This document shows positions 1-57,567 of a stretch of DNA of 57,567 nt, one piece after another. Every line of letters starts with the position of its first letter. The stretch's first letter is position 1. The notes under the pieces were generated by a model. It was given only the letters and a program-made list of their open reading frames with translations. It was not told the DNA's origin and ran no database searches. A program made the position numbers and the translations under genes. This stretch comes from Sulfuricurvum sp. (GTDB taxonomy: Bacteria > Campylobacterota > Campylobacteria > Campylobacterales > Sulfurimonadaceae): the NCBI RefSeq assembly GCF_028688295.1, contig NZ_JAQTYM010000011.1, forward strand, positions 1-57,567, written 5' to 3'.

Positions 1-487
1 GTATTAAATTTCCCCACGGCTCATCCCCCATAAAAAGAGTTCTGGTAACAACTAAGGTAGGATGGCCATTGTGGAGGGCCTCTGTGGTTTGGATGGACTG
101 AGAAGGGGAAGTTTGTTTTACCAAAGGTGTATTTGATCCGTTAAAATTTCCCGGAGACCTGAGTACAATTTTACCGGACATATCGAGGACACATATATAT
201 TCTAAGTTATGGCGTTCCGAAATACTGTTGAGTACCAAGTCGGTGAATTTTGAAAAATTATAAGATGCCAACTCATTTTCGAGTTGAGACGCCAGTGATT
301 CAGTATGACTCTTCGCTCTGAGTACCATGTTGTCTTTGAGAAGTGTTTTTTGCTCTTCGAATGTTTTATGTAAAAATGACTTATAGGCAATGATATGTTG
401 GAGGGTAAGGATAAAAGAGACCCCAAGGAGCAAAAGAGCTAACAGAAGCAATAACTTCCAACGTAAATTTTTTTTAAAAAGAGTCAT
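1..487 (-). CDS. Membrane sensor protein, N-terminal part only (runs off the left edge)
   Basis: An open frame starts at an ATG (complement of 485-487) and stays open to base 1, giving about 162 residues. Residues 12-31 form one strongly hydrophobic helix after a lysine-rich start (MTLFKKNLRWK), the usual inner-membrane signal anchor. What follows looks like an extracytoplasmic sensor domain with a helix rich in E/K and then a stretch (YICVLDMSGKIVLRSP) typical of Cache-like folds. The output domain lies outside the window, so it could be a histidine kinase, a cyclase or a chemoreceptor. It shares strand with the downstream cyclase gene, 97 bp away. Reality of the gene is well supported; its function is not. 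Confidence 0.75.
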   Translation of the reverse strand, partial: MTLFKKNLRWKLLLLLALLLLGVSFILTLQHIIAYKSFLHKTFEEQKTLLKDNMVLRAKSHTESLASQLENELASYNFSKFTDLVLNSISERHNLEYICVLDMSGKIVLRSPGNFNGSNTPLVKQTSPSQSIQTTEALHNGHPTLVVTRTLFMGDEPWGNLI

Positions 488-584
488 ACTTCCAAACCCG
501 AGTGTCTTTTGAGATTTTTTATTATTATAACTTATTTTTTGTGTGTAATTGGTAATGTAGAAGATTATGCCTTAAAACAGAAAT

Positions 585-2561
585 TTATCTTGATTGCCCC
601 ACCATAAATATTTGATTTCTACCATTTGCTTTTGCTTTGTAGAGGGCATCATCGGCTTGTTTTAACAACTCTTCTTTTGTAATGAAATCTTGGGGTTCTT
701 GGAAAGCCAAACCGATGCTTACCGTGACATAGCTCGCAGCATCGGAGTATTCATGAACAATATTTAGAGCCCTGATATTTTCGAGCAAGGTATTCGCCAC
801 TTTTTTTGCTCCTTTTAACTCAATATCTTTGAGCAGAATGACAAATTCCTCTCCTCCGTATCGAGCCACAATATCGGTTGGTCGTTTGAGTGATGATTTG
901 AGAGAAGCAGCTATCTCAATGAGGCACTCATCCCCTGCTGCATGCCCGTAATGGTCATTATAGGCTTTGAAATTATCGACGTCGATCATTAAAATGGCGA
1001 GTGATTTTTTGCTTCTTAGTGTTTCACGGTATTTTTTCTCGTAGCTTTCGTCAAATAACCTGCGATTAGCAATCTTAGTCAATCCATCAATCATTGCCAG
1101 TTCTTTAAGTTGATCATTTTTAATGAGTAGCGATTGATTTGCCTTTTCTAGATCAGACTTGGCTTTTTCGAGCTCAACTCGGGTTTGCATTTGTTCCGTA
1201 ACATCATTGTAAACAGCGACAACTTCCCCATTTGGAAGTTTGTAGATAAAGTTTTCCCGCCATCCGGCTATTTTTCCGTCTTGATAAAAACTGATTGGAA
1301 AATGCTCCGATTTTCCTGTCTTATATACCCGTCTAAAGGTATCCATAACCCCCATTGCTTCGGCGCCTGGGAAAACTTCGCTCACTTTTTTGCCGATGAC
1401 TTGATCATAACTTATTTGATCGATGCGCATGGCGGATGGATTAATGGTTTTGAAAATGAAATCCTTACCATCTTCCGTAGCATTGTAAATCGCGACACCA
1501 CTGTTCATATTTTCGATCAATAGACGAAAACGCTCTTCATTCTCCTTGAGCGTTTTTTTAAGAAAACGTTCACGCAAAAAATATAAAATCAAGAGAGTGA
1601 TTAATAGCCCGATGATTGCAATACTCAAGGCAAATTGGTTCCATATATCGCGGTAGCTGATAGAAGGTGTTTGATCAAATGGAGGGAGCCTGAGTTCCCT
1701 TGCAAGCTGCTCTACTTCGAGATAATCTGCCGGCATCGTATAACCGTAGATTCCGGCGTCTAAAAGTTCTTTATGAATTGGCTGAATCGTGAATAAGGCA
1801 CTTACGATGAGTTTCAAATCATCATCATCGATAGTTGGAAGGGCACATACGGGCCATTCGGGATACAATCTGGTTGAAACGATATAAGGATGGGTAGTGT
1901 TTTGTTCATTGATGACACGGATATCATTGGCTTTGATTTCCCCTTTTTCAATCATCTCTTCGAGGATGCCGTCTCGTATAAATCCTACATCGGCTTTGTG
2001 CTTTAGTACCGTTTGAACGACCTCTTGATGGGAGCCTTTGGTTTCTATAATATTGGATGGGTTAGATTGGAGATTGATGCCGTGCTTATAAAGCTCGTAC
2101 GCTTGAGCACGAAATCCTCCCATGTGTTTAGTACTAGGTGTAGCGATTCTTTTAGCTTTTAGCTCACTAATAGAATGGATGGGGGAATCGGCACGAACAA
2201 CGATTACACCAGCGAGTTCTGAAGTCGCCACCCCTTTGGAATACCCTACGAGTGTCGCAATGGCTCCGCTAAAAGCGTATTGTTGTCTGAGTACTAAAAA
2301 ATGAGTGGGATTTGTGGTGAGGATATCGAGTTCATTACGTGATACTTTTTCGTTCATCTCCTCTTGGGTCAACACTTCTAAAATAATTTTTTTACCGGTG
2401 GTTTCGCTGAGATAATCTGCGAGAGGTTGATATTTTCGCGCTGTTTCTTCTTTTCCCAAATAGGCAAAGACACCAAAATGAATCTCTGTATGATTGGCGT
2501 GTAGGCTGATAGGGATAAAAAATAAGAGAATAAGGGCAAAAAAATAGTGCATAAAAGGCAT
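585..2561 (-). CDS. PhnD-like periplasmic sensor - PAS - GGDEF diguanylate cyclase
   Basis: Predicted to make c-di-GMP in response to a periplasmic ligand. Residues 1-22 are a signal peptide; about 25-285 resemble PhnD-type phosphate/phosphonate binding proteins (GVFAYLGKEE start, then NELDILTTNPTHF and KHKADVGFIRDG segments); a transmembrane helix lies near 318-338; a PAS domain spans about 345-465; and a GGDEF domain fills the C-terminus with RYGGEEF near residue 567. The I-site RPTD sits five residues before GGEEF, so product inhibition is expected. No transporter genes are nearby, so the binding domain appears to serve sensing rather than uptake. The ligand cannot be read from sequence. 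Start ATG at 2561. Confidence 0.93.
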   Translation of the reverse strand: MPFMHYFFALILLFFIPISLHANHTEIHFGVFAYLGKEETARKYQPLADYLSETTGKKIILEVLTQEEMNEKVSRNELDILTTNPTHFLVLRQQYAFSGAIATLVGYSKGVATSELAGVIVVRADSPIHSISELKAKRIATPSTKHMGGFRAQAYELYKHGINLQSNPSNIIETKGSHQEVVQTVLKHKADVGFIRDGILEEMIEKGEIKANDIRVINEQNTTHPYIVSTRLYPEWPVCALPTIDDDDLKLIVSALFTIQPIHKELLDAGIYGYTMPADYLEVEQLARELRLPPFDQTPSISYRDIWNQFALSIAIIGLLITLLILYFLRERFLKKTLKENEERFRLLIENMNSGVAIYNATEDGKDFIFKTINPSAMRIDQISYDQVIGKKVSEVFPGAEAMGVMDTFRRVYKTGKSEHFPISFYQDGKIAGWRENFIYKLPNGEVVAVYNDVTEQMQTRVELEKAKSDLEKANQSLLIKNDQLKELAMIDGLTKIANRRLFDESYEKKYRETLRSKKSLAILMIDVDNFKAYNDHYGHAAGDECLIEIAASLKSSLKRPTDIVARYGGEEFVILLKDIELKGAKKVANTLLENIRALNIVHEYSDAASYVTVSIGLAFQEPQDFITKEELLKQADDALYKAKANGRNQIFMVGQSR

Positions 2562-2760
2562 TTCTTTTCATAAAAGTCAATAAAACCTATTCTAAATGTA
2601 TTCACCTTAAATGAAAGAACTTTATTTAAAAATTAACCATTCAGATTCATTCGAAGCATTGACATATTGATCGATGAATGTGTAATAAGAGAGAGATATT
2701 ATTCAACTGTCAAAAATGTTCGTTTTTTGATCAATAAAATACTTTTTAAGATTTTTTTTG

Positions 2761-2789
2761 TTGGATTGTTCTTATCGTTCTGGTATAAA
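2761..2789 (+). promoter_or_regulatory. Probable sigma70-type promoter of cowN
   Basis: TTGGAT (2761-2766) and TATAAA (2784-2789) are separated by 17 bp and lie about 30 bp before the cowN start. A sigma54 -24/-12 element, which would be expected for a nitrogen-fixation gene, was looked for and not found: the nearest TGG...TGC pair has the wrong spacing. Confidence 0.45.
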
Positions 2790-2820
2790 ATACATGCTAA
2801 TAGCATTACAAAGGAAAATA

Positions 2821-3123
2821 ATGAAACACGTTAACGATGAATCGATCGATCGATATGTCTCTTTTATGAATATTGATTGTTATAAGCATGCTTCAGATGT
2901 GATCGATTCTATTCTAGAAGTGACAAAAGAGGAAAAAAATAGCAACCGTTATTGGGAAGTATTTAAAGAGAACATTCCACAAAGTTATTTTGACAAAAAA
3001 TCAGATGAAAAAGTACTCTATTATGTTTGCTCAACGGTGTTTTATATCGAAGAATTATTCGAAAAATGTGAGTATACTGTTGGGCTTGAGATACTGAAAA
3101 ACTGTGAATATCAGTGTTGCTAA
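2821..3123 (+). CDS. cowN: CowN, protects nitrogenase from carbon monoxide
   Basis: A 100-residue soluble protein. The start DESIDRYVSFMNIDC, the NSNRYWEVF segment and the terminal pair of cysteines (EYQCC) match what I know of the CowN family (N2-fixation sustaining protein), which lets nitrogenase work in the presence of CO. The ATG at 2821 is preferred over a start 21 codons upstream because AAGGA lies at 2811-2815 and the family begins just before the DRYVSF motif. No nif gene is seen within the window, so it is an orphan here. It stands alone between two signalling genes with its own likely promoter. Assignment rests on motif memory; a profile search would settle it. Confidence 0.85.
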   Translation: MKHVNDESIDRYVSFMNIDCYKHASDVIDSILEVTKEEKNSNRYWEVFKENIPQSYFDKKSDEKVLYYVCSTVFYIEELFEKCEYTVGLEILKNCEYQCC

Positions 3124-3232
3124 ATCGATCATAGTAGGTAGTTTTTTTTGATGATGAATTGGGGTATGTTGATTTAGAGCTATTTTAAGAGTTGTTTTGC
3201 TATTCTCTGTCCTATGAGTAAGGATGGTATAA

Positions 3233-4750
3233 ATGGCTGATGCTAATGTGCTTAAACAGTTAAGAACTTCTTTGCAATCATACGTGTTGTTGTATGTAGA
3301 AGACAATGCAAAGCTGAACGCTCAAGCCACGGTGCTGTTTCAAAAATTCTTTGATCGTGTTATCTCCACAGAAGATGGAGAACAGGGGTTAGAACTTTTT
3401 AAACGTCATCGTCCTCAAATCGTTATTACCGATATTAATATGCCTAAGATGGACGGATTGGAAATGTCTGAGGCAATCCATGAAATTGATCCGGATGTTA
3501 TCATCATTATTACGACCGCTCACGATGATGTTGAATTTTTACACCGTTCGATTAAAATAGGGGTATTCGATTATTTGACGAAACCTCTAAAAATCGAGAT
3601 ATTAATCGAGACTTTTACCCGATGTGCTCATACGCTGATAGAAGAATTTCATCGCAAAATATTTAACGCTAATCTCCATGCGGTTTTTAACTATCAAAAT
3701 AATCTGGTTTTATTGTTGCATGATCGAAATGTCGTGATGGCCAATCAGCCGTGTCTTGACTTTTTCGGTGCTTCATCGGTAGAGACTTTTCGTAAACAGT
3801 TTGTGACGTTTGGAGAAGTTTTACTGGAGCATAACAGTTTTATCTATGATCATAATGAGATGGAATGGTTTAAACATATCTCGGCCCATTCGGGTAAACT
3901 TTTCAATGTAAAAATTGCTGATACAGAGGGACAACCGCACCATTTTATCCTTACATTTCAAATCATTCCTGAGAAGGAGGGATATGCCGTTTTATCGTTA
4001 AACGATGTTACGGAACTGGGATTACTTAAACTGTATGACAGCAGTGCGCTTGAGCGTGATAAAATGCTCAAAGACGAAAAAATGGTTCGAGGGTTATTCG
4101 AGATGGCGATGCGTAGTGCTGCGAAGATCAAGATCCATAATTTTTATAAAGGGCTGAGTATCGCAAATGATGCGCTAGTGGTGAATATCGAGGGAAAATT
4201 AGTAAAACTGCAAACCCCCTATGTTCAACTCAAAGCGGTTCAAATGGAGGATATGTTTTACCTCACGTCAGAACTTTTTCCGATGGCGATTGCCGCTGAT
4301 GGAATCAAAAGAATTAATTTTGATGATCAAAGTTTGGTTTTTGAAAACTATCGTATGTTGAATAGCTCTCCGGTTAAACGTGAATCTATTCGGGTATTTC
4401 CGGATCAGAATATAAAAGCAACGCTTCTGTATGAGGGGCGAAAACTCGATACTGATTTGGAAATACTGGATGTATCGGTGAGAGGGATACGGATACAACT
4501 CCCATCGCTACCTGCGGGATTTGCCCTGAAACAAAAAGCAGTTTTAGACATTGTTGTTACAATGGGGCCTAGACCGAGTATTATCAATACTCAAGGTGAA
4601 GTGTTTCGTATCGTCGATATGGGGCGGCGTTTTGAAGTGGTATTCTTGTATGATTTACACGGTGCTTTTCAAAAAACGATGATCGATTACATTGCCAAGC
4701 GGCAAATGGTTTTAATTCGCGAATTTAAGGGGATGCAATATGAAAAATGA
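3233..4750 (+). CDS. REC - PAS - PilZ response regulator (c-di-GMP effector)
   Basis: First gene of a five-gene operon. Residues 15-130 are a receiver domain with the phospho-acceptor Asp in TDINMPKMDG, the Thr in TTAH and the Lys in LTKP all present. Residues about 148-265 look like a PAS domain ending in SLNDVTEL. Residues about 385-500 are a PilZ domain: the RESIRV arginine motif and DVSVRGIRIQL match the RxxxR and D/NxSxxG c-di-GMP binding signatures. It should join phosphorylation to c-di-GMP binding; the likely kinase is two genes downstream. AAGGA (3220-3224) precedes the ATG by 8 bp. It overlaps the next gene by 11 bp. Confidence 0.92.
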   Translation: MADANVLKQLRTSLQSYVLLYVEDNAKLNAQATVLFQKFFDRVISTEDGEQGLELFKRHRPQIVITDINMPKMDGLEMSEAIHEIDPDVIIIITTAHDDVEFLHRSIKIGVFDYLTKPLKIEILIETFTRCAHTLIEEFHRKIFNANLHAVFNYQNNLVLLLHDRNVVMANQPCLDFFGASSVETFRKQFVTFGEVLLEHNSFIYDHNEMEWFKHISAHSGKLFNVKIADTEGQPHHFILTFQIIPEKEGYAVLSLNDVTELGLLKLYDSSALERDKMLKDEKMVRGLFEMAMRSAAKIKIHNFYKGLSIANDALVVNIEGKLVKLQTPYVQLKAVQMEDMFYLTSELFPMAIAADGIKRINFDDQSLVFENYRMLNSSPVKRESIRVFPDQNIKATLLYEGRKLDTDLEILDVSVRGIRIQLPSLPAGFALKQKAVLDIVVTMGPRPSIINTQGEVFRIVDMGRRFEVVFLYDLHGAFQKTMIDYIAKRQMVLIREFKGMQYEK

Positions 4751-5504
4751 GACACTGCTTTATGACGATGGTCATCACAAATGTGTGATGTTTAGTTTGG
4801 AAGATGAAGATCACAAAGAGTACTCGCTTTCGGTCAATCAATTTTTGATTATTCAACAAGAGAGTGCGGTACTCATTGATCCCGGAAGCGGAGGGATTTT
4901 CGGTGAACTTTATGATGCGGTATCCCGCCATATCGACCCTACTAAAATCAAGTTTATCTTTTTCTCCCATCAAGACCCTGACGTCGCCGGAGCGATTGCG
5001 GAATGGAGTGTTGCAACCTCGGCAAAACTAGTGATGTCACAGTTATGGACACGGTTCATGGGGCATTATGGTCTGATGGATATGGATCGTCTGGTCGCTC
5101 TCGAAGATCATGGGGCACGTATCAAATTCGGGAACGATTTTTTGCAGTTTATTCCTGCCCATTTTCTCCACTCTCCGGGCAATTTTTCACTTTATGACAG
5201 CCGGTCAAAAATTCTTTTTTCAGGGGATATCGGCGCGGCGATTCTTTCTCCTCAAAATCTTAACAAACAGGTGGATGATTTCGAAGAGCATCGTCCATTT
5301 TTAGAAGGATTTCATTCACGATACATGGCGTCTAATATTTTTTGCCGTGCTTGGGTGAAATGTGTCCGTCGATATGAGGTAGATATGATAGCTCCTCAAC
5401 ATGGTTCACTGTTTCGAGGGGAGATGGCACAGAAGTTTCTTTCATGGTTTGAAGCGGTAGAGGGCGGAAGCGAGCAGTGTAAAAAACTTTACGGGTGTGA
5501 ATGA
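4740..5504 (+). CDS. Metallo-beta-lactamase fold di-iron protein (ODP/FprA-like sensor)
   Basis: A 254-residue cytoplasmic protein with the metallo-beta-lactamase fold of flavodiiron proteins but no flavodoxin domain. Probable metal ligands are in FFSHQDPDVAG, AHFLHSPGNFSLYD, LFSGDIGAAI and IAPQHGSLFRGE. Stand-alone members of this kind (oxygen-binding di-iron proteins) are known to act with chemotaxis proteins as oxygen sensors, which fits its place between a PilZ regulator and a histidine kinase. Oxygen or NO reduction is possible but would need a separate electron donor. A GGGGA sequence precedes the ATG. Fold is certain enough; the sensing role is inferred from context. Confidence 0.85.
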   Translation: MKNETLLYDDGHHKCVMFSLEDEDHKEYSLSVNQFLIIQQESAVLIDPGSGGIFGELYDAVSRHIDPTKIKFIFFSHQDPDVAGAIAEWSVATSAKLVMSQLWTRFMGHYGLMDMDRLVALEDHGARIKFGNDFLQFIPAHFLHSPGNFSLYDSRSKILFSGDIGAAILSPQNLNKQVDDFEEHRPFLEGFHSRYMASNIFCRAWVKCVRRYEVDMIAPQHGSLFRGEMAQKFLSWFEAVEGGSEQCKKLYGCE

Positions 5505-6699
5505 GTCTGCTATGGCGTGCGAAGAAAAGATTGATCGTTTAGAACAGAAATGTTTACGTTATGAGAGAATTATCGCGGATCTCGAAGAGATGCGTGAGCG
5601 CTATGAACTTGCAATAAACGGAACTTCTGAGGGGTTATGGGATTGGGATCTTATAACGAATGAGATCTATTTTTCTCCTCGATGGAAAGAGATGGTCGGG
5701 TATCGTGATGATGAACTTCCAAATGCATTAGAAACATGGATCGGGTTGGTTCATCCTGATGATTTGGAGCAAGCAAATCAAGCGATTGAAGCGTCGTTAC
5801 AAGATTCTAAAATACCGTATGAGAATGTACATCGGCTGCGTCATAAAAAAGGACATTATATTTGGAACCTTGATCGGGGACAAGTTATTGTCAACGAGGC
5901 ACAACAACCTGTGCGAATGATAGGATTTCATACCGATATTACACGTCAACAACAAATGATTGAAGAGATAAAAACTACCCAAGAACTGATGATGGCACAG
6001 TCGCGTCATGCGGCAATGGGTGAAATGATCAGTATGATCGCGCATCAATGGCGCCAGCCGCTCAGTATCGTTTCGATGATCGTCAATAATCTACTGGTTG
6101 ATATCGAGTTGGATGGTTTGGATGAAAATAAGTGCACAACAAGCAGTAAAGAAATTTTGTCACAAGTCAATTTTCTCTCCAAAACGATCGATGTATTCCG
6201 CGATTTCTTTCGTCCAAGTAAGGAGAAAGAGCTCGCTGATATCGTAGAAATGATCCATGAAGCTCTCGCAATCATCGATGCCAGTCTCAAAAATAAAGGT
6301 ATTAGCATTGAGATCTCAAATCCATCTGATGTTAGAGCAAAAGTCTATTCGAGAGAGCTTTTACAAGTGGTGATAAATATCATTAAAAATGCTAAAGAGG
6401 CATTGGTAATGTCAAATGTTTCTGATCCATCCATAAAAATTGAGATTAAGGAGGAGGGTGAGATGGTGGATATCGCTATTTCTAACAATGGACCCTCTAT
6501 CACTACCGAGGTTATTTCGCATATTTTTGAACCTTATTTTTCCACTAAAGATGAGAAGATAGGGACAGGGTTAGGATTATACATGTCAAAAATTATTGTC
6601 GAAAAACATCTTCATGGGGTTATAAGTGTTCACAATATGGATGGTGGTGTTTGTTTTAATATTACTCTGCCGAAACAATCAGAATGTGGGGCTGAATGA
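5497..6699 (+). CDS. Soluble PAS-domain sensor histidine kinase
   Basis: A cytoplasmic kinase with no membrane helix. Residues 1-35 form a coiled coil, about 38-152 a PAS/PAC domain (GLWDWDLITNEIYFS ... GFHTDITRQQQ), and about 165-240 the dimerisation domain with phospho-His in HQWRQPL near residue 184. The ATPase domain shows N-box NIIKNAKEAL and GTGLGLYMSK. The frame allows a GTG at 5497 (8-bp overlap with the di-iron protein gene) or an ATG at 5512; neither has a strong ribosome site, so the start is uncertain. It is the likely kinase for the REC-PAS-PilZ protein encoded upstream. It ends in a 4-bp ATGA overlap with the next gene. Confidence 0.93.
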   Translation: MNESAMACEEKIDRLEQKCLRYERIIADLEEMRERYELAINGTSEGLWDWDLITNEIYFSPRWKEMVGYRDDELPNALETWIGLVHPDDLEQANQAIEASLQDSKIPYENVHRLRHKKGHYIWNLDRGQVIVNEAQQPVRMIGFHTDITRQQQMIEEIKTTQELMMAQSRHAAMGEMISMIAHQWRQPLSIVSMIVNNLLVDIELDGLDENKCTTSSKEILSQVNFLSKTIDVFRDFFRPSKEKELADIVEMIHEALAIIDASLKNKGISIEISNPSDVRAKVYSRELLQVVINIIKNAKEALVMSNVSDPSIKIEIKEEGEMVDIAISNNGPSITTEVISHIFEPYFSTKDEKIGTGLGLYMSKIIVEKHLHGVISVHNMDGGVCFNITLPKQSECGAE

Positions 6700-7265
6700 A
6701 TAAAGAGAGAGTCATTTTAATCGGCTCTTCTACTGGAGGTCCGGGACATATTGATAAAATAATCAAAGCTCTTAAGAAAGATTTTACAGGTTCAATTGTG
6801 ATCGCTCAGCACATGAGTCCCCATTTTATCGAGAGTTTTGCACGTCAGATTGGAACTATCACCCATTTGAGCGTGAGTGTGGTTATGGATGGGATGATAC
6901 TTCAGCCTTCTAGTATTTACGTATGCAGTGGAGATTGCCGTTTGATACAGAGCAATCATCGAATCGTTTTTGAGCACAATACGGCGCACGATACTATTTA
7001 TACGCCGGACATCGATACCCTTTTTCTCTCCGTGTCACAGCTCCCATCACTAAAAAGGATGGGGATTATTTTGACGGGAATCGGTGATGATGGTTCAAGA
7101 GGTGCTCTTGCTCTGTTTAACTCTGGTGGAGAGTGTATGTTTGAGAGTGAAGAGAGTGCGATTGTGTACGGGATGCCTCGTAGAGCACTGGAATTGGTAC
7201 CAGATGCGAAGGTTGGGAGCTTGGATCAAATCATTGAAGCGATTTGTCACTTCGAGGAATTATAA
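6696..7265 (+). CDS. Stand-alone CheB-type protein-glutamate methylesterase
   Basis: Demethylates or deamidates glutamyl residues of chemoreceptor-like proteins. The whole 189-residue protein is the catalytic domain: nucleophile Ser in GSSTGG (residues 9-14), His in IAQHMSPHF and Asp in TGIGDDGSRG, so the triad is complete. The N-terminal receiver domain of classical CheB is missing, so activity is not controlled by CheA phosphorylation in the usual way. It overlaps the kinase gene by ATGA and is directly followed by cheR. No receptor or cheA gene is in the operon. Confidence 0.93.
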   Translation: MNKERVILIGSSTGGPGHIDKIIKALKKDFTGSIVIAQHMSPHFIESFARQIGTITHLSVSVVMDGMILQPSSIYVCSGDCRLIQSNHRIVFEHNTAHDTIYTPDIDTLFLSVSQLPSLKRMGIILTGIGDDGSRGALALFNSGGECMFESEESAIVYGMPRRALELVPDAKVGSLDQIIEAICHFEEL

Positions 7266-8099
7266 ATGTTCGGATGGTTTAAATCCAAATCCGTTCCTGA
7301 TCACAATGAAACGGTAGCACCGGTGGAAGAGTTTAGTGATCCGAGTCGTATTTATGAATACTTCAGTGATCTAACCGGTATCCATTTTGATCAAAAAAAA
7401 TCGATTGTTACCCCAAAAATCAGCCGTTTTGCAAAGGAATGCGGATGTTATACCTTTGATGCTCTTTATGAGAAACTGCATAGCGATTTATGTTGTAAAG
7501 AGGCGTTGATCAACCTTTTGACGGTGAATGAAACCTATTTTTATCGAGAAATGGGTCAAATCGAGTTTTTAGGACACTCTTTAAAAGAGGAGAAGAGGAA
7601 TCGACGAATCCTATGCGCTCCCGGATCAAGCGGTGAAGAGCCGTATTCGATAGCGATATACTTAGCCGAGATTGGGTGTGATCTCTCTAAAATCGAGATC
7701 GTATCGATTGATATCAATACCGAAGTGATCTCAAAAGCAAAAAAAGGTATCTATCCTGAACGTTCACTCTATCGTCTCCAACCAGAACTGCGTGAGCGCT
7801 ATTTTACTCCGAGTGATAATGGCTTTAAGGTGGTCGATTCGATCAAACGGTGTGTTATCTTTCAATCTTGTAACCTTTTTGAACCTGAGTTTTTGAACAT
7901 AGGGGTATTCGAGGTTATTTTTTCAAGAAATATGTTAATTTATTTTGATTATGAGACCATATTACGTGCGATCGAACAGCTAAAAAAAGTAGCATCCTCT
8001 GAAGAAACCCTCTTTTTTTTCGGACATGCCGATATTGTCACCAAAATATCGATGTTAAAAGAACATTATCAAGATGGGATTAAATTTTATACACCCTAG
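7266..8099 (+). CDS. cheR: CheR-type protein-glutamate O-methyltransferase
   Basis: SAM-dependent methyltransferase that adds methyl groups to receptor glutamates, opposing the esterase encoded just upstream. Recognisable segments are TVNETYFYREMGQ, the SAM-binding APGSSGEEPYSIAI, VSIDINTEVISKAKKG with the Y-P-E-R-S-L turn, and VIFSRNMLIYFD. The length of 277 residues is normal. The ATG follows the cheB stop codon with no gap, and GAGGAA supplies the ribosome site. It closes the operon; the next gene is convergent. The first 25 residues before the fold are specific to this copy. Confidence 0.94.
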   Translation: MFGWFKSKSVPDHNETVAPVEEFSDPSRIYEYFSDLTGIHFDQKKSIVTPKISRFAKECGCYTFDALYEKLHSDLCCKEALINLLTVNETYFYREMGQIEFLGHSLKEEKRNRRILCAPGSSGEEPYSIAIYLAEIGCDLSKIEIVSIDINTEVISKAKKGIYPERSLYRLQPELRERYFTPSDNGFKVVDSIKRCVIFQSCNLFEPEFLNIGVFEVIFSRNMLIYFDYETILRAIEQLKKVASSEETLFFFGHADIVTKISMLKEHYQDGIKFYTP

Positions 8100-8112
8100 T
8101 TAAGCTTCGCCT

Positions 8113-8502
8113 TTAACCTCTGAGATGAGGAATGACGTTAATCACCTCAATCCCTACAACAATCATCCATATAAAAATTGTAATCCCCGTTGCGGCGGCG
8201 GAGATATCTTTGATCATACCGATTTTTTCGTTGTAATTAGTCTCCATAAAATCGCATACTGCTTCGATCGCGGTGTTGAATACTTCACTGGCAATCATTA
8301 CTCCGGTGGCGAGGATAATCAGGGAAATGTCTATCCATTCTCGAAACATAATAACCGGTATAAGAATTAAAAAAGAGATTACGATTTTGTACATAACGCT
8401 AAAGTCGTACAACACAGCGAACCGTAATCCTGAGAGGATGATTTTAAATTTGTGAAGAGGGTGGTAGCCGTGTTCTCCGGTCTCTAAAAATTTGTTTTTC
8501 AT
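8113..8502 (-). CDS. dgkA: Diacylglycerol / undecaprenol kinase (DgkA)
   Basis: Small trimeric inner-membrane kinase that phosphorylates diacylglycerol or undecaprenol. The 129 residues hold three hydrophobic helices, and the catalytic ASEVFNTAIEAVCD segment matches the family motif ExxNTAIE. The start at 8502 is chosen because it forms an ATGA overlap with the PAP2 gene upstream and gives the usual length; a longer frame to 8547 would only add residues encoded inside that gene. Paired with a lipid phosphatase, it may take part in lipid-carrier recycling. Confidence 0.93.
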   Translation of the reverse strand: MKNKFLETGEHGYHPLHKFKIILSGLRFAVLYDFSVMYKIVISFLILIPVIMFREWIDISLIILATGVMIASEVFNTAIEAVCDFMETNYNEKIGMIKDISAAATGITIFIWMIVVGIEVINVIPHLRG

Positions 8503-9140
8503 CGCTGTACCCCTGAATAGACTCCCCAAAGGGCGATGGCAGCCCATGAAAGTGCCACGATAATTCCTCCTAGGATATCAGTGGGAAAGTGGACTTGCAG
8601 ATACATTCGTGAAGCAAAAATGCTGAGTGATACGAAGGCTAAGAGGGTAATTGCTCCGTTTTGGTAAGGGGTAGAGGAAGCGTAAAACGTGATACCAATA
8701 CCGATTGCAAATGCTGCGATTTGTGCTGAGTGCGCGCTCGGAAATGAAGGATCGAGAGGGAGTTCATGGATTGGTCCGAAAAAATGGGGACGTTTGCGCT
8801 CAAGGAGATATTTGAGAGCATAGGTAGTGATGACGCTTCCCCAAAAGAGGATAGTGAACATTTTTGCCATGGCGGGGTTCTCTATGCCATAAAAAAACAT
8901 ATAGATTAGATAAAGAGGAATCAATATCCAGAGTGACCCCAACCACGTAATTGCGGAGAAATAGTGATCCAACCAAGGGGTTCTAAGATGGTGAAACGAG
9001 GTTAAAATACTTTGGTCAAAACGAAGTAAATAGCCATTTTGGGTCGCTAGACTCAAGAGAATAAAGGCAGTGATTAAGCCTCCTAAAAGGAGGGGGAAAT
9101 TGCACCCTTGGTAGAGTATACATTTGAGATGATCAGCCAT
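8499..9140 (-). CDS. PAP2-family membrane lipid phosphatase
   Basis: Integral membrane phosphatase, 213 residues with about six helices. All three acid-phosphatase motifs are present: KYLLERKRP (K-x6-RP), PSFPSAHS (the usual PSGH with Ala for Gly) and SRMYLQVHFPTDILGG (SR-x5-H-x3-D). Substrate could be undecaprenyl pyrophosphate, phosphatidate or phosphatidylglycerophosphate. AGAGG lies before the ATG. It is translationally coupled to dgkA, whose kinase reaction is formally the reverse of a monophosphatase reaction. Confidence 0.92.
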   Translation of the reverse strand: MADHLKCILYQGCNFPLLLGGLITAFILLSLATQNGYLLRFDQSILTSFHHLRTPWLDHYFSAITWLGSLWILIPLYLIYMFFYGIENPAMAKMFTILFWGSVITTYALKYLLERKRPHFFGPIHELPLDPSFPSAHSAQIAAFAIGIGITFYASSTPYQNGAITLLAFVSLSIFASRMYLQVHFPTDILGGIIVALSWAAIALWGVYSGVQR

Positions 9141-9228
9141 GAGGCACCTCTTATCTTTTATTCCTTTAAGTCTATCGTATTACTGATGAATTGGATACAA
9201 TTTCTATTTTTTGGAATGGATAAAATGA

Positions 9229-9795
9229 ATGAATGGTACAATTAAGACGTTAGCAGGCATTTTTTTAGTTATTATTGGATTTGGGCTTATTGCTGGGCTT
9301 GCTTTTCCGATATTGAGCGATCCTGATAATGCTGGACGAAGTGAAAAACGGATGGATCTTAATTTTCCTTTTTTAAAAGAGGAGAAAGCTGAAGTCGTTT
9401 TGGTCTATTTCGGGTATGTAGGCTGTACTCGTGTGTGTAGCCCTGCACTCAATGACTTGGCTGAAATTTACCGGGAATCTCTCAAGCAAGAACCCCAGCA
9501 TCCACCTTCTTTATGGTTTGTCAATATGACGCCACAGATGGATGCTCACTCGGTTCAAAGTTGGGCGGAGCACTTTGATAAAGGGTTTAAAACTTATGCT
9601 CCCGATAAAGAGGAGTTGCAAGGTATGGTTGAGACTCTTAATTTGGTTTATACACAATTAGGGGCTGAAGCAGAACATATGCCGTATGCGTATTTAATAC
9701 GTAAAACGGAAAAAGGGTACGAATTGGTCTATATTTATACCTCTTCGCCTTACAACCGAACATTAATGCTAAATGACATAGGAGCGTTTCAATGA
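9229..9795 (+). CDS. SCO1/SenC-family thioredoxin-fold protein
   Basis: Membrane-anchored periplasmic protein of 188 residues. Residues 7-29 form an N-terminal helix, and the rest has the SCO thioredoxin fold. The copper/thiol site is visible as CTRVC in [15 protein letters not shown], and the distal His as [14 protein letters not shown] proteins deliver copper to CuA oxidases or act as thiol-disulfide sensors. No oxidase gene is nearby; instead the stop codon overlaps the start of a chemoreceptor by ATGA, which suggests a signalling rather than an assembly role. The role is inference; the fold and ligands are seen. Confidence 0.88.
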
Positions 9796-11312
9796 ATCTA
9801 AATTTTCTCTTTCCGGCCTACAACAGTGCTTTATCTCCTGAAATAAAAGAGCGTCTGAAAGACGATTTCATCAAAGCAGATAAGTTTATGCTGATTATCG
9901 GTGTACTCTCCTTTTTAACAGTGGCATTTATTACGTCGATCCGTTATTCAACGTATCAGTTTGGAATCATCAACGGTGCACTCGCATTGGGTCTTATTGT
10001 CATCGCTTTTCTCGGGTTTAGAGGTACGATGCTGGGACGAGTAATTATAGGGTTGGGACTCTCGATTTTTCCGATGATAATGATTCAACAGCAGTTGGGA
10101 ATGATCGAGATGCACTTTGCCCTTTTCGTTATCGCTGCTTTTTTAGCGATTTATAAAGATATTATCCCTATTTTGGTCGCTACGGTAGCGGTCGCGTTTC
10201 ACCACATTTTGTTTTTCTTTTTACAATTGAACCATTCCAGTATGTTTGGACTCGATGTTATTGTGTTTTCAAGCGGTTGTGACGTATGGATTTTATTGAC
10301 CCATATCGTAATGTTTGCGACGCAGGTGGTAGGATTGGTCTACATCATCATCATGACGACTCATCAGTTTATCAAAAGCAATCAGTTGCAAGTTGAATCT
10401 GATAATAATATCAAAGCACTTGAGCAAGGGATCCGTGAAGATGCAATGATGGTCAATGAAGCGGTTAGTATTTCTGCGGATGTTTCAAAAGGGATGATTG
10501 AGAGAACTTTGGTTTCTATCCCATCAAATCCTCAGCTTAAAGAGCTTCGCGAAGTCTTTAACAGTATGCTAGGAGCGTTACGCCAGATGGTAGGTCAAGA
10601 TCTGCAAGCGATTACCAAAGTAGTCGAATCGTACGGGAAACTGGACTTTACTCAACGGATCAATCAAAGTAGCGGTAAAATCGAACTTTTAGTTAATCAG
10701 TTAGGAGAAGATATTTCTCAAATGCTCCGTACTAGCTTAACCAACGGTACCGCTATGGAAGAGAATGCCAAACGTTTGAAAAATAATGTTGAAGAATTGG
10801 ACAGTTCTTCTCAAAAACAAGCACAAGAGCTACAAAAAACATCTCATCAAGTTGATCGTATGACCCAAAGTGTTGGAGATGTTCTTCAAAAAACACAAGA
10901 GGTTACTCGTCAGTCTGATGATATTAAAATGATTATTACCGTCATTGGCGATATTGCGGATCAAACGAATCTTTTGGCCCTGAATGCTGCGATTGAAGCG
11001 GCACGTGCAGGAGAACATGGACGAGGATTTGCGGTGGTTGCTGATGAAGTACGTAAACTGGCTGAACGGACCCAAAAATCACTATCAGATATTAATGCAA
11101 ATGTGAGTTTACTCGTTCAATCTATCAATGATATCGGTGAAGCGATTGATACACAAGCTCAAGGAATTAGTGAGATCAATCATATCATTTCAGGCTTTGA
11201 GTCGGAAACACAACACAATGCGATGATTGCTAAAAATACTGATTTGATTGCAAATGAAGTTTTTGTAATGGCTGATCGTGTTTTGAGCGAAGTAAAAACT
11301 AAAAAATTTTAG
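9792..11312 (+). CDS. Methyl-accepting chemotaxis protein with multi-pass membrane sensor
   Basis: Chemoreceptor of 506 residues. Residues about 30-195 form five or six membrane helices with almost no periplasmic loop, unlike the usual two-helix receptors with a ligand domain. Several His residues lie in or near helices ([21 protein letters not shown]), so metal or haem binding is conceivable. A helical linker leads to the signalling domain, whose tip reads [38 protein letters not shown] in two adjoining parts near residues 382-420. No C-terminal CheR/CheB tether is present. Coupled to the SCO protein upstream, which may be its periplasmic partner. Confidence 0.92.
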
Positions 11313-11324
11313 GCAGTTTGAACC

Positions 11325-13805
11325 TTAATGATTGGAAATAAAATTTTTCAATTCATTGAGTGTTAACGGCTTTGCATAGTAATACCCCTGAATCTCATCG
11401 CATCCTGCTTCTTGTAAGAATTCTAATTGTTCTTTTGTTTCGACCCCTTCTGCGGTAATAGAGAGATTAAACGTTTTTGCTAATGCGATAATTGCACGCG
11501 TTATAGCAACTCCTTCGGAAGAGTGAGGGAGATCATCAACAAAAGATTTATCGATTTTAAGTCGGTCAACGGGAAGTTTTTTCAGATAACTAAGTGACGA
11601 ATAGCCTGTGCCAAAATCATCAATAGCAATTTTAATATTCATCGTTCTGAGTTTTTCAAGTGTTGAGAGTGCATGCTCGGCATTGGTAGCAAGATAGCTT
11701 TCAGTGATCTCTATTTCGAGCCATTGCGGATCAAACTCTGTCTTTTCAAATGCAGTATTGAGCATTTCAAAAAAATCATGTTTTTCGAGTTGAATCGCAG
11801 AAACATTGACAGCAATGTAAGGGAAAAAAAATCCCTGTGAACGCAGTTGCATAAAATCATGACTCGATTGTTGCAGAACCCATAATCCTATAGGAGCGAT
11901 GAGTCCTGTCTCCTCCGCTAAGTGGATAAAGCGATCCGGTGTCATCCACCCAAGAATATGGCTGTTCCATCGTATCAATGCTTCAACAGCAACTATTTTT
12001 CCACTTTGAGCTGAAATTTTTGGCTGATAGAGTAGCGTAAACTCGTCTCCTTTTTCTATTGCATTTTTCAGTGCATGGAGTACTTTACTGCGATTCTCTA
12101 TGATATGACCAAGCTCTTTTGTGAAAAAACTATAGCGATTTCGACCAGTGTCTTTGGAGCGATACATGGCTAAATCAGCATTTTTGATGAGATCTGATAT
12201 CGATTCACCATCTTCAGGAAAAACAGAAATACCGAGACTTGCAGAGGTTCTTATTTCATGTTCTCCACAGAGAAAAGAGAGATGAAAAGCATCGATAATT
12301 TTGCTTAATATGGGTTCCAAGTCGCTATGATGATCGAATCCTTCTATTAGAATATTAAACTCATCTCCACCAATTCTGGCTAATGTATCGGATTCACGCA
12401 GCGTTTTTCTAAGACGTAGTGCGACCTCTTGGAGGAGTATGTCTCCGATATTATGTCCGAGGGTATCATTGATTTGTTTGAATTGATCGAGATCCAAAAA
12501 AATAACTGCTAGATGTTTTTTTGTTCGTAAAACCCTAGAAATACCATGCTGTAAAAGAGCATTGAAGAGCCTACGGTTAGGAAGGTTGGTAAGCGAATCG
12601 GTATTAGAAAGATTTTCGAGCTCTTTTTGTGATTTTAGTAAAGAGTGCTCACGCTCTTGAATGGTAAATGCCAGTCGATTGACGTTTTTGGAAATGGTCT
12701 CTAACTCATCACCTGTCCGGATTACTTTATACTCAGAATAGTCCTGATTTTCGATATTTTCGATTTGTTTCATGAGGGATTGGAGTGGTTGTGCAACGGT
12801 TTTTTTGAATAGTATTCGAAGCAAGATCAGAGTTAGTAGTGTTAAAGATAAAATCAATACGAAAAATGTTATCCGGTTTTCCAAAAGCGTTTCTTCGAGC
12901 TCTGAGGCATGGAGTGAAGCATAAAAAACAATCTCTTCATTTTTAGTTTTGACGGTTGCAGAACTGATAAAATGATTTTTTTCTTCGATGAGCTCGAATG
13001 AACCTTTCTCCAGAGGGTGCAGCATTGTTATACTTTTTGGTTTTTCTGTACTCCAAATACTCATTCTCATATCATCTGAAAGTGCTTTTAGGTAAGATTG
13101 AGTGATGTGCCTGGACATTTCGATATGGGCGATTAGATGCTTTTGTTTCTGTGAAAAAAGGCTTTTATGCGCTTTAAGAACGAGATCGTCGTTAAAACGA
13201 TGATACGTGATGATACTATTTTGCCCGAGATCTTTTTGGGTATAGTAAGAAATATGCTTGTAGCTTAAAAGCCAGTGGGGATCGAATGGTCTTTGTAGGT
13301 AATCGTATTCATCTTCATAGCGACTGTAAAAAACAGGCTTTCCCTTTTCATAAGAGACATAGGTTAGGTAATAGCCTTTGGGTGTTTTATTAACGTAAGC
13401 GATAAGATCTTCATGGGAATCATAGAGTGCTATATCATTGTTTTGAGAGAGCTTTACACGACTGAGCAGTTCGTCGGCAATATGTTTTTTCTCTTCGTCA
13501 AGTAAAACAGCATCATAGTTTATTTTGTCTTGATAGCTATTAATAAGTTCAACCGAGGCTAAAAGCATCTCATCATCTTGGATAAATGCTATCCCTTTTT
13601 TGAGATCGATTTTAGCTTTATCCAAGTCGATTTGAATATGAGCAAAGGCATATTCTATTTTCTCTTGAGCGGCATTAACGAAATTTTTTCGCAAAAAATT
13701 GTCGAAATAAATTCCTGCTATCAGCGACAATACAAGAGTTGAAACGACTAAAATGAATGAAAGCTTCGTTTTAAGGTTAAAGGAGTGATAGAAAGTTTGA
13801 AACAT
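11325..13805 (-). CDS. Membrane sensor GGDEF-EAL bifunctional c-di-GMP enzyme
   Basis: Residues 17-35 and about 312-332 are membrane helices around a periplasmic sensor of about 275 residues; then HAMP (about 335-390), GGDEF (RIGGDEF near 478, I-site RESD five residues before) and EAL (VEALIRW near 606). The EAL set is complete: NVSA, EITES, DDFGTGYSSL, LKIDKSF, AEGVE and QGYYYAKP. Both synthesis and hydrolysis of c-di-GMP are thus possible. Its ATG shares one base with the stop of the binding-protein gene upstream (TAATG), so the two are made together. This recalls the NspS/MbaA pair of Vibrio cholerae, where a binding protein controls a GGDEF-EAL enzyme. Confidence 0.94.
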   Translation of the reverse strand: MFQTFYHSFNLKTKLSFILVVSTLVLSLIAGIYFDNFLRKNFVNAAQEKIEYAFAHIQIDLDKAKIDLKKGIAFIQDDEMLLASVELINSYQDKINYDAVLLDEEKKHIADELLSRVKLSQNNDIALYDSHEDLIAYVNKTPKGYYLTYVSYEKGKPVFYSRYEDEYDYLQRPFDPHWLLSYKHISYYTQKDLGQNSIITYHRFNDDLVLKAHKSLFSQKQKHLIAHIEMSRHITQSYLKALSDDMRMSIWSTEKPKSITMLHPLEKGSFELIEEKNHFISSATVKTKNEEIVFYASLHASELEETLLENRITFFVLILSLTLLTLILLRILFKKTVAQPLQSLMKQIENIENQDYSEYKVIRTGDELETISKNVNRLAFTIQEREHSLLKSQKELENLSNTDSLTNLPNRRLFNALLQHGISRVLRTKKHLAVIFLDLDQFKQINDTLGHNIGDILLQEVALRLRKTLRESDTLARIGGDEFNILIEGFDHHSDLEPILSKIIDAFHLSFLCGEHEIRTSASLGISVFPEDGESISDLIKNADLAMYRSKDTGRNRYSFFTKELGHIIENRSKVLHALKNAIEKGDEFTLLYQPKISAQSGKIVAVEALIRWNSHILGWMTPDRFIHLAEETGLIAPIGLWVLQQSSHDFMQLRSQGFFFPYIAVNVSAIQLEKHDFFEMLNTAFEKTEFDPQWLEIEITESYLATNAEHALSTLEKLRTMNIKIAIDDFGTGYSSLSYLKKLPVDRLKIDKSFVDDLPHSSEGVAITRAIIALAKTFNLSITAEGVETKEQLEFLQEAGCDEIQGYYYAKPLTLNELKNFISNH

Positions 13806-14719
13806 TAAAAGATGGGTCTCTCTTTATCAACGTTTTCTTTTGTAATCAGTTTTACGGGGATGATGATATGTTTTGGGACTTTCTCACCATTGAGAATTTT
13901 GATTGCAATTTGGGCACTTTTTTCTCCCCCGAGAGGGAATAATACGGAAGCAGTTTGTTTCCCTTTTCGAATGGCATCACGTGCTTCAGAGGTATAATCA
14001 CACCCTACTGTGATCATTGAAGAGGGATCTATTCCATGATGTTCCAGTGCGGAACGTGCTCCACTCACCATACTATCGCTTTCGGCAAAAATAGCATCAA
14101 TTTTTTCACCTGATTCAATCAGTTTTTCCATCTCTATAATGGCATCTTTACGGAGATAATTACCGGTTCGTTTGATAACAGAAATACCTCGATAGTTGGC
14201 CATTTCATCCATAAACCCTTTAGTACGCAGTTTAGTGACATCTGCTTTTAGAAGCCCTTCAAACAGAAGCACTTTTCCTTTGCCACCTAGACGTTTGGCG
14301 ATATACTCAGCTCCTATTTTTCCAATTTTGATATTATCAGAATTGATAAATGTCGTATAGTCGTTTCCCACAATCCCACGATCTAGGATGATGATCGGGA
14401 TGCCATTTTTATACGCTTTTGCAATGACCGGAACGACTGCTTTTTCATCATTAGTTCCTACAATGATTACATCAGCTTTCGAGGCGATAAAACCGTCGAT
14501 ATGATGGACGAGCAAAGAAGTTTGACCTTTTGCATCTGAGGAGACAAATTTCAGCTCAGGATAGTTAGAGAGGGCATCACGTACCTCATAAACTTGAGCT
14601 TTTCGAAAATCATTACCCATGGTATCTTGGGCAAAAGCGATGGTTTTTGTCTCTGCACAAGCACTAAGCGCCAGATACAAACTTAGCCCTGTAAAAAATA
14701 TAAATTTAAAATTGAACAC
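13805..14719 (-). CDS. Periplasmic sugar/AI-2-type binding protein (RbsB/LuxP fold), possible lipoprotein
   Basis: A 304-residue periplasmic-binding-protein type I member. The start is a signal sequence ending LALSACAE; LSAC fits a lipobox, so the mature protein may be lipid-anchored, although ordinary cleavage is also possible. Family segments are IAFAQDTMGNDFRKAQ, VIIVGTNDEKAVVPVI, GIPIIILDRG and FAESDSMVSGA, as in ribose, galactose and AI-2 binding proteins. No ABC permease or ATPase gene lies nearby; the neighbours are a porin and a GGDEF-EAL enzyme, so it probably reports ligand to the enzyme. Ligand unknown. Confidence 0.9.
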   Translation of the reverse strand: MFNFKFIFFTGLSLYLALSACAETKTIAFAQDTMGNDFRKAQVYEVRDALSNYPELKFVSSDAKGQTSLLVHHIDGFIASKADVIIVGTNDEKAVVPVIAKAYKNGIPIIILDRGIVGNDYTTFINSDNIKIGKIGAEYIAKRLGGKGKVLLFEGLLKADVTKLRTKGFMDEMANYRGISVIKRTGNYLRKDAIIEMEKLIESGEKIDAIFAESDSMVSGARSALEHHGIDPSSMITVGCDYTSEARDAIRKGKQTASVLFPLGGEKSAQIAIKILNGEKVPKHIIIPVKLITKENVDKERPIF

Positions 14720-14755
14720 TACCTACTCCTACATTATTCTCTAATTATATCGACT

Positions 14756-16006
14756 TTACCACCAATATTCGAATTGAACTCCGAGATTATTTCCGTGAGT
14801 TTGATCCGCATAATAGTCGCCGCCCACTAACCCTTTTGCATTGTTTGACCAATTTGCATGGGTATAGTAAACGCGAATAACAGGCCGTTTCCACAAACCT
14901 TTATCGAGTGCTGCTTCGAGTGCAAGGGTTGTTTTACTCAGCAGGTAGGTAGTATCATTAATCTTATCATCTACACGATCGATTCCTACTTCGGTGACCA
15001 ATCGGGCATTGCGGTGTAGGAACCAGTAAGGGCGTACACCGGCCGAGAGCCAAGTTTGTTTGAGGCCTGAAAATGCTTCTTCATCCCTCGTTTCATAAAC
15101 GAGGTTACTCATCATTCCCCACGTATCGTTGGCAAAATCGTTGTAGTTGATGAATCGCCATGTTTGCGCTTTTTCGATGGATGTTCCACTCTGGAGGATG
15201 GTTTCGACAAAGGGATCTTGATAGTAGGGTGAGACACTCCCCGCACCTTTAGCAACCCCTTCTCCATAAAATAATCCGGTTACATTTTCACCTTCCATTC
15301 CAAAAAGTTCTTGGGTTATTTTTTTATCTTTGTAGAGGCCTCCGAGGGCATATCCTCTTGACGTACCGGTATGTACCGTAGAGGTAAACTCATGAGCGTG
15401 AAGTGTCATAGTATTGGCAAAAAGTGTCCACTCACCCCTCGCAGTAGGAGCAGATAAACGAATATCATGACTGTCAAAAAGAACGCTATCGCTGCCGTTA
15501 ATCGTAGATGGATCGACATGATCAAAAAGGTAGCTATAAGAGAGCTTGACATCTCCTAGATCGAGGTTACGAAAACCTGCACCTGTTCCGCTCATATTGA
15601 AAAAAAAGTAATCACTTATATGACTGTCATACCGATCATAAAACCGTCTTCCTGCCCAAAAAGAGACACTGTTATCGAAAATACCGGAGAGTTCGGTATA
15701 AGCTTCATCGAGTCTTAGATACTCAATGTCGCGGTTATTAGGACCAGTAAAGACTGGACGGAGCTGATTATGCATCGTAATACCGTTGTCAAAAGTGATC
15801 GTATCGTAAAATCCAAGCTCTATCCATGTTTCACATTCGTTACCAAGACGGTATTTGCTTCCTGCGCCGGGTGCTTTGAAACAGACATCGGTTTTATCTC
15901 CATTCAATGAAGTTTGGAGACGTGCGTAACCAACCGTTCCAATACGATTATCTATGCCAAATGCACTTACAAAGAAACTGAATAAGATTAAAGCGAGTTT
16001 TTTCAT
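14756..16006 (-). CDS. Maltoporin-like (LamB family) outer membrane sugar porin
   Basis: An outer-membrane beta-barrel of 416 residues with a signal peptide (1-16). Similarity to LamB is clear by eye: the KYRLGNECETWIELGF stretch near residue 50, FWAGRRFYDRYD with SGTGAGFRNLDLG, WKRPVIRVYYTHANW, and a C-terminal FEYWW ending in aromatic residues as required for barrel insertion. LamB porins pass malto-oligosaccharides or other sugars. It lies 36 bp upstream of the binding-protein gene on the same strand and is probably the first gene of that operon. A sugar porin is unusual in a group better known for chemolithoautotrophy. Confidence 0.88.
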   Translation of the reverse strand: MKKLALILFSFFVSAFGIDNRIGTVGYARLQTSLNGDKTDVCFKAPGAGSKYRLGNECETWIELGFYDTITFDNGITMHNQLRPVFTGPNNRDIEYLRLDEAYTELSGIFDNSVSFWAGRRFYDRYDSHISDYFFFNMSGTGAGFRNLDLGDVKLSYSYLFDHVDPSTINGSDSVLFDSHDIRLSAPTARGEWTLFANTMTLHAHEFTSTVHTGTSRGYALGGLYKDKKITQELFGMEGENVTGLFYGEGVAKGAGSVSPYYQDPFVETILQSGTSIEKAQTWRFINYNDFANDTWGMMSNLVYETRDEEAFSGLKQTWLSAGVRPYWFLHRNARLVTEVGIDRVDDKINDTTYLLSKTTLALEAALDKGLWKRPVIRVYYTHANWSNNAKGLVGGDYYADQTHGNNLGVQFEYWW

Positions 16007-16202
16007 GGAGACTCTTTATCGGAGATAATATCTCTTTCTTAATCTATTGTAAGTATTAATAGCTGAATAATAACTTTAAATTATTTTATGTAGAGCTTTT
16101 TTTAGTATTACCTTTTAGATGACTACAAAAATTTGATGCTGAGATGCTCGGTGTTGTAATACTGCATATTTTTTTATCAATAAATGGAATGACAAAAAAA
16201 AG

Positions 16203-16242
16203 ATACCGGTATTAATATATTGAGCCTATACTACACGTATAG
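16203..16242 (+). promoter_or_regulatory. Palindromes in the promoter region of the coiled-coil/UbiB operon
   Basis: Within the 256 bp between the porin gene and the next start, two inverted repeats stand close together: ATACCGGTAT (16203-16212, perfect) and CTATAC-N5-GTATAG (16226-16242). The second contains TATACT (16227-16232), a possible -10 about 30 bp before the gene. I saw no good -35. A regulator-binding role is a guess from symmetry and position. The remainder of the gap is AT-rich with no other feature that I can support. Confidence 0.35.
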
Positions 16243-16262
16243 AAAGAAAACGGAGGATTATG

Positions 16263-16517
16263 ATGTTAAAAGAGTTACTGTATACAGGAATGGGCGGAGC
16301 ATTATTGCTCAAAGAGAGAGTCGAAGAGGAGCTTAAAAAACTCGAAGAGAAAGGGAAGCTCAACACTTCGGACACAAAAAGTTTTTTAGAAAGCCTCAAA
16401 ACCAAAGGGGAAGACGAAGAAAAACGGCTCAAAGAGGAGCTAAAAACGGCGATAAAAGAGGTGATCGAAGAGCTAGGAATCGCGACAAAAAAGGATATAG
16501 AAGCGTTAAAATCGTGA
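16263..16517 (+). CDS. Small phasin-like coiled-coil protein
   Basis: An 84-residue protein: a short hydrophobic start (LLYTGMGGALLL) and then a charged amphipathic helix dominated by Glu and Lys, ending IATKKDIEALKS. Such proteins are often named phasin or polyhydroxyalkanoate-granule-associated; the coiled-coil nature is visible, a granule role is not. Two ATGs lie in tandem (16260, 16263); the second is chosen because GGAGG (16252-16256) is 6 bp before it. The stop overlaps the GTG start of the UbiB-like kinase gene, so the products probably work together, perhaps at the membrane. Confidence 0.8.
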   Translation: MLKELLYTGMGGALLLKERVEEELKKLEEKGKLNTSDTKSFLESLKTKGEDEEKRLKEELKTAIKEVIEELGIATKKDIEALKS

Positions 16518-18046
16518 TCACTCTCTATTCACCTCTACGCCTTTGGAGCGTTTTTCGGCTGCTATTGTCGTTTTATCTGCTGATCAAAAAGAAGGAACGT
16601 TTTTTAGGAATATCTCCTCTCTCCCCTGATCAACTCGCGATCACGATCACCGATTTGGGGGCTAGTTTTATCAAACTGGCGCAGGTTTTAGCGACCCGAA
16701 ACGATTTTTTCGATGAGCCTTATCTGGCTGCCCTTAAAACACTCCATGATGATTTGCCTCCGATGAGTTTGAGCGCGTATGATCGGGTACTCTCAACGGC
16801 GTTTCCCACACTCCCATTTTTCCATTTTAATCCCATTCCTATCGCTTCTGCTTCGATCGGTCAGGTGCATGAAGCGTGGATTGATGAGAACACCAAAGTT
16901 GCCGTCAAACTGCGACGAGAGGGGATAAAGCGACGGGTGCGTGCCGATATACGGATACTGACCCTGTTTAACGGGTTGTTCCGCCCTTTATTTTCCCATA
17001 CGACCCGCCATTCGATTGAATCGGTGATCTCTGAATTTTCCTCGATGATTGTCCAAGAGTGTAGCCTCAACCATGAACGGAGCAATTTGGAGAAATTTTC
17101 CAAGATGTATAAAGATTCAGGGATTATTTTTCCGATTTGTTATCCATCCCTCAGCAGCGATGATGCCCTCGTGATGAGTTTCGAAGAGGGGTGGCGGTTT
17201 GATGATCGTGAAGCGATCCTCTCACACGGGTTAGATATCAAATCACTCATCGATCAATTGGTTCGATTTTATACCGATCAGATGTTGGTCAAAGGATATT
17301 TTCATGCAGATCCCCATCCGGGAAATCTCTTTGTAAACCCAGAGGGGAAACTGGTACTGCTCGATTTTGGGATGGTGAAACGGGTTCCTAACGATACCCG
17401 TATCGCTATTATAGAACTGATAAAAGCGGCAAATGAGCGCGATTTTGAAGCCTATGTCTCTGCGGCAAAACGTCTGGGAACGGTAGCGTACGATGCACCC
17501 TCATCTGAGTTGGCAGAATTTACTGAGCGGATGTTCGATATTTTCGGCAATGATGCGTTGGACAGCGGCAGTATGCAGAAACTCGCCTTTGAGGTGTTGG
17601 AACAGACCCGAAACCTCCCCTTTAAACTCCCCCAAGAGGCGATTTATATCCTCCGTGTGAGTGCTATTATCGAGGGGTTAGGGACGACCTATATCGAAAA
17701 TTTCAATGGGATAAAAGACATCCTCCCGATTTTGCAAAACAATATTCCCAGAGCATTAGGGATGAAAGAATCACTTGTTGAGACGCTCATTGATGAGATC
17801 AAACGTATCCCCAGTGACATAGCGGCATTTCGTCATGTGATCACACGCGCCAACAAAGGGGAGCTAAATGTGCAGCTCTCGCAGTTGCAGTATGAGATGA
17901 TGAAAAAAGAACTTCGCGAAGCGACGGCACCCATTTACACGGCACTCATTCTTGCTTTTGGAGCGATGGGTATGTGGATGGGAGGAATAGAGGAGGTTGC
18001 CTATGCACTGCTTGGGGGGGCAATGGTGCGCTTGTGGTTTAGATAA
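16514..18046 (+). CDS. UbiB/ABC1-family atypical kinase-like protein
   Basis: A 510-residue member of the UbiB/ADCK family, membrane-associated ATP-binding proteins linked to quinone biosynthesis or lipid handling. Visible motifs are the A-rich nucleotide loop ASASIGQVHEAW, the VAVKLRR lysine, HADPHPGNLFV and the metal-binding LLDFGM. The family-defining KxGQ motif reads FIKLAQVLATR, with Ala for Gly. Two hydrophobic segments near the C-terminus suggest membrane anchoring. It starts with GTG overlapping the stop of the coiled-coil gene (GTGA). Because Campylobacterota normally use menaquinone, the substrate pathway is open. Confidence 0.88.
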   Translation: MITLYSPLRLWSVFRLLLSFYLLIKKKERFLGISPLSPDQLAITITDLGASFIKLAQVLATRNDFFDEPYLAALKTLHDDLPPMSLSAYDRVLSTAFPTLPFFHFNPIPIASASIGQVHEAWIDENTKVAVKLRREGIKRRVRADIRILTLFNGLFRPLFSHTTRHSIESVISEFSSMIVQECSLNHERSNLEKFSKMYKDSGIIFPICYPSLSSDDALVMSFEEGWRFDDREAILSHGLDIKSLIDQLVRFYTDQMLVKGYFHADPHPGNLFVNPEGKLVLLDFGMVKRVPNDTRIAIIELIKAANERDFEAYVSAAKRLGTVAYDAPSSELAEFTERMFDIFGNDALDSGSMQKLAFEVLEQTRNLPFKLPQEAIYILRVSAIIEGLGTTYIENFNGIKDILPILQNNIPRALGMKESLVETLIDEIKRIPSDIAAFRHVITRANKGELNVQLSQLQYEMMKKELREATAPIYTALILAFGAMGMWMGGIEEVAYALLGGAMVRLWFR

Positions 18047-18104
18047 CTACTGATCTTATGTGTAAAGTAAATGCTGGCACCAACGGTCCATATTCTAAAT
18101 GCTC

Positions 18105-18566
18105 TCATTGCATTTGCTCTAAAAAATAGTGTTGGGTGGCACGATGTCGATACTCAAACATCTTATCCATATCGTTTTTTATGAACGGATAAAATAAATT
18201 GCCAAGCCATCCAAAAGGTAAGCGGATAAATAAGGTTTCTCGCATTAGCGTCTCACCATTTTCAAGTGGTATAAAATGGCGCTGATGACGAAAAAATTGA
18301 AACGGTCCTGAAATCATCGAATCAACGACACTCTCAGGACACTGCAATGTTTCAATCATCATTTTCCAGACGGTTGGTATCCCAAAACGTTTAATGCGTA
18401 GATGGATGATACTCGTTTCAACCAAAGGTTCAGGGAGAATGAGGATATCAACATTAATCCACGGAGGAGTAATGAGGGGGAGATTACGGGTGTCAGTATG
18501 GAACTGACACGCATTTTCAGGGGATGTATTTAAAAGACAAGAATAATTAAGTGTATGTATTTTCAT
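18105..18566 (-). CDS. SRPBCC (START-like) lipid/ligand-binding family protein
   Basis: A 153-residue cytoplasmic protein resembling the SRPBCC cyclase/dehydrase-like family: an N-terminal strand with a paired-residue TSPENACQFHTDTRN helix, the pattern GPFQFFRHQRHFIPLENGETLMRET in two parts for the central strands, and a long C-terminal helix beginning with the family-typical MFEYRHRAT. Members bind hydrophobic ligands; no catalytic residues can be named. It stands alone, convergent with the UbiB-like gene. Start ATG at 18566; no strong ribosome site seen. Confidence 0.72.
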   Translation of the reverse strand: MKIHTLNYSCLLNTSPENACQFHTDTRNLPLITPPWINVDILILPEPLVETSIIHLRIKRFGIPTVWKMMIETLQCPESVVDSMISGPFQFFRHQRHFIPLENGETLMRETLFIRLPFGWLGNLFYPFIKNDMDKMFEYRHRATQHYFLEQMQ

Positions 18567-18711
18567 GATTTAATTGTAGTGCTTGAGTATGTTTGTTGGT
18601 AGTGATAAAATGGTAATTGGACTGAGTGCAAGAGAAAAAACGGGAGAGTAATAAAGAAAATTTTAGGAGCAGCATAGAAAATGATCCGAAACTCTTTGAT
18701 GATTTGGTGTT

Positions 18712-19770
18712 TCAGTTGAGTTTACGGATTGGTTCGGGATTTGGTTTTCCGAAATAATACCCTTGAGCCAAATCGGCTCCGTTAGCACTACAAAACGCTA
18801 CCTCTTCGGCACGTTCTATCCCCTCAGCGAGAACAATGATATTGTTTTCGTGAGCGATCTGGGTGATCGCGCGGAAGATCGATTGGTTTATCTCATTGGT
18901 ATCGATCTGATCGATGATTGCACGGTCGATTTTAACGATATCAGGGAGGAGCTTAGCAATCATGTTGAGTGAAGAGTAGCCGCTTCCGACATCATCGAGC
19001 GCTACCATAAACCCCTGTGATTTGTAAAAATCCAAAATCCGTCTTAAATGATCCAAATCCTCAACATGATCGCTCTCTATCACTTCGAAGATGATATTCT
19101 TTGGGTCAAATTCGAGTTGTGCAGCCCATTTTACAGTGGATTGGAGGCAGTGCTCTGGATCGTAAATGGCGGTGGGGATGAAGTTGATAAAGACTTTATT
19201 TTTGATATTTTTTACTGCAGCAGTTTTAAGTGAAGATTCTCGGCAAGCACGGTCAAGATAAAAAAGCATATCCCCCTCACGCGCCCATTTAAACAATCGA
19301 TCGGGATAAATGAGATTCCCCTCATCACTTACCCCGCGAGCCAGAGATTCATATCCGTAAATGGTGTTGGATTTAAGATCAACTATGGGTTGGAAATGGG
19401 TAGTAAGGGCCCCTTTGGTGATAAGTGAGGAGAGTTCATTTGCCCCCATTAAATCTTTGTATTTTTGTAACGAACGCATCTCTTTTAAAACCATCGGAGT
19501 AAGTATTTGATTGTGTTCTAAAAAGAGGAGGCGTACCCCCTCACGTTCCATTTTAGTGAATGGATGGGCTTGACACAGTTTATATAAAAAGGATTCGAAA
19601 TCCTCAGTAGAAGCGATAAGTGTTTGGGAATCTTCATGAGAAAAGTTGATCTTTTGATTCTCGAAAATAGTGCCGATTTTCGTACAAAGCTCCGCTACAT
19701 CGCAGCTGATAATAACATTGCCTCCCTTATTCGAAATGTGTGGAAGCGATTGACATTTGGTGCAGCTCAT
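18712..19770 (-). CDS. EAL-domain c-di-GMP phosphodiesterase with N-terminal CxxC segment
   Basis: A soluble 352-residue protein predicted to hydrolyse c-di-GMP. Residues 1-110 form an N-terminal domain beginning MSCTKCQSLP, with further Cys residues, possibly a metal or redox site. The EAL domain (about 125-345) carries YESLARG in place of EAL with Glu kept, and also NFIP, EVIES, DDVGSGYSSL, VKIDR, AEGIE and QGYYFGKP, so it looks active. ATG at 19770 is chosen for its AAGGG site at 5-6 bp; the frame could be extended to a TTG at 19785. It follows the GGDEF-EAL gene by about 75-90 bp on the same strand and may share its transcript. Confidence 0.92.
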   Translation of the reverse strand: MSCTKCQSLPHISNKGGNVIISCDVAELCTKIGTIFENQKINFSHEDSQTLIASTEDFESFLYKLCQAHPFTKMEREGVRLLFLEHNQILTPMVLKEMRSLQKYKDLMGANELSSLITKGALTTHFQPIVDLKSNTIYGYESLARGVSDEGNLIYPDRLFKWAREGDMLFYLDRACRESSLKTAAVKNIKNKVFINFIPTAIYDPEHCLQSTVKWAAQLEFDPKNIIFEVIESDHVEDLDHLRRILDFYKSQGFMVALDDVGSGYSSLNMIAKLLPDIVKIDRAIIDQIDTNEINQSIFRAITQIAHENNIIVLAEGIERAEEVAFCSANGADLAQGYYFGKPNPEPIRKLN

Positions 19771-19861
19771 AATTAACCCTTGCAATATAATCGATTGTGT
19801 CTCTTATCATAGGCGCTTTCGGACAATATTGGTAGGGTGGATATGGCGATTAATCGTTAAG

Positions 19862-21937
19862 TTAAATAAAACCTATCAAATCACTCTGTTTCATCGGTTT
19901 GGCAAATAAGTATCCTTGAAGTTCATCGACTCCATGTGTAATCAAAAATTCTTTTTGCTCTAGTGTTTCGACCCCTTCTGCAACGATGGTGACATCAATA
20001 ATTTTGGAGAGGGCTATAATACTTTTAATGAGCATCGGACCGCGCTCATCCACTCCGATTTTGCGGATAAACGATTGATCGATTTTTAGGATATCGACAT
20101 CGAGCTCTAAAATGTAACTCAAAGAGGAATATCCCGTCCCAAAATCATCAATGGCAATTCTAACCCCCAAGAGATGTAAATCACCAATCACTTTTTTAGC
20201 AGCGACAAGATCTAACATTAATGATGTTTCCACAATCTCTAGAATCAGTTTTTTAGGATTGAATTTTTTGGCTTTTATTGTGTTACTAATAAACTCAACA
20301 AACGAGGGTTTTAACAGAGTATCTACGGTGAGATTAACGGCAATTGAACCATTCTCTTTGAACGCAGGGGAGAGGGTAATAAACGTATCGATAGCGGTAG
20401 CGATAACCCACTCGTCTATTTGGGTCATTAAACCTGCTTTATGGGCTATGGGGAGAAAATCATCAGGTGCAATAAGTCCTTTTTTAGGAGAGTTCCAACG
20501 GATCAACGCTTCAAAAGAGTGACACTGATTATTTTGTGAATCAATCAGCGGTTGATAGAATAGGATCAGTTCATTGTGTTTAATTGCCTCTTTAAGCTCA
20601 TTTCCGATTTGGAGATAGGTGGAGACTTGTTCTCTCATCTGTGGTGTGTAAAAATGGTATTTATTTCGCCCTGATTCTTTGGAGGTGTACATCGCGGCAT
20701 CTGCGTTACTCAAAAGAATTTCAGCGCTCTCTCCATCATTCGGATAGACGCTGATACCGATACTGCATGCACTAAAGATCTTTTTGCCACCGATCAAAAA
20801 TGGAGTTTCAAACAATTTTTTCAATTTTTCAGCGACCTGAGCAAAATGAGAGAGGTCTGAACCGTTTTCGATCACCATCACAAATTCATCCCCTCCGATA
20901 CGGGCGATGGTATCCCCTTTGCGTGTTACTTTTTTAATTCGTTTGGCTACCTCTATGAGAAGCTGATCACCGCTTAGGTGCCCCATCGAGTCATTAACCT
21001 CTTTAAAATGGTCCAAATCGATAAAAAACAGTGCAAATATTTCTTTATTTCTATGCTTGTGTTGAATGGTTTGTTCGATTCGGTCGTTTAGAAGGCGTCG
21101 ATTCGGAAGTTGAGTGAGAGGATCGTGCATCGAAATATGGGAAAGCTTTTCGGTTTCGGCTAAAAGCTGATCTTGGATGGTTATGTAGTCGGTGATATCG
21201 TGGGAGATTTCAAGATAAGCGGAAATTTCCCCATCTTCATCAAAAATTGGGCGTACATGTAGCTCAATATGACGTTTTTCACCACTTTTGGTTAGATGAA
21301 TTTGTCGAACGGTCATCGATTGTTTAGAAGTTTGTACCTGTTGGATAGGGCATACGTGATCATCTTCGTTACAGGGACGTTTTAAATGATAGTTGAGACT
21401 GTAGCATTTAGTGGATTGCTCGTTGGTTAAATTTGGATTTAATTTTTTGGCAGCATTATTGAGCATTAGTACTGTGTAATCGGGTTTAATGTATAAAATA
21501 GGATCGGGGATTTCATCAATGATGGTTTGCATCGTCTCTTTGGAAGTTTTTAACAGGTTTTCAAGAACATTGATACGTGCTACCTTGTGCATTACGCTTA
21601 GAAGTTGATGAGGTTTGGTCGGTTTGAGAACATAACTATCGACACGTAAATCGATACTTCGTAAGAGGAGATTGGTATCACTAAAGGCAGAGTTGACGAT
21701 GATCGGAATTGCCCCGTCACTCTTGCGTATCTCTTCGATCATGTCGAGTCCACTCATTTTTGGAAGTTGAAGGTCACTGATAATCATATGCGGTGAGTGT
21801 TTTTGGAAAAGTGCAAGCCCTTCTTCTCCATTACGTCCAATAAGGATAGTTTTAAACTCATCGCCAAAGGCATTAATAAATGCGCTAATTGTCGATTCGT
21901 CGTCTTCTATGTACAAAAGAATCAAGGAATTAAGCAT
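19862..21937 (-). CDS. REC - PAS - GGDEF - EAL response regulator
   Basis: Soluble response regulator of 691 residues that can make and break c-di-GMP. A receiver domain fills residues 5-120 (phospho-Asp in SDLQLPKMSG, Ser in NSAF, Lys in VLKP), followed by a PAS domain (about 135-260), GGDEF (RIGGDEF near 346, I-site RKGD) and EAL (FEALIRW near 474 with NLTV, EIVET, DDFGTGYSSL, LKIDQSF, AEGVE, QGYLFAKP). All catalytic residues are kept. The ATG at 21937 overlaps the end of the CheB-CheR-kinase gene by 8 bp; a GTG at 21943 is the alternative. The kinase domain encoded upstream is its obvious phosphate donor. Confidence 0.94.
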   Translation of the reverse strand: MLNSLILLYIEDDESTISAFINAFGDEFKTILIGRNGEEGLALFQKHSPHMIISDLQLPKMSGLDMIEEIRKSDGAIPIIVNSAFSDTNLLLRSIDLRVDSYVLKPTKPHQLLSVMHKVARINVLENLLKTSKETMQTIIDEIPDPILYIKPDYTVLMLNNAAKKLNPNLTNEQSTKCYSLNYHLKRPCNEDDHVCPIQQVQTSKQSMTVRQIHLTKSGEKRHIELHVRPIFDEDGEISAYLEISHDITDYITIQDQLLAETEKLSHISMHDPLTQLPNRRLLNDRIEQTIQHKHRNKEIFALFFIDLDHFKEVNDSMGHLSGDQLLIEVAKRIKKVTRKGDTIARIGGDEFVMVIENGSDLSHFAQVAEKLKKLFETPFLIGGKKIFSACSIGISVYPNDGESAEILLSNADAAMYTSKESGRNKYHFYTPQMREQVSTYLQIGNELKEAIKHNELILFYQPLIDSQNNQCHSFEALIRWNSPKKGLIAPDDFLPIAHKAGLMTQIDEWVIATAIDTFITLSPAFKENGSIAVNLTVDTLLKPSFVEFISNTIKAKKFNPKKLILEIVETSLMLDLVAAKKVIGDLHLLGVRIAIDDFGTGYSSLSYILELDVDILKIDQSFIRKIGVDERGPMLIKSIIALSKIIDVTIVAEGVETLEQKEFLITHGVDELQGYLFAKPMKQSDLIGFI

Positions 21938-24900
21938 TAGCACCTACTTGCAGTGTAATAGAAGTTTTCATCCCATTTTTGATTGATTTCATCTCAATAG
22001 AGCCATCCATACTGTTTTCGATGATCATTTTTGACATGTACAGACCGATTCCTGTCCCCTCTTTTTTCTCTTTGGTGGTGAAATAAGGCTCAAATAAACG
22101 GTTCATAATCTCAGCAGAAGCACCCCCTCCGTTATCGGTGATGGAGATGGTAACTTTTTGGGTACTTTTTTCAACTTTGAAACGGATGGTTCCTCCACTT
22201 TTTTGTGAGCTTAGGATGGCATCTTTAGAGTTATTTAGAATATTGATAAGCACTTGGGAAAACTCATTTTCGTAGCCATAAATCTCACAATCATTCATTG
22301 CATCATGGAGAATCGTGATCCCTGATTGTTTAAAAGAGTCGTTGACGAAAGAGATCGTTTTACTGATGAGTGCGTTGAGATGAAACATTTTTTTCATTTT
22401 ATTGGGATTGAAAAAATCGCGGAAATCATCGATGGTGAGTGACATGTGCTGGATGGTTTTTTGTGACTCTTCGACAAAATCGTGAAACACCTCTTCGCTT
22501 AGAGTGTGCGCACGAAACTTTTTCTCGGTCCCAAAAAGGTTGAGGGCCAGTGAGTTGAGCGGTTGACGCCATTGATGGGCGATGTTTCCGATCATCTCTC
22601 CCATACTGGCGAGTTTGGATTGCTGGAACATCAGCTCTTGGTTTCGGATAATATCAGTTTTGTCGGTAAATCCGATAATGACGCCGAAATCATCGGTGGT
22701 AAAATTGATCGCTTTGATTTGAAACCAATAAATTCGGCTATCGATGATCAAATCGTATTCAATCTCGGTTTTGTTTTGGACGACACTTTTGACGTTATCA
22801 AAAAGGTTCGGGATGGTTACGAGGGCATTGATGACGATTTCACTCAAGTTGATTTTGTGAGAGTAGTTGATTTGGAAAAAACGTTCCATCCCTTTGGTAT
22901 GGAGAAAGAGATCAAGATTTTTATCCAAAATCAAAACATCGGTATTGATCACTTCGACCACTCGGTTGAGCGCTTCATTGACAAACGCCAACTCTTTGTT
23001 TTTATGTTGAAGTTCATCGTTAACGGTGCTGAGTTCTTCGTTCGTACTTTGTAACTCTTCGTTAGAGGTTTCCATCTCTTCATTGGTACTTTGGAGCTCT
23101 TCGTTGGTGCTTTGGAGCTCTTCATTAGTACTTTGAAGCTCTTCGTTAGAAGTTTCTAGCTCTTCGATGGTGATTTGGAGACGCTCTTTGAGAGCGGTAA
23201 GCTCATTTTCGAGGATATTGACATCATTGATGTCGTGTGCTTGCATCTGATGCGACAGAAGCGGAGAACGCTCGGTTTCATTAATCTCTTCGAAGGTGAC
23301 AAAATAGCTGCTTTCGGCGAGTTTATTGCGACCAAGGGGAAATACGGTGATGATAATGTAGATACGATCATCGGTGAGGGGGAGAATGCGGATTTTTTTG
23401 GAAACCGCAACGGACTCATTTTTGACTGCTTCGTTGAGAGTTGCACGCAGATCGAGGCGGAGAAAATCACTCACTTGTTTGTAAATTTCGTTGGTCACTA
23501 AACCACTTGGGTGGGAGATATGGCTGTTCTCCCCTTTGAAAAACAAAATCCCCCCATTGGAATCGACGACCACACCGTTTTGTGCGAAGTATCCTGAAAC
23601 GGCACTGTTTATCGAGACATTGATATCCAGCACGTTCACTTCATCCCGCAGCTTTCGTGTACCGCGTCGGATATCTTTTCGCTGAAAGTAGGCGAGGGCA
23701 TCGATATCGGCATTTCCCATGTCGGTCGATTTGCGATAAATTTTGTGTTTATTATCGATGATGGCAAAAATAGAGGTGAGATTTCCGATTGTCTCAGAGA
23801 GTCCCAAAAACATCAATCCCTGATAACGCATCGCATAAGAGAAGATACTGATAACCCGATGTTGAAGCTCTGCATTAAAATAGATCAAAAGATTGCGGCA
23901 ACTAACGAGATCGAGATTGAGAAACGGCGGGTCTTTGATGACATCGTGTTTTGAAAAAACGATCATGTCGCGTATCGCTTTTGTAGGGGTAAAGCGATGA
24001 TTTTTTTCGACAAAATACTCGGTGAGGATCTGCGCATTTATTTCAGCAATTTCTTCTTCATTAAAGCTCCGGTTACGGGCTTCATCGATCGCCTCTTCAC
24101 TCACATCAGTCGCAAAAATGGTCACTTTTTTGGTGATTTCCATCTTTTTTAACAGTTCTGTTACGACGATAGCGACCGAATAGGCCTCTTCTCCCGTAGC
24201 ACACGCCGCAATCCAAATACGCAGGTGGTTATCGAGTTTTTCTCGGAGGAGGGCTTCTAACTCTTTTTCGAGCGCTTTAAATGCCTCTTTATCTCTAAAC
24301 AAAGAGGTGACGATGATGAGCAGCTCTTTTTTGAGTTTTAAAATCTCGGCGGGGGAGCGTTGGAGGAGATCGATGTAATCGTCCACACTTTCTGATTTCG
24401 TATCGATGATTCGGCGCTCTAAGCGGCGATGGATCGTGTTTTCTTTGTAGTCGCTAAAATCGACGTCACTTTTTTGGTTCAGGAGTTTAAAAATTTTGTC
24501 AATATTGTCTAAAAGATCAAAATGGCGGTCAAAGTATTTAGGATCATCAATCGCATAGGTGATTCCCTGCGCTAAAAGTTCTGAGGGGAGAACGGCGTCT
24601 ACGGCATGGGTGTCGATAGCTGCTTTTGGCATCGAAAAATATTTGGCGTTTTCATTTTCTGCGAGGGCGATTCCGCCGTTTTGTTTAATAGCGACGATCC
24701 CTTCTGCACCATCACTTCCCGTACCACTGAGGATAATACCGATTGCTTTATCTTTTTTCTCTAGGGCTAATGATTTTAAAAATCGGTTAACGGAGGGTTT
24801 TGGATAGGGTTTGATGGAGGGGGCGGTAAGAATGAAATGCCCATTTTCAATTAAAAGATCAAAATTTGGGGGACAATAGTAGATATTATCTGCCAAAGGT

Positions 24901-25130
24901 TCTAATCCATCCGTGATTTGGGTAATCGGTATTTTTGAAAAACGGGATAGTAATGTTCCTAGTAATGTTGGTTGTTTCGGGTCGAGATGTTGAACAATGA
25001 CATACGTAACTCTATCGGAGAGTTCGATGTTTTGGATAAATTTTTGAAGTGCTTCAAAGCCTCCAGCGCTAGCGCCCAGCCCTACAATCGTCAAATTCTT
25101 ATAGGGATCTACACTTTTCTCTTTTGGCAT
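21930..25130 (-). CDS. CheB - CheR - coiled coil - PAS - histidine kinase fusion
   Basis: A 1066-residue cytoplasmic fusion. Residues about 10-200 are a CheB esterase (GLGASAGG, IVQHLDP, SGTGSDGAEG triad); about 215-475 a CheR methyltransferase (IAACATGEEAYSVAI, FATDVSEEAIDEAR, VSCRNLLIYF); about 640-735 a long coiled coil with ELQSTNEE heptads; about 740-850 a PAS domain; then HQWRQPL with phospho-His near residue 850, NILNNSKDAI and GTGIGLYMSK of the ATPase domain. It combines receptor-type adaptation enzymes with a kinase in one chain. It begins 3 bp after the LOV gene and overlaps the REC-GGDEF-EAL gene, so it is the middle of a signalling operon. No receiver domain of its own. Confidence 0.95.
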   Translation of the reverse strand: MPKEKSVDPYKNLTIVGLGASAGGFEALQKFIQNIELSDRVTYVIVQHLDPKQPTLLGTLLSRFSKIPITQITDGLEPLADNIYYCPPNFDLLIENGHFILTAPSIKPYPKPSVNRFLKSLALEKKDKAIGIILSGTGSDGAEGIVAIKQNGGIALAENENAKYFSMPKAAIDTHAVDAVLPSELLAQGITYAIDDPKYFDRHFDLLDNIDKIFKLLNQKSDVDFSDYKENTIHRRLERRIIDTKSESVDDYIDLLQRSPAEILKLKKELLIIVTSLFRDKEAFKALEKELEALLREKLDNHLRIWIAACATGEEAYSVAIVVTELLKKMEITKKVTIFATDVSEEAIDEARNRSFNEEEIAEINAQILTEYFVEKNHRFTPTKAIRDMIVFSKHDVIKDPPFLNLDLVSCRNLLIYFNAELQHRVISIFSYAMRYQGLMFLGLSETIGNLTSIFAIIDNKHKIYRKSTDMGNADIDALAYFQRKDIRRGTRKLRDEVNVLDINVSINSAVSGYFAQNGVVVDSNGGILFFKGENSHISHPSGLVTNEIYKQVSDFLRLDLRATLNEAVKNESVAVSKKIRILPLTDDRIYIIITVFPLGRNKLAESSYFVTFEEINETERSPLLSHQMQAHDINDVNILENELTALKERLQITIEELETSNEELQSTNEELQSTNEELQSTNEEMETSNEELQSTNEELSTVNDELQHKNKELAFVNEALNRVVEVINTDVLILDKNLDLFLHTKGMERFFQINYSHKINLSEIVINALVTIPNLFDNVKSVVQNKTEIEYDLIIDSRIYWFQIKAINFTTDDFGVIIGFTDKTDIIRNQELMFQQSKLASMGEMIGNIAHQWRQPLNSLALNLFGTEKKFRAHTLSEEVFHDFVEESQKTIQHMSLTIDDFRDFFNPNKMKKMFHLNALISKTISFVNDSFKQSGITILHDAMNDCEIYGYENEFSQVLINILNNSKDAILSSQKSGGTIRFKVEKSTQKVTISITDNGGGASAEIMNRLFEPYFTTKEKKEGTGIGLYMSKMIIENSMDGSIEMKSIKNGMKTSITLQVGANA
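23035..23165 (-). repeat. 21-bp tandem repeats coding for a coiled-coil heptad
   Basis: About six imperfect 21-bp units code for repeated E-L-Q-S-T-N-E or M-E-T-S-N-E-E heptads in the CheB-CheR-kinase fusion. The repeats are in frame and common in this protein family, so they are a protein-structure feature and not a mobile or CRISPR repeat. Confidence 0.85.
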
Positions 25131-25133
25131 TGT

Positions 25134-25853
25134 CTAAATCATCCTTTTGATTTGTTGAATCAGTTTTTGTATAGCGGTCACATTTTTTTGAACCCCTAAA
25201 AAATACTTCAGTTTATTATTTTTTTTGTCGAAAATAGGGCTAATAGTGAGTTCATTAAAAATCAACTCTCCGCTTTTGGTGTAGTTGCGTAGGGTGACGG
25301 TGACATCTTGCTGTTTGTTTACGGCTTCGCGCACTTCATCAAGCCCTGTCTGATCTCGATCATCCCCTTGTAAAAAACGGCAGTTGCGACCGATCACCTC
25401 TTCGGCAGTGTAGCCGAACAAGTCGGTAAACGCCTCATTAACAAAGATAATAGGGTTGTCGGGCTGATTAGGATCAGAGATGGTCAAACCATTTTTAGCT
25501 TGGTCCAAAATTTCTAGGACATAGTCAGTGATGTCCGGTATGTTATCTCTAAACTTTTTAAGGACATAATGTCCCCCATAATAATTATTGATCATCAAAC
25601 AAGGGAGCCGTTTGCGGATGTTACTGATCAAATTACGAATATGTTTAGGATTAAACTCTTTATCGTAATCGTCCCAAATATGAAAAAAAATATCAACACT
25701 GCTTATCGGTCTATCGTAATGCTCAATAAAAAGTTTTAAGAGTGTCGTCATATTCGAGGTCAATGCTACAGGATGATTATCTTGCAATACAGCAAGCGTT
25801 TTAGGGTCCCAGTAGCAATTTTTTGACAATTTGATGAGTAAAGTTTCATTCAT
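25134..25853 (-). CDS. Winged-helix - LOV blue-light photoreceptor
   Basis: A 239-residue soluble protein. Residues about 8-105 look like an OmpR/PhoB-type winged helix (HPVALTSNMTTLLKLF, RPISSVDIFFHIWDD, NPKHIRNLISNIRKRL, NNYYGGHYVLKKF). Residues about 115-232 are a LOV domain with the flavin-adduct Cys158 in GRNCRFLQGDDRDQ and the other flavin contacts in NYTKSGELIFNELTISP and FLGVQKNVT. It should therefore be a photoactive blue-light sensor. Output before the sensor is the reverse of the usual receiver-first order. First gene of an operon with the CheB-CheR-kinase fusion and a GGDEF-EAL regulator, suggesting light control of c-di-GMP. Start ATG at 25853, with only a short GAG upstream as ribosome site. 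Confidence 0.92.
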   Translation of the reverse strand: MNETLLIKLSKNCYWDPKTLAVLQDNHPVALTSNMTTLLKLFIEHYDRPISSVDIFFHIWDDYDKEFNPKHIRNLISNIRKRLPCLMINNYYGGHYVLKKFRDNIPDITDYVLEILDQAKNGLTISDPNQPDNPIIFVNEAFTDLFGYTAEEVIGRNCRFLQGDDRDQTGLDEVREAVNKQQDVTVTLRNYTKSGELIFNELTISPIFDKKNNKLKYFLGVQKNVTAIQKLIQQIKRMI

Positions 25854-25860
25854 GATCTCA

Positions 25861-25893
25861 ATTGTATTACAAAAGTATCTTTAAAGTGTCTTT
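25861..25893 (-). promoter_or_regulatory. Tandem 11-bp direct repeats at the LOV operon promoter
   Basis: Read in the gene direction, AAAGACACTTT (25893-25883) is followed at once by AAAGATACTTT (25882-25872), a 10/11 match with an 11-bp period. A TACAAT -10-like hexamer (25866-25861) follows, only 7 bp before the ATG. Direct repeats with 11-bp spacing are the classic target of OmpR/PhoB winged-helix proteins, so autoregulation by the LOV protein is plausible. Confidence 0.5.
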
Positions 25894-26152
25894 ATTTCAT
25901 AACTAATCGTTAAACCTCTATTTGAAAGAGAGGAATAATAGACGTAGCGTCTCAATTTCCCATAATTTGAGAGACTTGCTGGTTCATAATCTCATTTTCA
26001 ACCATAAAAGGGTGACGACAATAATCGTTAGCAAAAAAATATTCTGTTTCAATGATAATAAGTTGCATTTTACTTGATACAGGATGAAATCCGACTATCT
26101 GTTTATAAAATTGGTATAGGATAGAGAGTTCATTTGATGGGAAGGTTACACC
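25894..26152. other. Intergenic region between the LOV operon and the P-type ATPase gene
   Basis: Together with the LOV promoter this is a gap of about 299 bp. It contains a short hairpin AGACG-TAG-CGTCT (25940-25952), whose right arm could instead pair with TTGAGAGAC about 20 bp further on, and a weak CCTCT/AGAGG pair (25915-25933). No open reading frame with a ribosome site was found. The ATPase promoter must lie in its right end but I cannot place it with confidence. Confidence 0.35.
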
Positions 26153-28666
26153 ATGCAGGATATTCGAACGCCTTGGACTGAATCGCCAGAACGCCTTTTT
26201 GAAATACTAGAAACATCCAAAGAGGGGTTAGCGGCGTATGAAGCGGACAAACGCTACGCCCATTTCGGACCCAACTCGTTGATGTCTGAAGAGCGATCGA
26301 AGATCGCCATGCTCTTGGGGCAATTCGCTAGTCCCATCGTCCTTATTTTGATTGTTGCCGGAGCCATTAGTTTCGGTATGGGGCACACCAAAGACGGGAT
26401 TATTATCATCGCGATTTTGATCATTAATTCTTTATTGGGATTTTATCAGGAGTTGAAAGCGGAAACCTCTATTCGGTCTTTGCAACGTTTGACCGAGAAT
26501 CATGTACGGGTATTGCGTAACGGTATCGAAACCACGCTCCCTGCACATACGCTTGTCCCCGGTGATGTAATCTTCTTGGGTGAGGGCGATTTGGTACCCG
26601 CAGATGTACGCTTGATCGAATCGTATGCCCTTGAAGTAGATGAAGCACTTCTCACCGGAGAATCTCTCCCGTGTGAAAAGAGTGCTGATGCTCTTGTCTT
26701 ATCGGATGCTCCTTTGTATGAACGGGAGAACACCCTTTTTTCCGGTTCGTCGATTTTACGTGGTAAAACGGTTGCCCTCGTCTATGCGACCGGCTCGTTC
26801 ACTGAAATCGCTAAGATTGCCGAAGCAGCACAGCAACGTTCTCCAGAATCTCCGCTTACCCGATCAATGCGCCATTTCTCAAAGCAGTTATTGGTCGCGA
26901 TCCTTGCTATCCTTACCTTCTTAGGAATCATTTCGATTTTTCAAGGGCGCAGTTATGAAGAGATGATCTCTTTTTTAATCGCCCAACTCGTCTCAGCGGT
27001 TCCTGAAGGTCTGCCGATAGTTATCACCCTCATCCTCGCGATCGGAGCCTTTCGCCTCAGCAAACACAAAGTACTGGTTCGCCATCTCCCCTCCGTAGAA
27101 TCGCTCGGGAGCACCACGCTAATCGCGACCGATAAAACAGGAACCATCACCGAGGGGATTTTGTCGGTCAAAGAAACACTTCCGATTGACAAGGAGGAAC
27201 TGTACCGATGTGCCGCATTGTGTAACGACGCACATGATGGCAAAGGGGACAGTATCGATATTGCTCTGGAAAAATGGCTCAATGAAGATTTTGCCACGAT
27301 TCAACATACCTACAAACGGATTTTCGATCATCCGTTTGATGCTACCACACGGATGATGGCAACGGTCAATCAAATCGATGATACCCAAAAACTCTACATC
27401 AAAGGTGCCTACGAAACACTCCTTTCTCTCGCTACGAACAGTGAAGAGGAGCGAAAACAGCTTCAAGAGGGGCACGACACCATGGCCTCCTTAGGGCTTC
27501 GTGTTCTTGCCTTTGGTGTGAGTGAACACCATTGGGAGGTACCCGAAAACGCACCGGTTCGCATTGTGGGATTGATCGCCTTTGCCGATCGTCCAAAAGC
27601 TGACGCGGCTCAAGCGATTGCACTGGCAAGAGAAGCAGGAATACGGATCATCATGATCACCGGAGATAATCCGATCACCGCCAGTGTCATTGCGGAAGAG
27701 ATAGGATTAGAGCGTAAAGGAAAAAAAGTCCTTACAGGTTCAGAGATTGATACCCTCAGTGATGAAGAGCTTCAAGCACAGCTGGAACACACTTCGCTCA
27801 TTGCACGCGCTATGCCTGAAAACAAATACCGTATTGTTCAGCTGCTTCAAAAACAAGGGAATATTGTAGCCGTTACCGGAGATGGGGTTAACGATGTCCC
27901 CGCACTCAAAGCAGCCGATTTGGGAATCGCTATGGGAAATGGAAGCGAAGCGGCAAAGGCCTCTTCTAAAATGGTTCTTGTTGATAATAATCTGGGGGTC
28001 ATTATCGACGCAATACGCCAAGGTAGGGTTATTGCCGATAATCTTAGAAAAGTATTGTTTTATCTCCTATCAACCAGTTTGGGAGAAATCATCCTCATTA
28101 GCATGGCGATTTTAATGGCATTTCCCCTACCACTGCATCCCACCCAAATTCTTTGGATCAACGTCGTTACCGACGGGGTTTGCGATAAAACGTTTGCCAT
28201 GTGTGATGAAGAGGGGAACGTTATGAAACGAAAAGTCCGATCGATGGATAAACAGTTTTTTGATCGTCCGATGATGCTTCGTCTGGGATGGTTCGCAGTA
28301 GTAACCGCTTCGGTGACGATGGCACTATTTGTCTATTTGTTGGATCATAACTACTCTTACACTGAAGCGATTACGATGACGTTTACGACGGTTGTTGCCG
28401 CGCAATGGGTTAATGCGATTTTAATTCAAAAAGAATCAGAACCATTCTTGAAAAACATTCGCCGCAGCTTTAGCATCAACCCTTGGCTCTGGGTTGGTAT
28501 ATCGATTGGTGTGGTGTTGCAAAGTATTGCTTTGTTTGTGTTGCCTGAATGGTTCCATGTCATCACCCCTACTGCTGAGATGATGGGATTTGTCGCGATG
28601 GCTTTGTTGGCAATTTTTGCTTTAGAAGAGGGATATAAATGGGTGGAATACAGTCGCAAGAAGTAG
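26153..28666 (+). CDS. P2-type cation-transporting ATPase, probably Ca2+
   Basis: An 837-residue inner-membrane pump. Seen in order: N-terminal cation-ATPase domain, LLTGESLPCEK actuator loop, phosphorylated Asp in ATDKTGTITEG, MITGDNPITA and VTGDGVNDVPALKAADLG hinge, and about ten membrane helices. Helix 4 has VPEGLP, helix 5 STSLGE and helix 6 NVVTDG. These keep the SERCA ligands Glu309, Glu771, Asn796, Thr799 and Asp800 but have Ser at Asn768. Ca2+ export is therefore likely, though Mn2+, Na+ or K+ cannot be excluded. GGAAGG is placed 7 bp before the ATG. It stands alone and converges on a SulP gene. Calcium export would fit the EF-hand gene 10 kb away. Confidence 0.9.
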   Translation: MQDIRTPWTESPERLFEILETSKEGLAAYEADKRYAHFGPNSLMSEERSKIAMLLGQFASPIVLILIVAGAISFGMGHTKDGIIIIAILIINSLLGFYQELKAETSIRSLQRLTENHVRVLRNGIETTLPAHTLVPGDVIFLGEGDLVPADVRLIESYALEVDEALLTGESLPCEKSADALVLSDAPLYERENTLFSGSSILRGKTVALVYATGSFTEIAKIAEAAQQRSPESPLTRSMRHFSKQLLVAILAILTFLGIISIFQGRSYEEMISFLIAQLVSAVPEGLPIVITLILAIGAFRLSKHKVLVRHLPSVESLGSTTLIATDKTGTITEGILSVKETLPIDKEELYRCAALCNDAHDGKGDSIDIALEKWLNEDFATIQHTYKRIFDHPFDATTRMMATVNQIDDTQKLYIKGAYETLLSLATNSEEERKQLQEGHDTMASLGLRVLAFGVSEHHWEVPENAPVRIVGLIAFADRPKADAAQAIALAREAGIRIIMITGDNPITASVIAEEIGLERKGKKVLTGSEIDTLSDEELQAQLEHTSLIARAMPENKYRIVQLLQKQGNIVAVTGDGVNDVPALKAADLGIAMGNGSEAAKASSKMVLVDNNLGVIIDAIRQGRVIADNLRKVLFYLLSTSLGEIILISMAILMAFPLPLHPTQILWINVVTDGVCDKTFAMCDEEGNVMKRKVRSMDKQFFDRPMMLRLGWFAVVTASVTMALFVYLLDHNYSYTEAITMTFTTVVAAQWVNAILIQKESEPFLKNIRRSFSINPWLWVGISIGVVLQSIALFVLPEWFHVITPTAEMMGFVAMALLAIFALEEGYKWVEYSRKK

Positions 28667-28674
28667 TTAAAATT

Positions 28675-30351
28675 TTATGTTTTTAAAATAATTCCTGCGC
28701 GTATCAATGCTTTATCGATATGATCGACGATATTTTCTTTTCCGATATGCTCATCAATGTGCGATTTTTCGATAAATTTTCGCACTTGCGCATTGACACC
28801 GGAGAGAATTAAAGAGGTATTTTTTTCATGAAGCCGTTGGTGGAGTACTTCCAGAGCATGCAATCCCGCCGCATCGATCAGAGGAACATAACGCATCCGC
28901 AAAATGAAAACTTTGGAGGGCTTTTCGAACAACGCGAGAGTATCGATCAGTTTTTCTGCGACACCGAAGAACAGGGGCCCTTGTATCTCATACACTTCGA
29001 CATCTTGGGGTATTATTTTGTGTTGGATGGAATCAGGGTCATTTTCTTCGCTCTCTACCGCACGGATATGGGTCGCTTTCATCATTTGATCGATAAATAA
29101 AATCGAAGCGAGGGCAATCCCCGCTTGTATCGCAAAGTTCAAATCAACCAGTACCGTCAATAAAAACGTAACGATCAAGACAATGCGGTCGGTTCTCGGA
29201 GCGTGCATAATCTCACGGATATGTTTGATTTCGGACATATTCCACGCTACCACCATCAAAATCGCGGCGAGTGCGGCGAGGGGGACTTTTATAATAAGCG
29301 GGGCTAAAAGGAGCATAAAGATAAAGAGCCATACTGCGTGCATTATCCCCGCCACCGGAGTGCGTGCCCCGGCTTTTATGTTGGTAGCGGTACGGGCGAT
29401 GGCTCCGGTAGCGGGAAGACCGCCGAAAACTCCTGAAGCAACATTGGCAATCCCTTGCCCTAAAAGCTCGGCATTGGATTTGTGGCGTGTACCGGTCATT
29501 CCATCGGCGACAACGGCTGAGAGGAGTGACTCGATAGCCGCAAGAGTGGCAATCGTGATCGCATCAGGGAGTAAAAGCCGAAGTTTATCGAACGTGATCT
29601 GTGGCCATACCGGTGTAGGGAGCATAGAGGGTATGGAGCCAAAGCGGCTCTCTATCGTCTCAACGGGTAAATTAAGTGCCCAAACGGCGAGCGCACTGAG
29701 GGTAACGACGATAATGGGACCGGGGATACGAGGGATATGTTGTTTTGCCAGTACGATAATACCGATAGACGAAAGGGCGAGGATTACGGCTATAACATTG
29801 GTCTCACCCAGATGAGCGAGATAAACGTAGAGTTTATCGATAAAATCAGGGGGAACGGTGGTGATGGAGAGGCCAAAAAAATCACGAATCTGTGAAAATG
29901 CGATGAGTAAGGCGATCCCTGAAGTAAACCCAACGATAACAGGGTAGGGGATAAATTTAATCAACTCTCCGGCGCGTACAAATGCCATGATCATCAAGAT
30001 GATCCCCGCCATGATGGTTGCTAGTACCAGTCCCTCGTAGCCATGCTTCATAGCGACGGTCGCGACGGTGACGATAAAGGCCGCTGTAGGCCCCCCGATC
30101 TGATAGCGGCTGCCACCGTGTGCTGAGATTAAAAAACCGGCTACGATGGCGGTAAAGAGTCCACGCTCAGGGGGGAGATTCGAAGCGATAGCAATCGCCA
30201 TGGCTAGCGGCAGGGCGACAATCGCTACCGCTAATCCTGCAATCGAATCAGCGATGAAATCAGAACGGCTGTATCCTTGACGTTTAAAAAGGGTGACAAG
30301 TTTCGGCTCTAGGGAGTCGTGAATCGAGCGAAGCATTGATAAATCTTTCAA
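28675..30351 (-). CDS. SulP-family anion transporter with STAS domain
   Basis: A 558-residue permease. The N-terminal region has the SulP start DSIAGLAVAIVALPLAMA, about 11-12 membrane helices and the conserved GLPATGAIARTATNIKAGARTP region in two adjoining parts; residues about 440-545 are a STAS domain (EIQGPLFFGVAEKL, FILRMRYVPLIDAAG). SulP proteins carry sulfate, bicarbonate, nitrate or dicarboxylates; the substrate cannot be told from sequence. In an autotroph bicarbonate is an attractive possibility. It is divergent from a second, different SulP gene; the 186-bp space between them holds both promoters, not resolved here. Confidence 0.93.
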   Translation of the reverse strand: MKDLSMLRSIHDSLEPKLVTLFKRQGYSRSDFIADSIAGLAVAIVALPLAMAIAIASNLPPERGLFTAIVAGFLISAHGGSRYQIGGPTAAFIVTVATVAMKHGYEGLVLATIMAGIILMIMAFVRAGELIKFIPYPVIVGFTSGIALLIAFSQIRDFFGLSITTVPPDFIDKLYVYLAHLGETNVIAVILALSSIGIIVLAKQHIPRIPGPIIVVTLSALAVWALNLPVETIESRFGSIPSMLPTPVWPQITFDKLRLLLPDAITIATLAAIESLLSAVVADGMTGTRHKSNAELLGQGIANVASGVFGGLPATGAIARTATNIKAGARTPVAGIMHAVWLFIFMLLLAPLIIKVPLAALAAILMVVAWNMSEIKHIREIMHAPRTDRIVLIVTFLLTVLVDLNFAIQAGIALASILFIDQMMKATHIRAVESEENDPDSIQHKIIPQDVEVYEIQGPLFFGVAEKLIDTLALFEKPSKVFILRMRYVPLIDAAGLHALEVLHQRLHEKNTSLILSGVNAQVRKFIEKSHIDEHIGKENIVDHIDKALIRAGIILKT

Positions 30352-30537
30352 AATTAAAATTATTTTGTAAGTTTAGCACTTTTAGTGACTCTTCAACTAT
30401 TTTTAAGTAAAATTTCAAGATTCAAACTGTCACTATCCCTCTTGTTCTGCCACATTTTCGAAATTCCCTGTTTCGTTGTTTAGGCCTTTATATCACATGG
30501 AATGGATGTTGTACAGTGATTTTAAAATGGAGTTACT

Positions 30538-32031
30538 ATGCTGATTTTATCCCCTAAGCAAGAGTGGTTCGGCAATATTCGCGGCGATATCCTCGCCGGA
30601 ATCGTCGTTGCTCTTGCCCTCATCCCCGAAGCGATTGCGTTTTCGATCATTGCAGGGGTTGATCCAAAAGTGGGGCTGTATGCTTCGTTTTGTATCGCGA
30701 CGGTCATCGCATTCGTCGGTGGCCGCGCGGGGATGATCTCCGCCGCAACGGGGGCTATGGCATTGCTTATGGTAACCCTCGTAAAAGAGCACGGGTTGCA
30801 ATATCTGATGGCGGCAACATTGTTGACGGGAGTATTGCAGATATTTGCTGGGTATATCAAACTCGGTGTCCTTATGAGTTTCGTCTCCCGTACTGTTGTG
30901 ATCGGGTTCGTGAACGCATTAGCGATTTTGATCTTTATGGCTCAGCTTCCTGAGTTGACTAATGTTACATGGTACGTTTATGCGCTAACGGCGGCGGGGC
31001 TAGGGATCATCTACCTTTTTCCCTACATCCCTACAATCGGAAAACTAATCCCCTCACCACTTGTTACAATCGTCGTATTGACCGCTGTTACTGTAGCTAT
31101 GGGGATTGATGTTCGCACGGTCGGTGACATGGGAGCGCTTCCTGATACGCTTCCTCTTTTTCTCTGGCCTGACGTTCCGCTAAACTTTGAAACCCTCTCG
31201 ATCATTTTTCCCTACTCTGTGGCACTAGCGGCAGTGGGGCTACTCGAATCGTTTATGACGGCCACGATCATCGACGATATGACCGATACCGACAGCGATA
31301 AAAACCGCGAAGCCAAAGGGCAGGGGATCGCTAACATCGCCAGCGGATGTATGGGGGGAATGGCGGGATGTGCGATGATCGGTCAGTCGGTTATTAATAT
31401 CAAATCCGGTGGTCGAGGGAGACTTTCTACCCTTATTGCGGGTGTATTGCTCCTCATCATGGTTGTTTTTATGTCTGATCTGATCTCCATCATCCCGATG
31501 GCGGCACTCGTAGCGGTAATGATTATGGTTTCTATCGGAACCTTTAATTGGGCCTCTATCAAAGGGCTGAAAACCTTGCCATTATCGACCAATATCGTAA
31601 TGCTCTCAACTGTTTTTGTGGTCGTAGGGACCCATAACCTCGCTCTAGGTGTATTTACCGGCGTTCTTTTGGCATCACTCTTTTTTGCCAATAAAATCAG
31701 CCACTTGATGTATTGGGACAAATCGTTCGAAGAGACGAGCAGTACAAGAATCTATAAATTTGTCGGACAAATCTTTTTTAACTCCGCAGATCGTTTTGCC
31801 GATGCGTTTGATTACAAAGAAGAGGTTAAAAATGTCGTAATCGACGTTACACGTGCCCACTTTTGGGATATATCTGCCGTGTATGCCCTCGATAAAGCGG
31901 TCATTAAATTGCGTACAATGGGTAAAGAGGTAGAAGTGATCGGACAGAATGAAGCGACTCAGACGATCATCGATCGTTTCGGTGTTCACGATAAACCCTC
32001 AGAGATTGAGAAAATGATGGGGGGCCATTAA
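30538..32031 (+). CDS. SulP-family anion transporter, second type, with short STAS domain
   Basis: A 497-residue permease with the SulP opening [21 protein letters not shown], the [23 protein letters not shown] motif in two adjoining parts, about ten membrane helices and a compact STAS domain from about residue 405 ([33 protein letters not shown]). It differs clearly from the neighbouring SulP protein (shorter, PEAIAFS rather than PLAMAIA), so this is not a recent duplication. GGAG lies 6 bp before the ATG. Substrate unknown; sulfate or bicarbonate are the usual candidates. Convergent with the MFS gene. Confidence 0.93.
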
Positions 32032-32043
32032 TCCGGTTATTTT

Positions 32044-33213
32044 TTAATCCGTGTGGAGTAATCGATATCTCATGAAATACAGTACCATACCAAGTGTAAT
32101 GGCAGCTACGGAAGCAATCATAAAAAGAAGAGTACTTCCGTAGGAATCCCAAATGATACCTCCGAGTACTAATGAAATAAAAGTTGCTATCCCGACAGCC
32201 GTATAGTATATCCCATAGGCAGTCGCTTTGAACTCCATCGGTGCGGAATCTGAGATGATGGCTTTGGCCAGTGCGTTAAAACCGGCAGCAAAAAAACCGT
32301 AGATTCCAAACCCCACCCAAATAGCCCATGATGTTCCCAGCGTCATTGCCAGCGCACCCAAACCAAATGCGATATAGACGGCAGACAATAGGACCCCTTT
32401 TCCGATACGGTCGGCTAATCTTCCGATCGGGATGGCGAAGAGAGATTGAGTAAGATTATAGAGCGCGTAGGCAAGTGGAATCATCACCAGTGCAAGGCCA
32501 TTACTCTCAGCTTTTAGGAGCATAAATGAATAGTTCATTGCTACGAGGCTAAAGAGACTCTGAAATAATACGAGCCAATAAAATGGAGCAGGGAGAGCTT
32601 TGGGAACAAATCGGCTCTTTGAAGGTTCAAAAGGAGTATCGGTGACGAGAAAAATGAGAATCGCCATCGAGATAAGTCCGGGAATCAGACTAATAGCAAA
32701 GACAGTTCTAAAAGAGGATTCGCTCTCACCCAAATACCACAAAACACCAAAAGCGGTGAGTGCCCCCGCCAACGCTCCGGCACCGTCCATCATTTTGTGA
32801 AATCCAAATACGAATCCGCTGATTGCTTTAGGGGTGGAAGCACTGATCAGAGCATCGCGCGGAGCGACCCGTATCCCTTTTGAGAGGCGGTCTCCGATTC
32901 GGATAGCGGCGATCATCGTAGCACTTTGGGCAAAAAAGGCGAGGGGTTTGATGAGGTTGGAGAGGCCATACCCGAGCAGTGTTAATCCTTTACGCTTACC
33001 CAAGCGGTCAGAATAAAATCCTGATAATGCAATCAGCAGTGCAACCCCCAGCTCCGCTGTACCTTCGATCAGACCGATTTCACTTTTAGAGGCATGAAGG
33101 AACCGTTCCAAAAAGATGGGGAGGAGGGGGAGAATCATCTCGGTCGAGAAATCGGTGAAGAAACTATTGGCTCCGAGTGCGATGATATTACGGTTAAGTG
33201 AGCGGATTTTCAT
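32044..33213 (-). CDS. Major facilitator superfamily efflux transporter
   Basis: A 389-residue inner-membrane protein with 12 predicted helices. The loop SGFYSDRLGKRKGLTLLGYGLS is the MFS motif A, and FSTEMILPLLPIFL and GIRVAPRDALISAS recall a subfamily found near metal and arsenic genes. It starts 23 bp after the small thioredoxin gene at the end of the arsenic operon and may be its last member; an arsenic-compound or metal export role is inference. Only a weak GTGG precedes the ATG, so translation may be low or coupled. Confidence 0.85.
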   Translation of the reverse strand: MKIRSLNRNIIALGANSFFTDFSTEMILPLLPIFLERFLHASKSEIGLIEGTAELGVALLIALSGFYSDRLGKRKGLTLLGYGLSNLIKPLAFFAQSATMIAAIRIGDRLSKGIRVAPRDALISASTPKAISGFVFGFHKMMDGAGALAGALTAFGVLWYLGESESSFRTVFAISLIPGLISMAILIFLVTDTPFEPSKSRFVPKALPAPFYWLVLFQSLFSLVAMNYSFMLLKAESNGLALVMIPLAYALYNLTQSLFAIPIGRLADRIGKGVLLSAVYIAFGLGALAMTLGTSWAIWVGFGIYGFFAAGFNALAKAIISDSAPMEFKATAYGIYYTAVGIATFISLVLGGIIWDSYGSTLLFMIASVAAITLGMVLYFMRYRLLHTD

Positions 33214-33236
33214 CCACTAATTATAGCAGTACCGAT

Positions 33237-33479
33237 TTAAAGATATTGCGATTTAATCAGATCGATGATTTCGGCGACACTGAGGAGTTTTCCGGTACTC
33301 ACGACTTTACCGTCGATAACAAGCCCTGGGGTGCTCATGACATTGTATTCCATGATCTTCATAATGTCTTCGACCTTTTCGATTTGAGCGAATTTACCGC
33401 TTTGTGCTACTGCTTGTTTCGTTGCCTCTTCGAGGGCTTTGCATTTAGTACATCCCGTACCTAAAATTTCGATTTTCAT
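33237..33479 (-). CDS. Small thioredoxin-fold redox protein (TM0996/MTH895 type)
   Basis: An 80-residue protein that starts with a beta strand leading to GTGCTKCKAL, the CxxC active site of glutaredoxin-like redox-active disulfide protein 2, followed by STPGLVIDGKVVSTGK with the cis-Pro of the fold. Such proteins are often encoded beside DUF318/ArsP-type permeases, as here. It probably passes electrons or holds metal/arsenic thiolates. ATG at 33479 is preferred to a start seven codons upstream because GGAG precedes it at 7 bp and its ATGA overlaps the stop of the preceding gene. Confidence 0.88.
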   Translation of the reverse strand: MKIEILGTGCTKCKALEEATKQAVAQSGKFAQIEKVEDIMKIMEYNVMSTPGLVIDGKVVSTGKLLSVAEIIDLIKSQYL

Positions 33480-33736
33480 TGTTTTTCTCCTATAAGACAC
33501 TCTTGCATCATCGGTGCTAAGGTTTCAGCATTGACATCACCTGTAATGGTGATCGTCGAGCCGCCTTCGACCGTAGAGAGTTCAATCCCCTCGATTTTTT
33601 GCATGATCGCGGGATCACATGCACACTCACATTGACCGCTCTGGCACGCTTCGATTTTTGCACTGAGCTCTTCGGTGCTAAAACCACCGAGAAAGGCTTT
33701 GACTCCGCCTGTATGGTTCATCATTTCGATTTTCAT
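33476..33736 (-). CDS. Small Cys-rich protein of unknown function in the arsenic operon
   Basis: An 86-residue soluble protein I do not recognise. Two halves of alpha/beta character flank a Cys cluster, CQSGQCECACDP (residues 31-42), with one more Cys near the end (QECLIGEKQ). The spacing C-x4-C-x-C-x-C is unusual for a redox site and would suit binding of a soft metal or of As(III). AGGAG lies before the ATG, 8 bp after the permease stop, and its stop overlaps the next start (ATGA), so it is made together with the thioredoxin-like protein. Codon use is like its neighbours. A metallochaperone role is only a suggestion. Confidence 0.85.
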   Translation of the reverse strand: MKIEMMNHTGGVKAFLGGFSTEELSAKIEACQSGQCECACDPAIMQKIEGIELSTVEGGSTITITGDVNAETLAPMMQECLIGEKQ

Positions 33737-33744
33737 ATTATCTC

Positions 33745-34695
33745 CTATAAAATGGCATTAAATAAATATCCGACGCCCATAATCCCCAGCGTCACGGTAC
33801 CGAAAAAGATGGCGATGAGTTTGAGGCTCATAACCCGTTTGAGAATCATCGCTTCGGGGAGGGAGAGGGCGGTGATCGCCATCATAAACGATAATGCCGT
33901 ACCCAACAGCATACCTTTGGAAGTGAGAACTTCGATGAGGGGCATTACCCCTGCGGCGTTGGAGTACATTGGAACTCCGAGCAGTGTCGCGAGAGGTACG
34001 GCAAACGGATTGTCCGCTCCCGCGATAGAGGTGATAAACTCAGTCGGAACATAGCCGTGGATAAAGGCACCCGCACCGACACCGATTAAAACATAGAGCC
34101 AGATTTTATGGAGAATATCGAAAGTATACTCCCAAGCCTCTCTCAAACGTGTATCAAAGGCAATTTTTTGTTCTTCCGCTTTAATCTCCCCCTCTATAGG
34201 TTTGACCTCAATGAGAACTTCTTTCTCTAATCCAAGTCTTCCGATAACGATACCGCCGACAATAGCGACGAGAAGACCAAATCCGATATAAAGTGCCGTC
34301 ACTTTCCAGCCAAATATGCCAAAGAGCATCGCGATGGCGATTTCGTTGTTGAGCGGAGCGGAGATGAGAAAGCTAAACGTCACCCCAAGCGGTATCCGTG
34401 CTTGCAAAAAGCCCAAAAAGAGGGGAATTGCCGAACAAGAACAAAAGGGGGTAATAATCCCGAACAATGCCGCAAGGACATTCCCCGTATACTCGTGCTT
34501 TTTACTGAGATACACTCGTACTTTTTCGGTGGAGAAATAAGAACGCAGCAAAGTTACGATAAAAATAATAACAATGAGTAAAAAGAGGATTTTAACCGTA
34601 TCGTAGATAAAAAAGTTGAGGGCATCCGAGAGCTTCTCGCCTTGAGGCATTTTCAGCCATTCATATACGAGGACGTTGACGCTCTCTTGCCACAT
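33745..34695 (-). CDS. ArsP/DUF318-family permease
   Basis: A 316-residue membrane protein with about eight helices and the family signature FCSCSAIPLFLGF near residue 90, repeated in weaker form in the second half (GVPMYSNAAGVMPL), which shows the duplicated permease fold. Family members include ArsP, which exports trivalent organoarsenicals, and others of unknown substrate. A charged cytoplasmic loop of about 40 residues (EVLIEVKPIEGEIKAEEQK) divides the halves. Begins 2 bp after the arsC stop, inside the arsenic operon. Whether it carries methyl-arsenic or another arsenic form is open. Confidence 0.88.
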   Translation of the reverse strand: MWQESVNVLVYEWLKMPQGEKLSDALNFFIYDTVKILFLLIVIIFIVTLLRSYFSTEKVRVYLSKKHEYTGNVLAALFGIITPFCSCSAIPLFLGFLQARIPLGVTFSFLISAPLNNEIAIAMLFGIFGWKVTALYIGFGLLVAIVGGIVIGRLGLEKEVLIEVKPIEGEIKAEEQKIAFDTRLREAWEYTFDILHKIWLYVLIGVGAGAFIHGYVPTEFITSIAGADNPFAVPLATLLGVPMYSNAAGVMPLIEVLTSKGMLLGTALSFMMAITALSLPEAMILKRVMSLKLIAIFFGTVTLGIMGVGYLFNAIL

Positions 34696-34697
34696 AA

Positions 34698-35102
34698 TCA
34701 GTCACACAACTCGGATTGGATAATCGGCAAAAGGGTCTCTTCGATGAGAGCAAGCGTTTTTGCATACTCTTCCACTTCTTTACCGCTTGGGTCTTCAAAC
34801 GCTACATGGATCGTTTTAACGGCCTTTGGAAACATCGGGCAGGTCTCATGCGCGTGATCGCAGACGGTGACAACGAGATCGAACGCTGTTTCGATCACCG
34901 TGTCGATCACTTTGGAGTGGTATTCGTCTCTCCAGTACCCTTTTTCTTCCAACAGTGCTTGGGCGTTGGGGTTGACTTTTCCGCTGGCTTTCACCCCTGA
35001 GCTTTGCGCAAATACACAATCTCCCATTTTCGCATTGATAAGGGCTTCACCCATGATGGATCGGCAGCTGTTGCCGGTACAGAGGATAAGGACATTTTTC
35101 AT
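34698..35102 (-). CDS. arsC: Arsenate reductase, thioredoxin-coupled ArsC
   Basis: Reduces arsenate to arsenite in the cytoplasm. The 134-residue protein has the low-molecular-weight phosphatase fold: P-loop CTGNSCRS with the attacking Cys9, followed by the relay cysteines in CDHAHETCPMF and a conserved Asp in EDPSG. These three cysteines define the thioredoxin-linked ArsC class. Its ATG overlaps the arsR stop by ATGA, and its product supplies arsenite for export by the divergently encoded ArsB. Confidence 0.95.
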   Translation of the reverse strand: MKNVLILCTGNSCRSIMGEALINAKMGDCVFAQSSGVKASGKVNPNAQALLEEKGYWRDEYHSKVIDTVIETAFDLVVTVCDHAHETCPMFPKAVKTIHVAFEDPSGKEVEEYAKTLALIEETLLPIIQSELCD

Positions 35103-35422
35103 AATTTACACTCTCCAGTTTCTGATAATTTTTGTAATGGGGGAAGTTCAATTTCCAAACAACGGATTTCAGCCAGCGCTTCGCTTCGGAAACGATCCAA
35201 CGGAGAACGCAAAGAATAATAAGCCCACGTACCGCACCGATCCACCCGTAAAAATCCTCCCTCTTTGAGGATTTTCAAATGGCGTGAAAGACGCGATTGA
35301 ATCATCCCAAAACTCTCTTGGAGATCACAGACACACAGTGGTCCGTGTTTATCTAAAAAAGCGAGGAGTTTGATACGGGTTTCATCGTTAAGTGCCGATA
35401 CGGTTTCTAAAAAGATATCCAT
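35099..35422 (-). CDS. arsR: ArsR-family arsenite-responsive repressor
   Basis: A 107-residue winged-helix repressor. The alpha-3 metalloid site is seen as PLCVCDL (the CxC pair), followed by the recognition helix IQSRLSRHLKILKEGGFL and the wing VDRCGTWAYYSL. Further Cys residues toward the C-terminus (RCLEIEL, ECKL) could supply a third ligand. GGAGG lies before the ATG. First gene of the leftward arsenic operon and probable regulator of both its own operon and arsB through the shared palindrome between them. Confidence 0.95.
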   Translation of the reverse strand: MDIFLETVSALNDETRIKLLAFLDKHGPLCVCDLQESFGMIQSRLSRHLKILKEGGFLRVDRCGTWAYYSLRSPLDRFRSEALAEIRCLEIELPPLQKLSETGECKL

Positions 35423-35443
35423 GCGTTACCTCCGATTTGTGAA

Positions 35444-35496
35444 AGTGTAACGAAATAAAAATAATATATCAAGATATATTGATATTGTGATACAAT
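35444..35496. promoter_or_regulatory. Divergent ars promoters sharing one palindromic operator
   Basis: ATATCAA-N6-TTGATAT (35466-35485) is a perfect 7-bp inverted repeat of ArsR/SmtB type. Leftward, TTGATA (35472-35467) and TACACT (35449-35444) with a 17-bp spacer form the arsR promoter, so the operator covers its -35. Rightward, an extended -10 TGATACAAT (35488-35496) lies 2 bp beyond the palindrome, so ArsR bound there would also block arsB. Palindrome is certain; the promoter calls are inference. Confidence 0.7.
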
Positions 35497-35522
35497 TTCC
35501 CCATCTGTTTTTGGAGAACACT

Positions 35523-36776
35523 ATGATTTTAGCGGTTTCGCTCTTTTTAGTTACCCTTGTTTTTATTATTTGGCAGCCGCGAGGATTGCAGATCGGTACC
35601 ACGGCGGTAGTGGGTGCCATTGTGGCTGTGATCCTCGGAGTCGTGAGTTTAGCCGATGTGTGGACGGTCACCTCCATCGTCTGGGATGCGACACTTGCCT
35701 TTATCGGTATTATCATCCTCTCTATGGTACTCGATGAGATCGGCTTCTTCGAATGGGCGGCACTCAAGATGGTTCGTTTGTCGAAAGGTAACGGAAATCT
35801 TATGTTTATCTATATGATGATTCTAGGAGCATTAGTAGCGGCATTTTTCGCCAACGACGGGGCAGCGCTGATCCTCACCCCGATCATTTTGGCCAAGATG
35901 AAATATCTCAAGCTCAATCCCGTTGCGATGTTCGCATTTTTGATGGCGGGAGGATTTATCGGCGACAGTGCTTCCAATCCTCTCGTCATCTCTAACCTCA
36001 CTAACATCGTGACGGCGGGGTATTTTGGACTCGGATTCTGGGAATACGCACGGACGATGTTCCTCCCGAATCTCCTCAGTATCATCGCTTCTATCGTCGT
36101 ATTGTGGCTCTTTTTCCGTAAAGACATCCCTACACAAATCAATATCGACAATCTTGCCACACCTGAGAGCGCGATTAAAAACATAACGATGTTCCGCCTC
36201 AGCTGGTGGTTCTTGGGATTACTGATGGTGGGGTATTTTATCGGGGATGCGTATCATCTCCCTATCTCGGTCTTCGCCCTCGGCGGCGCTTTGGTCTTCC
36301 TAGCCATCGCGACGTATTTCAAGGCGACCAAGCCAATCATGACAATCAAAGCGGCACCGTGGCAGGTCGTGTGGTTCAGCATCGGTCTTTACGTCGTCGT
36401 CTACGGTCTGAAAAACGGCGGGTTGACGACGTATCTCGCAGGGGTGATTATGGAGCTTCAGAGCATGGGTAACGTCTATGCCGTGATCGGCACGGGATTC
36501 CTCTCCGCCATCCTCAGCTCGGTGATGAACAACATGCCGACCGTTATGATCATGGACATCGCGATTGCCGAAGCAGGGAACAGTGCATTGGCGTATGCCA
36601 ACATCATCGGATGCAACCTCGGACCAAAAATGACCCCGATCGGATCACTTGCAACCCTTCTTTGGCTCCATGTTTTGGCGCAAAAAGGGGTCAAAATCGG
36701 ATGGGGCGAGTATATGAAAGTAGGGCTGGTGATTACCCCTCCTGTACTGCTTGTAGCATTAATTGGATTGATTTAG
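35523..36776 (+). CDS. arsB: Arsenite efflux pump ArsB
   Basis: A 417-residue inner-membrane arsenite/proton antiporter with about 11-12 helices. Recognisable segments are the VIWDATLAFIGIIILSMVLDEIGFFEW opening in adjoining parts, FFANDGAALILTPI and NNMPTVMIMDIA, conserved in the ArsB/NhaD ion transporter group. ATG at 35523 is chosen because GGAG lies 6 bp before it and the first helix begins there; a longer frame to 35487 would start inside the operator. It is divergent from arsR, and its 3' end overlaps the convergent histidine kinase gene by 18 bp. Confidence 0.94.
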   Translation: MILAVSLFLVTLVFIIWQPRGLQIGTTAVVGAIVAVILGVVSLADVWTVTSIVWDATLAFIGIIILSMVLDEIGFFEWAALKMVRLSKGNGNLMFIYMMILGALVAAFFANDGAALILTPIILAKMKYLKLNPVAMFAFLMAGGFIGDSASNPLVISNLTNIVTAGYFGLGFWEYARTMFLPNLLSIIASIVVLWLFFRKDIPTQINIDNLATPESAIKNITMFRLSWWFLGLLMVGYFIGDAYHLPISVFALGGALVFLAIATYFKATKPIMTIKAAPWQVVWFSIGLYVVVYGLKNGGLTTYLAGVIMELQSMGNVYAVIGTGFLSAILSSVMNNMPTVMIMDIAIAEAGNSALAYANIIGCNLGPKMTPIGSLATLLWLHVLAQKGVKIGWGEYMKVGLVITPPVLLVALIGLI

Positions 36777-38030
36777 AACGATCCTAAAACAGTTCAGCCC
36801 CGATGCATGCTGATATTCCAGCGTATAGCCGTGTTTGTTGAGGATAGAATAGGTGATGTAAAGTCCCAATCCTAATCCACTTTCTGATCCCTCATAGGTA
36901 CGGTTAAACGGCTTGGAAAAAACTCGGTTTTCATCAGGGATCGGATCTCCGATACTGCATACTTCAATACTGTGTGACAATATAATCAGAGTCGGTTTCG
37001 AGTTGGAGTATTTGAGTGCGTTGTCGAGAAGATTTTTGAGGGCAATGGAGAAAAGCTGGAAATCGGCGTTGATCATCAAATCGGAGTTTTCCCCTTTGAT
37101 GGTAATATTTTTTTTGTCACACAGCAAAATATCACACGTATGATCGAGGATATCGACGAAACGGTACTCTCGTCTATTAAGATGCCACTCCCCACTGCTA
37201 AATTGCTCCATTTTTGAAAACTCATCCAAGAGATAACTCATCCGATTAAAAATCCGTTTTAACCGCTCTTGCTCTGCTGATTCACCAATACAGTCGGTGG
37301 TAAGGGAGCCTTTCATAATCGGGGTTTTTAACTCATGTAGAATATTACGTAAAAACAGGGAACGCGCTTCTTTCATGGCCGCTATTTTTTCTAAGACCAG
37401 ATTAAATTCGCGGGTGATCTGAGAAATCTCGTCTTTTCCATCACTAGACATTTTAAGACGGGTATCGCCCTCTTTGAAATTTATAATGGCATCTTTGAGA
37501 CGATGCAGGGGGGTAAGTTTACGCAATAGATAGAGAAAAAAGAGCAAAACAAGTATATCAATCGCGACAAATATCCCCCAAATTTTCCATGACGAGTATT
37601 CTTTCAAATCTTGCAGAACAATCGTGGTAAAAGGAAATGGTAGTGGTGGCGGCAGAAATTTTGAATCCCCCATCATCGGTGGCGGTCTACCAAATTTAAA
37701 ATCAGGGGGAGGAAATTTTATGAAATAGATCTTGTTATCATAGCGCATCATTTTGCCAAAAGGGAAGGATACTAAAGATTCCCCTTTAGTACGCAATATT
37801 TCTGAAGAGTATGATGAGGGTATTATCATTAACTGTTTTAATTCTGAGTCAAAATTGCCCTTTTGATGGTGGATGAGCCTATCTGCTAGCGCAAATCGTT
37901 GCATTCGATCCGCTATTTGTTCTTTGGAGAAATGTTGTTGAGCAATCCAAAAAAGCCCGTTTATCAAGGCAAATATCAGTAGAAAAAAGAAGATAATGAG
38001 GCGAATAATGGAGTGATTATTGATTAACAA
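36759..38030 (-). CDS. Membrane sensor histidine kinase, ArsS-like
   Basis: A 423-residue kinase: membrane helices near 9-29 and 152-172, a periplasmic sensor of about 120 residues, HAMP, phospho-His in NILHELKTPI, N-box NLLDNALKY and GLGLGLYITYSIL. The arrangement matches the ArsS acid-sensing kinases of Helicobacter. The periplasmic loop is rich in proline, with PPP runs such as FPPPDFKFGRPPP. It overlaps its response regulator gene by 14 bp. The likely target next door is an EF-hand gene, so calcium or acid are both possible signals. The name ArsS means acid-responsive and does not link it to the arsenic genes. Confidence 0.92.
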   Translation of the reverse strand: MLINNHSIIRLIIFFFLLIFALINGLFWIAQQHFSKEQIADRMQRFALADRLIHHQKGNFDSELKQLMIIPSSYSSEILRTKGESLVSFPFGKMMRYDNKIYFIKFPPPDFKFGRPPPMMGDSKFLPPPLPFPFTTIVLQDLKEYSSWKIWGIFVAIDILVLLFFLYLLRKLTPLHRLKDAIINFKEGDTRLKMSSDGKDEISQITREFNLVLEKIAAMKEARSLFLRNILHELKTPIMKGSLTTDCIGESAEQERLKRIFNRMSYLLDEFSKMEQFSSGEWHLNRREYRFVDILDHTCDILLCDKKNITIKGENSDLMINADFQLFSIALKNLLDNALKYSNSKPTLIILSHSIEVCSIGDPIPDENRVFSKPFNRTYEGSESGLGLGLYITYSILNKHGYTLEYQHASGLNCFRIVLNQSN

Positions 38031-38685
38031 ATTTATATCCTACACCCCGAACCGATACGATATAACGGGGATTTTTAGTGTCGTCGCCGATTTTTTGACG
38101 GATTCGTCCCATGATAACATCAATACTTTTGAGACTGCTCTCATATTTGATCGATCCAATACTCAATAGTAGCTCTTCGCGTGAGATAACGGTGCGGTCT
38201 TTTTGGATCATGTAAGCGACGATATCGTATTCAGCTTGGCTAAGACGCAGGTATGCACCGTGTCGTGTAATCTCATGACGTTCATCATCGACCTCAAAGG
38301 GGGTGAGTGCTTTGGGCATGGTCGGATGGAGGCGTCGCAAAATCGCATCGATTCGGACAATAAGCTCTTGCGGATCGTAGGGTTTTGGGAGATAATCATC
38401 TGCTCCGCGTGCAAATCCCATCATTTTATCCCGTATGTCAGAGCGAGCAGAAGAGATGATGATCGGGATCGAGCTCTCTTGGCGAATCAGGCGGCAAATC
38501 TCCATCCCATCCATCTGTGGCAGTGAGAGATCGAGGACTAAAAGATCAAAATGTTGTTTTTGAAAGAGGCTTAACCCTTCCAGTGGTGTTGTCGTGATAG
38601 TTACATCGATATTATCTTTGACTAAACGTCCCTTTAACAGTTGTGCGAGTTCGATATCATCTTCAATCATTAAAACATTTATCAT
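38017..38685 (-). CDS. OmpR-family response regulator, ArsR(acid)-like
   Basis: A 222-residue DNA-binding regulator: receiver domain (LMIEDD, phospho-Asp in LDLSLPQMDG, Ser in SSARSD, Lys in LPKPYD) and winged helix (TRHGAYLRLSQAEYD, SLKSIDVIMGRIRQKI, ISVRGVGYKFV). The ATG at 38685 gives a normal length; a TTG frame ten codons longer would contain the promoter -10 inside coding sequence. There is no ribosome site, and TATAAT ends 6 bp before the ATG, so the mRNA may be leaderless. An 18-bp direct-repeat box sits upstream and recurs before the EF-hand gene. Confidence 0.93.
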   Translation of the reverse strand: MINVLMIEDDIELAQLLKGRLVKDNIDVTITTTPLEGLSLFQKQHFDLLVLDLSLPQMDGMEICRLIRQESSIPIIISSARSDIRDKMMGFARGADDYLPKPYDPQELIVRIDAILRRLHPTMPKALTPFEVDDERHEITRHGAYLRLSQAEYDIVAYMIQKDRTVISREELLLSIGSIKYESSLKSIDVIMGRIRQKIGDDTKNPRYIVSVRGVGYKFVNQ

Positions 38686-38691
38686 AAAGCG

Positions 38692-38725
38692 ATTATAACG
38701 GGGCAAAAGTAACAAGTAAGTAACA
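38692..38725 (-). promoter_or_regulatory. Promoter of the response regulator gene with direct-repeat box (copy A)
   Basis: In the gene direction the box TGTTACTTACTTGTTACT (38725-38708) has two GTTACT half-sites with an 11-bp period, then 10 bp, then a perfect TATAAT (38697-38692), then 6 bp to the ATG. No sigma70 -35 is visible, as expected if a PhoB/OmpR-type activator bound to the box replaces it. Autoregulation by the adjacent regulator is the simplest reading. Confidence 0.65.
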
Positions 38726-38751
38726 CATGCCCAAGAGGGGCATGTATAGAT

Positions 38752-39393
38752 TTAAGCACTGAGGCTTAAAAGGGAGGCCGTATTAGTCGAAGAGGCATTA
38801 TTGCCATAATAAGAGAGAATTTTTTGAAGCATATCGTTACGCATATTTTTAAATGCGTCTTCGCTTGCTGTCTCAGTGGTTGAAGCAGTTGTTTGGGTCG
38901 ATTCACTCGTACTTGTCGAGTTATTGGTTGAATCTTTTTTGAATAGTACTGCTAATTCCTCCATGCTCACTGTACCGTCTTCATTGGTATCGAGTGCAGC
39001 AAAAATTTCACTGGTGGTACTGTCACTTTCGGATGAAGCCGAAGAAGATTCACTCGGCGGAGGCATTCCGCCCGGTGGTGGCGGTGGCATTCCACCATCT
39101 TGGCCTTGCGATGATTCCGGCGGTTTCATGTTTTTAAGTGCCGCTACCAGTTCTTCAGTACTCATACTGCCGCTGCTGTCGGTATCGAGGATTGAAAAAA
39201 CATCGCTTGCAGAGCTACTGTTTGAAGATGCAGAAGAAAACTCGCTCGAACTCACTGAGCCATCACTGTCTGTATCCAAAGTTGTTAGTAGTTCCGCCGC
39301 GATATCTTCAAAACTCGGTTTTGAGCTTTGCGCAGTAGAAGAGGCTGAAGAAGTATATGACGCATACGAATTGTAATTCGATGAGACTGTCAT
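38752..39393 (-). CDS. EF-hand calcium-binding protein
   Basis: A 213-residue acidic, Ser-rich protein with three canonical EF-hand loops: DTDSDGSVSSSEF near residue 40, DTDSSGSMSTEEL near 70 and DTNEDGTVSMEEL near 135. All have Asp at positions 1 and 3, Gly at 6 and Glu at 12. A Pro/Gly linker (MPPPPPGGMPPP) separates the second and third. No signal peptide or membrane helix is seen, so it is cytoplasmic or exported by a non-Sec route. AAGGAG precedes the ATG. Its promoter carries the same box as the adjacent regulator gene. A calcium buffer or sensor is likely; partners are unknown. Confidence 0.9.
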   Translation of the reverse strand: MTVSSNYNSYASYTSSASSTAQSSKPSFEDIAAELLTTLDTDSDGSVSSSEFSSASSNSSSASDVFSILDTDSSGSMSTEELVAALKNMKPPESSQGQDGGMPPPPPGGMPPPSESSSASSESDSTTSEIFAALDTNEDGTVSMEELAVLFKKDSTNNSTSTSESTQTTASTTETASEDAFKNMRNDMLQKILSYYGNNASSTNTASLLSLSA

Positions 39394-39442
39394 GGGAGAC
39401 TCCTTATCGGGTGTAGCAAGAAAAAAATCTTACTCAGAGCGT

Positions 39443-39476
39443 AGGATAAAGGTTATAGAGTAACTAGTGGGTAACA
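39443..39476 (-). promoter_or_regulatory. Promoter of the EF-hand gene with direct-repeat box (copy B)
   Basis: In the gene direction TGTTACCCACTAGTTACT (39476-39459) is followed by 10 bp and then TATCCT (39448-39443), a fair -10. The box matches copy A at 15 of 18 positions, and the distance to the -10 is identical. The untranslated leader would be about 43 bases, with AAGGAG before the ATG at 39393. Confidence 0.65.
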
Positions 39477-39581
39477 TTTAGGATAAAAAAAATGATTTAT
39501 TTATAAGAATAGCCTAAGTGATAAAAAGGGATAATCTACTAACGGATAATAACAATAACATTTTTAGACAAAGTAATAGCA

Positions 39582-42500
39582 TTGAAAGATCATAAATCAT
39601 ATCTATGGCAATTGTTTGATCGTCAAATCATTCAGCCTAAACCGTTGATGCGCACTCTGATGTTTCCCCTTTTGATTCTTATTATTGCCTGTACTGTAGG
39701 GATGGGAGTCCTTTTTTATCAGCAGCATCTTTACTATTTAGAAGACTCATTTAGCAAAGATATTACAGAGTTAAATCATGACATGGAGGTGCTACTCAAT
39801 GAGCAAACTGCTTCCCTCCAATTAACCCTAAAACCTATAGTAAAAGATAGCGTTACATTGAAGGCGTTGAGCAACAAAGACAGCGACACATTGATGATGC
39901 AATGGCAAGATGTTTTTGAAAAAATGAAAGAAGAAAATGCGCTTACTCATTTTTACTTTTTGGATAAAAATCGTGTCTGTTTGGTGAGAGTCCATAATCC
40001 TAAGAAACGAGGGGATATTATCAATCGCTTTACTGCTCTAGAAGCGGAGTGGAAACGTCAAAGCTCATCTGGACTTGAGCTTGGACCTATGGGTACTTTG
40101 ACTTTACGTGTGATACAACCGGTGATTGTGGACAATGAGCTGATCGGATACATTGAACTGGGTAAAGAGATTGAAGATGTCCTGAAGCTTCTCCATTTTC
40201 AATCTAATAGCCATTTAGGAATGGTATTGCGTAAAGAATTTTTAAATCGGCAAGATTGGGAAGAGGGGATGCGTTCACTCTCTCGTGAAGCTGATTGGGA
40301 TCGTTTTGAAAAAGAGACGTTGGTTTATGCCTCCAATCCAAAACTCTTTCAACTTTTGACCCCAAAAATAGCTGAACGATTAAAACAGCATGCTCATCAT
40401 GATATTGGCGAAGTGATAGAGAGACATGGAAATAGGTACCGCCTCTCAGTCGTCGGACTTAAAGATGTTTCAGGAAAGGAGATCGGGGACTTTTTGATCC
40501 TCAGAAACATAACCCATGAAACGAATAAATTTTTGGATACGGTGCTGATAGGGGGGATGATTGGTTTTGTCGTGATCTTTTTGATGAGCGGGTTTGTCTA
40601 TTTACTGATTCGTCGCAGTGATGATGGGATCAAAAATCAGCAGCGCCAGTTGCAAGAGAGCCAGCGTCGGTTGGAACAAATGGCACGCCACAGTCGTAGT
40701 ATCATTTGGGAAGTGAATGAGCAGGGGGTTTACACCTACGTGAGTGATGTTGCGTATGAGGTTCTAGGATACACCAGCGAAGAGTTAGTGGGAACCTATT
40801 TTTATGATCTTCATCCTCAAAACTCTCGTGAAGCGTTTAAAAAAGCAGCTTTTGAAGTTTTTGAGCAGCAAGAACCTTTTAGTAATTTTAAAAACAAAGC
40901 GCTTACTAAAGACGGTATGACGGTATGGCTTATGACTAACGGTATCCCGATTGTTGCCCCTGATGGTAGATTACTGGGGTATCGGGGGAATGATACTGAT
41001 ATTACCGAGTGGCAAAAAGCTGAAGATGTAATTGTTGAATCACGTAATCTCCTCAATACGATTATCGATACGATTCCAATCCGTGTTTTTTGGAAGAGTA
41101 AAACATTACGCTACTTAGGATGCAATACACTATTTGCGCGGGATGCAGGATTAGAATCGCCGCAAGAACTCATTGGTAAAAATGATTATCAAATGACATG
41201 GTCACCGCAAGCCGATTTGTATCGTGCCGATGATTTTGCCGTTATGAAATCCGATGGGGCGAAACTTTTCTACGAAGAAGAGCAAACGACACCGGATGGT
41301 GACACGATTTGGCTGAGTACCTCGAAAGTGCCGCTCAAAAATAGTGCGGGTGATATCATCGGGATTTTAGGAACGTATGAAGATATCACTGCGCAAAAAG
41401 AGATGCAAACTACTTTACGTGTTAACGCAAAAATGTTGAATGAGGCACAGCATTTTGCCCGAATGGGAAGTTGGTCATTGGATTTGAGGCATAATACTCT
41501 CGTATGGTCGGATGAAGTATTTCATATTTTTGAGATTGATCAAACACGCTTTGAAGCAACGTATGAGGGATTTTTAAATCAAATTCACCCTGAAGATCGG
41601 GAGATGGTGAATCATGCATACCGTAATTCTCTCCAAACAAAAGAAGCTTACGAGCTTACTCATCGTCTTTTAATGGAGGATGGCAGGATCAAATGGGTCC
41701 ATGAAATCGGGATGAGTGAGTTTGATCTAGAGGGCAATCCTGTCCGTTCGATGGGAACGGTGCAGGATATAAGTGAGCGAAAAATCGCCGAAGACGCCAT
41801 CAATCGACTCGCTTTTTATGATCCATTGACGGAATTACCGAACCGTACGCTTTTGATTGATCGACTAAATCAAGTTCGGATATTGAGTGATCGTAACGGA
41901 GAGTTTTCTGCATTATTGTTTGTTGACTTGGACAACTTCAAAACTCTTAATGATACATTAGGACATGCGATGGGAGATGAACTTCTGCGTCAAGCCTCTT
42001 TACGTTTTAGAGGGTGTGTGCGCGAAGGAGATACGGTTGCGAGGTTCGGTGGAGATGAATTTATCATTCTTCTTTTGGGGGTAGGCAAAGATGAAAATCA
42101 TGCCGCGTCGGCGTGCAAAGCTATTGGTAAAAAAATCTTGGATGTATTGAGTCTTCCCTATGAATTGGAAACCCTCACCTATCAATTAAGTGCCAGTATG
42201 GGGATTACTCTGTTCAAAGGGGATAAAACAACGAATGATGAGTTGATGAAACAGGCCGATTTGGCAATGTATAAATCAAAAGATGCGGGTAAAAATACAC
42301 TGAGCTTTTTCGATCCGGAAATGGAAAGTTCTCTGAAAGAGCGAGCATTGATGGAAGAAGAGATTCGTCGAGGAATCGAACAAGAACAATTTCTCCTCTA
42401 CTATCAGCCCCAAGTCGATGAGAAGTCAAATGTCTACGGTGCCGAAGTATTGGTTCGTTGGAACCATCCTGAACGAGGGATTGTTTCACCGGCTGAATTT

Positions 42501-43130
42501 ATCCCTATTGCTGAAGAGACGGGGTTGATTTTACCTTTGGGTCAGTGGATTTTAAAGACGGCGTGTGATCAGCTAGTACTCTGGGCAGATCAAGAAGAGT
42601 TTAGTAATTTAGGTCTTGCTGTCAATGTAAGTGCGCGGCAGTTTAATGAAAGTGATTTTGTAGAGCAGGTTCTTTCCGTTTTGAAAGTGAGCGGAGCTAA
42701 TCCTATGCTGTTGAAACTCGAATTGACTGAAAGTTTGTTGGTACAAAATATCGAAAAGACGATTGAAAAAATGGAGCGTCTAAGAGCCGAGGGAGTTCGC
42801 TTCTCGCTCGATGATTTTGGGACAGGGTATTCTTCTCTCTCATACTTGAAAAAACTTCCACTGACTCAGTTGAAAATCGATCAGAGTTTTGTCCGAGATA
42901 TCTTAACCGATACGAATGATGCTATCATTTGTAAATCAACCATCGCGTTGGCAAACAGTATGGGACTCTCGGTTATTGCTGAGGGGGTAGAGACAAAAGA
43001 GCAGTTTGAGAGCCTTCTGTCGTTCGGATGTCGTACGTATCAAGGCTACTGGTTTAGCCGTCCGCTTTCTTTAGAGGCATTTGAAGCGTATCGTAAAAAT
43101 AACTATTCAACATTAAGTGCTCAATCATGA
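39582..43130 (+). CDS. Membrane sensor with three PAS domains, GGDEF and EAL
   Basis: A 1182-residue c-di-GMP enzyme. Membrane helices near 27-46 and 315-338 enclose a large periplasmic sensor (about 47-312) in which VYDKNR-type Cache features appear (FYFLDKNRVCLVRVH). Three PAS domains follow (about 362-480, 490-615, 625-745), then GGDEF (RFGGDEF near 822, I-site REGD) and EAL (AEVLVRW near 953: EVL for EAL, Glu kept; NVSA, ELTES, DDFGTG, LKIDQSF, AEGVE, QGYWFSRP). Both activities look intact. The start is a TTG with no clear ribosome site; the next in-frame ATG (39648) would cut into the N-terminal segment before helix 1. Ends in an ATGA overlap with the next cyclase gene. Confidence 0.92.
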   Translation: MKDHKSYLWQLFDRQIIQPKPLMRTLMFPLLILIIACTVGMGVLFYQQHLYYLEDSFSKDITELNHDMEVLLNEQTASLQLTLKPIVKDSVTLKALSNKDSDTLMMQWQDVFEKMKEENALTHFYFLDKNRVCLVRVHNPKKRGDIINRFTALEAEWKRQSSSGLELGPMGTLTLRVIQPVIVDNELIGYIELGKEIEDVLKLLHFQSNSHLGMVLRKEFLNRQDWEEGMRSLSREADWDRFEKETLVYASNPKLFQLLTPKIAERLKQHAHHDIGEVIERHGNRYRLSVVGLKDVSGKEIGDFLILRNITHETNKFLDTVLIGGMIGFVVIFLMSGFVYLLIRRSDDGIKNQQRQLQESQRRLEQMARHSRSIIWEVNEQGVYTYVSDVAYEVLGYTSEELVGTYFYDLHPQNSREAFKKAAFEVFEQQEPFSNFKNKALTKDGMTVWLMTNGIPIVAPDGRLLGYRGNDTDITEWQKAEDVIVESRNLLNTIIDTIPIRVFWKSKTLRYLGCNTLFARDAGLESPQELIGKNDYQMTWSPQADLYRADDFAVMKSDGAKLFYEEEQTTPDGDTIWLSTSKVPLKNSAGDIIGILGTYEDITAQKEMQTTLRVNAKMLNEAQHFARMGSWSLDLRHNTLVWSDEVFHIFEIDQTRFEATYEGFLNQIHPEDREMVNHAYRNSLQTKEAYELTHRLLMEDGRIKWVHEIGMSEFDLEGNPVRSMGTVQDISERKIAEDAINRLAFYDPLTELPNRTLLIDRLNQVRILSDRNGEFSALLFVDLDNFKTLNDTLGHAMGDELLRQASLRFRGCVREGDTVARFGGDEFIILLLGVGKDENHAASACKAIGKKILDVLSLPYELETLTYQLSASMGITLFKGDKTTNDELMKQADLAMYKSKDAGKNTLSFFDPEMESSLKERALMEEEIRRGIEQEQFLLYYQPQVDEKSNVYGAEVLVRWNHPERGIVSPAEFIPIAEETGLILPLGQWILKTACDQLVLWADQEEFSNLGLAVNVSARQFNESDFVEQVLSVLKVSGANPMLLKLELTESLLVQNIEKTIEKMERLRAEGVRFSLDDFGTGYSSLSYLKKLPLTQLKIDQSFVRDILTDTNDAIICKSTIALANSMGLSVIAEGVETKEQFESLLSFGCRTYQGYWFSRPLSLEAFEAYRKNNYSTLSAQS

Positions 43131-44938
43131 AAAATATCAAACTTAAAATTATCCTTTTCTTGAGTCTTGTGATCGTTTCGGTTTCAGTGATCATTACAAC
43201 GTACAATCTTTATTACGAAAAGCAAGAAAACCAAAGACGTATGAGCGAAGCGTACGATCATGTTTATCGAACTTATAATGAAACGCTCCAAGATTCGATC
43301 CGTTTTTATTCCTCACGGGCTCAGGCTAATCTTCGCTCACCGGGGGTGATGGAAGCGTTTAGGGCCAAAGATCACGATACACTTCATAGACTAGTCACTC
43401 CGCGATGGGAAGTAATGCAGAAGGAGAACCCTTGGTTAGTAGTTTTGCAGTTTCATAATGGGGACGGAAGCTCTTTACTCAGAATGCATCAGCCTGATGT
43501 GTACGGCGATAAAATCGCATCACAGCGTTCAATGGTAGCTTATGTACATAAAACTGCTCAGCAAGTTGCAGGGTTTGAAGAGGGGCGTCAGGGGTTGGCT
43601 TTTCGTATCCTTATTCCAGCGTTTGACCAAGGGGTTTATGTAGGGAGTGTCGAATTTGGAATCGCAGCTCCTTATTTCACCGATAAAATCTATCGTTTTG
43701 CAGGATATAACTCTTTTTTCTTTGTTAATAAAAATGCTTTAGGGACATTCGGACGCGTCGCTCAGCCTATTAGTGTTGATAACCACATAGGGATGGATAT
43801 CCCCTCTGAATTCCGACCTTTTATAAAACAATATGCGCTTGAGCATCCAAAACTGGAAAATGGTGTTTTATCTTATCGGAACCAAATGTATGAAGTGAAC
43901 ATATTAAACACGAACGATTATCAAAATAAGCCGATCGGGGCGATTATGTTTATTCGCTCTACGAATGATTTTAATGCCCATATTCGTCATCTACTCGTTG
44001 CATCAGCGCTCATTGTTCTCGTGTTGATCGTCATCATGAGTATTGGTATTGATCGAATTTATACGTATATTACCGAAAAAATGAGTTTCCAAAAACGGTA
44101 CGCTCAAATGATTCTCGATTCTGTACCCTCACCGGTAATCGTGACAAATGGAGTGGAGCTGATTGCGGCAAATAACTCCTTTTTAGGCTATTTACAATAT
44201 GACAATCTCGAAGCTTTTAAAAAGGAACACTTGTGTGTTTGTGAATATTTTGAATCAGGGGATACTGATGAGTATCTGATGCCAACGCGTAATGATAAAC
44301 TCTGGACCGAGTACATGATTGAGCATCCACTAAAAATACACAAAGCAAAAATTACCATCAATAATGTTACCACAACGTTCGAAGCTCGTTTATCGGTGTT
44401 AAAAGTTAATGAAGAAACCCGTTACGTCGTACTGTTTAATGATATCTCGATGATGCAGATCCAAACCATGAACGATCCATTAACACAGATCCCTAACCGT
44501 CTCCATTTTACGATGGTTTATCGCCATTTGATTAGTATGGCGAGAAGAGCTGAAAAGCCTCTCACTATTCTCTTTTTTGACATCGATCATTTTAAAGGGG
44601 TGAATGACCGATATGGTCATTTGATCGGAGATAAAGTTTTAAAACAAGTTTCAAAACTAGTAAGCCAAAGAATACGTAAAAGTGATATCGTAGCCCGTTG
44701 GGGAGGAGAAGAATTTATCCTCCTTTTACCCGATACAGAGATTGAGGAAGCAACCAGAGTCGCACAGATGCTTAGAAAAACGATTGATGAGGAAGATTTT
44801 GAAGAAGCTGGACATATCACCTGCTCTTTTGGTGTTGCCACTCTTGAATCTGATGAAGACGGTGAGCATTTGTTGAGCCGTGCGGATGAGTTATTGTACG
44901 AAGCAAAATCCAATGGACGCAATCGGGTAATCTCCTAG
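43127..44938 (+). CDS. Membrane Cache-like sensor - PAS - GGDEF diguanylate cyclase
   Basis: A 603-residue enzyme translationally coupled to the preceding GGDEF-EAL gene. Helix 1 is near 8-27; the periplasmic part (about 30-285) includes VVLQFHNGDGSSLLRMHQP and ASQRSMVAYVHKTAQQ, typical of a double-Cache sensor found in Campylobacterota; helix 2 is near 287-310; then a degenerate PAS (about 325-440) and GGDEF with RWGGEEF near 525 and I-site RKSD. Synthesis of c-di-GMP under product inhibition is expected. A cyclase paired with a dual enzyme suggests a local circuit with opposing activities. Confidence 0.93.
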   Translation: MKNIKLKIILFLSLVIVSVSVIITTYNLYYEKQENQRRMSEAYDHVYRTYNETLQDSIRFYSSRAQANLRSPGVMEAFRAKDHDTLHRLVTPRWEVMQKENPWLVVLQFHNGDGSSLLRMHQPDVYGDKIASQRSMVAYVHKTAQQVAGFEEGRQGLAFRILIPAFDQGVYVGSVEFGIAAPYFTDKIYRFAGYNSFFFVNKNALGTFGRVAQPISVDNHIGMDIPSEFRPFIKQYALEHPKLENGVLSYRNQMYEVNILNTNDYQNKPIGAIMFIRSTNDFNAHIRHLLVASALIVLVLIVIMSIGIDRIYTYITEKMSFQKRYAQMILDSVPSPVIVTNGVELIAANNSFLGYLQYDNLEAFKKEHLCVCEYFESGDTDEYLMPTRNDKLWTEYMIEHPLKIHKAKITINNVTTTFEARLSVLKVNEETRYVVLFNDISMMQIQTMNDPLTQIPNRLHFTMVYRHLISMARRAEKPLTILFFDIDHFKGVNDRYGHLIGDKVLKQVSKLVSQRIRKSDIVARWGGEEFILLLPDTEIEEATRVAQMLRKTIDEEDFEEAGHITCSFGVATLESDEDGEHLLSRADELLYEAKSNGRNRVIS

Positions 44939-44946
44939 AACACTAG

Positions 44947-45636
44947 TTATTTAAAGAGGTGCCTAAAATGTTTGGCGCCATCTTTCGAACTCTCTACACT
45001 CTCTTTTATCCCCTCAAACAAGAAGCTGATACGGCTTTGCTCGATGGTATTCATTTCACGTATTTTGTTCAGATTAACGAGATACGAGCGATGCACCCGT
45101 AAAAATGAGTAAGGTTCCAACATTTTTTCAACGTCAGAGATTTTTTTAGGGTAGTACGAGAACCCCTCACGTGATCGAAAGATCACTTCGGAAAGATCGG
45201 CTTGGACGTAATAAATATCCTCAGGGGAGAGCAAATAGTGTGTTTCACCCGCTTTAGTGATAAGTCGAAGCTCCTTTGGAGGAGTTTTTACGCTGATACG
45301 CTCTAGGGAGCGTTCGAGTTGTTCCACCGTGTAGGGTTTGAGGAGATAATCGACTGCACCTACATCAAAAGCGGCTAAAGCATGATTATCATAAGCGCTC
45401 TGATAAATAATTCTCATCTCTTCATGGTGATAACGAAGCGCGTATCCGAGTTCGATCCCATTCATCCCAGACATCGAAATGTCTAAAAAGGCAAGATCAA
45501 ATTTCTTTTGAGCTGATAATTCCAACGCCTCTTCCGCACTCGATGCTTGGGTGATATCATTATGATCCAAAGATGTTAACAGTCGATAGAGACGCGCAAG
45601 GGCGAGGGGTTCATCATCAACGATTAATATTTTCAT
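44947..45636 (-). CDS. LytTR-family response regulator
   Basis: A 229-residue regulator. The receiver (residues 1-118) has LIVDDE, phospho-Asp in LDISMSGMNG (Ser for the usual Pro), Ser in QSAYDN and Lys in LLKPYT. The LytTR DNA-binding domain (about 130-228) shows IYYVQADLSEVIFRS, FSYYPKKISDVEKML and FLRVHRSYLVNLNKI. Targets are usually membrane, envelope or redox genes. Its start overlaps the kinase gene by 20 bp, and the operon begins with a flavoenzyme gene, so feedback between that enzyme and this regulator is possible. Confidence 0.93.
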   Translation of the reverse strand: MKILIVDDEPLALARLYRLLTSLDHNDITQASSAEEALELSAQKKFDLAFLDISMSGMNGIELGYALRYHHEEMRIIYQSAYDNHALAAFDVGAVDYLLKPYTVEQLERSLERISVKTPPKELRLITKAGETHYLLSPEDIYYVQADLSEVIFRSREGFSYYPKKISDVEKMLEPYSFLRVHRSYLVNLNKIREMNTIEQSRISFLFEGIKESVESSKDGAKHFRHLFK

Positions 45637-46627
45637 GACACTCCTTTAGGGTGATGAGATAAACAATAGGGGAAGCGGACTCTAGGGAGAGTTTGCCTTC
45701 GCACAAGTGGGTTAGCCGCTCTTGAAGATTTGAGAGACCGATTCCAAAGGCAGGATTGGTGATCGCTTTTCCATTGTTGGAAACACGGATCTGAAGATCG
45801 GAATCAAAAGTAGTGTGTACATGAATTGCAAAATCCCCATCTGAAGTGGAAAATCCATGTTTGATTGCATTTTCGCACAAAAGCTGAATCGAAAATTTCG
45901 GGACCATTATGGAAAGGGTTGAGGGATCACTTTCCACAAAGAGTTGAAGATTGCTAAAGCGGATGTTTTCGAGTTCGATGTAATCGTGCACATTGCGAAG
46001 CTCTTCATGGAGGGTGATGAGCGGGTGCTCTTCCATTGTATTACGTAGAAAATGGGAGAGTTTAACGACTGCTTCTTCCGCTTGTTGAGGATTTTGATGG
46101 ATGAGTTCGGTGAGAGAATTGAGGGCATTGAACAAAAAATGGGGATTGAGCTGTGTTTCGAGTGAGCGCAGACGACTTTGGACAAAGAGATATTCGCTCT
46201 CCTCTTTTTCATTACGCGCTTTGACGAAACGGTACATCAATGCCCCCATCAAATAGGTGAGAATACCGATAATTGATGCACTTTGGATAGGATGGGTATG
46301 AAATAGCTCCACAGTAGAAATCGGGAGAATGAGAAACAGCAGGTAGGTACTGATGGTCCCTAAAAAACCCGAGGCGAAAGAAAACGCTGCAGCGGTAATA
46401 TTCCATGCCACTTTAGGAATGTTTGGGAGGAGATAGCGGTTCATCGAAGTGACGAAAATCAAAGAGTAAAGGGCAATAAAAAATCCCAAAACTATCCCGA
46501 AAATCCCCCCCTCATAAAGTCCCATCTCCAGTAAGTAATACCCCAACATCGAGAGAAACGCAGAAAATAAAACACCTGTCGCAAAAACGCTTAACCAATC
46601 ATGCCACGTAATTTTGAGTTCATTCAT
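45617..46627 (-). CDS. LytS-type membrane histidine kinase
   Basis: A 336-residue kinase with four or five membrane helices in residues 10-135 and almost no periplasmic domain, then a His_kinase (LytS/YehU) domain with phospho-His in QLNPHFLFNALNSL, and an ATPase domain with LLCENAIKHGF and GIGLSNLQERL. The signal is probably sensed in or at the membrane. It overlaps the upstream flavoenzyme gene by 8 bp and the LytTR gene by 20 bp, so all three are co-translated. Confidence 0.93.
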   Translation of the reverse strand: MNELKITWHDWLSVFATGVLFSAFLSMLGYYLLEMGLYEGGIFGIVLGFFIALYSLIFVTSMNRYLLPNIPKVAWNITAAAFSFASGFLGTISTYLLFLILPISTVELFHTHPIQSASIIGILTYLMGALMYRFVKARNEKEESEYLFVQSRLRSLETQLNPHFLFNALNSLTELIHQNPQQAEEAVVKLSHFLRNTMEEHPLITLHEELRNVHDYIELENIRFSNLQLFVESDPSTLSIMVPKFSIQLLCENAIKHGFSTSDGDFAIHVHTTFDSDLQIRVSNNGKAITNPAFGIGLSNLQERLTHLCEGKLSLESASPIVYLITLKECHENINR

Positions 46628-48047
46628 CCAAAAGCCTCAAAAGATTAAATGATCCCATAACAACACCGGGCCATCCTTGCGCTGCAAAACTGGTATCTCC
46701 CACCTGATACAATCCATCAATCGGAGTGTCGTTCGAGGGGAGAAAGGGGAGGAAGTTCGAACGGTTCATCGGTACCCCTCCCAATTGGGTTCGGTTTAGA
46801 TAACGTCCAAAAGTTTTCGGTGTTGCGGCGAAACTTCGCAGGATAGTATCTTTGTTGATAGAGAGTGTATCACAAATTGACGCCTCAATCAACCGACTTA
46901 GAATCTCTTTTCGTTCTTTGTATTCAGTATCACTGATCCCTAACCAATAAGAGGTATTCGTATGGATCGAAGCAGTAATACTGAGGGTGTTGTTTCGGGA
47001 GAGTTCAGTATCTCTTGGATCACTGATTGAGACGAATAGTGATTGAGAAATCGTATACGGAAAAGTAATTTTTGATATTATTTGATAGTGATGATAAAAC
47101 TCCTGTGTATTGGGAATGTTCATGTAAAGGACAAAGGCGCTTTGATGGTTATTGAGCGAGGTATATCTACGGTAATATTTTTTAATTTTATCGGATGTAA
47201 ACCATACTGAACTTTCAAAATGAGAGGTTCCCATGATCAAATTTTTGACGTCCATTTCATAATGCGAGGTTGAGAGTCTGAACCCTTTTTTGAGTTTTTC
47301 AATCTTCGTGATGGGATGAGATAAACGAACATCAGCAATGTTTTCGGTGAGGCTTTCGCACACTTTCCCCATCCCTCCGAGTGCATAATAGTTCGATTCA
47401 AAGGTGTATCCAAGAGCCAATGCGGCATTGAGAAAATTAATTGAATCGCTTTTAGCTTGGGTAACGATCAGAATCTGTGCGTCTAAAAAATCTAAAAAAT
47501 CTGGATCAATGTTAGCGTAAAAATGGAGAATAAAACTTTTGGCGTCTCGAAAGAGATAGTTCCAAAATTTTTGTAAGAGGGGATAAAAAGTTCGTAATGA
47601 GTAAAGTTTTTGAGCCCATGATGCATTCGAATAATAATATCCATCGGTTTCATAAAACTCTGTGGTGATGTTTTTGATTAAATGCCAAAATTCATAATGC
47701 TTTGGATGGGGATAATGGACGTTGAGTACATTGATGAAACGCTCTATATCTTTGTATCTGGGGATAACTTTTTCCCCTTGGATCACAACGATAGCGGGAT
47801 CTGATTCAATCACGTGCGGTACGACACCGACCTGATTGAAAAGTTTTTTAACAACTCTCCCCTCACTGTATCCGCAAAAAGTGGTAGCCCCTGCATTGTA
47901 AGCGAAGTGATTTCGCTCAAATGTCGAAGCACACCCACCTAAATAAGGCTCTTTTTCAAACACTACGACATCTTTTCCGGAAGCATTGAGCAATGCTGCA
48001 CATGAACACCCACCGATACCTCCGCCGATAACTGCATACTCTCTCAT
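46620..48047 (-). CDS. CrtI/phytoene-desaturase-like FAD-dependent oxidoreductase
   Basis: A 475-residue flavoprotein. The N-terminus has the dinucleotide fold VIGGGIGGCSCAALL and VVVFEKEPYLGGCASTF, and the C-terminus the FAD-binding QVGDTSFAAQGWPGVVMGSFNL. The order is that of carotenoid desaturases/isomerases (CrtI, CrtH) and retinol-saturase-like enzymes. No phytoene synthase or other carotenoid gene is present in the window, so the substrate is unknown; an oxidised or unsaturated lipid is possible. It overlaps the LytS-type kinase gene. Three Cys residues occur in the first 40 positions, two of them in GGCSC. Confidence 0.87.
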   Translation of the reverse strand: MREYAVIGGGIGGCSCAALLNASGKDVVVFEKEPYLGGCASTFERNHFAYNAGATTFCGYSEGRVVKKLFNQVGVVPHVIESDPAIVVIQGEKVIPRYKDIERFINVLNVHYPHPKHYEFWHLIKNITTEFYETDGYYYSNASWAQKLYSLRTFYPLLQKFWNYLFRDAKSFILHFYANIDPDFLDFLDAQILIVTQAKSDSINFLNAALALGYTFESNYYALGGMGKVCESLTENIADVRLSHPITKIEKLKKGFRLSTSHYEMDVKNLIMGTSHFESSVWFTSDKIKKYYRRYTSLNNHQSAFVLYMNIPNTQEFYHHYQIISKITFPYTISQSLFVSISDPRDTELSRNNTLSITASIHTNTSYWLGISDTEYKERKEILSRLIEASICDTLSINKDTILRSFAATPKTFGRYLNRTQLGGVPMNRSNFLPFLPSNDTPIDGLYQVGDTSFAAQGWPGVVMGSFNLLRLLDE

Positions 48048-48117
48048 CCGTTTTGCATCTTATGATAAAGAGTGGTGGTTGAAGAATAGTGAGGGAACAA
48101 AATTGCTTTTTTTGTTT

Positions 48118-48216
48118 TCATACGGGAGTATTCCAAATCAGAATTAATCCCATCCAAATGATGAGGGCAGAACCAATGATCCAGCTAAAACGAAAGTCAT
48201 ATTTTTTAGTATTCAT
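48118..48216 (-). CDS. Small single-pass membrane peptide (32 residues)
   Basis: A short frame with a good ribosome site (AAAAAGG, 7 bp before the ATG) codes for a basic, aromatic start (MNTKKYDFRF) followed by one hydrophobic helix of about 18 residues and the tail IWNTPV. This is the pattern of a small inner-membrane protein. It ends 70 bp upstream of the flavoenzyme start on the same strand and may be the first gene of that operon. I do not recognise a family. Support comes from the ribosome site and coherent membrane topology only. Confidence 0.5.
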   Translation of the reverse strand: MNTKKYDFRFSWIIGSALIIWMGLILIWNTPV

Positions 48217-48317
48217 GATAAACCTTTTTTGGTTCGATGTTAGATGACATTGTGGCGCACTGGAGAAATCTTTTGTATGGTTTATTTGGCAGTTCGATAT
48301 TCTGGGGCTTAGTATGG

Positions 48318-48454
48318 TAGAATGCTATTATGATTCGCGCCTACGGTTGGCGCTGTTACGAACTTGCGTTTAACTACTGCACTTTTCACCCTAATTTTCA
48401 CCCTTGCCTAAAACCGTCCTCAGTTACGACTTTGGTTGGGCCGAACCACCAAAG
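48318..48454 (+). promoter_or_regulatory. Structured 5' leader of rhlE
   Basis: A TGG-TAGAAT extended -10 (48315-48323) implies a start near 48330 and a leader of about 135 bases. It begins with hairpin GCGCC-N7-GGCGC (48337-48353) and ends with CTTTGGT-N11-ACCAAAG (48430-48454). The second arm takes in the first part of the ribosome site AAAGGA (48451-48456) of the helicase gene. The pairing is exact; temperature or protein control is inference. Confidence 0.5.
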
Positions 48455-48464
48455 GAATCTCTTT

Positions 48465-49763
48465 ATGACATTTACCGATTTAAATCTAAACGCGTCGTTG
48501 CTCAAAGCAATTTCTGATCAAGGCTACACAACTCCTACTCCGGTTCAAGCACAAGCCATCCCTTTTATTTTAGAAGGGCGTGATATGCTCGCAGGTGCTC
48601 AGACCGGTACCGGCAAAACAGCCGGCTTTACCTTACCGATGCTCCAAATTTTGAGTGATAAAAAAACCTCAAAACCACATCGAAAAATTCGTGCCCTTAT
48701 CCTTACCCCGACGCGTGAACTTGCGGCACAGGTAGCCGAGAGTGTAAAAATTTATGGCAAATATCTTCCCCTTAAAAGTGCTGTTATTTTCGGCGGAGTA
48801 GGGATCAATCCCCAAATAACGATGTTACGTAACGGAATCGATATTCTTATTGCCACTCCGGGACGTTTGCTCGACCATGTAGGGCAGGGGACGGTTGATT
48901 TGAGCGCCGTTGAATTTTTCATTCTCGATGAAGCGGACAGAATGCTTGATATGGGATTTATCCGTGATATCCGCCGTGTCATTACGATCTTGCCTAAAGC
49001 GAGACAAAATCTCCTTTTCTCCGCAACCTATTCGGATGATATCAAAACATTGGCAAGCACGTTGCTCCGTAATCCGGCTGAGGTCGAAGTGGCTCGCCGA
49101 AATACCTCCAGTGAACTGGTGAGCCAAAGTGTCATTTTGGTAGATTGCAAACGCAAAAGTGCCCTTTTGGGAGAACTCATCGGTAAAAATAAATGGGAGC
49201 AAGTTCTCGTCTTTACGCGCACTAAACACGGAGCGAACAAACTTACCGAATATCTTCAAAAGATCGGTATCACAGCAGCAGCAATTCATGGTAACAAAAG
49301 CCAAGCAGCACGGACAAAAGCACTGAATGATTTTAAACTCAGTGCGGTTAGAGTTTTGGTTGCAACCGATATCGCAGCGCGTGGTATCGATATCGATGCA
49401 TTGCCACACGTGGTCAATTTTGAACTCCCGAATATTGCCGAAGATTACGTTCACCGTATTGGGCGTACCGGACGTGCAGGGTGTGAGGGTGAAGCTCTTT
49501 CTCTCGTGTGTGTCGATGAGGCTGATTATTTGCGCGGTATCGAAAAACTGATCAATAAAAAACTCCCTTCTCGGATTGTTGAGGGGTATGAACCTGACCC
49601 TTCAATTCAAGCTGAACCGATTCAGCGCGGTCGCGGAGGTGCAGGTGGTGGCGGTGGCAACCGAGGCGGTAACGGTGGTGCTCCACGAAGTGGAAAACCG
49701 ACACAAAAACGTGATGGAGCACGCCATGAACCTAAAAAATGGAATAATGATGGGCGGCGTTAA
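48465..49763 (+). CDS. rhlE: DEAD-box RNA helicase RhlE
   Basis: ATP-dependent RNA helicase of 432 residues. Motifs in order: [10 protein letters not shown] (Q), [10 protein letters not shown] (I), PTRELAAQ (Ia), TPGRLLD (Ib), DEAD in [11 protein letters not shown] (II), FSATY (III, SAT), [14 protein letters not shown] (V) and [10 protein letters not shown] (VI). The tail after about residue 385 is rich in Gly and Arg ([15 protein letters not shown]), a nonspecific RNA-binding extension. ATG at 48465 fits the family start (MTFTDLNLN) and has AAAGGA upstream; the frame open to 48330 is leader RNA. Such helicases help ribosome assembly and RNA decay, often in the cold. Confidence 0.94.
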
Positions 49764-49855
49764 AACTTTTTCTCTCCTAAGTAAGGAAAAATTTTATATT
49801 TGAAGGTGTAAAATAAATGATAAGCTCTTTATTTGAGTAGAAAGTTGGTTGACTG

Positions 49856-52135
49856 ATGGTGATACGATTTTTTGTTTTTTGTATTGCACTGGTTTCACTT
49901 TTATCTGCTGCAGGGTTAGAAAAAGTATCCCTTCAACTTGATTGGAAATATCAGTTTGAATATGCTGGGTACATTGCCGCAAAAGAAAAAGGATTTTATC
50001 GCGAAGTCGGTTTGGATGTTGAGTTACGTGAGTATCGCAGCGGTGTCAATGTTGTTTCCGATGTTTTGAGTCATAAATCCAATTACGGTATCTATAACAG
50101 CAGTATTGTCGTTGAAAATGGTCGTATTCGCCCTATCGTTTTGATGGCAACCTATTTACAACACTCCCCTTTGATACTGGTTTCTCAAAAAGGGCTCGAA
50201 AACCCTGCCGATTTGATAGGCAAGAGCCTCATGGGGACGGACAATGAGTTTAAACACAGCTCCCTCTCCCTTTTACTCTCCCATTTCGGTATTACCCCTG
50301 AAAATAGCCACTTAGTCGATCACACCTTTAGTATCGATCCGTTTGTTCAGCGTCGTGTAGATGCGATGAGTGTTTACCGCTCCAACCAGCTTTATGAGCT
50401 AGATCGTCTCAAAATCCCTTACGATATTATTGATCCTGTTGAATATGGATTTTTGATGAATGCCGGCAATCTCTTTACCTCGTATGAAGAGACGATTGAT
50501 CACTCAGAACGTACTCGAAAATTTATCGAAGCGACGAATCGAGGATGGAGATATGCTATCGATCATCCGGGTGAAATTATCGATATTTTGAAAAAAAAGT
50601 ATCGTGTGGCCAAATCGTATGAAGCATTAGCCTATGAAGCCAAAGTAATTCAAAAGCTGATGATGAGTGATTTGTACGGTATCGGTGAAACAAATAGTGA
50701 ACTCACACAACGCCTTTTTAAACAGCTCGTTCGTGTTGGTATTATTCGTGAAGATCAAAAATTGGGACAATTTTTATTTCAAGACATCGTAGCAAGTTCA
50801 AAAAATGGATTTCAACTCACCGCTATTGAGAAGGCTTATCTCGCGAGAAAGAAAACAATCAAAATGTGTGTTGATCCTGAATGGTATCCTCTTGAAGCAA
50901 TACGGGAAGGAAAGCATATTGGTATCGCTGCGGATGTAATGAGTAATTTCGAATCTAAAATCGGTATACCTATTAAATTGGTTCAAACATCTACATGGAG
51001 TGAATCATTGCAGAAGGTTGAAAATCGTCAATGCGATATTTTAACTCTTGCGGCAAAAATACCGGAACGTGAGCGGTATCTGAAATTTACAACAACCTAT
51101 TTGACTCTCCCCTATGTTATGGTTACAACAATGGAAAAACCTTTTATTAATAGTATTGAATTACTAAAAGGGGAGAAAGTAGGAATCGTCAAAGGGTATG
51201 AAATTATCACTCGACTAAAAAAACTCTATCCTGAACTTAATATTGTTGAAGTTGAGTCGATAAATGAGGGATTGAAAAAAGTTGAAAATGGCCAACTTTA
51301 CGGTTATATCGATAATCTTGAAGTGACAACATCCTATATCCAAAGAGCATATAGTGGAAGTTTAAAAGTTTCATTACGATTAGAAGAAACAGATGAATTG
51401 AGCGTGGCAATACGTAATGATGAACCGACTCTCTATGATATTTTTCAAAAATTAGTTACCCAGCTTGATGAACCAACAATGCAGAAAATTTATAACCGCT
51501 GGACCTCTACTATTGAGCAAGTGGAATGGATTGATCGATCAAAAGTGTTACAGGCAATGGCGATTTTATTTTTAATAATTGCCGCTTTTTCATGGCGACA
51601 TTTACTTCTAAAACGTTATAACAAAAGGCTTTTAGAACTCTCTATTACCGATAAATTAACTGGGTTGTATAACCGACAAAAAACGGATGAAAAATTGATA
51701 GAAGAACATCGTAAGATGAGTCGGTATGAAACGTATCATTGCAGTGTTATGATGATAGATATTGATATGTTTAAACATATCAATGATACCAAAGGGCATC
51801 AAGCCGGTGATCGCGTTTTGCAAGAGATAGCAGAAGTTTTCAAAAAAACGTTGCGAGAAACTGATCTTATCGGACGATGGGGAGGGGAAGAGTTCATGGT
51901 TATTTTATCCCATACCTCGTTGAAAGAAGCAGAAAAAGTAGCGTGGAACCTTCGTAAAAGTGTTGCTGAATATCCATTTACAACAAGCAGTAGTGTCACT
52001 ATCAGCATCGGAGTGGGGGAGTTAATCCCATCCGAAGAGGTTCATGAATGTGTTAAAAGAGTGGATACCGCACTTTATCAAGCAAAAGAAAATGGTCGCA
52101 ATGGAGTTGTTAAGGCCCTTCAACCGCTGAATTAA
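49856..52135 (+). CDS. Dual periplasmic-binding-domain (NMT1 + SBP3) GGDEF cyclase
   Basis: A 759-residue membrane cyclase. After a signal peptide (1-18) comes an NMT1/THI5-like domain (about 20-310: LQLDWKYQFEYAGYIAAKEKG, YGIYNSSIVVE), then an amino-acid-type SBP3 domain (about 335-560: IKMCVDPEWYPLEAI, GIAADVM, CDILTLAAKIPERERYLKFT in adjoining parts, VGIVKGYEI). One helix near 565-583 leads to GGDEF with RWGGEEF near 675 and I-site RETD. Two different binding domains in one chain suggest integration of two ligands. No EAL domain follows. No transport genes nearby. Confidence 0.92.
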   Translation: MVIRFFVFCIALVSLLSAAGLEKVSLQLDWKYQFEYAGYIAAKEKGFYREVGLDVELREYRSGVNVVSDVLSHKSNYGIYNSSIVVENGRIRPIVLMATYLQHSPLILVSQKGLENPADLIGKSLMGTDNEFKHSSLSLLLSHFGITPENSHLVDHTFSIDPFVQRRVDAMSVYRSNQLYELDRLKIPYDIIDPVEYGFLMNAGNLFTSYEETIDHSERTRKFIEATNRGWRYAIDHPGEIIDILKKKYRVAKSYEALAYEAKVIQKLMMSDLYGIGETNSELTQRLFKQLVRVGIIREDQKLGQFLFQDIVASSKNGFQLTAIEKAYLARKKTIKMCVDPEWYPLEAIREGKHIGIAADVMSNFESKIGIPIKLVQTSTWSESLQKVENRQCDILTLAAKIPERERYLKFTTTYLTLPYVMVTTMEKPFINSIELLKGEKVGIVKGYEIITRLKKLYPELNIVEVESINEGLKKVENGQLYGYIDNLEVTTSYIQRAYSGSLKVSLRLEETDELSVAIRNDEPTLYDIFQKLVTQLDEPTMQKIYNRWTSTIEQVEWIDRSKVLQAMAILFLIIAAFSWRHLLLKRYNKRLLELSITDKLTGLYNRQKTDEKLIEEHRKMSRYETYHCSVMMIDIDMFKHINDTKGHQAGDRVLQEIAEVFKKTLRETDLIGRWGGEEFMVILSHTSLKEAEKVAWNLRKSVAEYPFTTSSSVTISIGVGELIPSEEVHECVKRVDTALYQAKENGRNGVVKALQPLN

Positions 52136-52198
52136 CTTAATAATATTTTAAACAATTGCATATTATTATGTATTTTATAAAATATTTAAGGTTTAAAA

Positions 52199-53836
52199 AT
52201 GATACAAAGTAGTCTACGAATAAAAATTATTGCTGCTACATTGTTTATTGCAACAGTGGCAAGTCTATTATTTATGCTCTTTATTTACAATATACAAAAA
52301 AATCTTTATACGGGGAACATAGATGATAAGCTCAAAATTGCCTCTCAAGCCGGTGGCCTTTATTTAGGTAATAGTTTGGTTGACCACTATGATCAATCAC
52401 ATCCGATCAGTCCCGATGAACACCTAAAATTAGTGACGAAACTAAGTAAGTATGCCCAAGAAAACGGGTTAGAATATATCTATCTGATGGTGAAAGAGGG
52501 TGATAAAATCTATACAGTCGTGAGCAGTGCTACTGAGGATGAACTGAAAACGAATGACTATGATCCCTTCTATACTGAATACGACGCCAGTGAAGGGATA
52601 CAAAACGGGTTTCAGGAGGGGCACAAATTTTATGAGAATACTTCTGATAAATACGGAAATTTTAGATCCTATTTACAAATAAATAAATCTGATAGCGGCA
52701 AATTGTATATGATAGGTGCCGATATGAAAGTTGATAGTATCAATATAGCTCTAAATGGAATGTTGATGCAGAGTTTATTGATCTTCCTACTTGCATTATT
52801 GATCGCAGGGGTGATTGCATGGTGGGTTTCTGCTCTTATTACACGCCGTTTAACAGATTTAACAGTACAGGTTGAAAACCTCTCTGAAAGTTTAGATCTT
52901 ACAACGTTATTTGATGAAAAAGGGAAGGATGAAATTGCACGCTTATCAAATTCATTGAAAAATTTTCTTTTAACGATGCGTACTGTTATATTTCAAGCGG
53001 TAAACGTTTCTAAAGAAAATGTAGCACTTACGGCTGAAACAGTAGCCGATGCTAATAATGTAATGTATAAAGTGACCAATACCAGAAAACTAGTACAACA
53101 AAATCTTGAAGTCATAAGTTCTATAAGTGCACAGCTGCATACAATGTCCGGTCTTACGCATAGTGTTGTTGATTCTTTGAACAAAGCGGACGATGAACTT
53201 GAAATGACGAAAAAAAGTATTCATACCGTAGCGGGAAATGCAAAAGAGAGTGCGGCCAATGGTGAAGCTATATCTCAAAAACTTCGTTCACTCGAACAGG
53301 ATGTGGCTCAAATTCGTTCTATTCTCTCGATTATCGGGGATATTGCCGATCAAACGAACCTTCTCGCCCTTAATGCCGCCATCGAAGCAGCACGTGCGGG
53401 AGAATATGGACGCGGCTTTGCCGTCGTTGCCGATGAAGTTCGGAAGCTTGCCGAAAAAACACAGTCAAGTTTAACGGAGATACGGGCTACAACCGAAGTT
53501 ATCATTCAATCGGTCGGAGATATAGCCGACAGTACGGTTAGCAGCTCAGCGGGTATAGCAGCGCTTTCAAAAACCTCGGAAACATCAGAATCTCTGATCA
53601 CTGAAGCAACTGAAGCGATGCGTGATGCTATTAGAGCTATGAGTGAAGCGCAGAAGAATTATGCGGATCTCCAAAAACATGGAGAAACTGCATCGGAACA
53701 GATGGTACGAATTGATTTTGACTCACTGTCGAATATTGAGATAATGGAAAGTATGGATCAAAAAATTAGTCGACTAAACTCACTATCGTATGAATTAGGG
53801 GAAAAACTTAATTTTTGCAGAGCGCAATCTCATTGA
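52199..53836 (+). CDS. Methyl-accepting chemotaxis protein, two-helix type
   Basis: A 545-residue chemoreceptor. Helices near 8-28 and 190-212 flank a periplasmic Cache-like sensor of about 160 residues ([22 protein letters not shown]); then HAMP, and a signalling hairpin whose tip reads [20 protein letters not shown] and [15 protein letters not shown] near residues 380-420. The sensing region is anchored on both sides, unlike the multi-pass receptor encoded at 9792. No C-terminal tether for CheR. AAGG stands before the ATG. Convergent with another receptor gene. Confidence 0.93.
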
Positions 53837-53864
53837 TAGATGTTAAGAAACAGGAAGAAGTTTC

Positions 53865-53880
53865 CCCCAAAAGATTGGGG
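53865..53880. terminator. Possible bidirectional hairpin between convergent receptor genes
   Basis: CCCCAA-AAGA-TTGGGG gives a 6-bp stem with a 4-base loop in the 58 bp between the two receptor genes. No T-run follows on either strand, so termination is only a possibility. Confidence 0.3.
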
Positions 53881-53894
53881 AGATAGAAGAGGGT

Positions 53895-55499
53895 TTATGT
53901 TCTGAATACAGAAATCTGAGAGGTAAGATTCTCTGTCATTTGGTGGAGGTGTTCAGCCGCTGCAGCGATCTCTTCAACACTGCGTGCATTTGAGGTTGAG
54001 AGTTCGTTGATACTTCCGATTTTATGGATAATTGATTCAGTGGTTGCTGCGTTGGTTTGAGTATCATTTGAGAGTTTTTCAATAGCATCGACTGTATCTG
54101 CAAGTGCATTTACAGCAGTTTCTGTATGATCATTAACTTGTGCTGACGCTTCTACCAACGTTTCAATACGTTTTGTATTATGGTTCATTTGATCAGTAAT
54201 ATCATTGATTGATTGGACGATAACATTGACAGTAGCATTGGTCTCTACGAGGCTTTTTTGGGTACGTTCTGCAAGCTTACGCACTTCATCGGCAACGACG
54301 GCAAAGCCGCGTCCATGTTCACCTGCACGTGCCGCTTCGATGGCCGCATTAAGGGCAAGAAGATTGGTTTGATCGGCGATATCGGCGATTACGGTGAGGA
54401 CTTGTTTGACTTGTGAGGCTTCTTGTGAAAGAGAGTTGAGACGATCATTGATCTCCCCCTCCATTTGGACAGTGAGAGAGAGCTGCTCAATCGTATTATG
54501 CAAAGCTAATTGAGCTTCTTGGAGATTTCCACGAGCGCCGATAGCTTTAGCTTGTACTATTTTGGCTTCGGCAGCAGATGCTTTCATCGCCTCTTTCATA
54601 CGATCCGATTCATTCGTCGTTTGGGTGACGATTTTTGCCTCTTCTTCAGCTGCTTTTCCGATGGCAAGTGTTGTAGCAGAGAGCTCAGCTGAGACAGAGA
54701 GATTTTCACTTGATGCAGAACGGATACCGCTAAACGCTTGGCGAAGGACATTGACCAAATCATTGACTTTATGACTCATTTGAGAGAGTTCATCATTTCC
54801 TTCTACTTTCGTAGTGCGGGTAAAATCACGATGCTGAGCAACTGCTTCGATTGTCTCTTCGAGACGTGCAATGGAATGGGTAATGTTTTGGAGAATAAAG
54901 TAAAAAATGACCATCATCGCTGTTGCACTTATGGCAACAATACTCTCCATCAGTATAGCGTTGGAATCAAGTGTATCGAGGTTTTTCTTTTGCATAGATT
55001 CCACTAATTCCATTTGTTGTTCTGTGAAATCATGATATAACTTTGTTGATTCTTTGGTGATTCTTTTTAGTTTTTTCCCATCTTCAGTCGACGCAAATTC
55101 ATAGCTGTGAATTTCATTTTCATTGTCACTGATAATTTGAATACGTGGTTCGTTTAATTTAATCCATGATTGATGAGCTTCAGCCATATCTTTGAGACGC
55201 TTTTTATTCTCTTCAGAACGGGTAATATTTAATAACTTTTGAAAGGAGTCACTCAGGTTTTTATTAGCTGTTGCATATCGCTCTAAAACTTCTGATGTAT
55301 AAAGAAGCTGATATCCTCGAAGTTCTACAGCTGCTTCATTAGTATAGGTGCGAATATCTCCTAAAAGAACCATTCGCTCAGCAGTTTTTTCGGCATCTTT
55401 GTTGTTAGAATAGGCAAGATAGCCTAAGGTGGTGTAGGTAATAAAACTGAGTGCCATTAAAGCGGCTAGTTTCCCTTTAATTGTGGAGAGATTAAACAT
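53895..55499 (-). CDS. Methyl-accepting chemotaxis protein with four-helix-bundle sensor
   Basis: A 534-residue chemoreceptor. Helices near 9-27 and 183-204 flank an all-helical periplasmic domain ([25 protein letters not shown] in adjoining parts) of the 4HB_MCP type; then HAMP ([17 protein letters not shown]) and a signalling domain with [19 protein letters not shown] and [20 protein letters not shown]. The ATG at 55499 is chosen because GGAGG lies 6 bp before it; a TTG at 55505 overlaps that spacer. It has its own promoter with an inverted repeat. Confidence 0.93.
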
Positions 55500-55510
55500 G
55501 AGCAACCTCC

Positions 55511-55540
55511 GTGCTATATACGAATTAAAAATTATAGCAC
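55511..55540 (-). promoter_or_regulatory. Receptor promoter framed by an 8-bp inverted repeat
   Basis: GTGCTATA and TATAGCAC form a perfect inverted repeat with a 14-bp spacer. Leftward, the right arm contains the extended -10 TGCTATAAT (55539-55531), and the transcript should start inside the spacer, 20-30 bp before the ATG at 55499. A regulator at this site could block or position polymerase. Confidence 0.5.
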
Positions 55541-55544
55541 ATAA

Positions 55545-55571
55545 GAAATTTTAAAGAGATAATAAAATTTC
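55545..55571 (-). terminator. AT-rich hairpin downstream of the PAS-GGDEF-EAL gene
   Basis: GAAATTTTA-N9-TAAAATTTC is a perfect 9-bp inverted repeat 14 bp beyond the stop of the leftward gene ending at 55585. It could end that transcript before the receptor promoter. The stem has only two G-C pairs and no clear T-run after it, so this is tentative. Confidence 0.35.
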
Positions 55572-55584
55572 ACTATAACGTTTA

Positions 55585-57567
55585 CTAACAGCTATGCTTA
55601 TGTAAACGCAAAGTTGTAATTTGAGTATCAAGAGGCCTATCATAGAGATATCCCTGAGCCAAAATACACCCATTTTTGAGTAAAAAAGCCTCTTGTTCAG
55701 AGTTTTCAACCCCCTCAGCAATGACGTCTAGTTTTAGATTATGGGCTAAACCGATAATCGTTTTTGTGATTGCCATATCATCTTCATCGTCGGGAATGTC
55801 ACGTATAAAACTTTGATCGATTTTGAGTTTATCGATCGGAAGCCGTTTGAGATAGGAGAGTGAAGAGTATCCGGTTCCGAAATCGTCGACTGATATTTCC
55901 AATCCCAATGATTTAAACTCTCCTAAAATCTCTATCGCTTCTTCTGGATCACGCATAATTTGCGATTCGGTTACTTCGATCGCAATATACTCCGGTGAGC
56001 AATGGTAAAATTCTAAAATAGACTGAACCTCTTTAGCAATATTCCGATTTGAGAGGGTTTTCGCTGAAAAATTTACAGCAGTTTTTGGGGCTCTTAATCC
56101 GTCTTTTTGCCATAACACATGTTGTGCAACCACATTTTCCAAAACCAGAAAATCGAGTTCCTGGATTAATCCTGTCTCTTCGCATAAAGGGATGAAATTT
56201 GCAGGAGAAACAATTCCTAATGTAGGGTGTATCCATCGTACAAGTGCTTCCATCCCGACCCATGTATGGGTAATAAGATCAATTTGAGGTTGATAATAAA
56301 CAACAAATTGGTTCTCTTTAAGTGCGATACGCAAGGAGTTTTCCATGACGACTCGCTCAAATGCCTTATCCCCCATCTCATTGGCATAAAATCGATAGCC
56401 ATTTCTTCCCTCATTTTTAGCACGATACATAGCGGTATCGGAATTTTTCAAAAGTTTTTCGGTTGTGATTCCATCATCTGGAGAGAGGGCTATACCAATA
56501 CTAAGGGTTGTGTAGAGTATATTACCCTCGATAGTAAAAGGCTCTTTGAAGGCATGTATGAGTTTTTCAGCAATATCGATTAGATTATCACTTTGAGTTA
56601 AGCTATCAATGAGGATATTGAACTCATCTCCTCCCATTCGGGCTATGGTATCACTTTCACGTAATATAGATCGTAGCCGAAGGGCTACTTGAACCAAAAG
56701 TAGGTCTCCAACAGGGTGACCTAATGAATCATTAATTTGTTTAAAATGATCCAAATCGATAAACATTACCGCTATTTTCTCATTTTTACGCTGATTTTTT
56801 TTGATGGCCATTTGTAGTCGGTCATTAAACAAGATACGGTTAGGAAGTCCAGTAAGTGAATCGTGCGTTGCTAGGTGGAGGAGTTGATTTTGGGTAGTAT
56901 TGAGTTCGGTGATATCAGTATCGAAAATGACGACTGAGGGACGACCAAGATAGTTTAGCTTGTGGACACTTGCTTGTACAGGATAGAGGGTTCCATTTTT
57001 CCGTTTATGTTTGGAGATATTGCTAAGCACTGGGCTGATAGCGTTTAGATATTGGCGAAACGTTTCAATTTGGTTTGTGGTGATTTCAGGATTTATATCG
57101 GTGATGGAAAGCTCTCTGAGCTCTTCAAGGGTATATCCTAGAGCTTTAAGTGCACCGTCGTTTGCATAAAGATATTTGAGTGTTTCGACATCAGCAATGT
57201 ACACTTTAGTGGTAGCATGTTGCAAAATGGTTGCGAGCTCATCATTATGATTTTCAAGTTCGACTTGGTGGGTGATATCGGTTCGAAAACCGGCAACGAT
57301 GAGTGGCTCACCATTTTCATCAAAGAGTATTTTTGCACGATCGTATATCCATAACCAATGCCCTTTTTTATGACGGACGCGATATTGGGCATGAGCACTT
57401 TCTATTTTATTGATGATCGAATTCATCAATACCCCAAAAGCATATTCAGCATCATCGGGGTGGAGCATCGCTTTCCATGTTTCGATGGAGCTATGATACT
57501 CATTCTCCGTGTAACCGATAATCTCTAGCCACCGTTTTGAGACATACGTTGTATTATTTTGAATATT
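55585..57567 (-). CDS. PAS - PAS - GGDEF - EAL protein, N-terminus cut by the right edge
   Basis: The frame stays open to the last base, so the true start lies outside; about 660 residues are visible. In order: the end of a PAS/PAC domain (WLEIIGYTENEYHSS, HPDDAEYAF, AGFRTDIT), a second PAS (VYIADVETLKYLYAN ... FDTDITEL), GGDEF (RMGGDEF, I-site RESD) and EAL (MEALVRW, NFSA, EVTES, DDFGTGYSSL, LKIDQSF, AEGVE, QGYLYDRP). All catalytic residues are intact for both reactions. No membrane helix is visible in the part present. An internal ATG at 57468 lies inside the first PAS domain and is not a start. Confidence 0.93.
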   Translation of the reverse strand, partial: NIQNNTTYVSKRWLEIIGYTENEYHSSIETWKAMLHPDDAEYAFGVLMNSIINKIESAHAQYRVRHKKGHWLWIYDRAKILFDENGEPLIVAGFRTDITHQVELENHNDELATILQHATTKVYIADVETLKYLYANDGALKALGYTLEELRELSITDINPEITTNQIETFRQYLNAISPVLSNISKHKRKNGTLYPVQASVHKLNYLGRPSVVIFDTDITELNTTQNQLLHLATHDSLTGLPNRILFNDRLQMAIKKNQRKNEKIAVMFIDLDHFKQINDSLGHPVGDLLLVQVALRLRSILRESDTIARMGGDEFNILIDSLTQSDNLIDIAEKLIHAFKEPFTIEGNILYTTLSIGIALSPDDGITTEKLLKNSDTAMYRAKNEGRNGYRFYANEMGDKAFERVVMENSLRIALKENQFVVYYQPQIDLITHTWVGMEALVRWIHPTLGIVSPANFIPLCEETGLIQELDFLVLENVVAQHVLWQKDGLRAPKTAVNFSAKTLSNRNIAKEVQSILEFYHCSPEYIAIEVTESQIMRDPEEAIEILGEFKSLGLEISVDDFGTGYSSLSYLKRLPIDKLKIDQSFIRDIPDDEDDMAITKTIIGLAHNLKLDVIAEGVENSEQEAFLLKNGCILAQGYLYDRPLDTQITTLRLHKHSC

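Follow-up and report, generated by a model that had tools for sequence, protein, structure and literature searches.

The locus described here raises the question of how a signal received by a LOV domain might reach the c-di-GMP enzymes encoded next to it. In the window, by which we mean the whole stretch of 57,567 nucleotides of Sulfuricurvum DNA that was analysed, genes for a winged-helix-LOV (wHTH-LOV) protein, a CheB-CheR-kinase fusion, a REC-PAS-GGDEF-EAL protein and an EAL protein follow each other in this order, all on the minus strand (Table 1). The initial annotation had placed the four genes correctly and was also right about their tight packing: only 3 bp separate the first two, the second and the third share 14 nt, and the fourth starts 76 bp downstream of the third. 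It had further proposed that light acts on c-di-GMP through the adaptation enzymes. We arrive at a different route. With a probability of roughly 0.65, the wHTH-LOV protein would be an OmpR/PhoB-type regulator that is gated by light and controls the c-di-GMP operon to which its own gene belongs, and in which the kinase and the REC-GGDEF protein would act as a two-component pair.

Table 1. Features of the locus, with positions counted from the first nucleotide of the window
Feature	Position	Strand	Description
wHTH-LOV	25134-25853	-	239 aa; OmpR/PhoB-type winged helix at about residues 1-100, LOV at about 110-230, adduct Cys158, short C-terminal helix
CheB-CheR-(coiled coil)-histidine kinase fusion	21930-25130	-	1066 aa; CheB and kinase motifs found
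REC-PAS-GGDEF-EAL	19862-21943	-	693 aa; GGDEF and RxxD motif found
EAL protein	18712-19785	-	357 aa; not a conserved operon member
Predicted wHTH-LOV box and promoter	25861-25890	-	GACACTT 25884-25890, GATACTT 25873-25879, TACAAT 25861-25866

In the first gene product, Pfam recognizes a winged helix (Trans_reg_C, residues 27-85, 1.5e-6, 28.6 bits at a cut-off of 26.2) and a PAS_9 domain (1.1e-21), and it detects no receiver (Response_reg) in the 239 amino acids. A profile of 11 wHTH-LOV relatives matches the DNA-binding domain of CssR (3.1e-7), and the LOV half is matched by solved LOV proteins, best by 8c05, a diguanylate cyclase with a sensor domain (3.3e-31), and next by phototropins. The flavin-adduct cysteine is intact, as had been noted before: C158 lies in the motif NCRFLQ, and N157, R159, Q162, R166, N190, N200 and Q222, which we take to be flavin contacts, are kept as well. 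A flavin-binding LOV photoreceptor domain is predicted. The order of winged helix before LOV, previously singled out as unusual, is real and recurs across the 36 loci compared. The AlphaFold models of the protein (mean pLDDT 60.7) and of the linker in the fusion protein (pLDDT 49.1) are poor and come from shallow alignments; only the order of strands and helices in the winged helix and the long coiled coil were used from them.

The comparison set consists of 36 full-length wHTH-LOV loci of Campylobacterota, whose domains were partly checked with Pfam, and rules out a one-off locus. A CheB-CheR gene is clustered with wHTH-LOV in 21 of them and a GGDEF/EAL gene is visible at 29. The LOV gene precedes that of the CheB-CheR-kinase at 17 loci (14 complete with REC-GGDEF, three ended by contig edges). 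The other arrangements are CheB-CheR-kinase, REC/GGDEF-EAL and LOV (two loci), CheB-CheR, GGDEF-EAL and LOV (two), GGDEF-EAL before LOV (seven), LOV before GGDEF (three), phytochrome-GGDEF, LOV and MCP (one), MCP and PAS genes divergent to LOV (three) and one further arrangement. The expectation that the LOV gene co-occurs with the other three genes in relatives holds for the first three genes: among 228 genomes of the family, 15 of the 16 orthologues of the CheB-CheR-kinase (E = 0) are clustered with a wHTH-LOV gene, and the nearest operon (L162, on a contig shared with L023) has 91%, 96% and 84% identity to genes 1-3. By these sequence comparisons, the first three genes form a conserved module. 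The expectation fails for the fourth gene (Pfam EAL, 5.1e-55). L162 carries a DUF6394 gene in its place, and no other locus among those examined has a stand-alone EAL gene downstream of the third gene. Having no counterpart there, the EAL gene is ruled out as a member of the system; it is possibly transcribed by readthrough from the operon.

The 5' ends of these operons share the direct repeat GACACTT-N4-GAYACTT-N6-TANNAT. In the window, the half-sites are spaced by 11 bp and the -10-like element TACAAT ends 7 nt 5' of the ATG of wHTH-LOV. With a threshold chosen post hoc (score of at least 15), the box is found at 32 of 35 operon 5' ends, which are not 32 independent events since the loci are related, compared to 3 of 354 other upstream regions and 16 of 7000 shuffles. 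One operon end (L180) was left out because of a contig edge; below the threshold are L108 and L159 with a score of 14 and L177, which has no box (score 11). Among the loci left out of the definition of the box, 17 of 19 reach the threshold. Moreover, the box travels with the operon. In ten operons with LOV as the last gene (L178, L108, L159, L112, L109, L110, L181, L160, L111 and L179) it precedes the first gene, with 1.8-5.8 kb between it and the LOV gene downstream; the first genes were assigned after the box positions were known, and the regions scanned at L108, L159, L179 and L181 contain a further match of equal score.

In the 2.6 Mb genome, the box at the operon promoter is the only one with 0 mismatches. 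A search with up to two mismatches revealed no large regulon in this genome, as it gave this exact site and a single 2-mismatch site within a coding frame. When up to one mismatch was allowed in 35 genomes (34 with wHTH-LOV), 24 matches were obtained and none with the reversed control. Twenty of the 24 lie at LOV operons, which means that the relaxed box locates the operon in just 20 of the 34 wHTH-LOV genomes; in two genomes (G378 and G395) the sole match is away from it. A tandem direct-repeat site near the own promoter, as expected of an OmpR/PhoB-type regulator, is present, and binding of the wHTH-LOV protein to it is predicted.

The wHTH-LOV protein would accordingly be pictured as a one-component photoreceptor with a flavin-binding LOV domain behind an OmpR/PhoB-type winged helix, whose dimer would occupy the two GACACTT half-sites, 11 bp apart, in the -35 region of its own promoter. 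Blue light would alter transcription of the operon, and the CheB-CheR-kinase fusion would phosphorylate the receiver of the REC-PAS-GGDEF(-EAL) protein, with c-di-GMP as the output. Light would thus set the amount of the pair that is made, whereas its activity would depend on a second signal, perceived by the CheB-CheR-kinase. Since the box replaces the -35 element, we infer that activation is more likely than repression.

The motifs of the second and third gene product agree with such a pair. Pfam finds CheB (3e-44), CheR (3.5e-46) and HATPase_c (4.8e-18) in the fusion, and HisKA (5.5e-6) with 26.8 bits, marginally below the cut-off of 26.9. The third protein contains Response_reg (7.6e-19), GGDEF (9.8e-50) and EAL (2.5e-67), and the HisKA/HATPase motifs as well as the receiver Asp and Lys are found in the window proteins. 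Pfam also detects a PAS domain (PAS_4, 6.7e-12) in the third protein, which the initial annotation had left unnamed. The GGDEF active-site motif and the RxxD site occur in the window protein and in 14 of 14 complete operons of the order LOV, CheB-CheR-kinase, REC-GGDEF; the EAL half is missing in 10 of these 14. Kinase and receiver also covary: both kinase-less CheB-CheR proteins (L112 and L178) are paired with a REC-less partner, with L171 (REC-GGDEF without CheB-CheR-kinase) as an exception. The tree of the CheB-CheR-kinases does not place the two kinase-less fusions, whose branches have lengths near 10. The earlier suggestion of a blue-light/c-di-GMP operon with a kinase and a matching receiver is supported, and the two proteins are most likely a two-component pair, with phosphotransfer between them as the presumed reaction. 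A search with phmmer and one MCP query detected no MCP gene, the substrate expected in the same operon for chemotactic adaptation, in the surrounding 5-6 kb or so at the 21 loci with CheB-CheR, several of which end at contig edges (among them L024, L170 and L174).

If light acted through the adaptation enzymes, LOV would contact the fusion, whose methylesterase and methyltransferase would tune the kinase and thereby REC-GGDEF, and the winged helix would serve for contact with a protein or for some secondary function. The tight linkage of LOV to the CheB-CheR-kinase and the CheB Ser/His/Asp-type motifs of the window protein are in line with this. However, the CheB His-type pattern is unmatched in 5 of 20 fusions, and the operon box together with the conserved helix-3 region of the winged helix, NPKHIRNLISNIRK, points to DNA binding. 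Since the seven GGDEF-EAL>LOV and three LOV>GGDEF operons lack CheB-CheR and the box stands at nearly all operon ends, the data agree better with LOV acting on the operon as a whole by binding DNA, and we regard a direct action on the fusion as unlikely. It is quite unlikely, too, that the flavin domain senses redox state or oxygen instead of light and that the module tunes c-di-GMP to the redox state in microaerophilic sulfur oxidisers. In favour of such a sensor, the hosts in the records, Sulfuricurvum, Sulfurimonas and Sulfurospirillum, are chemotrophs, and there is a second LOV clade with largely altered Gln/Asn/Arg contacts. Because several flavin-contact residues are substituted in the LOV-last clade and the adduct cysteine is gone in 3 of 35 readable LOVs, unchanged light sensing cannot apply to every member. 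Nevertheless, the window protein, like most members of its clade, retains the cysteine and the contacts, and light-related genes are linked to LOV in some relatives: phytochrome at L107 and L168 (Pfam) and at L173 and L176 (phmmer), heme oxygenase at L168 and photolyase at L023.

The least probable of the three alternatives is that a different OmpR-family regulator of this bacterium uses the box and that the LOV gene is merely among the regulated genes. Further OmpR-type regulators are indeed encoded in the own genome (e.g. window 38017-38715), and in genomes without this LOV five of eight matching boxes are no more than about 1.2 kb away from a REC-winged-helix gene. The latter finding also counts in favour of the proposed OmpR/PhoB-type regulator, as support of limited independence. 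The 298 genomes contain eight boxes that are not at LOV genes, little more than the five counted with the reversed control. The box is found upstream of three of the best 30 REC-winged-helix matches, but only L211 (score 15) is new, since one is the query itself and another was first found via the box. At E 1e-25, the own genome contains no match to the REC-winged-helix protein that accompanies the box at L130, and the 231 bp of upstream sequence present at L191, the sole orthologous kinase operon without LOV, show no box. The exact box in the own genome at this operon alone, and the relaxed box at the LOV operon alone in 18 of 22 genomes with any match, also speak for a self-regulating wHTH-LOV protein.

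The HTH of EL222 is of the LuxR type, and PhoP is a member of the OmpR family. Like the OmpR/PhoB-family response regulators PhoP, CssR and DrrD, the wHTH-LOV protein has a winged helix by its sequence and a predicted tandem site of 7+4 bp; unlike them, it has no receiver and carries a C-terminal LOV sensor instead of an N-terminal REC. PhoP sites are described as direct repeats of 7 bp that are spaced by 4 bp (PMC4832192). In EL222-type LOV-HTH regulators, LOV and DNA-binding domain are combined in one chain (PMC9614035, PMC4844311), and by analogy light-dependent dimer binding would be expected here. In contrast to EL222, with its HTH C-terminal to LOV, an OmpR/PhoB-type winged helix precedes LOV here, with direct repeats in tandem at -35 as its predicted target. 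Blue light is also tied to c-di-GMP in LOV-GGDEF and LOV-GGDEF-EAL photoreceptors, such as the 8c05-like diguanylate cyclase and SL2, and the photosensing section of one source names light-sensing domains inside GGDEF/EAL proteins as well as short photoreceptors that act by contact (PMC8846402). In LOV-GGDEF(-EAL) photoreceptors LOV acts on an enzyme of the same chain, whereas transcription would be its target here.

CheB-CheR fusions with a C-terminal PAS/kinase part are known from annotation. The fusion studied here shares their domain order, from the methylesterase through methyltransferase and coiled coil to the kinase; unlike them, it has the genes of a LOV regulator and of a REC-GGDEF protein as fixed neighbours. 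Our literature search did not find such fusions as such among the matches listed, and neither this gene set nor a winged-helix-LOV regulator of c-di-GMP appeared in the titles or abstract openings of these matches. The winged-helix-LOV architecture may already appear in the catalogue of LOV architectures by Glantz (2016). The terms 'LOV' and 'blue light' are absent from the main text of an Arcobacter genome paper (PMC2147049).

Tentatively, one could assume that LOV replaced the receiver of an OmpR-type regulator while the DNA site was kept. The resulting light-to-c-di-GMP operon would regulate itself, with the enzyme dose set by light via transcription and the enzyme activity by the CheB-CheR-kinase, as a two-input circuit across the Campylobacterota, which are not known for photobiology. 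A concrete 30-bp promoter follows from the predicted box, and the control of an OmpR-type winged helix by LOV at a defined tandem site would, if true, provide a compact optogenetic part. The conserved pair of CheB-CheR-kinase and REC-GGDEF would suggest a job for CheB-CheR fusions, and transcriptional control by a LOV regulator would, if the proposed reading is true, be a third route from light to c-di-GMP, in sulfur-oxidising Campylobacterota.

The four genes proposed in the initial annotation are all present on the minus strand and encode a winged helix-LOV protein (wHTH-LOV), a CheB-CheR-kinase fusion, a protein with receiver (REC), PAS, GGDEF and EAL domains, and an EAL protein. Genes 1 and 2 are separated by 3 bp, genes 2 and 3 overlap by 14 nt, and 76 bp lie between genes 3 and 4. 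The LOV domain, whose adduct cysteine had been called intact, carries the canonical residues, and its matches to solved LOV proteins reach down to 3.3e-31. The winged-helix match, Trans_reg_C, is weak and above threshold (1.5e-6); a profile built from 11 relatives also matched OmpR-family DNA-binding domains in the PDB (CssR at 3.1e-7, DrrD and others). The predicted structure model is too weak for dimer geometry. In the own genome (2.6 Mb, 137 contigs), an NCRFL-type LOV motif was absent from 7 of the 16 other matches to wHTH-LOV (those inspected).

Features of the window and of two related loci
Feature	Position	Strand	Remark
wHTH-LOV (gene 1)	25134-25853	minus	
CheB-CheR-kinase (gene 2)	21930-25130	minus	
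REC-PAS-GGDEF-EAL (gene 3)	19862-21943	minus	
EAL (gene 4)	18712-19785	minus	
Box	25861-25890	minus	-10-like hexamer ends 7 nt before ATG
Stretch between hexamer and ATG	25854-25860		7 nt
SulP-type sulfate permease genes with STAS domains	28675-32031	opposite strands	two different genes, adjoining
Oxidoreductase-like, kinase and LytTR regulator genes	44947-48047		475, 336 and 229 aa
Photolyase and 2-thiour_desulf/DUF1722 gene	L023:3503-8938		directly upstream of LOV operon
LOV protein of a Bacteroidetes MAG	L054:4736-5443		query residues 19-239, 34%, into winged helix

The comparison set comprises 36 loci with a full-length wHTH-LOV, after dropping contigs present twice. Seven relatives with 68-91% identity came from a genome-contig scan, in which the nearest named relative at the LOV locus is a Sulfuricurvum MAG (L023; both among the best 80 of 160 relatives), and the remainder from searches of 298 genomes of the order and 228 of the family. 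All 36 belong to the Campylobacterota, which partly reflects where the search was made. Identity to the window copy is 74-78% in the Sulfurospirillum group and near 40% in some family members, and related loci may have been exchanged between genera. Matches extending into the winged helix were also seen in Noviherbaspirillum (L079, query residues 28-226, 29%) and a cyanobacterium (L061, residues 47-235, 35%); judging by the Bacteroidetes match (L054), the winged-helix-LOV order may exist outside the Campylobacterota. According to the accessible part of PMC4844311, eight bacterial LOV proteins with an HTH were counted in 2014, in either domain order; EL222 systems are treated in PMC9614035, where the word 'winged' is absent from the available text. 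In the literature searched, we found no paper on a LOV photoreceptor with a winged helix of the OmpR response-regulator type and none joining LOV, blue light and Sulfurimonas.

In 17 of the 36 loci, LOV is followed by CheB-CheR-kinase; 14 of these operons are complete with REC-PAS-GGDEF, EAL being present or not, and three are cut by contig ends (L170, L024 and, within CheB, L174). LOV stands last behind CheB-CheR-kinase and REC/GGDEF-EAL (two loci), behind a kinase-less CheB-CheR and PAS-GGDEF-EAL (two) or behind GGDEF-EAL (seven, with L179 broken and L180 beginning inside the EAL part). Further arrangements are LOV-GGDEF (three), phytochrome-GGDEF, LOV and MCP (one), and LOV diverging from an MCP gene and a short PAS gene (three), L177 having neither a GGDEF/EAL nor a CheB-CheR arrangement. 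Overall, a GGDEF/EAL gene is visible in 29/36 loci and CheB-CheR in 21/36. Since GGDEF and RxxD motifs occur in all 14 complete window-type operons and the EAL half in just four (window, L162, L169, L172), the constant output is c-di-GMP synthesis. The four-gene set of the initial annotation is conserved in part: orthologues of the CheB-CheR-kinase (E = 0) occur in 16 of 228 family genomes and 15 of them are clustered with wHTH-LOV, while gene 4 is without counterpart in the other loci. In the exception, genome G390 (locus L191), the fusion is accompanied by a split receiver/GGDEF-EAL and LOV is absent, and no box was seen in the 231 bp upstream of the fusion operon before the contig end.

In L105, L106 and L175 the divergent genes are an MCP gene and a 127-aa PAS gene (Pfam on L105 only), hinting at a link of these wHTH-LOV proteins to taxis. 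In L023 the photolyase and 2-thiour_desulf/DUF1722 gene follow three genes (476, 340 and 231 aa); the oxidoreductase-kinase-LytTR trio of the window, with similar gene lengths, is perhaps the same set.

Side-by-side comparison of upstream sequence across the first 16 loci revealed a conserved element at the operon 5' end, a direct repeat of GACACTT, 4 bases and GAYACTT, followed by 6 bases and TANNAT (the box). When half-sites and -10 were scored (maximum 18), 32 of 35 operon ends from the compared loci, which are related, reached a threshold of at least 15, picked post hoc, compared with 3 of 354 other upstream regions of the same loci (frames of at least 100 aa) and 16 of 7000 shuffles; L180, with its operon start off the contig, was excluded. 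A score of at least 17 was reached at 19 operon ends, one control region and no shuffle. Two of the three control matches adjoin LOV genes (the MCP gene of L107 and the double-PAS gene of L178). Outside the definition set, 17 of 19 loci scored at least 15, the misses being L159 (14) and L177 (11); the third operon end below 15 is L108 (14).

The box tracks the operon start, not the LOV gene. In ten LOV-last loci (L178, L108, L159, L112, L109, L110, L181, L160, L111, L179) it precedes the first gene, CheB-CheR or GGDEF-EAL, and is 1.8-5.8 kb upstream of LOV, these first genes having been assigned with the box positions already known. The first half-site is degenerate in several of them, and L108, L159, L179 and L181 have an equal-scoring place elsewhere in the scanned region. 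Among the 24 LOV-first loci, the distance from the box start to the LOV start is 35-38 nt in 23, using the second of two overlapping registers for L105 and L175; the L176 box lies 44 nt before the match start and about 35 before the first methionine. The 7-nt spacing to the ATG is kept in most LOV-first loci, and because it leaves almost no leader, the operon mRNA is likely to be leaderless. Palindromes of the TTACATGTAA type recur in intergenic DNA upstream of LOV in L024, L026 and L028 (Sulfurospirillum group) and are possibly the site of another regulator.

With up to two mismatches, the own genome holds two sites: a match with 0 mismatches at the operon and a second one, with 2 mismatches, within a coding frame. 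A relaxed pattern (at most one mismatch), run on the 34 genomes with wHTH-LOV and G390, gave 24 sites in 22 genomes, none being found with the reversed control; 20 sites are at LOV operons, and 14 of 34 LOV operons fail this pattern. The other four lie before an MCP gene (G043), about 30 nt before a membrane, GGDEF-like protein (G397, the genome of L209; 0 mismatches), before a 198-aa gene that precedes an MCP-like gene (G378) and close to a receiver-like gene (G395), the last three assigned by eye. The second box in G397 is possibly an extra target; in G378 and G395 the site away from the LOV operon is the sole one. A stricter pattern gave 14 sites in the 298 order genomes versus 5 in the reversed control, six at LOV operons or their neighbour and eight elsewhere.

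The LOV domain itself varies. A second clade of wHTH-LOV (12/36; tree support 100/100) has Gln changed to Tyr or His and Arg replaced in all 12 members, and Asn changed to Glu or Asp in eight. The adduct Cys is lost in 3 of 35 readable rows, L177 being unreadable: L112 (Ile) and the first-clade members L168 (Ser) and L176 (Pro). In the latter two, phytochrome genes accompany LOV in the cluster (Pfam-confirmed for L168, with heme oxygenase), as if red-light sensing took over. In L109, L110, L111, L160, L179, L180 and L181 the Cys is kept, Gln is Tyr/His and the flavin-contact Asn is Glu/Asp, and the photochemistry of these domains may, from their residues, be unusual.

Blue light forms a flavin-cysteine adduct in LOV domains. 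Most likely, this would alter the wHTH-LOV dimer and how it binds the tandem site of the -35 region, so that operon transcription would change. The position of the box there can be likened to that of a pho box, and this resemblance suggests that wHTH-LOV would activate the operon; repression is possible. The CheB-CheR-kinase would then, most likely, phosphorylate the receiver of the GGDEF protein. A kinase-less CheB-CheR goes with a REC-less partner in 2/2 operons, and the checked GGDEF genes of operons lacking CheB-CheR have no REC (L109, L110, L111, L160, L181, L168, L176); L171 is an exception to the pairing. No MCP was seen beside CheB-CheR, and the CheB His-type pattern was unmatched in 5 of 20 fusions. 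For c-di-GMP networks, the accessible part of PMC8846402 describes light sensing via domains in the enzymes or via short photoreceptors acting by contact.

Five of the eight non-LOV boxes found with the stricter pattern have a REC-winged-helix gene no more than about 1.2 kb away: in L128 and L130 the box immediately precedes that gene, and in L131, L132 and L133 it precedes the adjacent gene. Of the rest, one is by a REC-GGDEF-EAL gene near a contig end and two are inside unrelated genes. The L130 operon (REC-wHTH, REC-GGDEF, kinase) follows the same idea as the wHTH-LOV operon, with a receiver in place of LOV. Among the 30 best matches to its REC-wHTH protein, scored with a slightly looser -10 spacing, three reach at least 15 upstream: L210, which is the query (17), L213, which had come up through its box (17), and the new L211 (15). 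The other 27 score at most 14. L210 and L211 also have the winged helices closest to that of the LOV protein (73 and 69 bits); the box is absent from the third, L234 (68 bits). These observations suggest, but do not prove, that the box goes with the winged helix of the LOV protein and its near relatives, irrespective of the sensor. PhoP is of the same family as wHTH-LOV. Its documented target in the available part of PMC4832192 consists of 7-bp direct repeats spaced by 4 bp, the site type of the box.
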